From IMG/VR virus record IMGVR_UViG_3300042260_000632, positions 1-20,640 of that record: DNA of 20,640 bases. One strand, written 5' to 3'. Shown piece after piece: positions 1 through 20,640 of this stretch. A program made the position numbers and the translations under genes. Below the pieces are notes generated by a model, which worked only from the letters and a program-made list of their open reading frames with translations, was not told the origin of the DNA and made no database searches. This DNA comes from a virus. How positions within the stretch are numbered: position 1 is the stretch's first letter; the number at the start of each line of letters is the position of its first letter.

Positions 1-140
1 GTTCTTATTTAACACCATATATTACTACAATTGGATTGTATGATGATGATGATAATTTATTAGTTGTTGCAAAATTACCCAAACCAATAAAGAACTTACC
101 GGATTATAACGTTAATTTTTTAGTCCGTTTTGATACTTAA
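1..140 (+). CDS. C-terminal end of a probable virion protein (partial)
   Basis: An open frame enters from the left edge (first full codon at position 3) and stops at TAA 138-140, giving about 45 residues. The visible part contains TPYITTIGLYDDDD, AKLPKPIKN and ends NFLVRFDT. From memory, this ending resembles the C-terminus of a structural protein seen in other marine-type tailed phages, but I cannot name the family and assign no function. It is followed by a short gap with a candidate promoter and then two small genes with strong ribosome sites, which suits the end of a virion-gene block. The start and most of the gene lie outside the window. Confidence 0.7.
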   Translation, partial: SYLTPYITTIGLYDDDDNLLVVAKLPKPIKNLPDYNVNFLVRFDT

Positions 141-142
141 TG

Positions 143-152
143 ATATTTATAT
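143..152 (+). promoter_or_regulatory. Candidate phage promoter element ATATTTATAT
   Basis: The motif ATATTTATA lies between the stop of the upstream gene and the AGGAG ribosome site of the next. The same ten-base core recurs upstream of the genes at 7139, 16544, 17772 and 19413. Here and at 7111 it is followed by AGGAG 10 or 6 nt later. Late promoters of T4-like phages are similar short AT-rich boxes (TATAAATA), though this motif is the reverse-complement form. In an AT-rich genome, chance recurrence is possible. Confidence 0.3.
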
Positions 153-172
153 AATATAATACAGGAGAAACT

Positions 173-385
173 ATGGCATATAACATTATTGATGCAAATG
201 AAAATGTAATAACTGAAAATATTACGGAAGAAGCAGCATTAGAACTTATTGAAAACAATTCAAACGATGTTGAAGTTACATACTTCTACTATCCATTGGA
301 TGCTGAAGTGTTAGCAGAACTAAAACAAAAATTTGAAAATACTGATAGTCTTAGATTTTTCAAACGTATAGTAGAAGAAGCATAA
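173..385 (+). CDS. Small hypothetical phage protein (70 aa)
   Basis: I do not recognise this 70-residue protein. It is acidic and soluble, with no membrane segment or signal peptide. A segment around residues 11-30 is rich in Glu and Asn, and the C-terminal part (ELKQKFENTDSLRFFKRI) looks helical. The start is well supported by AGGAG at 163-167, five bases before ATG 173. The stop TAA overlaps the ribosome site of the next gene (TAAGGAG), so the two are probably translated together. Its place after a virion-type gene suggests a small structural or assembly protein, but nothing in the sequence proves this. Confidence 0.75.
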   Translation: MAYNIIDANENVITENITEEAALELIENNSNDVEVTYFYYPLDAEVLAELKQKFENTDSLRFFKRIVEEA

Positions 386-389
386 GGAG
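385..389 (+). promoter_or_regulatory. Ribosome binding site overlapping the upstream stop codon
   Basis: AGGAG begins on the last base of the TAA stop (383-385) of the 70-aa gene and ends six bases before ATG 396. This fixes the start of the 60-aa gene and suggests translational coupling. Strong AGGAG sites occur in this window at 163, 385 and 7127, before virion-type genes. Most of the modification genes lack one. Confidence 0.7.
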
Positions 390-395
390 ATAATT

Positions 396-578
396 ATGGC
401 AACTATTTTAGATTTATATAAAGGGTCTGAATTTGCAAAGGTTGGTGGTTCTTCAAAAGATAAAACTCCAATTTCTGCAGATGAAAAAAATAAATTACAC
501 ACCGATGATGCTAAATTAAATACCGCAAGAGGTGGTAAACTGCAAGAAAAATCATATTCTAGCACTATTAAAAAATAA
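396..578 (+). CDS. Small hypothetical phage protein (60 aa)
   Basis: This is a 60-residue basic, hydrophilic protein that begins MATILDLYKGSEFAK and continues through a Lys/Asp/Ser-rich stretch to a Lys-Lys end. It has no hydrophobic segment and looks largely disordered after residue 15. The start at ATG 396 is supported by the AGGAG site at 385-389. It sits 10 nt after the 70-aa gene and 6 nt before the sulfotransferase, with which it probably shares a message. The family is not recognised. A minor virion component is a guess from position only. Confidence 0.7.
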   Translation: MATILDLYKGSEFAKVGGSSKDKTPISADEKNKLHTDDAKLNTARGGKLQEKSYSSTIKK

Positions 579-584
579 TAAGTT

Positions 585-1157
585 TTGGCTTTAATAATAA
601 ACCATTCCAAAAAATGGGGTTATTTACATATTCCTAAAACCGGTGGAACATCTTTAACCAAACTACTTTTAAATGAAGGTGGAAGTGAAGAAGTTGCAAC
701 ACATGGTGATTTGGGAAATTTTGGCAATATTTCAAATTATTTTATTTTTACAATCGTAAGAAATCCATTTACAAGAACAGCATCTGCATATCAACATAAT
801 GTTAGAAGTGGAACTACATCTAATTTCAAACATTTCTTAGAAACAATTTCACCAATTAATTTTTGGTATTTTCCACAAACATATTTTTTAAATCACAACA
901 GCAAAGAAGGTAGGAATGTAACGTATATCGGTAGATATGAAAATTACGAAACCGATGTCAAATACATACTAAATAAAATTGGTATATCTTCTACTGAAAT
1001 TCCTAATGAAAATCGAAATCCTATTTTCAATAGACATCCACAATTAAACGATAAAGATTATTATAAAATGCTTTATAAGGATGAGTGGTGTAAGAATTGG
1101 GTATTGGAGAGATATAAAAATGATTTCAAAATTTTTAACTATGAGTTGGACATATAG
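585..1157 (+). CDS. Carbohydrate sulfotransferase-like protein (Sulfotransfer_2 type)
   Basis: The predicted reaction is transfer of a sulfuryl group from PAPS to a sugar hydroxyl. Both PAPS-binding signatures are visible: the 5'-phosphosulfate loop IPKTGGTS (residues 16-23) and the 3'-phosphate motif VRNPFTRTASAY (residues 58-69), with the Arg and Ser expected to contact the 3'-phosphate. At 190 aa it is a minimal cytosolic version of the family, without the N-terminal membrane anchor of eukaryotic relatives. The start is odd. An in-frame TAA at 579-581 excludes any upstream start, and there is no ATG before the PAPS loop, so TTG 585 is the only sensible choice, with no clear ribosome site and probable coupling to the preceding gene. 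Its last 17 nt overlap the next gene. The acceptor is unknown; a virion or host surface glycan is plausible. Confidence 0.8.
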   Translation: MALIINHSKKWGYLHIPKTGGTSLTKLLLNEGGSEEVATHGDLGNFGNISNYFIFTIVRNPFTRTASAYQHNVRSGTTSNFKHFLETISPINFWYFPQTYFLNHNSKEGRNVTYIGRYENYETDVKYILNKIGISSTEIPNENRNPIFNRHPQLNDKDYYKMLYKDEWCKNWVLERYKNDFKIFNYELDI

Positions 1158-1584
1158 AGGACACTTTATAACCGAACTTTCAGATATGCCTGAAAATACA
1201 ATCGGTTTTATTTACAAAATTACTAATGGGGAAACCGGTGAATATTATATCGGTAAGAAAAATGTATTATCAATTACAAAACGTAAATTTGGTAAAAGAG
1301 AAATTGCAGCCTTAACTGATAAACGTAGTAAACATTGGGAATGGGTTACTAAGGAATCGGATTGGAAAACCTATCGTTCATCTAATGGGACCGTAAAAAA
1401 ATGGGAAGGTGATAGAATTAAGTTAGAAATACTTCGTTTTTGTAAATCAAAGAAATCCCTAACATATTACGAATTACAAGAACAATTTGCACATAATGTG
1501 TTGGTAGATGAAAAAGCCCTAAATGATAATCTTTTAGGTAAATTTTTCCGTAGAGATTTAGATGAAATAGATTTGGAAAATTGA
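1141..1584 (+). CDS. GIY-YIG nuclease-like phage protein
   Basis: A 147-aa protein with a degenerate GIY-YIG signature: GFIYKI at residues 22-27 and YYIGKK at 35-40, followed by a Trp/Tyr region (ESDWKTYRSS) and a Glu-containing helix (YELQEQF, residues 109-115) where the family places its metal-binding Glu. T4-like phages carry similar free-standing proteins with the same N-terminal W-x-Y pattern, often annotated as Seg-like or putative homing nucleases. I chose ATG 1141 because family members start just before that pattern. The frame is open further upstream (ATG 1081), but that part lies wholly inside the sulfotransferase gene. The resulting overlap is 17 nt. Homing or repair activity is not shown by sequence alone. 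Confidence 0.75.
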   Translation: MSWTYRGHFITELSDMPENTIGFIYKITNGETGEYYIGKKNVLSITKRKFGKREIAALTDKRSKHWEWVTKESDWKTYRSSNGTVKKWEGDRIKLEILRFCKSKKSLTYYELQEQFAHNVLVDEKALNDNLLGKFFRRDLDEIDLEN

Positions 1585-1603
1585 TATTTTTTTCGTATCT
1601 TTG
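1572..1603 (+). promoter_or_regulatory. Bacteroidota-type promoter P1
   Basis: TTTG at 1572-1575 is followed after exactly 20 nt by TATCTTTG at 1596-1603. This matches the published Bacteroidota primary-sigma consensus (TTTG, about 19-21 nt, TAnnTTTG) at every defined base. The -33 box lies in the last codons of the GIY-YIG gene. It is the upstream member of a tandem pair, 62 nt apart, that also shares flanking bases (ATTTGGAAA and TTTCGTAT). It should drive the primase and downstream genes, probably early by host polymerase. Confidence 0.75.
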
Positions 1604-1633
1604 GGTAGTATAATAGCAAAAATATAAAATAAA

Positions 1634-1665
1634 TTTGGAAATATCAGATTTATTTCGTATATTTG
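1634..1665 (+). promoter_or_regulatory. Bacteroidota-type promoter P2
   Basis: TTTG at 1634-1637, 20 nt, then TATATTTG at 1658-1665. It has the same consensus and the same spacing as P1, with the extended flanks ATTTGGAAA and TTTCGTAT also conserved. The -7 box ends 20 nt before ATG 1686 of the primase, so the transcript would have a very short leader without a Shine-Dalgarno site, as is common in Bacteroidota. Confidence 0.8.
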
Positions 1666-1685
1666 TATATCACAAATTGTAAAGT

Positions 1686-2624
1686 ATGCTATCGACACCC
1701 GATAAACTAACAATTATTAGTATCTTAGATGATACATTAGGACATGGTTCATCCTTAAAGGGAAGTGAACAAGCACATTATTGTCCGTTCTGTCATCATC
1801 ATAAAAAGAAACTTCAAGTAAACTTAGATACACAGCAATGGCATTGTTGGGTGTGTGATTCTAAGGGGAAACGTATATACTCACTTTTACGGAAATTACA
1901 AGTAGATTCTCATAAGTTAAAAAAGATATTAGACATTTATGGTGATGATTATGTTGTTACAAATTCAAATGAAGATGAACAAATTGAATTAAGATTACCA
2001 TCAGAATTTGTATCACTTACTCAAACTCCAAAGGGAATCAATCCTCTTTATAAAAAAGTAAAGCATTATCTAAAAGTTAGAGGTATTACTGAAAGTGATG
2101 TAATTCGTTATAATATGGGTTATTGTCAGAAAGGATTGTATGCAGGTAGAGTTATTATACCATCGTATGATTCTAACAATAAATTAAATTATTTCATTGC
2201 ACGTTCGGTTTATGAAGATGAACCTTACAAATATAAAAATCCACCAGTTTCAAAGAATGTAATTATGTTTGAAAACCAAATCAATTGGGATGAACCTATT
2301 ACACTTTGCGAAGGTGCATTTGATGCACTTTCAGTTAAACGAAATGCTATTCCAATCTTAGGTAAATTTATTCCAAAAAAATTAATGGATAGTATATATC
2401 AAAGAGGGGTTAAGAAAATTAATATCTTATTGGATAGTGATGCACAAGACCAAGCTTTATATTATACAATCTATTTTCAAAAACAAGGAATAGATACTAA
2501 AAATGTAATTCCATCGGAAAAAGATGCATCTGAAATGGGATTTTTACAAATAAATAAAATATTAAAAAACGTTAAATCTACGGAGTTTGGTGATATTATA
2601 TCCCAAAAGTTACAACAACTATGA
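1686..2624 (+). CDS. DNA primase (T4 gp61-like, zinc finger plus TOPRIM)
   Basis: Synthesises RNA primers for lagging-strand replication, working with a replicative helicase that is not in this window. The N-terminal zinc-binding domain shows C33-x2-C36 and C54-x2-C57 (CPFC and CWVC), with nearby histidines. The TOPRIM catalytic fold follows, with the conserved Glu in CEGAFDALS (E209) and the DxD pair in LLDSDAQD (D250, D252). At 312 aa it is close to T4 gp61 in size and lacks a fused helicase. ATG 1686 is the only start that keeps the whole zinc finger, and two host-type promoters lie directly upstream. The stop overlaps the next start (ATGA, 2621-2624), which implies coupled translation. 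Confidence 0.9.
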   Translation: MLSTPDKLTIISILDDTLGHGSSLKGSEQAHYCPFCHHHKKKLQVNLDTQQWHCWVCDSKGKRIYSLLRKLQVDSHKLKKILDIYGDDYVVTNSNEDEQIELRLPSEFVSLTQTPKGINPLYKKVKHYLKVRGITESDVIRYNMGYCQKGLYAGRVIIPSYDSNNKLNYFIARSVYEDEPYKYKNPPVSKNVIMFENQINWDEPITLCEGAFDALSVKRNAIPILGKFIPKKLMDSIYQRGVKKINILLDSDAQDQALYYTIYFQKQGIDTKNVIPSEKDASEMGFLQINKILKNVKSTEFGDIISQKLQQL

Positions 2625-3760
2625 TTCATATAATACCACATCACATAGGTAAAGGTTCATATACTGCTTGGTATGATTTGCTAAACATTTCAGAAGAACA
2701 TATTGTGCATGAATTTGAAGATACGATTGATATTCAACGGAAATTAATCGGTGAACCTCCTTATGTTGATAATTTTTTAAATAAACTAAAAATAATCAAT
2801 CCACAATATGGTGATATTGTAATATTTGATGCTCGATATATTAATCAATATGATGGTAATTTAGAAAAAACTTTAACAAAATTATCAATAAAATATAATG
2901 ATTGTAAATTTATTTTGTTTGATGATGATAATGCATTAGAATATAAAGATACTGAACGATACACTTTTTTTTCTAATAAATTTTTTGTAAGACCATACGA
3001 ATTTTTACATGAATATGACCATAATTGTAATTACTATCGCTATAGAGCAGCATTACAAGGATATTGGCCACATTTAAAATATATAGTTCATAATTTTCAA
3101 ACTAATATTCGTCAAAAGAAGATGAATATGATTATTGGTGTTGATAAAAAAGAACGTTTGGAAACTTTCAAATATGTTTATAAAATTGGATTAGATTCAG
3201 AATCTTGGCTGGGATATAGTGCATTTAGTACTCAATATGATGATTCTGAAATTAGTGTTGGATTACAAAAATTTAGAAAAGAAAAACTTCCTGTCATATT
3301 AGATACACCGATTGAACGTAGTATGATTGGTGCAGTAAATGTTGAATTACCACCATTGCCAATTACTATGACTTCATATTTTAGTTGTATATTGGAAACT
3401 ATGGTATTACCTGGCGATTTAATTCATTTAAGTGAGAAATCATGGAATCCATTTATATCTAGAAATATTCCATTGATATTGGGAAGTAGTTACATAAATC
3501 AATATTTACAAAAAATAGGATTTTGGTTAGCTGATGATTTGTTTGATTTAACACCTCAAATGGATGTTGGAAGTATTTTAAAACAATATCGAAATAATTT
3601 GGATATTATAAATAAAATGTCATATTCCGAAATACATGAATATTATATAAAAAATGAATCTAAAATTGAAAGAAATTTTGGGTTGTTAGAAACTATAAAA
3701 TTTGAATTCAAATCAACAAATTACAAATACTTTAAAAGACCTACACATAATTTAATATAA
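2621..3760 (+). CDS. Uncharacterised protein, possibly a GT-B glycosyltransferase
   Basis: The 379-aa protein has no signal peptide or membrane segment. I do not recognise a named family with confidence. The N-terminal half has alternating hydrophobic strands and helices (for example GDIVIFDARYI and KFILFDDDNAL), as in nucleotide-sugar-binding folds. Near the C-terminus, LSEKSWNPFISRNIPLILG (about residues 270-288) resembles the S/T-E-K-x-W/F-x-P segment of phage glycosyltransferase-like proteins and of GT10-type enzymes, where the Glu-Lys contacts the donor. The gene is ATGA-coupled to the primase and ends 3 nt before the nuclease fusion, yet has no obvious replication role. It is visibly more AT-rich than those neighbours and more like the modification genes after 13.6 kb, which suggests a later insertion. 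Confidence 0.5.
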   Translation: MIHIIPHHIGKGSYTAWYDLLNISEEHIVHEFEDTIDIQRKLIGEPPYVDNFLNKLKIINPQYGDIVIFDARYINQYDGNLEKTLTKLSIKYNDCKFILFDDDNALEYKDTERYTFFSNKFFVRPYEFLHEYDHNCNYYRYRAALQGYWPHLKYIVHNFQTNIRQKKMNMIIGVDKKERLETFKYVYKIGLDSESWLGYSAFSTQYDDSEISVGLQKFRKEKLPVILDTPIERSMIGAVNVELPPLPITMTSYFSCILETMVLPGDLIHLSEKSWNPFISRNIPLILGSSYINQYLQKIGFWLADDLFDLTPQMDVGSILKQYRNNLDIINKMSYSEIHEYYIKNESKIERNFGLLETIKFEFKSTNYKYFKRPTHNLI

Positions 3761-3763
3761 AAT

Positions 3764-6700
3764 ATGGTTATAAATAAAATATACCACTTAGCAGATTTAC
3801 ACATCAGAAACTTACAAAGACATAAAGAGTATCGTGAGGTATTCAAAAAGTTCTTAAAACAAGTAGAAGATGATAAAATCGAAGATTCTATTATTTATTT
3901 AGCAGGAGATATTGCTCATGCTAAAACGGAGATGTCACCTGAATTGATTCAAGAGATAAGTTGGTTTTTAACCGAATGTTCTAAACTAAGAGAAACCTTC
4001 TTAATCACAGGTAATCACGATTGTAACTTAAACAACCAACATAGATTAGATGTTCTTACGCCCATTATTGACAATCTTAATAATTCTCGCATACACTATC
4101 TTCGCGACACTGGTGTGTATCAGTATCATAATCTTACTTTTGTCGTTTATTCCATATTGGATAAAAAAGAAAATTGGCCAGAAGCTAAAACGATAGAAGG
4201 TGAAAATAAAATATGTTTATTCCACGGCCCTGTAAATAAAGCAGAAACTGATATTGGTTATGTAGTTTCATCTAACTCATTCACTGTCGATATGTTCGAT
4301 GGGTTTGATATGGTTATGATGGGGGATATTCACAAACGTCAAACTTTTGGTAAAGGATACGAACATGTTGCATATGCAGGTTCTATGATTCAACAAAATC
4401 ACGGCGAAATGTTGGAGAATCACGGGTATTTAATTTGGGATGTTCCAACTCGTACTTTTACCGAACATCATATTCATAATGATTATGGGTTTTTAACAAT
4501 CGATGTTATTGGGGGTGTAATCCCGCAATGGGTCTATGATGAGATTGATACTAAATTACCAAAAAATCCTCGTTTAAGATTACGTTTCACTAATACCGAA
4601 CCATCGGATATGAAACTTAGAATTGCAGAGTTAAAACAATTATTTAACGTTGCAGAAGTGACCGTTACAAGAACTGATACTATTGGTCAATTAAAACGTA
4701 ATTCAAAATTAAATAAGAACATAGTTGGTAATGTTAAGGATGAAACATTTCAAAACCAACTTATCAGAGATTATTTAGAAAGACAATTTCTTTTAGAGGA
4801 TTCCGATTTAGATAAAATTACAACTATAAATAAAGATGTAAATCACCGAATAGATGATTCCACTCTTGCTGAAAATATTCTTTGGACTCCTAAGACATTA
4901 GAGTTCTCAAATATGTTTTCATATGGTGAAGGTAATAAAGTTAAATTCAACGATGCAAATGGTGTAATAGGTATTTTTGCTCCTAATGCAAGTGGTAAAT
5001 CATCTTTGTTTGATGCTCTATCATTTTGTATTTTTGATAAAACATCTCGTACATCATCATCTAAAAACATCTTAAATAACCAAAAAGATAATTTCTATTG
5101 TAAGTTTAATTTTGAGATTGATGGTGTAGATTACTTTATTGAACGAAGTGCAAAGTGGACTAGAAAGGGAACAAATCTTTCAGTAAACGTAAACTTTTGG
5201 AAAGAAGATGCAGGTGTAATTACATCCCTAAATGGTGAACAACGTAGAGATACTAATAAGAATATTGAAAAATACTTAGGTAAGTTTGAAGATTTTGTTT
5301 TAACATCATTATCTTTACAAGGAAACAATGCATTGTTCATTGATAAATCACAATCAGAACGTAAGGAGATTCTTTCACAATTTATTGGAGTTGATATTTT
5401 TGATAAATTATACCAATTAGCAGCAGATGAGAATAGAGAAAATTCTACTTTGATTAAGAAATTTAAATCAGATGATTTTACCTCTAAACTTGCTAAGATT
5501 GAAACTGATTTAAAAGAAAGTAAATCAGAATACAAATTAGTTGAAATTGAATTAAATGGTATTAAGGATGAAGAGGATGGATTAAACAAAGATTTAATCA
5601 GATTAAATGGTAAAATTGTAAAATTAAATTCCGATTTAGTTGGTATTGATGAATTAGAAAAACGTAAGAAAATTCTCACCGATAAAGAAACTGATATTTT
5701 AAATACTAAAACTATCATACAAGAACGTATTGGTAAGTTAGAAGATTTACAACTACAATTAGAGGAAATTATTGATGGTTTTGATGAAGAATTATTAGAA
5801 GAAAAAATAGGTGCATTAAAGATTTGTAGAAATGATTTCAATACATCTAAACATGAATTAGAAAAATTAGATATTAAAATTAATTCATTAAAGGATAAGA
5901 AAACCCATTTAGAATCACATAAATACAACCCAAATTGTGAAATTTGTATGGATAATTCGAAATCTATTTTAGAATCTAAAAAAGATGTAGAAGAACAATT
6001 AGCAAACTTAATGGATGAATGGAGTGATGCTATTCGTATAAATGAAGTTGCTGAAGAAAAGATTAATGAATATTCAGTATATGAATCAGATTGGAAAAAC
6101 TTACAAGATACTAAGGAAAAAGAGGATAAAGTAGATAGAGAACTTTCATCTTTAATGAGTAAACTTTCTGCATCAGAAACCGAAGAGGTTCGTATTCAAA
6201 CACAAGTTGCAGAACAAACTAAACTGATTGAAGAGTATCATCAAAATGAAGAACAAATCAAAAAGAATGGTGAAATCAGAGAAGAAATTAAAGGTAAAAG
6301 AGATTTGTTAGATGAAGTTAAAAAACGATTTACAAAAACAAATAAAACACTTTTAGACCTAAATGGTAAGGTTTCTGCTCTTAAATCACAAAAAGATACA
6401 TTAGAAGAAAAGATTACCGAAGTTAAGAAATTAGAAGAACAATCCAAATTATATGAGTATTATTTAAATGCTTTAAGTAAAGATGGTGTTTCTTATGAAT
6501 TGATTGAAAAGGCACTCCCAATGATTGAAGGTGAGGTAAATAACATCTTAGCACAAATTGTAGAGTTTGGAATGCAATTAGAGATGGATGGTAAAAACAT
6601 CAATGCTTACCTTGTTTATGGTGATAATAAGTGGTCTTTGGAGATGTGTAGTGGTATGGAGAGATTTATATCAGGTCTTGCAATTAGAGTTGCTTTAATC

Positions 6701-6919
6701 AACGTATGTAACTTACCTCGTCCAAATTTCTTAGTAATCGATGAAGGGTTTGGAACATTAGATAGTGAGAATTTACAATCTTTATTTATGTTATTTACTT
6801 ACTTAAAGACACAATTTGATTTTGTGATGATTATATCTCACATCGATTCTATGAGAGATGTAGTAGATGGTTTAATTGAAATTAAAAAAGTAGATGGATT
6901 TAGTCATGTGAAGTTTTAA
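3764..6919 (+). CDS. Single-chain SbcD-SbcC (Mre11-Rad50 / gp47-gp46) recombination nuclease
   Basis: One 1051-aa chain holds both subunits of the DNA-end-processing complex that is normally encoded by two genes (T4 47 and 46). Residues 1 to about 240 are an Mre11-type calcineurin phosphatase domain: D11-x-H13, D49 in LAGD, GNHD 83-86, HGP, and GDIHKR further on. Residues from about 380 are a Rad50-type ATPase: Walker A in APNASGKSS (406-414), a long charged coiled coil broken by a zinc hook C725-E-I-C728, the signature CSGMERF (from C962), Walker B FLVIDEGFGTLD (989-1000) and a switch His in IISHIDS. All catalytic residues appear intact, so the fusion should be active in end resection and recombination-dependent replication. 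There is no frame break between the halves. The 3' end overlaps the leftward RHH gene by 20 bp. Confidence 0.92.
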   Translation: MVINKIYHLADLHIRNLQRHKEYREVFKKFLKQVEDDKIEDSIIYLAGDIAHAKTEMSPELIQEISWFLTECSKLRETFLITGNHDCNLNNQHRLDVLTPIIDNLNNSRIHYLRDTGVYQYHNLTFVVYSILDKKENWPEAKTIEGENKICLFHGPVNKAETDIGYVVSSNSFTVDMFDGFDMVMMGDIHKRQTFGKGYEHVAYAGSMIQQNHGEMLENHGYLIWDVPTRTFTEHHIHNDYGFLTIDVIGGVIPQWVYDEIDTKLPKNPRLRLRFTNTEPSDMKLRIAELKQLFNVAEVTVTRTDTIGQLKRNSKLNKNIVGNVKDETFQNQLIRDYLERQFLLEDSDLDKITTINKDVNHRIDDSTLAENILWTPKTLEFSNMFSYGEGNKVKFNDANGVIGIFAPNASGKSSLFDALSFCIFDKTSRTSSSKNILNNQKDNFYCKFNFEIDGVDYFIERSAKWTRKGTNLSVNVNFWKEDAGVITSLNGEQRRDTNKNIEKYLGKFEDFVLTSLSLQGNNALFIDKSQSERKEILSQFIGVDIFDKLYQLAADENRENSTLIKKFKSDDFTSKLAKIETDLKESKSEYKLVEIELNGIKDEEDGLNKDLIRLNGKIVKLNSDLVGIDELEKRKKILTDKETDILNTKTIIQERIGKLEDLQLQLEEIIDGFDEELLEEKIGALKICRNDFNTSKHELEKLDIKINSLKDKKTHLESHKYNPNCEICMDNSKSILESKKDVEEQLANLMDEWSDAIRINEVAEEKINEYSVYESDWKNLQDTKEKEDKVDRELSSLMSKLSASETEEVRIQTQVAEQTKLIEEYHQNEEQIKKNGEIREEIKGKRDLLDEVKKRFTKTNKTLLDLNGKVSALKSQKDTLEEKITEVKKLEEQSKLYEYYLNALSKDGVSYELIEKALPMIEGEVNNILAQIVEFGMQLEMDGKNINAYLVYGDNKWSLEMCSGMERFISGLAIRVALINVCNLPRPNFLVIDEGFGTLDSENLQSLFMLFTYLKTQFDFVMIISHIDSMRDVVDGLIEIKKVDGFSHVKF

Positions 6920-7064
6920 CCTTCAATACATTCTTAGGAAGGGTTATTCTTTGCATAATTAAAGATTCAACCAATCCACTTAATTTATACCCACGTTCCT
7001 TGCAATATTGTTGTAAGAGTTCGTGGGTTTCTTTTTTTATCTGAATGGTAGTGTATTTATTCAT
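6900..7064 (-). CDS. Small ribbon-helix-helix DNA-binding protein (54 aa)
   Basis: The only leftward gene in the window. ATG is at 7064-7062 and TAA at 6902-6900, giving 54 residues. The N-terminal YTTIQIKKET (residues 4-13) fits the DNA-contacting beta strand of the RHH (Arc/CopG) fold. It is followed by helix A (HELLQQYCKERG, 14-25), a turn and helix B (LSGLVESLIMQR, 28-39), then a short basic tail. The pattern of alternating polar residues in the strand and an amphipathic helix pair, with a length near the family minimum, supports a dimeric repressor. There is no Shine-Dalgarno site. A 10-bp tandem repeat covers and precedes its start codon, and it diverges from the tail-fibre promoter, so I infer autoregulation and control of that promoter. 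It overlaps the nuclease gene tail to tail by 20 bp. It is too short for common gene-calling cut-offs. Confidence 0.75.
   Translation of the reverse strand: MNKYTTIQIKKETHELLQQYCKERGYKLSGLVESLIMQRITLPKNVLKVKTSHD
6989..7039 (+). terminator. Rho-independent terminator-like hairpin (+ strand)
   Basis: The outer stem ACCCACG (6989-6995) pairs with CGTGGGT (7022-7028). Inside it CTTGCAA (6999-7005) pairs with TTGTAAG (7011-7017) around a five-base loop, with one G-U pair. The structure is followed directly by a T-rich run (7028-7038). It lies about 70-120 nt after the nuclease stop and would separate the replication message from the tail-fibre message. It also lies inside the leftward RHH gene, so part of the pairing could be coincidental to coding. 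Confidence 0.45.
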
Positions 7065-7086
7065 TTCTATGGATTTCTATGGATTT
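7063..7086. repeat. 10-bp tandem repeat ATTTCTATGG, candidate RHH operator
   Basis: ATTTCTATGG occurs twice without mismatch (7063-7072 and 7073-7082), followed by a partial third copy (ATTT). The period is about one DNA helical turn. It includes the start codon of the leftward RHH gene and lies 24 nt from the ATATTTATAC box of the tail-fibre gene. Tandem sites of about this spacing are how RHH dimers usually line up on operators. Confidence 0.5.
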
Positions 7087-7110
7087 TACAAATAAGTATT
7101 AAAAAGAGTT

Positions 7111-7120
7111 ATATTTATAC
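7111..7120 (+). promoter_or_regulatory. Candidate phage promoter element ATATTTATAC before the tail fibre
   Basis: Same core as at 143, again followed by an AGGAG ribosome site (7127-7131) and ATG 7139. The shared layout before two virion-type units favours a late promoter reading rightward. Read on the minus strand it contains TATAAATA, the T4 late box, which could instead serve the leftward RHH gene. Confidence 0.35.
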
Positions 7121-7126
7121 CTGCAT

Positions 7127-7131
7127 AGGAG
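7127..7131 (+). promoter_or_regulatory. Ribosome binding site of the tail-fibre gene
   Basis: AGGAG seven bases before ATG 7139. It fixes the start of the 1722-aa protein. Confidence 0.8.
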
Positions 7132-7138
7132 AAATATA

Positions 7139-10100
7139 ATGGCAATAATCAAATCATATTCACCACTACAAAATTTATCGAATTACGGAACGTTTCTAAA
7201 TGATACAAATCCTAATTCAGATTATTTTCGTATAACGGAATTTAACGAAACCTTTACTGGTGGTAAAAACGGATTCTTAATAGAGGGGTCTGAGCATTTA
7301 AAAGAAACAACTGAAATAAAAATTGAAATTTTAGATGTAGATGGAAACCCTGTCTATTATGAACCAGGTAATGGTGTGCCAGAATATTATGAGGGTATAT
7401 CTAAATTAGTTTCTGTCCACGTTTATGAGGACACTCCTATTGGGATAGGTAAGATTACCATTTTGGGAGAATTGAAGACTTATGAGGATGCTAGCGGGGT
7501 TATTCGTGATATTCCAACCGAATGGAGAGGTGCATATAATGTTAAGTGGGAAAAGACCTTCCAAATCAACAAAAACATAACAAACGAAACTCGTGTAAGA
7601 TTTTATAGAAGACCAACAATTACGATTGATGAAATTGTAAAACCAATATATAACGTAACAACTCCATTTGTAACTCAAAGTGGTTCGGTGGAAGGTATTT
7701 CTGAAATACCAATTGCCGGAACTGATTTAAGTAGATGGACTGCAGGAACTCTTTATAAATTAAAAAGAGTTAGTGGTGGAGGATGGACATCTTCTATTGA
7801 TGAAAACACTATTGAAATTCCATCGTTAGGTTATTCTGCTACAGTCAAAGAGGTATTAAATACTGATGAGATTTTAGTTGATACTCCATATACAATAAAC
7901 AATATTGTAACAAATTTTACACAAAATAGTTACACATCTTCGTTTGAATATTTAGATGGTCAAACTTTTACCGAATCTGCCCTAAATGGTTCATTTGCAA
8001 AAATAAACATTTCAAATCTTAAAACATTTGTTGGTGATGTAGCTAGAGTAAAAATATTTCGTAAATCTCGTAACGATGTTGGTGATTATGTTTTAGTACA
8101 AGAATCTAAATTAGAATCAACCGAACTATTAAGAGATTTAACTGCAAGTGGAACAACTGATGTTTCATATGGTAATTTTACACAAACTAATTTAAGTACA
8201 TATTGGACAGGTTCTGCTAATTTATTACCAACAATAAATTTAGATAAATTATATGCATCAGTAAAACCTGCGAATGGACAAAGTGGTGTTCAAAATTTAT
8301 ATACAACGGAATCTATTTCGGTTTCTAAGGATGTCGAATATACACTTAGTTTTAAAACTCTTTATAGTGGTTCGGTTGATAATACAAAAACTCTTCGTGC
8401 ATATTTGAGTTCATCAACTTATACACAAGATTTCTTAACACTTTCGGGTTCTGCGATATATCAAACAAAACAAGATATTACACAAAATATTATCGAAAAT
8501 CCAATTAGTAGTTCAGTTGATACTAAATTGGTTTTTGAATTTAATGGTAGTGGTTGGCACGTATCAAATGTTAGTTTAAAAAATGCACAAGAAACATCAT
8601 TTTCACCAGATGAATTTACAATAGTACAAGATGTATCTAAAAACGTATCATCTGAAACTTTTGATTTTCGTTTTGAATTTTACGATATAAATAACAATTA
8701 TATACCAGTTGATGTATTTGCTTCAAAACAATTTACAGGTGGTAATAATTTTCCAACTAGTACAAAATTACTTACATTTGAATCCGATAGAACTGCTTTT
8801 AGATTCTCTACTGGTTCATTTGCAAATCCACAAATTCAACAAATCGGATTTAAAGTAACAAAACAAAATCTAACAGGCAGTGTAACATATTATTCATCTG
8901 CGTTTGATGCAAGTGGAAATTATATATCACCTGGTTCATATAGTGGAACTTATCCTGGTGGGTTCTCAACTTTTGGAGAGGGTGGTGCAACTTTAACAAT
9001 TGCTAACTTTACTGGTTCAGTAGTTGGGACAGTAGTAGGGTCTATTACATACACTGCATCATGTGAAGGTATTGAAGAATATGAAACTATATATCGTTTC
9101 GAAGATGGTGATAACGCACCTGGTCTTTTTGTTACATCTAATGCAAACCAATTTATATACAAAGCAACTGATTTAAGTTTAAATCCTTCTGGTCAAAAGA
9201 TTTTATTTGATGCCAAAAGAAAAAATTTAGCATCTGCAATTACTGCAATTACAATAAATTCTGGTAGTGGTGCACCACCATTAACGTTATTAAGTACTGA
9301 TAGTGGAACTGGTGTTTCTACCTATTTTTTAAGTGGTTCTACGTTTTCATACGGAACGGGTGAGGTAGAGTATTCATTTACTGCATCTGACAATTATGGG
9401 ATAAATTATTCAGATTTTATTAAAATTTCACCTGTTAAGATATTAGATGGTTTATCGGTAATACTTTCAAATGAAAACGCAACTTTACCTGCAAAATCAA
9501 CTGGTTTTGTAGAAAGTGGTTCATTTGCATTGACCAGTGGTTCGGTGAGTGTAAAGGTGGGTGGTGAAGATATTAGTAGAAATGAAGGATTGGGTACTAA
9601 TAATAGATTTGATATTATTTCAGCTACAGGTACAAATTGCAATCCAAATGATACAACACCGGATGATGCAACGTATGGTATTACTACTTTATCAGGTGAT
9701 ACCGGTTCGTTAAGTTTATTAGTAAGATATAAAGATGGTGCAGGCGATACAACCGATGTAACAAAAGTAGTAACTTATACTAAAGCAAAAAGAACTGCTC
9801 CGGTGGTTGTTGCTCTTTTATCAAATGATGCTCAATCAATAACAAAGTCAAAAACAGGTACATATGGAACTCCATCTAATTTTACAATTTCAGTAAATGA
9901 AGGAGGTTCAAATTATTCTTATTCAGCAGGTGGTACAATAAATACCTTTTATGTTTCATCTACGACGGGTGGAACAAATAGTAGTGGAACAATCACTCCG
10001 ACAACTCCTACAACTGATTCAGGTACTACTACGAGTGTTACAATGACTTATGTAAATTCGGAAGGTACAAGTGGAACTATAACAAAAACTCATAGAGTAA

Positions 10101-12307
10101 GTGTAACAATTGATGGTAATGATGGTAATGATGGAACGGATGGAACGGATGGAACGGATGGAACGGATGGTGCAGATGGTCCTGGTGTAGTATTTAGAGG
10201 GCCGTGGAGCTCCACAACAACTTATTACGATACTGATGATTATCCGACACGTAGAGATGCTGTTTTATATGATGGAACATATTATGCAACAAAACCAAAC
10301 GCAACTACAAACTTAAATAAGCAACCAGATACTGAAACTACGTTTTGGGAATCATTAGGTACTGATTCTTATTTTGTAGCAGCAGAGATTGCAATATTTA
10401 GAGAATCATATGTAAAACAAACTATAAACGTTGGAACAAATAGTAGTGGTAACGCAAATATTACAATTGCAGGTGGAACAACTTCTCCATATATTTCCAT
10501 TGGACAATCTACAAAAGGATATAATGAAACTGGTGCTTGGATTGGTAGTAATGGAACGACTGGTAGATTATCACTAAAAAGTGCATCAAATTCGTTATTA
10601 TGGGATGGTACAAGTCTTACTATAACTGGTGGTGGAACATTTAGTGGGGCTCTTTCTGCAGCTAGTGGAACATTCACCGGTGCATTAAGTGGTGGTACGA
10701 TTTCAATTGGTAGTGGTAATAGTATTTTCAAAGCAGATTCAAACGGAATTTATTTAGGACATGCAACATTTGCTTCTGCCCCGTTTAGAGTAACTCCTGA
10801 TGGTGTTTTAACCTCTACAAGTGGAACATTTTCAGGAGAAATTAATGGTGGTACTATTAACATTGGTGGAAATGATTCAAGTAGTTTTCACGTAGATTCT
10901 GCAGGACAAATGTGGTTAGGTGCTGGAAATAGTGGATTTGATTCTGCTCCATTTAGAGTTACAGCAGGTGGTGCAGTAACCGCAACAAACTTAACTTTAA
11001 CTGGGGGTAGTTTAACTATTGGTAGTGGTGCAACATATGCAAATATTAATACGGCTGGTAAATTAACTGCAGCTAATGTTGATGTATCAGGTCGTATTAC
11101 CGCAACCGAAGGGTTTATCGGTGATTGGGTACTAACTGGTGCTAACTTATATGCATCGGTAGGTACTAAAAAATTACAACTAGCAGCAGGAAGACCTGCT
11201 ATGGAATTGTATGATGGTGCAGCAATTGTAGTTGATGTAAACGCTAATACATCTTTATCGAATAGGTCTGCGGGTGCGATATCACCATCACCAGGAAGTG
11301 TTGGTACTTACAACATACCATATAGTGGTCAATATTGGACCAATAAATCAGGTACTGTCTATTCATTTGGAACTGATACTACTTACAATTTGGGTCCTGC
11401 TAGTTCCACATTTACAATTGCATCTTCGGGTGGAAATAGTGATTTAATTGGTAAATCATGTACAATAGCTGCAACTGCTGCTGATATTGCAGGTACGTTT
11501 AGAGCCTCAGGTGATGATTCTCATGCCGGTATATATTTAGTTAGAATGGATTGGTCATTTGATTATGGATTTAAAATTCAAACACCATCAACTACATTGT
11601 ATGTAACTGTGCCTCGATTAGTTACTGATACTTTATATACAATTTCTCCATATGAATTAACTGCTACATACGCTAGTACTTTAATAACTACGACATTAGT
11701 ATTAGAAGCAGGAACATATACCATAACACCAGTTTTAACTAATGTATATGCTGCAGCAACGATGGATACATCCACATTACCTGGCCCTGCTGAGTTTGGG
11801 TTGACAATGCGAACCCCATTATTAAATAGTATATCTGCAGCAGTACCTGTTTCAAAAACTGAAATGTGTGCTGGTGGGTTTCAGGTTGTATATGACACGA
11901 ACAAATATATTGAAGTAAAACGTGCTAATGAAACTGATTTCGTAAAAATTGGTGGAGGTTTATTGGTTACTGGTGATGTAACTGCTAATACTTCTTCGGA
12001 TATAAAATTAAAAGAAAATTTAGTAAAAATTGAAAATCCACTTGAAAAAGTATCTTTAATAAATGGATATACTTATGATTGGAAAGAAGGTTTCGAAGAT
12101 ATACATACAAATAAAGGAAATGACATTGGAGTAATTGCACAAGAAATCGAACAAATATTACCACAATTAGTAACAACACGTGATAATGGATTTAAAGCAG
12201 TTAGATATGATAAAATTGTTGCATTGTTGATTGAAAGTATTAAAGAACTTACAAATAAAACAGAAGAGTTACAAAACGAAATTAAACAATTGAAGGAAGA
12301 TAAGTAA
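7139..12307 (+). CDS. Giant tail fibre / host-recognition protein with S74 intramolecular chaperone
   Basis: A 1722-aa virion adhesin. The N-terminal 170 or so residues probably attach to the tail. Residues 180 to about 980 are Ser/Thr/Gly-rich beta modules. A collagen-like Gly-x-y run (DGT repeats) starts at about 992. A Trp/Tyr-rich module around 1020-1075 (GPWSSTTTYYDTDDYP to TTFWESLG) resembles chitin-binding CBM5/12 domains. Two related Gly-rich repeats about 55 aa apart share SAPFRVT and lie at about 1195-1290. The last 105 residues are a peptidase S74 / endosialidase-type chaperone: TSSDIKLKENL with probable nucleophile S1620, GVIAQEIEQILPQLV, VRYDKIVALL, and a terminal coiled coil. 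Such domains drive trimerisation and then cut themselves off. There is no signal peptide. The stop and the next start share one base (TAATG). Confidence 0.88.
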   Translation: MAIIKSYSPLQNLSNYGTFLNDTNPNSDYFRITEFNETFTGGKNGFLIEGSEHLKETTEIKIEILDVDGNPVYYEPGNGVPEYYEGISKLVSVHVYEDTPIGIGKITILGELKTYEDASGVIRDIPTEWRGAYNVKWEKTFQINKNITNETRVRFYRRPTITIDEIVKPIYNVTTPFVTQSGSVEGISEIPIAGTDLSRWTAGTLYKLKRVSGGGWTSSIDENTIEIPSLGYSATVKEVLNTDEILVDTPYTINNIVTNFTQNSYTSSFEYLDGQTFTESALNGSFAKINISNLKTFVGDVARVKIFRKSRNDVGDYVLVQESKLESTELLRDLTASGTTDVSYGNFTQTNLSTYWTGSANLLPTINLDKLYASVKPANGQSGVQNLYTTESISVSKDVEYTLSFKTLYSGSVDNTKTLRAYLSSSTYTQDFLTLSGSAIYQTKQDITQNIIENPISSSVDTKLVFEFNGSGWHVSNVSLKNAQETSFSPDEFTIVQDVSKNVSSETFDFRFEFYDINNNYIPVDVFASKQFTGGNNFPTSTKLLTFESDRTAFRFSTGSFANPQIQQIGFKVTKQNLTGSVTYYSSAFDASGNYISPGSYSGTYPGGFSTFGEGGATLTIANFTGSVVGTVVGSITYTASCEGIEEYETIYRFEDGDNAPGLFVTSNANQFIYKATDLSLNPSGQKILFDAKRKNLASAITAITINSGSGAPPLTLLSTDSGTGVSTYFLSGSTFSYGTGEVEYSFTASDNYGINYSDFIKISPVKILDGLSVILSNENATLPAKSTGFVESGSFALTSGSVSVKVGGEDISRNEGLGTNNRFDIISATGTNCNPNDTTPDDATYGITTLSGDTGSLSLLVRYKDGAGDTTDVTKVVTYTKAKRTAPVVVALLSNDAQSITKSKTGTYGTPSNFTISVNEGGSNYSYSAGGTINTFYVSSTTGGTNSSGTITPTTPTTDSGTTTSVTMTYVNSEGTSGTITKTHRVSVTIDGNDGNDGTDGTDGTDGTDGADGPGVVFRGPWSSTTTYYDTDDYPTRRDAVLYDGTYYATKPNATTNLNKQPDTETTFWESLGTDSYFVAAEIAIFRESYVKQTINVGTNSSGNANITIAGGTTSPYISIGQSTKGYNETGAWIGSNGTTGRLSLKSASNSLLWDGTSLTITGGGTFSGALSAASGTFTGALSGGTISIGSGNSIFKADSNGIYLGHATFASAPFRVTPDGVLTSTSGTFSGEINGGTINIGGNDSSSFHVDSAGQMWLGAGNSGFDSAPFRVTAGGAVTATNLTLTGGSLTIGSGATYANINTAGKLTAANVDVSGRITATEGFIGDWVLTGANLYASVGTKKLQLAAGRPAMELYDGAAIVVDVNANTSLSNRSAGAISPSPGSVGTYNIPYSGQYWTNKSGTVYSFGTDTTYNLGPASSTFTIASSGGNSDLIGKSCTIAATAADIAGTFRASGDDSHAGIYLVRMDWSFDYGFKIQTPSTTLYVTVPRLVTDTLYTISPYELTATYASTLITTTLVLEAGTYTITPVLTNVYAAATMDTSTLPGPAEFGLTMRTPLLNSISAAVPVSKTEMCAGGFQVVYDTNKYIEVKRANETDFVKIGGGLLVTGDVTANTSSDIKLKENLVKIENPLEKVSLINGYTYDWKEGFEDIHTNKGNDIGVIAQEIEQILPQLVTTRDNGFKAVRYDKIVALLIESIKELTNKTEELQNEIKQLKEDK
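10112..10180 (+). repeat. 9-bp tandem repeats encoding a collagen-like Gly-x-y stretch
   Basis: Repeats of GATGGAACG and related GATGGTAAT units encode Asp-Gly-Thr / Asp-Gly-Asn triplets from about residue 992 to 1014 of the tail fibre. The four central units are identical at DNA level, so the length could change by slippage in steps of three residues. Short collagen-like helices are common trimeric spacers in phage fibres. Confidence 0.8.
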
Positions 12308-13614
12308 TGGCTTTACAAAGTAGTGGTCCTATAAAAATGTCTGAAATACGTGATATATTGGGTTTAACCCCATCATCACCATCAGGTACGTCATTACGAG
12401 AATATAATAGACTTGCAAAATTAGCAACAAGTGATACAAAATTTGATACACCTGATATAATGAGTGAATTTTATTCTTATGCAGGTGCACCAACACCATC
12501 ACCTACTCCAAGTCCAACACCATCACCTACTCCAAGTCCAACACCGTCACCAACACCGAGTCCAACACCTACGCCAACCGAGGCCCCTTCAACTGAACTT
12601 ACTAATATTAATGTGAGTGTAGCAGGTGCACAAGATGCATGTGATGGTGGTGAATACGGAAATGTTACAATTTCAGTATATGGTACTACTATATGTAATG
12701 CAACTGGTATAAAAACATTACCATCGTTATTATTAAGTGAAATATCCGCATCTGGTTATTTCTTTGTAGCACAAACAATTGAAGGAACGCGTTACACTCG
12801 TAGATTTAGAAGAAATGGAACAGGTACTACATCTGCTACACCACAAGCTGCTTGTGTAGTATGTACGGTCACTCCGAGCCCAACTCCAAGTCCAACACCT
12901 ACTCCAAGTCCAACTCCGAGCCCAACTCCAAGTCCAACACCTACTCCAGCACCACTTCCGGTGTTTGCTGCTAGAATACATACGACACAACCAAGTGGAT
13001 ATTTGGCATGTGAGGGTGGTACTAATATTACAATTTATGGTAATAATGCAGATTTCTGCTCAGTAACTACATGGACAAGTGATAGTTTCACTTCGTTAGG
13101 TACTAATACATACTGGTTATCATATGGTGGCAACTATGTACAAATATTCCATATGAGTGGTAATACGGCAACACGTTCTCAAGCGTGTCAAGCATGTACT
13201 AATACTACACCATCACCAACTCCGAGCCCAACTCCGAGCCCAACTCCGAGTCCAACTCCAAGTCCAACTCCAAGTCCTAGTCCGAGCCCAACTCCAAGTC
13301 CTAGTCCGAGTCCAACTCCAAGTCCAACACCGAGCCCAACTCCTACTCCGGCACCAACACCTCAATTGATTTATTTATCTGCAGCAGGTGATAAATCAAC
13401 AGCATGTGCAGGAACAAATGGATATGCGGGTTATTACATTCCATCCGGAGAAAGTTGGATATATGATATAAGTGCTATTTATAGTGATATAAATGGAACA
13501 CCTGCATATAGCGGTTGGTATGCAGATGGGTTAGCAAGTAAAGTTAGATTCTGGGATGGTTCGTTTGTAACATCAGTTCAAAGTTGTGATGGTGGACCAA
13601 TTGAAGAATTATAA
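12307..13614 (+). CDS. Modular virion-type protein with Pro-Thr-Pro-Ser linkers and Cys-containing modules
   Basis: The 435-aa protein starts [16 protein letters not shown], an opening I associate with phage tail and adhesin proteins. Three long linkers of Pro-Thr-Pro-Ser/Pro-Ser repeats (residues 62-91, 189-218, 301-352) alternate with three small beta-like modules. Modules 1 and 2 share a cysteine pattern: C112/C130/C183-x2-C186 and C235/C251/C294-x2-C297. Module 3 keeps only C367 and C427. Repeated small modules on rigid linkers resemble cellulosomal or adhesin display architectures. The gene is TAATG-coupled to the tail fibre, so I infer an accessory adhesin or fibre decoration. Proline in x-Pro repeats is the classic substrate of prolyl 4-hydroxylase, and such an enzyme is the next gene, 17 nt away. 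There is no signal peptide. The exact function is unknown. Confidence 0.75.
12490..12579 (+). repeat. Pro-Thr-Pro-Ser linker 1 (24-bp DNA repeat)
   Basis: Encodes residues 62-91. At DNA level it is a 24-bp unit (eight codons) present three times and part of a fourth. The first two copies are identical and the third differs only at synonymous sites. This points to recent duplication and a variable-length linker. Confidence 0.85.
12871..12960 (+). repeat. Pro-Thr-Pro-Ser linker 2
   Basis: Encodes residues 189-218, made of 12-bp units such as CCAACTCCAAGT with third-base variation, ending in a Pro-Ala-Pro-Leu-Pro exit. Confidence 0.85.
13207..13362 (+). repeat. Pro-Thr-Pro-Ser linker 3 (longest)
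   Basis: Encodes residues 301-352 and is the longest of the three. It includes two Ser-Pro-Ser-Pro-Ser variants where Thr is replaced. The 12-bp units CCAACTCCGAGC/T recur almost unchanged, so slippage or recombination between units is likely. Confidence 0.85.
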
Positions 13615-13631
13615 AATAAAAATAAAAATAT

Positions 13632-14819
13632 ATGTTATTAAGAACAATTGATAATTTTCTATCAGAATCAGAGTGTAATCATATTATTAAGTTAATAGAC
13701 GAAAATAATTTTCCATCAACTGTCGTTGGTGGAAATAGTGGTTATACACAAACACAAAAACGAACCAGTTTTACATCTGCCCTATGTGATTGTGATAAAT
13801 TGGTTTATAGTGTAAAAGAAAAAATAAGTAATTTATTAAAAATTTCAATAAATCAAATAGAAACATTACAAGGACAATTATACCAACCAGGTCAATATTT
13901 TAGAGCTCATTATGATTATTTTGAAGGTGAAGAAGGTATGAGTCATATTGGAAATATGGGTAATAGATTATGGACTTGTATGATTTATTTAAATGATAAT
14001 TTGGAAGGCGGTCAAACTAAATTTCCTAATTTAGATTTAGAATTTATACCAAAAAAAGGTATGGCGGTTTTATGGCAAAATATTAATAAAAAAGGAGAAT
14101 TTGAAACTGATTCGTTACACGAAGGATGTGATGTTATTAGTGGTAATAAATATATAATTACTGCTTGGATACGCGAAAATGAAATACAAAATACACCACC
14201 ACCAAACCCAATAGAAATGAGTTCAATTAAAAGATTTAAAGATTATACACAATTACCAAAACTTACTAAAATGGGGTTTGAAGTTAAAAAATTACCACAA
14301 GGTATATGGAATTTTATATTAGGAATGTATGATGATGTAAAAGAATTAAAACAAGAAGAAACTTTTAATGGCAAAGATTACATCATACCAAATAATTTAA
14401 ATAAAAATTCATCTGATATTTTTAGTTTAGATAGAATTTATGAAAAACGTGATATACTACATGGATTGTTATTAGAATTACATAAAGAATGGTGTGGTGA
14501 AGATATAGAACCATCTTTCGTTTATGGAATTCGAAGTTATAACTACGGGTCAAAACTCACAATACATAAAGATAGAGTAGAAACCCATCATATTTCTTCG
14601 ATTATATGTGTTGATAAAAACTTAAATGGAAATAAAGATTGGGGATTGGATATTCAATCACATGATGGAGAATGGCATGAAGTTTTCATACAACCAGGTG
14701 AAATTTTATTATACGAATCGGCCGTTTGTGACCATGGTAGAAATGAGATATTTGAAGGAGAATATTATAGAAATATGTTTATTCATTATAAATTTAAAAA
14801 TTACATTTATCAAAATTAA
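13632..14819 (+). CDS. Prolyl 4-hydroxylase fused to a second Fe(II)/2-oxoglutarate oxygenase domain
   Basis: Hydroxylates peptidyl proline using O2, 2-oxoglutarate and Fe(II). The N-terminal domain (1 to about 190) has the full prolyl 4-hydroxylase set: H93-x-D95 (HYDYF), distal H163 (LHEG) and 2-oxoglutarate-binding K173 (GNKYIITAW). The H-to-H spacing of 70 and H-to-K spacing of 10 match animal, plant and algal enzymes. The C-terminal half (about 290-390) has a second candidate double-stranded beta-helix site: H312-x-D314, LLYESAVCDHGR with H368, and R380 as a possible 2-oxoglutarate anchor. Tandem oxygenases in one chain are unusual for phages. There is no secretion signal, so it acts in the infected cell. 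It starts 17 nt after the Pro-Thr-Pro-Ser gene, a natural candidate substrate, and is followed after 3 nt by a glycosyltransferase-like gene. Confidence 0.88.
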   Translation: MLLRTIDNFLSESECNHIIKLIDENNFPSTVVGGNSGYTQTQKRTSFTSALCDCDKLVYSVKEKISNLLKISINQIETLQGQLYQPGQYFRAHYDYFEGEEGMSHIGNMGNRLWTCMIYLNDNLEGGQTKFPNLDLEFIPKKGMAVLWQNINKKGEFETDSLHEGCDVISGNKYIITAWIRENEIQNTPPPNPIEMSSIKRFKDYTQLPKLTKMGFEVKKLPQGIWNFILGMYDDVKELKQEETFNGKDYIIPNNLNKNSSDIFSLDRIYEKRDILHGLLLELHKEWCGEDIEPSFVYGIRSYNYGSKLTIHKDRVETHHISSIICVDKNLNGNKDWGLDIQSHDGEWHEVFIQPGEILLYESAVCDHGRNEIFEGEYYRNMFIHYKFKNYIYQN

Positions 14820-14822
14820 ATT

Positions 14823-15647
14823 ATGATAAGTATACCTGTAGCAGTTGCAACACCACATTTTAAATGGCAAATATCATTATTTGAATACCAACATTTTAAA
14901 GTATATGGTAAAGATGCAATAAATAAAGCAATCATACCAATCGTTAAACGAAATTTTAGATATCAAGAAAAAATTAATGATGTCGATTGGGGATTAAAAT
15001 TACCATATCGTATGGTAGAGTCTGTTTTAGATTTATATGATTTAAACGATGAAATTTACATCCCATCAAATTGTTATACTGCAATAAAACAAATATTATC
15101 CGAAATTAGTGATGATGAATGTATCGAAATATTAGATGCGGATATGCCACATATTCGACCATATAATGGATACATTCCAAAAGATGATGAAATATTAGCA
15201 GATGATAGATATGAATCTTGGCATATGCATATAGTTGATGAAAACGGAGATAATCGTAATATCATACAAAAATATTTAAAACATAATGATAGTGGTTATA
15301 TGAATGGTGGTTCAAATATAATTGCAAAAGCATCTACTATGAAAAAAATAATAGATGAGGTTATTGATGTTGGATTACAAATTGGGTTAGAACATAAAGG
15401 AACAAAACATTCCTGGTGGCAATCTATGTATGCTATAAACGTTGCATGTCATAATAATAGAATAAAAATGATTTCAAGAGATGGTTGTTATTTTCCAAAT
15501 ATTAATGAATTAGATGATAAACATCACATTGTCCATTATAGTTGTGACCCTATTTTTAATAAATCACAATTTCCTTTAATTAATATAAAAGAATTTCCAA
15601 ATAATGCATTTTACAATGCTGTTAAAAGTTGGATTTATGAAAAATAA
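14823..15647 (+). CDS. Putative hydroxyproline/serine O-glycosyltransferase-like protein (GT95/GT96-like)
   Basis: A 274-aa protein without membrane segments. It opens IPVAVATPHFKWQISLFEYQ. It has a DxD-type metal/donor motif in EILDADMPHIRP (D105, D107), then NGGSNIIAK, WWQSMYAINVA (198-208) and IVHYSCDPIFNK (236-247). From memory, this order matches plant hydroxyproline O-arabinosyltransferases and algal peptidyl-serine galactosyltransferases, which have an N-terminal TATDS-type strand followed by WQ, then D-x-D/H, G-N-S-P-V-I-V, EMYAY and LHYTYGCDY. Those enzymes glycosylate extensin-type Pro-rich proteins. The gene lies 3 nt after the prolyl hydroxylase and 1 nt before a GT60-like gene, which supports a shared pathway. 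The resemblance is by eye and remote. A generic GT-A enzyme is the fallback reading. Confidence 0.6.
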   Translation: MISIPVAVATPHFKWQISLFEYQHFKVYGKDAINKAIIPIVKRNFRYQEKINDVDWGLKLPYRMVESVLDLYDLNDEIYIPSNCYTAIKQILSEISDDECIEILDADMPHIRPYNGYIPKDDEILADDRYESWHMHIVDENGDNRNIIQKYLKHNDSGYMNGGSNIIAKASTMKKIIDEVIDVGLQIGLEHKGTKHSWWQSMYAINVACHNNRIKMISRDGCYFPNINELDDKHHIVHYSCDPIFNKSQFPLINIKEFPNNAFYNAVKSWIYEK

Positions 15648-15648
15648 T

Positions 15649-16512
15649 ATGAAAACAATATTAGTTCAAATTGCATGTAGATTAGATAAAGAAATTAAAA
15701 AAACAATTATTGATTTATATGCAAAAGCGGATAATCCAAATGAAATTGAGGTAATTATCATAAATCAAGATTTTGAAAATGATACATGGAAACAATCAGA
15801 TTTTCCAGATAGTGTTACACTTATTAATATTGATGAAACTAAAACAAGAAATTTAGCACATACACGTTCATTTTGTAAATTGTATATAACTCCATCTCAT
15901 AAATATTTTATGAATATCGATGCACATAGTAGATTTGATGAACATTGGGATACTATATTAATAACTGCCTATGAAAATTATGGTAAAAAATGTATGATAA
16001 GTGTATATCCAAAAGGGTATAGAGTAACTCCAGAAGGAAATGATATTATAATTAGAGATGATTACTCATTTGCTATAAATCATTTTAATGTAGATAAAAA
16101 TGGTGTTTTTAGAATAGAAGCAATACCGGTTACAACTGATAAAAAATATCATAGAAGTTTAGTTGCAGGTGGATTTCATTTTACAACAATTGATTGGGTG
16201 TGGGAGGTTGGATATGACCAATATTGTGAATGGGCCGAGCATGAATTAAGTATTTCTATTAGAACTTATTGTCATGGATATGATATTGTTAGTTTTCATA
16301 TAAGACCAATATATCATTTATATGACCATACTCAACGAAAATCGATAAAATCTCCAACTTTTAATTATGGTATAAATTCAAAAGAAAGAATGCTATCACT
16401 AATGATGGGTGAAAATAAAACCTTTTTAGAAAATGTATATCCATTAGGAAACATCAGAACACTTGATGATTTTGAAAAAGAATATGATTTTAAAATAAGC
16501 CAACATTTATAA
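15649..16512 (+). CDS. GT60-like hydroxyproline N-acetylglucosaminyltransferase family protein
   Basis: A 287-aa GT-A glycosyltransferase of the family that includes Skp1-hydroxyproline GlcNAc-transferase (Pfam GlcNAc, GT60). The visible signatures in family order are an ILVQIACR start, an ETKTRNLAHTRS donor-site segment, the D-x-H metal motif in NIDAHSRFDEHWD (D91, H93), ISVYPKGY, VAGGFHFTTIDWVWEV, EHELSISIRTYCHGYD (H209-D212) and IYHLYDH (H223). The D-x-H in place of D-x-D is typical of this family. I start at ATG 15649, one base after the previous stop (TAATATG). An in-frame ATG at 15637 is possible but overlaps the upstream gene. A GT60 enzyme beside a prolyl 4-hydroxylase repeats the two-step Skp1 pathway of Dictyostelium. 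Actual donor and acceptor are unproven. Confidence 0.8.
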   Translation: MKTILVQIACRLDKEIKKTIIDLYAKADNPNEIEVIIINQDFENDTWKQSDFPDSVTLINIDETKTRNLAHTRSFCKLYITPSHKYFMNIDAHSRFDEHWDTILITAYENYGKKCMISVYPKGYRVTPEGNDIIIRDDYSFAINHFNVDKNGVFRIEAIPVTTDKKYHRSLVAGGFHFTTIDWVWEVGYDQYCEWAEHELSISIRTYCHGYDIVSFHIRPIYHLYDHTQRKSIKSPTFNYGINSKERMLSLMMGENKTFLENVYPLGNIRTLDDFEKEYDFKISQHL

Positions 16513-16531
16513 TAAATAATATAAAATTTAT

Positions 16532-16541
16532 ATATTTATAT
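16532..16541 (+). promoter_or_regulatory. ATATTTATAT element just before the GT-B gene
   Basis: Same core as at 143 and 7111, but only two bases from ATG 16544 and without a ribosome site. If it is a -10 box, the transcript would be nearly leaderless. It may be only AT-rich background. Confidence 0.18.
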
Positions 16542-16543
16542 AT

Positions 16544-17581
16544 ATGAATTACAAACTATTGGTTACAACCGGAGCAGGAAACACTATACAAGGTGGTTCT
16601 GATATTTGGACTAATTATTTCTTAGAATTAGTGTGGCCAACTTTACCTACAAAAAAAGAGTGGAGATTATTAATAGATTCTAAACGACCAATAGCGTTTG
16701 AAGAAAAATCTTTACCAAAGGGATTACAATATCACTTTCACTATGATGATACTGAAAAAACTGATAAGTGGTTAGAAGAAAGTGAAATAATTCATGTTTT
16801 ACATCCTCACTACCACAAACGTCCACATCTTTGGCATTGGGAAGATAAATTTGGAACTGTCTTTGTTCATGCATATGCAAGAGAAATGTGTGAAATAATT
16901 GATAATAATCCTGAAATAAATCGATTACAATTTGGAACAAAAGTAGATGTTGAATTTTATGATGAATATCTTGCAACATTTAAAAGAAGAATATGGGTAG
17001 GAAATAATCCAACACAAATGATTGATGAATTTCCAAACTACACATATAACGTTCCAAATTTTTATGAATTTAAAAATAATTTACCACTTACATCTCACAT
17101 AGATAATGGTAAAATTGGATTTACTTCTCGTGCTGAATCACGTAAGTGTTTACATTGGATGAATAATCATAAAGGATTTGTTTTAACTAATCAGTTCGAT
17201 GTAAAAAATTTAAGAGATACTACAACGTATTCTTTAAATGGTATAGATTTATTTCAATGGGACCCAAATATTCATCACTTTTTTATGTTAAAAAATTGGG
17301 GTATATTTCATGGTGCATATTTTAAAGAACCTTTTGGATATTCAATTTTTCAGGCAGTTGATTATGGTAAATTACCAATAATAAATAAAGATTGGGCAAC
17401 CGAAGTTGATTACAAATATAGAGTTTCTACTAAAAATGAATTTGATGAATGTGTAAAAGAAATCATCAAAGATTCATATGTAGAGAGAGAGCATAATTGG
17501 TTAAATCTTAAAAATTATATGCAAAAATTTGATAATAAAGAAGAATGGATTGATAAAATCCGTACAGCAATTTTAGCATAA
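16544..17581 (+). CDS. GT-B fold glycosyltransferase (GT4-like)
   Basis: A 345-aa cytosolic glycosyltransferase, probably retaining and using a nucleotide-sugar donor. The N-terminal glycine-rich segment GAGNTIQGGSDIWTNYFLE (about residues 10-28) fits the acceptor-side loop of GT4 enzymes. The middle has FVHAYAREM and RRIWVGNNPTQ. The C-terminal domain begins near GKIGFTSRAESRK and carries EPFGYSIFQAVDYGKLPII (from E262), the region of the donor-binding E-x7-E motif, although the second acidic position is not a clear Glu. It has no ribosome site and starts 31 nt after the GT60-like gene. It is the last gene before a 190-nt non-coding gap. The sugar transferred cannot be read from sequence. 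Confidence 0.65.
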   Translation: MNYKLLVTTGAGNTIQGGSDIWTNYFLELVWPTLPTKKEWRLLIDSKRPIAFEEKSLPKGLQYHFHYDDTEKTDKWLEESEIIHVLHPHYHKRPHLWHWEDKFGTVFVHAYAREMCEIIDNNPEINRLQFGTKVDVEFYDEYLATFKRRIWVGNNPTQMIDEFPNYTYNVPNFYEFKNNLPLTSHIDNGKIGFTSRAESRKCLHWMNNHKGFVLTNQFDVKNLRDTTTYSLNGIDLFQWDPNIHHFFMLKNWGIFHGAYFKEPFGYSIFQAVDYGKLPIINKDWATEVDYKYRVSTKNEFDECVKEIIKDSYVEREHNWLNLKNYMQKFDNKEEWIDKIRTAILA

Positions 17582-17629
17582 TTCCAAATATTTATTTTTC
17601 GTAATTTTTTACGTTTTGTATATTTTTAT

Positions 17630-17639
17630 ATATTTATAT
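17630..17639 (+). promoter_or_regulatory. ATATTTATAT element in the 190-nt gap
   Basis: Same core as at 143, 7111 and 19386, here followed by ACAAAGGGGG. If it is a promoter, it would leave a leader of about 125 nt before ATG 17772. Confidence 0.25.
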
Positions 17640-17742
17640 ACAAAGGGGGTAGGGGGTTAGCTACAAAGCTACAAAACTACTACACTATAACTTATACTAT
17701 TTTATTAATACTATATTTTATTATAGCTTACTTAAGTCCAAC

Positions 17743-17756
17743 TCCGAAATCTCGGA
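17743..17756 (+). promoter_or_regulatory. Small hairpin upstream of the methyltransferase start
   Basis: TCCGA (17743-17747) pairs with TCGGA (17752-17756) around AATC. The alternative pair CCGAA (17744-17748) with TTCGG (17765-17769) would use the bases just before ATG 17772. The two pairings exclude each other, so a leader switch is imaginable, but the stems are only five base pairs. Confidence 0.2.
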
Positions 17757-17771
17757 AAATACAATTCGGTT

Positions 17772-18542
17772 ATGACACCATTACAAGATTTAGAATATCT
17801 TAAAAATCATTTAACAAACAATCAGGAGTTTAACGAATCTCATGAAGTAGAAACTAAACCAGTTCCATATCGTTGGTCACATGGGGCTACTGATTTACAT
17901 TTAGGGGATGGTTTAATTGTTTATTCTCTTATTCAATATATGAGAGCAAAAACTTGTGTATGTTTGGGTAGTGGTGGTGGATTTATTCCTCGTATAATGA
18001 CACAAGCTCGTTACGATTTACATCAACAAAAAATATTTGAAGGTGATTCTAACTATAATTGGGGTGATATTGGTGTTACTTATGTTGTAGATGCAATGAA
18101 TGGTATTGGAGGTAATGTAGATTGGTTTAGAGAAGAATCATTTTTTAGAAGATTTTTCTGTCCTCGTATCATTAGTAAAACTACGGAGGAAGCATTTCAT
18201 AATTTCTTTGTTCTAAATGATATTCAAATCGATTATTTACATATAGATGCAGGACATTCATATGAAAACGTAAAAGAAGATTTTGAATTGTATTCTCAAC
18301 TACTTTCACCAAATGGAATCATATCAATTCACGACACTGACCCTAACTACGCCGATAGTTACATTGTTACAAATGAAGTAAAAGATAGAGGTGATTTTGA
18401 TGATTGGCATGGACCAATAACATTTGCAAAAGAATTAAAACAAAATTCAGAATGGGAAACATTCGACCTTTTTAATTTTGGAATACAAAAAAATAAACCA
18501 GCATCAACCGGAATAACATTAGTTAGAAGATGTCAAAAATAA
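17772..18542 (+). CDS. SAM-dependent methyltransferase (Methyltransf_24-like)
   Basis: A class I methyltransferase of 256 aa. Motif I, which binds S-adenosylmethionine, is CLGSGGGF (from C64). The later signature IDYLHIDAGHSYENVKEDF (about 154-172) and the following LSPNGIISIHDTD are typical of the Methyltransf_24 group, whose members methylate sugars or small metabolites. Between them is a Trp/Phe-rich insertion (residues 95-135) that probably shapes the acceptor site. ATG 17772 is the first start after the non-coding gap, and there is no Shine-Dalgarno site. The 3' end overlaps the next glycosyltransferase by 13 nt, so the two are probably translated together. I infer O-methylation of a glycan made by its neighbours, which could cap chains. 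Confidence 0.75.
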   Translation: MTPLQDLEYLKNHLTNNQEFNESHEVETKPVPYRWSHGATDLHLGDGLIVYSLIQYMRAKTCVCLGSGGGFIPRIMTQARYDLHQQKIFEGDSNYNWGDIGVTYVVDAMNGIGGNVDWFREESFFRRFFCPRIISKTTEEAFHNFFVLNDIQIDYLHIDAGHSYENVKEDFELYSQLLSPNGIISIHDTDPNYADSYIVTNEVKDRGDFDDWHGPITFAKELKQNSEWETFDLFNFGIQKNKPASTGITLVRRCQK

Positions 18543-19378
18543 ATTTAGTTACTGTCGTAGGTCATAATACTACAATGTTAGGTCATATGATTCAACATTA
18601 TAAAAATATAGTTGATGAAATTCATGTAGTTGTGTATAGACAAACTGAAACTGATGGTATATTAGATGAGGTAAAAAAATTAGGAATTATACCAATAAAA
18701 GTAGTTACTGAACCAAAATTCAATTGGGAAAAAGTGACTGATTTATATAACGAAATTAAACGAACCAAACCAAACGAATGGTGGGTAGTTTCAGACGATG
18801 ATGAATTTCACATTTATCCAAAACCAATCAAAGAACTCATTTCAGAATGTGAAGAAAATGGTTGGGATTTTATAACAGGTGGATTCATTGATAGGATAGG
18901 AGAAAATGGAGAATTTCCAATCGTTACGAAGGACTCTAATATTTGGGAAAAGTTTCCACTTGCTGGATTTTTTAGACATCCAATGAGTGGAGCTTGTCCT
19001 AATAAAGTTTGTATAATGAAAGGATATGTTGATGTAACCCCTGGCCAACATTATGCAATTGTAGAAGATGGGAAAAATAGTTGGGGAACATCCCACCCAA
19101 AGCGATACCCAATTGGTAGAGGAGAGGGGTTAATACAAGTTCATCATTTTAAATGGGATTCAACTTGTGTTGAAAGAATAAAAGAAGTTGCAGATATTAA
19201 AAAAGAATACGCATTTTCATCGGAATATCAAATAATGTATGATGGTATAAAATGGAATGATTTTAAAATAGATGTAAATAATCCTAAATTTTTAATTGAA
19301 AAAATGACAGGTAAAATTAGTAATTTTTTTGATTACACTTATTGGAATCGATTGAGTAAAATAATAACCAAAATCTAA
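18530..19378 (+). CDS. GT-A glycosyltransferase (Glyco_tranf_2_4 / GT92-like)
   Basis: A 282-aa protein that opens INLVTVVGHNTTMLGHMIQH, the start typical of GT2/GT92-like enzymes of the Glyco_tranf_2_4 group. The nucleotide-sugar and metal site is WWVVSDDDEFHIYP (D89-D91). The later VHHFKWD (204-210) gives the conserved His and Trp near the C-terminal part of the active site. There is no membrane anchor, so it would be soluble in the infected cell. It overlaps the methyltransferase by 13 nt and is followed by a 34-nt gap with another ATATTTATAT box. Donor and acceptor are unknown. Confidence 0.72.
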   Translation: MSKINLVTVVGHNTTMLGHMIQHYKNIVDEIHVVVYRQTETDGILDEVKKLGIIPIKVVTEPKFNWEKVTDLYNEIKRTKPNEWWVVSDDDEFHIYPKPIKELISECEENGWDFITGGFIDRIGENGEFPIVTKDSNIWEKFPLAGFFRHPMSGACPNKVCIMKGYVDVTPGQHYAIVEDGKNSWGTSHPKRYPIGRGEGLIQVHHFKWDSTCVERIKEVADIKKEYAFSSEYQIMYDGIKWNDFKIDVNNPKFLIEKMTGKISNFFDYTYWNRLSKIITKI

Positions 19379-19385
19379 AAAAAAT

Positions 19386-19395
19386 ATATTTATAT
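19386..19395 (+). promoter_or_regulatory. ATATTTATAT element before the 63-aa gene
   Basis: The recurrent core again, 17 nt before ATG 19413, a similar distance to that at 143 (20 nt) and 7111 (18 nt). No AGGAG follows here. Confidence 0.25.
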
Positions 19396-19412
19396 ATACA
19401 AACAAATAAGTT

Positions 19413-19604
19413 ATGGCAGATAAAACACAAAACGAAGCATCTCAATTGCTTGAAGAACGTAAAGTTAAAGCTTTAGAAAAAATAGGTAATTCATTAGATG
19501 CACTTACTTTATGGTTTGAGGAAATCGATAAAGATGAGTGGGGACCAAGAATTGAACACTATCTATACGAATGGAAGAAAAAATATATTGACGAAGGTAA
19601 ATAA
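19413..19604 (+). CDS. Small hypothetical protein (63 aa)
   Basis: I do not recognise a family. It is a highly charged, probably all-helical 63-residue protein: an N-terminal amphipathic helix (residues 6-32, Glu/Lys-rich), then LWFEEIDKDEWGPRIEHY with three aromatic residues, then a basic end. It has no Cys, membrane segment or signal peptide. The start at ATG 19413 is the first in frame, and a candidate promoter box lies 17 nt upstream. It sits between two glycosyltransferase genes and 11 nt before the second. A regulatory or scaffold role is possible but unsupported. Confidence 0.65.
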   Translation: MADKTQNEASQLLEERKVKALEKIGNSLDALTLWFEEIDKDEWGPRIEHYLYEWKKKYIDEGK

Positions 19605-19615
19605 TATATTTTATA

Positions 19616-20640
19616 ATGGATAGACTTGGAATTATAGTTCCATATCGTAATCGACCTGAACATTTAAAAGAATTTAAGAAAAGTATAACTCGATATTTTA
19701 GAAGAAATTCACATATCGATTATAAAATAATAATCGTTCAGCAAGATGATGCAAAATTATTTAATCGTGGAATGTTACTTAACATCGGATTTAGTTATGC
19801 TAAAAAACAAAGATGTAATTATGTGATATTCCACGATGTAGATATGCTTCCTATATATGCAGATTATAATCCAACTGAATCTCCAATACATTTAGCTACA
19901 AATTTTGAATTTGAAAATAAACAAGACCATCGAGTAATATTTGACCAATATTTTGGTGGTGTAACTATGTTCCCATCGGATGATTTTGAAAGAATTAATG
20001 GATATTCTAACAAATATTGGGGTTGGGGTTATGAAGATGATGATTTATTTTTACGATGCAAACTTCATAATATTCCTTTAGCTAAAAAATATATTAAAAA
20101 TATTACGAAAAATAAACAAGTCTTAAAATTTAATGGAAATAACGCTTTAGTTAAAGCAAAAAACACAATAGATTTTACTGATGATTTTTCTATAACTATT
20201 TGTTTTGAACCAACTGATTTAAAATTTGACCATACTAAACCATCGGATGAATATTCCATTTTTAGTGTTCCTGGTTATGATTTTGCTATTTCATATACAT
20301 CATTCAATCGTTACAACTTTTGTGTATTTGATTCTACTAAAAAAGCAATATATTTAAATTCTGAAATAAAGCCCACTTATAGAACTAATATAACACTTAC
20401 TTATAACAACACATCAAAGACAATAAAGATGTATCAAGATGGAGTTTTAATAGGTGAAACTGAAATTATTAGAAAATTTTATACAAAATATAGGAAAGAA
20501 GAATTTATTTATTTAGGTGTGGGTAATCCAGATAGAGAAATAATTCCAAATTGGTTTAAAGGATATTTTGAATATTTTGCATGTTTCAATAAAACCTTAA
20601 ATGACACCGAAATATTGGAAATTGTTAATAACAAACACAA
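19616..20640 (+). CDS. GT7 (beta-1,4-galactosyltransferase-type) enzyme fused to a LamG-like domain (partial)
   Basis: The frame opens at ATG 19616 and is still open at the window edge (341 codons seen). Residues 1 to about 160 carry the GT7 signatures: GIIVPYRNRPEHL near the start, FNRGMLLNIGF, the metal motif HDVDMLP (D74-V-D76), YFGGVTMFPSDDFERINGY, and WGWGYEDDDL (from W135), which is the WGWGxEDDD block of beta-1,4-galactosyltransferases. From about residue 167 a concanavalin/laminin-G-like beta domain follows, with repeated strands (FSITICFEP, MYQDGVLIGE, YLGVGN) and the family ending FKGYFEYFACFNKTLNDTEI. The catalytic part looks complete. The LamG part probably binds a glycan or directs the enzyme to its target. 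There is no Golgi-type anchor. The donor sugar is expected to be UDP-Gal or UDP-GalNAc by family, but unproven here. Confidence 0.82.
   Translation, partial: MDRLGIIVPYRNRPEHLKEFKKSITRYFRRNSHIDYKIIIVQQDDAKLFNRGMLLNIGFSYAKKQRCNYVIFHDVDMLPIYADYNPTESPIHLATNFEFENKQDHRVIFDQYFGGVTMFPSDDFERINGYSNKYWGWGYEDDDLFLRCKLHNIPLAKKYIKNITKNKQVLKFNGNNALVKAKNTIDFTDDFSITICFEPTDLKFDHTKPSDEYSIFSVPGYDFAISYTSFNRYNFCVFDSTKKAIYLNSEIKPTYRTNITLTYNNTSKTIKMYQDGVLIGETEIIRKFYTKYRKEEFIYLGVGNPDREIIPNWFKGYFEYFACFNKTLNDTEILEIVNNKH

Follow-up and report, generated by a model that had tools for sequence, protein, structure and literature searches.

A virion-type protein with Pro-Thr-Pro-Ser linkers is encoded next to a prolyl 4-hydroxylase (P4H) and glycosyltransferases in a viral DNA of 20,640 nucleotides (IMG/VR record IMGVR_UViG_3300042260_000632), hereafter the window, i.e., the whole stretch analysed. 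These genes probably constitute a mobile phage cassette, which would hydroxylate and O-glycosylate Pro-rich linkers in fibre or adhesin proteins of the phage's own virion, turning these linkers into hydroxyproline-rich O-glycosylated rods. The enzyme identities at family level, the gene order, its recurrence and the covariation of its members carry this reading, from which a substrate, a chemistry and a purpose are proposed. Many uncultured water-dwelling phages combine a virion protein bearing such linkers with an adjacent P4H of plant or algal type and, directly after it, a transferase, which suggests that they display sugar-coated hydroxyproline rods comparable to those of plant and algal cell walls. 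No phage system of the hydroxyproline-linker glycosylation type was found in the published literature; other enzymes are known to glycosylate phage virions, and hydroxyproline-glycoproteins are known from eukaryotes.

Organisation of the locus

The cassette follows a gene whose product is similar to proteins annotated as distal subunits of long tail fibres (Table 1). The stop codon of this gene overlaps the start codon of the Pro-rich gene (TAATG) and the start of the cassette therefore lies within the virion-fibre module. In the Pro-rich protein, an N-terminal segment precedes an alternation of three (PTPS)n linkers and three small bead domains that contain Cys. The last bead is 35% identical to a short protein of the virion-gene cluster of isolate MW202828, where the Pro linker is absent, and the N-terminal 62 aa gave no match among named phages, so the virion status of the protein is given by its context. 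The possibility that the Pro-repeat is a young DNA microsatellite or an assembly artefact was ruled out by the mixed codons used for Pro, Thr and Ser in the linkers together with the recurrence in relatives. The three linkers, the P4H gene 17 nt past the end of the Pro-rich gene and the two tightly packed transferase genes were all located where the first-pass annotation of this DNA had placed them; missed at that stage were a second 2OG-oxygenase-like domain of the P4H and a run of glycan genes extending to the window end at position 20638. A search of the window against Rfam gave no match, and T4-late-type promoter motifs occur in similar counts on both strands.

Table 1. Features of the fibre module and of the adjoining glycan-gene island.
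Feature	Position	Strand	Evidence
Large tail-fibre-type protein, C-terminal S74 (intramolecular chaperone) domain	7139..12307	+	PF13884, E 9.8e-15
Pro-rich virion-type protein, 435 aa, probable substrate	12307..13614	+	sequence; homologous place and order in L238, L242
Linker 1 of Pro-rich protein, PTPSPTPS..., 29 residues	12490..12576	+	sequence
Linker 2 of Pro-rich protein, PSPTPSPT..., 27 residues	12874..12954	+	sequence
Linker 3 of Pro-rich protein, PSPT/PSPS repeats, 51 residues	13210..13362	+	sequence
Two-domain P4H	13632..14819	+	PF13640, E 7.4e-18; structure model; catalytic residues
HPAT-like (GT95-type, PF23452) GT-A glycosyltransferase	14823..15647	+	PF23452; model; invariant DxD
GT60 glycosyltransferase (polypeptide alpha-GlcNAc-transferase family)	15649..16512 (longest ORF from 15604)	+	PF11397, E 1.4e-28
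Conserved protein, probable glycosyltransferase by context	16544..17581	+	syntenic in L238 (76% id), L242 (38%)
Methyltransferase (PF13578)	17772..18542	+	syntenic in L238, L242
GT2-like glycosyltransferase (PF13704)	18530..19378	+	syntenic in L238, L242
Small conserved ORF, 63 aa	19413..19604	+	stays in island in L238, L242
GT7 (beta-4-galactosyltransferase-type) fused to LamG/ConA-like lectin domain, truncated by window end	19616..20638	+	Pfam: PF13733 E 8.9e-20, PF02709 E 2.1e-19, PF13385 E 2.8e-7

The prolyl 4-hydroxylase

The P4H has two domains, namely an N-terminal P4H domain (approximately residues 1-185) and a C-terminal domain resembling a second 2OG-Fe(II) oxygenase (approximately 250-390). 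Consistent with the earlier claim of a complete catalytic set, the iron ligands H93, D95 and H163 and the 2OG-binding K173 are invariant in 28 homologues; in the second domain, the HxD...H motif (H312, D314 and H368) is likewise invariant, and three relatives (L214, L216 and L223) possess this second domain only. Among solved P4Hs, phmmer retrieved 5iax (E 9e-26) and 2jig/3gze (E 6e-17). In the fold comparison which had been proposed as a check, the best PDB match of the model was 3gze_A, i.e., the algal P4H bound to (Ser-Pro)5 (E 9e-17, TM 0.79 on target), with 3gze, 2jig and 5hv0 at the top and solved bacterial P4Hs modifying EF-Tu also close. Residues R112, W179 and R181, aligned with the substrate-contact Arg/Trp columns of the algal enzyme, are invariant. 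In the algal P4H, Tyr140 contacts the substrate Pro (PMC9676403); this column is Phe90 in all 28 homologues, hence substrate binding may differ from that of the algal P4H. The labels attached to the protein in PHROG, namely “DNA endonuclease” and “ferrochelatase,” look like misnomers. DNA hypermodification by a 2OG enzyme was rejected in view of the sequence and fold matches to peptidyl prolyl hydroxylases and by the location in the fibre module.

Glycosyltransferases and downstream glycan genes

The two genes described at first as GT95/GT96-like and GT60-like fared differently. The GT60 assignment was borne out directly (100.8 bits against PF11397 for a cut-off of 21, with a DxH motif, IDAHSRF). 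The HPAT-like gene, which begins 3 nt past the P4H end, encodes a protein which taken singly scores 21.9 bits against PF23452 (E 1.3e-4), just under the cut-off of 23.9 bits, and its assignment as HPAT-like draws on relatives and fold: this cut-off is exceeded in 11 of 20 related virus records, in two of which the match spans positions 4-249 or 7-249 of 307, and no match arose in 14 control genomes. The DxD motif (D105/D107) is invariant in 18 sequences, and the model (pLDDT 92.8) adopts a GT-A fold matching protein and sugar transferases, with a best Z of 14.9 to glycogenin/LgtC. No relative was found when the PDB was searched by sequence with the HPAT profile. The activity typical of the HPAT family is transfer of L-arabinose to hydroxyproline; the enzyme may be of the GT95 or the GT96 type, these two being inseparable here.

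Downstream, the product of 16544..17581 had no match in Pfam, PHROG or NCBIfam, and the GT7-lectin protein, complete in the related contig L238, reaches 477 aa there. Further sugar genes and one for a sulfotransferase-like protein are also present in the window. Beyond phages, two scans of genome contigs were carried out, the first giving no match and the second only two planctomycete MAG contigs; in the planctomycete MAGs L263 and L264, GT60 is fused to an HPAT domain, which links the two transferases, and this fusion adjoins a (PT)n protein.

Recurrence among related phages

Conservation of gene order, also proposed earlier as a check, is complete in two related contigs, L238 and L242, which keep Pro-rich protein, P4H, HPAT, GT60, the 16544 gene, methyltransferase, GT2 and GT7 at 33-76% identity, the Pro-rich member of L242 being recognised by its repeat content. 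For a wider view, relatives found by P4H search alone were clustered at 95%, 80% and 65% identity, a protein being considered Pro-rich when having at least five PxP in 30 aa. The gene immediately upstream of the P4H (-1) is Pro-rich in 34 of 42 clusters vs 10.6 expected at 95% identity, 21/29 vs 5.7 at 80% and 10/15 vs 2.3 at 65%, counts reached by none of 100,000 draws. The gene immediately downstream (+1) encodes a glycosyltransferase in 40/42 (95%) and 26/28 (80%) clusters, mostly overlapping the P4H gene by 4-26 nt. These transferases come from three unrelated families, which at 80% are HPAT (10), O-fucosyltransferase (PF10250; 10) and DXD/GT32-like (6), as confirmed with Pfam on representatives; 5 of the 10 O-fucosyltransferase-type genes are fused to a carbamoyltransferase or GT60. 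When seeded with HPAT instead, a P4H lies at most two genes upstream in 19/30 clusters and a Pro-rich protein within three in 17/30.

Related phages with the enzymes but no Pro-rich protein, named in the first-pass annotation as evidence against its own proposal, do occur in some cases. No Pro-repeat can be seen with the P4H-HPAT pairs of L002 (a contig of 63 kb carrying the nearest HPAT relative obtained), of L221 (122 kb) and of the group L241, L245, L256 and L259, in which the pairs adjoin portal genes; these contigs may be incomplete. Such pairs, beside portal or other genes, would suit an enzyme couple whose main target is a different protein of phage or host, with the Pro-rich linkers as incidental or minor substrates, and the closeness of the EF-Tu-modifying P4Hs in structure points the same way; the enrichment of Pro-rich proteins exactly at -1 and the covariation described below nonetheless make this very improbable. 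Seeding with Pro-repeat virus proteins gave a P4H nearby in 9/89, indicating that such linkers can do without P4H and that a Pro-repeat alone is no predictor of P4H. The HPAT search of 50,697 named-phage records gave no match; named phages had no P4H match covering 80% of the query, and in Mel-JY01 and Erwinia Y3 no Pro-repeat protein is encoded beside the P4H.

Covariation in a set seeded with a structural gene

A further phage set was seeded with a structural gene and thus picked by neither P4H nor Pro content. Therein, Pro-rich virion proteins occur in 8/8 phages with P4H vs 6/43 without (p 5e-6). Since contigs of related phages are non-independent, clustering at 85% leaves only four P4H-positive clusters, with 4/4 vs 4/26 (p 0.003). 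Considered three ways, Pro-rich proteins accompany P4H plus glycosyltransferase in 7/7, glycosyltransferase only in 8/11 and neither in 2/32. The same virion genes are present in isolates MW202828 and Flavobacterium elemoF, where neither Pro runs nor a match to P4H were found. As such, the -1, +1 and covariation tests indicate that Pro-repeat protein, P4H and transferase are genomically coupled beyond chance.

The proposal that the phage makes hydroxyproline glycans on its own adhesin linkers was partly supported, as regards the link between Pro-rich virion protein, P4H and transferase, through order and covariation; the acceptor of the sugar may be hydroxyproline, Thr or Ser. O-fucosyltransferases (PF10250) are best known for acting on Ser/Thr, which counts in favour of a parallel modification, where P4H would act on linker prolines and the transferases on linker Thr/Ser in a mucin-like manner, hydroxylation only tuning rigidity or transferase specificity. 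Moreover, GT60 acceptors comprise Thr, for the mucin alpha-GlcNAc-transferases, besides hydroxyproline, for the Skp1 enzyme (PMC8724618, PMC3769586), and in related phages GT60 without P4H lies beside Pro/Thr-rich virion proteins; if GT60 glycosylates linkers in these sister phages, hydroxylation would not be required for it. Such a division of labour is still rather unlikely here, as the pairing of P4H and transferase is almost invariable and translationally coupled, and as the HPAT family, named after hydroxyproline-directed plant enzymes, is found here mainly beside P4H.

Proposed mechanism

Under the preferred reading, i.e., hydroxylation followed by glycosylation of the linkers, (i) the Pro-rich virion protein would be made and its (PTPS)n linkers would take an extended polyproline II form, (ii) the neighbouring P4H, with an N-terminal domain similar to the (Ser-Pro)n-binding algal enzyme, would hydroxylate prolines of the linkers, and its second 2OG domain might modify a second position, (iii) the translationally coupled transferase, HPAT-like here and O-fucosyltransferase or DXD/GT32-like in other phages, would add the first sugar, most simply onto hydroxyproline, and (iv) GT60 and the downstream glycosyltransferase, methyltransferase, GT2 and GT7 would extend and cap the glycan. 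The likely effect would be stiff, protease-resistant and hydrated spacers holding the receptor-binding beads off the tail, and the cassette is thereby a possible route for phages to stiffen, protect or mask receptor-binding fibres. For viral P4Hs, this would supply a definite substrate open to testing, together with an enzyme to partner them. Should the reading be right, O-glycosylation of hydroxyproline, seen as a plant, algal and protist hallmark, exists in phages with swappable sugar transferases, and a compact source of hydroxyproline-glycosylated rods for bacterial expression becomes conceivable. A broader claim could well hold and could equally fail, namely that prokaryotes harbour a widespread, modular, virus-borne hydroxyproline O-glycosylation, in which a two-domain P4H chassis with interchangeable first-sugar transferases (HPAT, O-fucosyltransferase or GT32-like) travels with Pro-rich linkers into virion genes, phages wearing extensin- or mucin-like glycan rods; a planctomycete version may exist.

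Relation to known systems

Water samples commonly contain viral prolyl hydroxylases, the use of which has been called cryptic or unknown (PMC9301287, PMC7019647). The P4H of chlorovirus PBCV-1 is virus-encoded, has the same fold and acts on Pro-containing peptides in vitro, but belongs to a eukaryotic virus and has no known glycosyltransferase partner, its role being stated as unknown (PMC7019647). The hydroxyproline-rich glycoproteins of plants and green algae (extensins and AGPs, made with P4H and HPAT of GT95) share with the cassette Pro/Ser/Thr-repeat rods, a (Ser-Pro)n-binding-type P4H, an HPAT-family transferase and further glycosyltransferases; the putative phage system differs in being phage-encoded and cytoplasmic, with two 2OG domains in the P4H, a virion protein as putative substrate and other predicted extension enzymes. 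Skp1 glycosylation in Dictyostelium and Toxoplasma similarly relies on a cytoplasmic P4H and a GT60 (Gnt1), then on more soluble transferases, but modifies just one Pro of a folded protein and serves to sense O2, whereas the phage has repeated virion linkers and an HPAT-like enzyme in between. Freeman et al. are said to have described in 2023 (cited in PMC12619734) mycobacteriophages with glycans on their own capsid and tail proteins, reportedly without prolyl hydroxylase and without Pro-repeat linkers. The Trypanosoma cruzi mucin alpha-GlcNAc-transferase (GT60) acts on Thr/Pro-rich mucin-like stretches, which fits the GT60-only sister phages, but does so in the secretory pathway and with no prolyl hydroxylation.

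The usual reading of cyanophage 2OG oxygenases is that of auxiliary metabolic genes. In Synechococcus phage S-SCSM1, 2OG oxygenases adjoin a protein O-fucosyltransferase, a carbamoyltransferase and nucleotide-sugar epimerases, with no Pro-rich protein in the examined stretch, and the cluster was published as modifying the host, i.e., its metabolism and cell wall (PMC9602691). The enzymes of the window could likewise remodel host surface glycans or metabolism, their adjacency to the adhesin stemming only from a shared host-interaction region, and its sulfotransferase-like protein and other sugar genes would suit such a role. This is improbable, as it predicts neither the joint gain and loss of Pro-rich linkers and enzymes in one virion module nor the fixed order of Pro-rich protein, P4H and glycosyltransferase with overlapping genes.

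Gene organisation of the cassette

In this 20,640-base virus record (30% GC, possibly incomplete), a head-to-tail gene run (7139-16512) leads from a tail-fibre-type protein to a Pro-rich protein, a prolyl 4-hydroxylase (P4H) and two transferases, whose tight packing, as reported in the first-pass annotation, was confirmed in both order and spacing. The linker codons of the Pro-rich gene are mixed (CCA/CCT/CCG, ACT/ACA, AGT/AGC/TCA) and it is therefore the protein sequence that is kept, which rules out a young DNA repeat.

Features of the window and of related loci (L-numbers, mostly IMG/VR virus contigs)
Locus	Position	Feature	Remarks
Window	585-1157	Galactose-3-O-sulfotransferase-like protein	phrog_3347, E 3e-16; a candidate for capping galactose added by GT7 to the cassette's glycan
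Window	1081-1584	ORF matching phrog_447 and homing endonuclease families	Overlaps sulfotransferase end
Window	1686-2624	DNA primase-type protein, 312 aa	Matches N-terminal part of phrog_47 (947 positions); predicted primase lacking the helicase part
Window	2621-3760		No Pfam, PHROG or NCBIfam match
Window	3764-6919	Single 1051-aa ORF, apparently SbcD/gp47 then SbcC/gp46 in one chain	Full-length relatives: Microcystis phage Mel-JY01 (39% identity), 484-kb uncultured phage
Window	7139-12307	S74 tail-fibre-type protein	First gene of run
Window	12307-13614	Pro-rich protein, 435 aa	Start overlaps S74 gene's stop; small Cys-containing beads interspersed with three (PTPS)n linkers
Window	13632-14819	P4H, 395 aa	17 nt after Pro-rich gene
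Window	14823-15647	HPAT-like protein, 274 aa	3 nt after P4H
Window	15649-16512	GT60 enzyme	1 nt after HPAT-like gene
Window	16544-17581		No Pfam, PHROG or NCBIfam match; strongly conserved in glycan island (76% to L238)
Window		Glycan-type genes downstream to window end	Unknown, methyltransferase, GT2, small conserved ORF, GT7 fused to lectin-like domain
L009	9160-9825	GDSL/SGNH-type gene	Inserted after P4H and ahead of HPAT; may encode an O-acyl-modifying enzyme acting on the glycan
L238	4429-5079	GDSL/SGNH-type gene	As L009
L023	9208-11775	O-fucosyltransferase and carbamoyltransferase, one ~855-aa protein	Directly after P4H
L068	9253-11823	As L023	Directly after P4H
L263	7106-8812	GT60-HPAT fusion (single reading frame)	Planctomycete MAG contig
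L264	3405-5798	As L263	Planctomycete MAG contig

Predicted enzymes

By sequence, the N-terminal P4H domain is similar to P4Hs from Bacillus, Chlamydomonas, human and chlorovirus (E 9e-26 to 4e-13). In an AlphaFold2 model built on 28 homologues (mean pLDDT 91.6; pTM 0.53, probably reflecting two domains without fixed relative position), the predicted fold agreed with the proposed identity, the best PDB match being 3gze_A (E 9e-17, TM 0.79 on target), the structure of the algal P4H in complex with (Ser-Pro)5. All 28 homologues retain the iron and 2OG ligands, and Tyr140 of the algal enzyme, which contacts substrate (PMC9676403), corresponds to an invariant Phe in the phage homologues. The second domain has its own invariant HxD...H triad; in L214, L216 and L223 it stands alone (129-194 aa) between Pro-rich protein and HPAT, hinting that it may itself act on the linkers.

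As for the transferases, the GT60 assignment is clear from the family profile, while membership of the HPAT family PF23452 is clear for the group but borderline for the window protein alone, the cut-off being exceeded in 11/20 related records and the family matched in 0 control genomes. The HPAT-like model is a confident GT-A fold (pLDDT 92.8) near GT8/GT6-type enzymes, with best Z 14.9 to glycogenin/LgtC and 13.7 to the Skp1 galactosyltransferase. Since GT60 includes both hydroxyproline- and Thr/Ser-directed enzymes (PMC8724618, PMC3769586), the linker acceptor could be of either kind.

Recurrence around P4H

Scanning IMG/VR with P4H gave 80 loci, clustered at 95, 80 and 65% identity. A Pro-rich gene lies directly upstream in 34/42, 21/29 and 10/15 clusters, respectively, against 10.6, 5.7 and 2.3 expected when the Pro-rich genes of each locus are placed at random, and in none is the following gene Pro-rich. 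A glycosyltransferase occupies this following position in 40/42 clusters at 95% identity and 26/28 at 80%, as called with profiles built from the loci themselves and Pfam on representatives only, namely an HPAT, an O-fucosyltransferase (at times fused to GT60 or carbamoyltransferase) or a DXD/GT32-like enzyme; in most cases its gene overlaps P4H by 4-26 nt. Three unrelated families occupying one slot behind one hydroxylase thus point to a shared hydroxylate-then-glycosylate logic and would be hard to explain otherwise. L238 and L242 preserve the order of the window from the fibre gene through GT7, at 33-76% identity and with an extra GDSL-type gene. Unusual sugars are suggested by the DegT aminotransferase and GNAT genes that follow HPAT in L002 and L004, and by genes of carbamoyltransferase and GDP-mannose epimerase type in other loci.

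Phages sampled by structural genes

Many P4H loci belong to phages with virion genes similar to those found in Flavobacterium and Cellulophaga podoviruses, and two further scans were therefore seeded with a virion structural protein, blind to P4H and Pro content and counted on complete stretches. Pro-rich proteins occurred in 8/8 P4H-positive versus 6/43 P4H-negative phages (p 5e-6), or 4/4 versus 4/26 at 85% clustering (p 0.003), the query families being unequally related and clade effects only partly removed. Split three ways (95% clustering), they accompanied P4H plus transferase in 7/7, transferase only in 8/11 and neither in 2/32; neither enzymes nor Pro runs were found in the isolates MW202828 and Flavobacterium elemoF, which share the structural genes. 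Several P4H-negative, Pro-rich phages have GT60 in P4H's place. In eight sister phages (L360, L373, L376, L381, L383, L384, L387, L390), a ~405-aa GT60 occupies the same virion locus in the absence of P4H, with Pro/Thr-rich structural proteins alongside, which may represent a mucin-like route that does without hydroxylation.

Proposed glycosylation of the phage's own linkers

In terms of genomic coupling, there is support for the first-pass proposal that the phage makes hydroxyproline glycans on its own adhesin linkers; the predicted cassette would cross virion self-glycosylation with a hydroxyproline-glycoprotein pathway. Against it, P4H-HPAT pairs that lack a visible Pro-repeat partner are present in L002, in L221 and in a portal-adjacent group (L241, L245, L256, L259), all fragments or possibly incomplete contigs; the L002 HPAT is the closest to that of the window, and this locus therefore counts against the simplest model. 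Pro-repeat proteins are moreover common without P4H, which lies nearby in just 9/89 of those from viruses.

No report of phage hydroxyproline glycosylation was found in a collection of 5.4 million open-access papers. Viral P4H has been described as cryptic (PMC9301287), the role of the chlorovirus enzyme is stated as unknown (PMC7019647), and the 2OG oxygenases of cyanophages have been interpreted as genes of host metabolism, their functions lacking specific investigation (PMC9602691). The interest of the cassette is high because it makes this standing question, the role of viral prolyl hydroxylases, directly testable.

Outside viruses, the planctomycete contig L263 encodes a (PT)n protein close to its GT60-HPAT fusion, on the other strand, and in both L263 and L264 the ORF upstream of the fusion reads like a JmjC/cupin hydroxylase.
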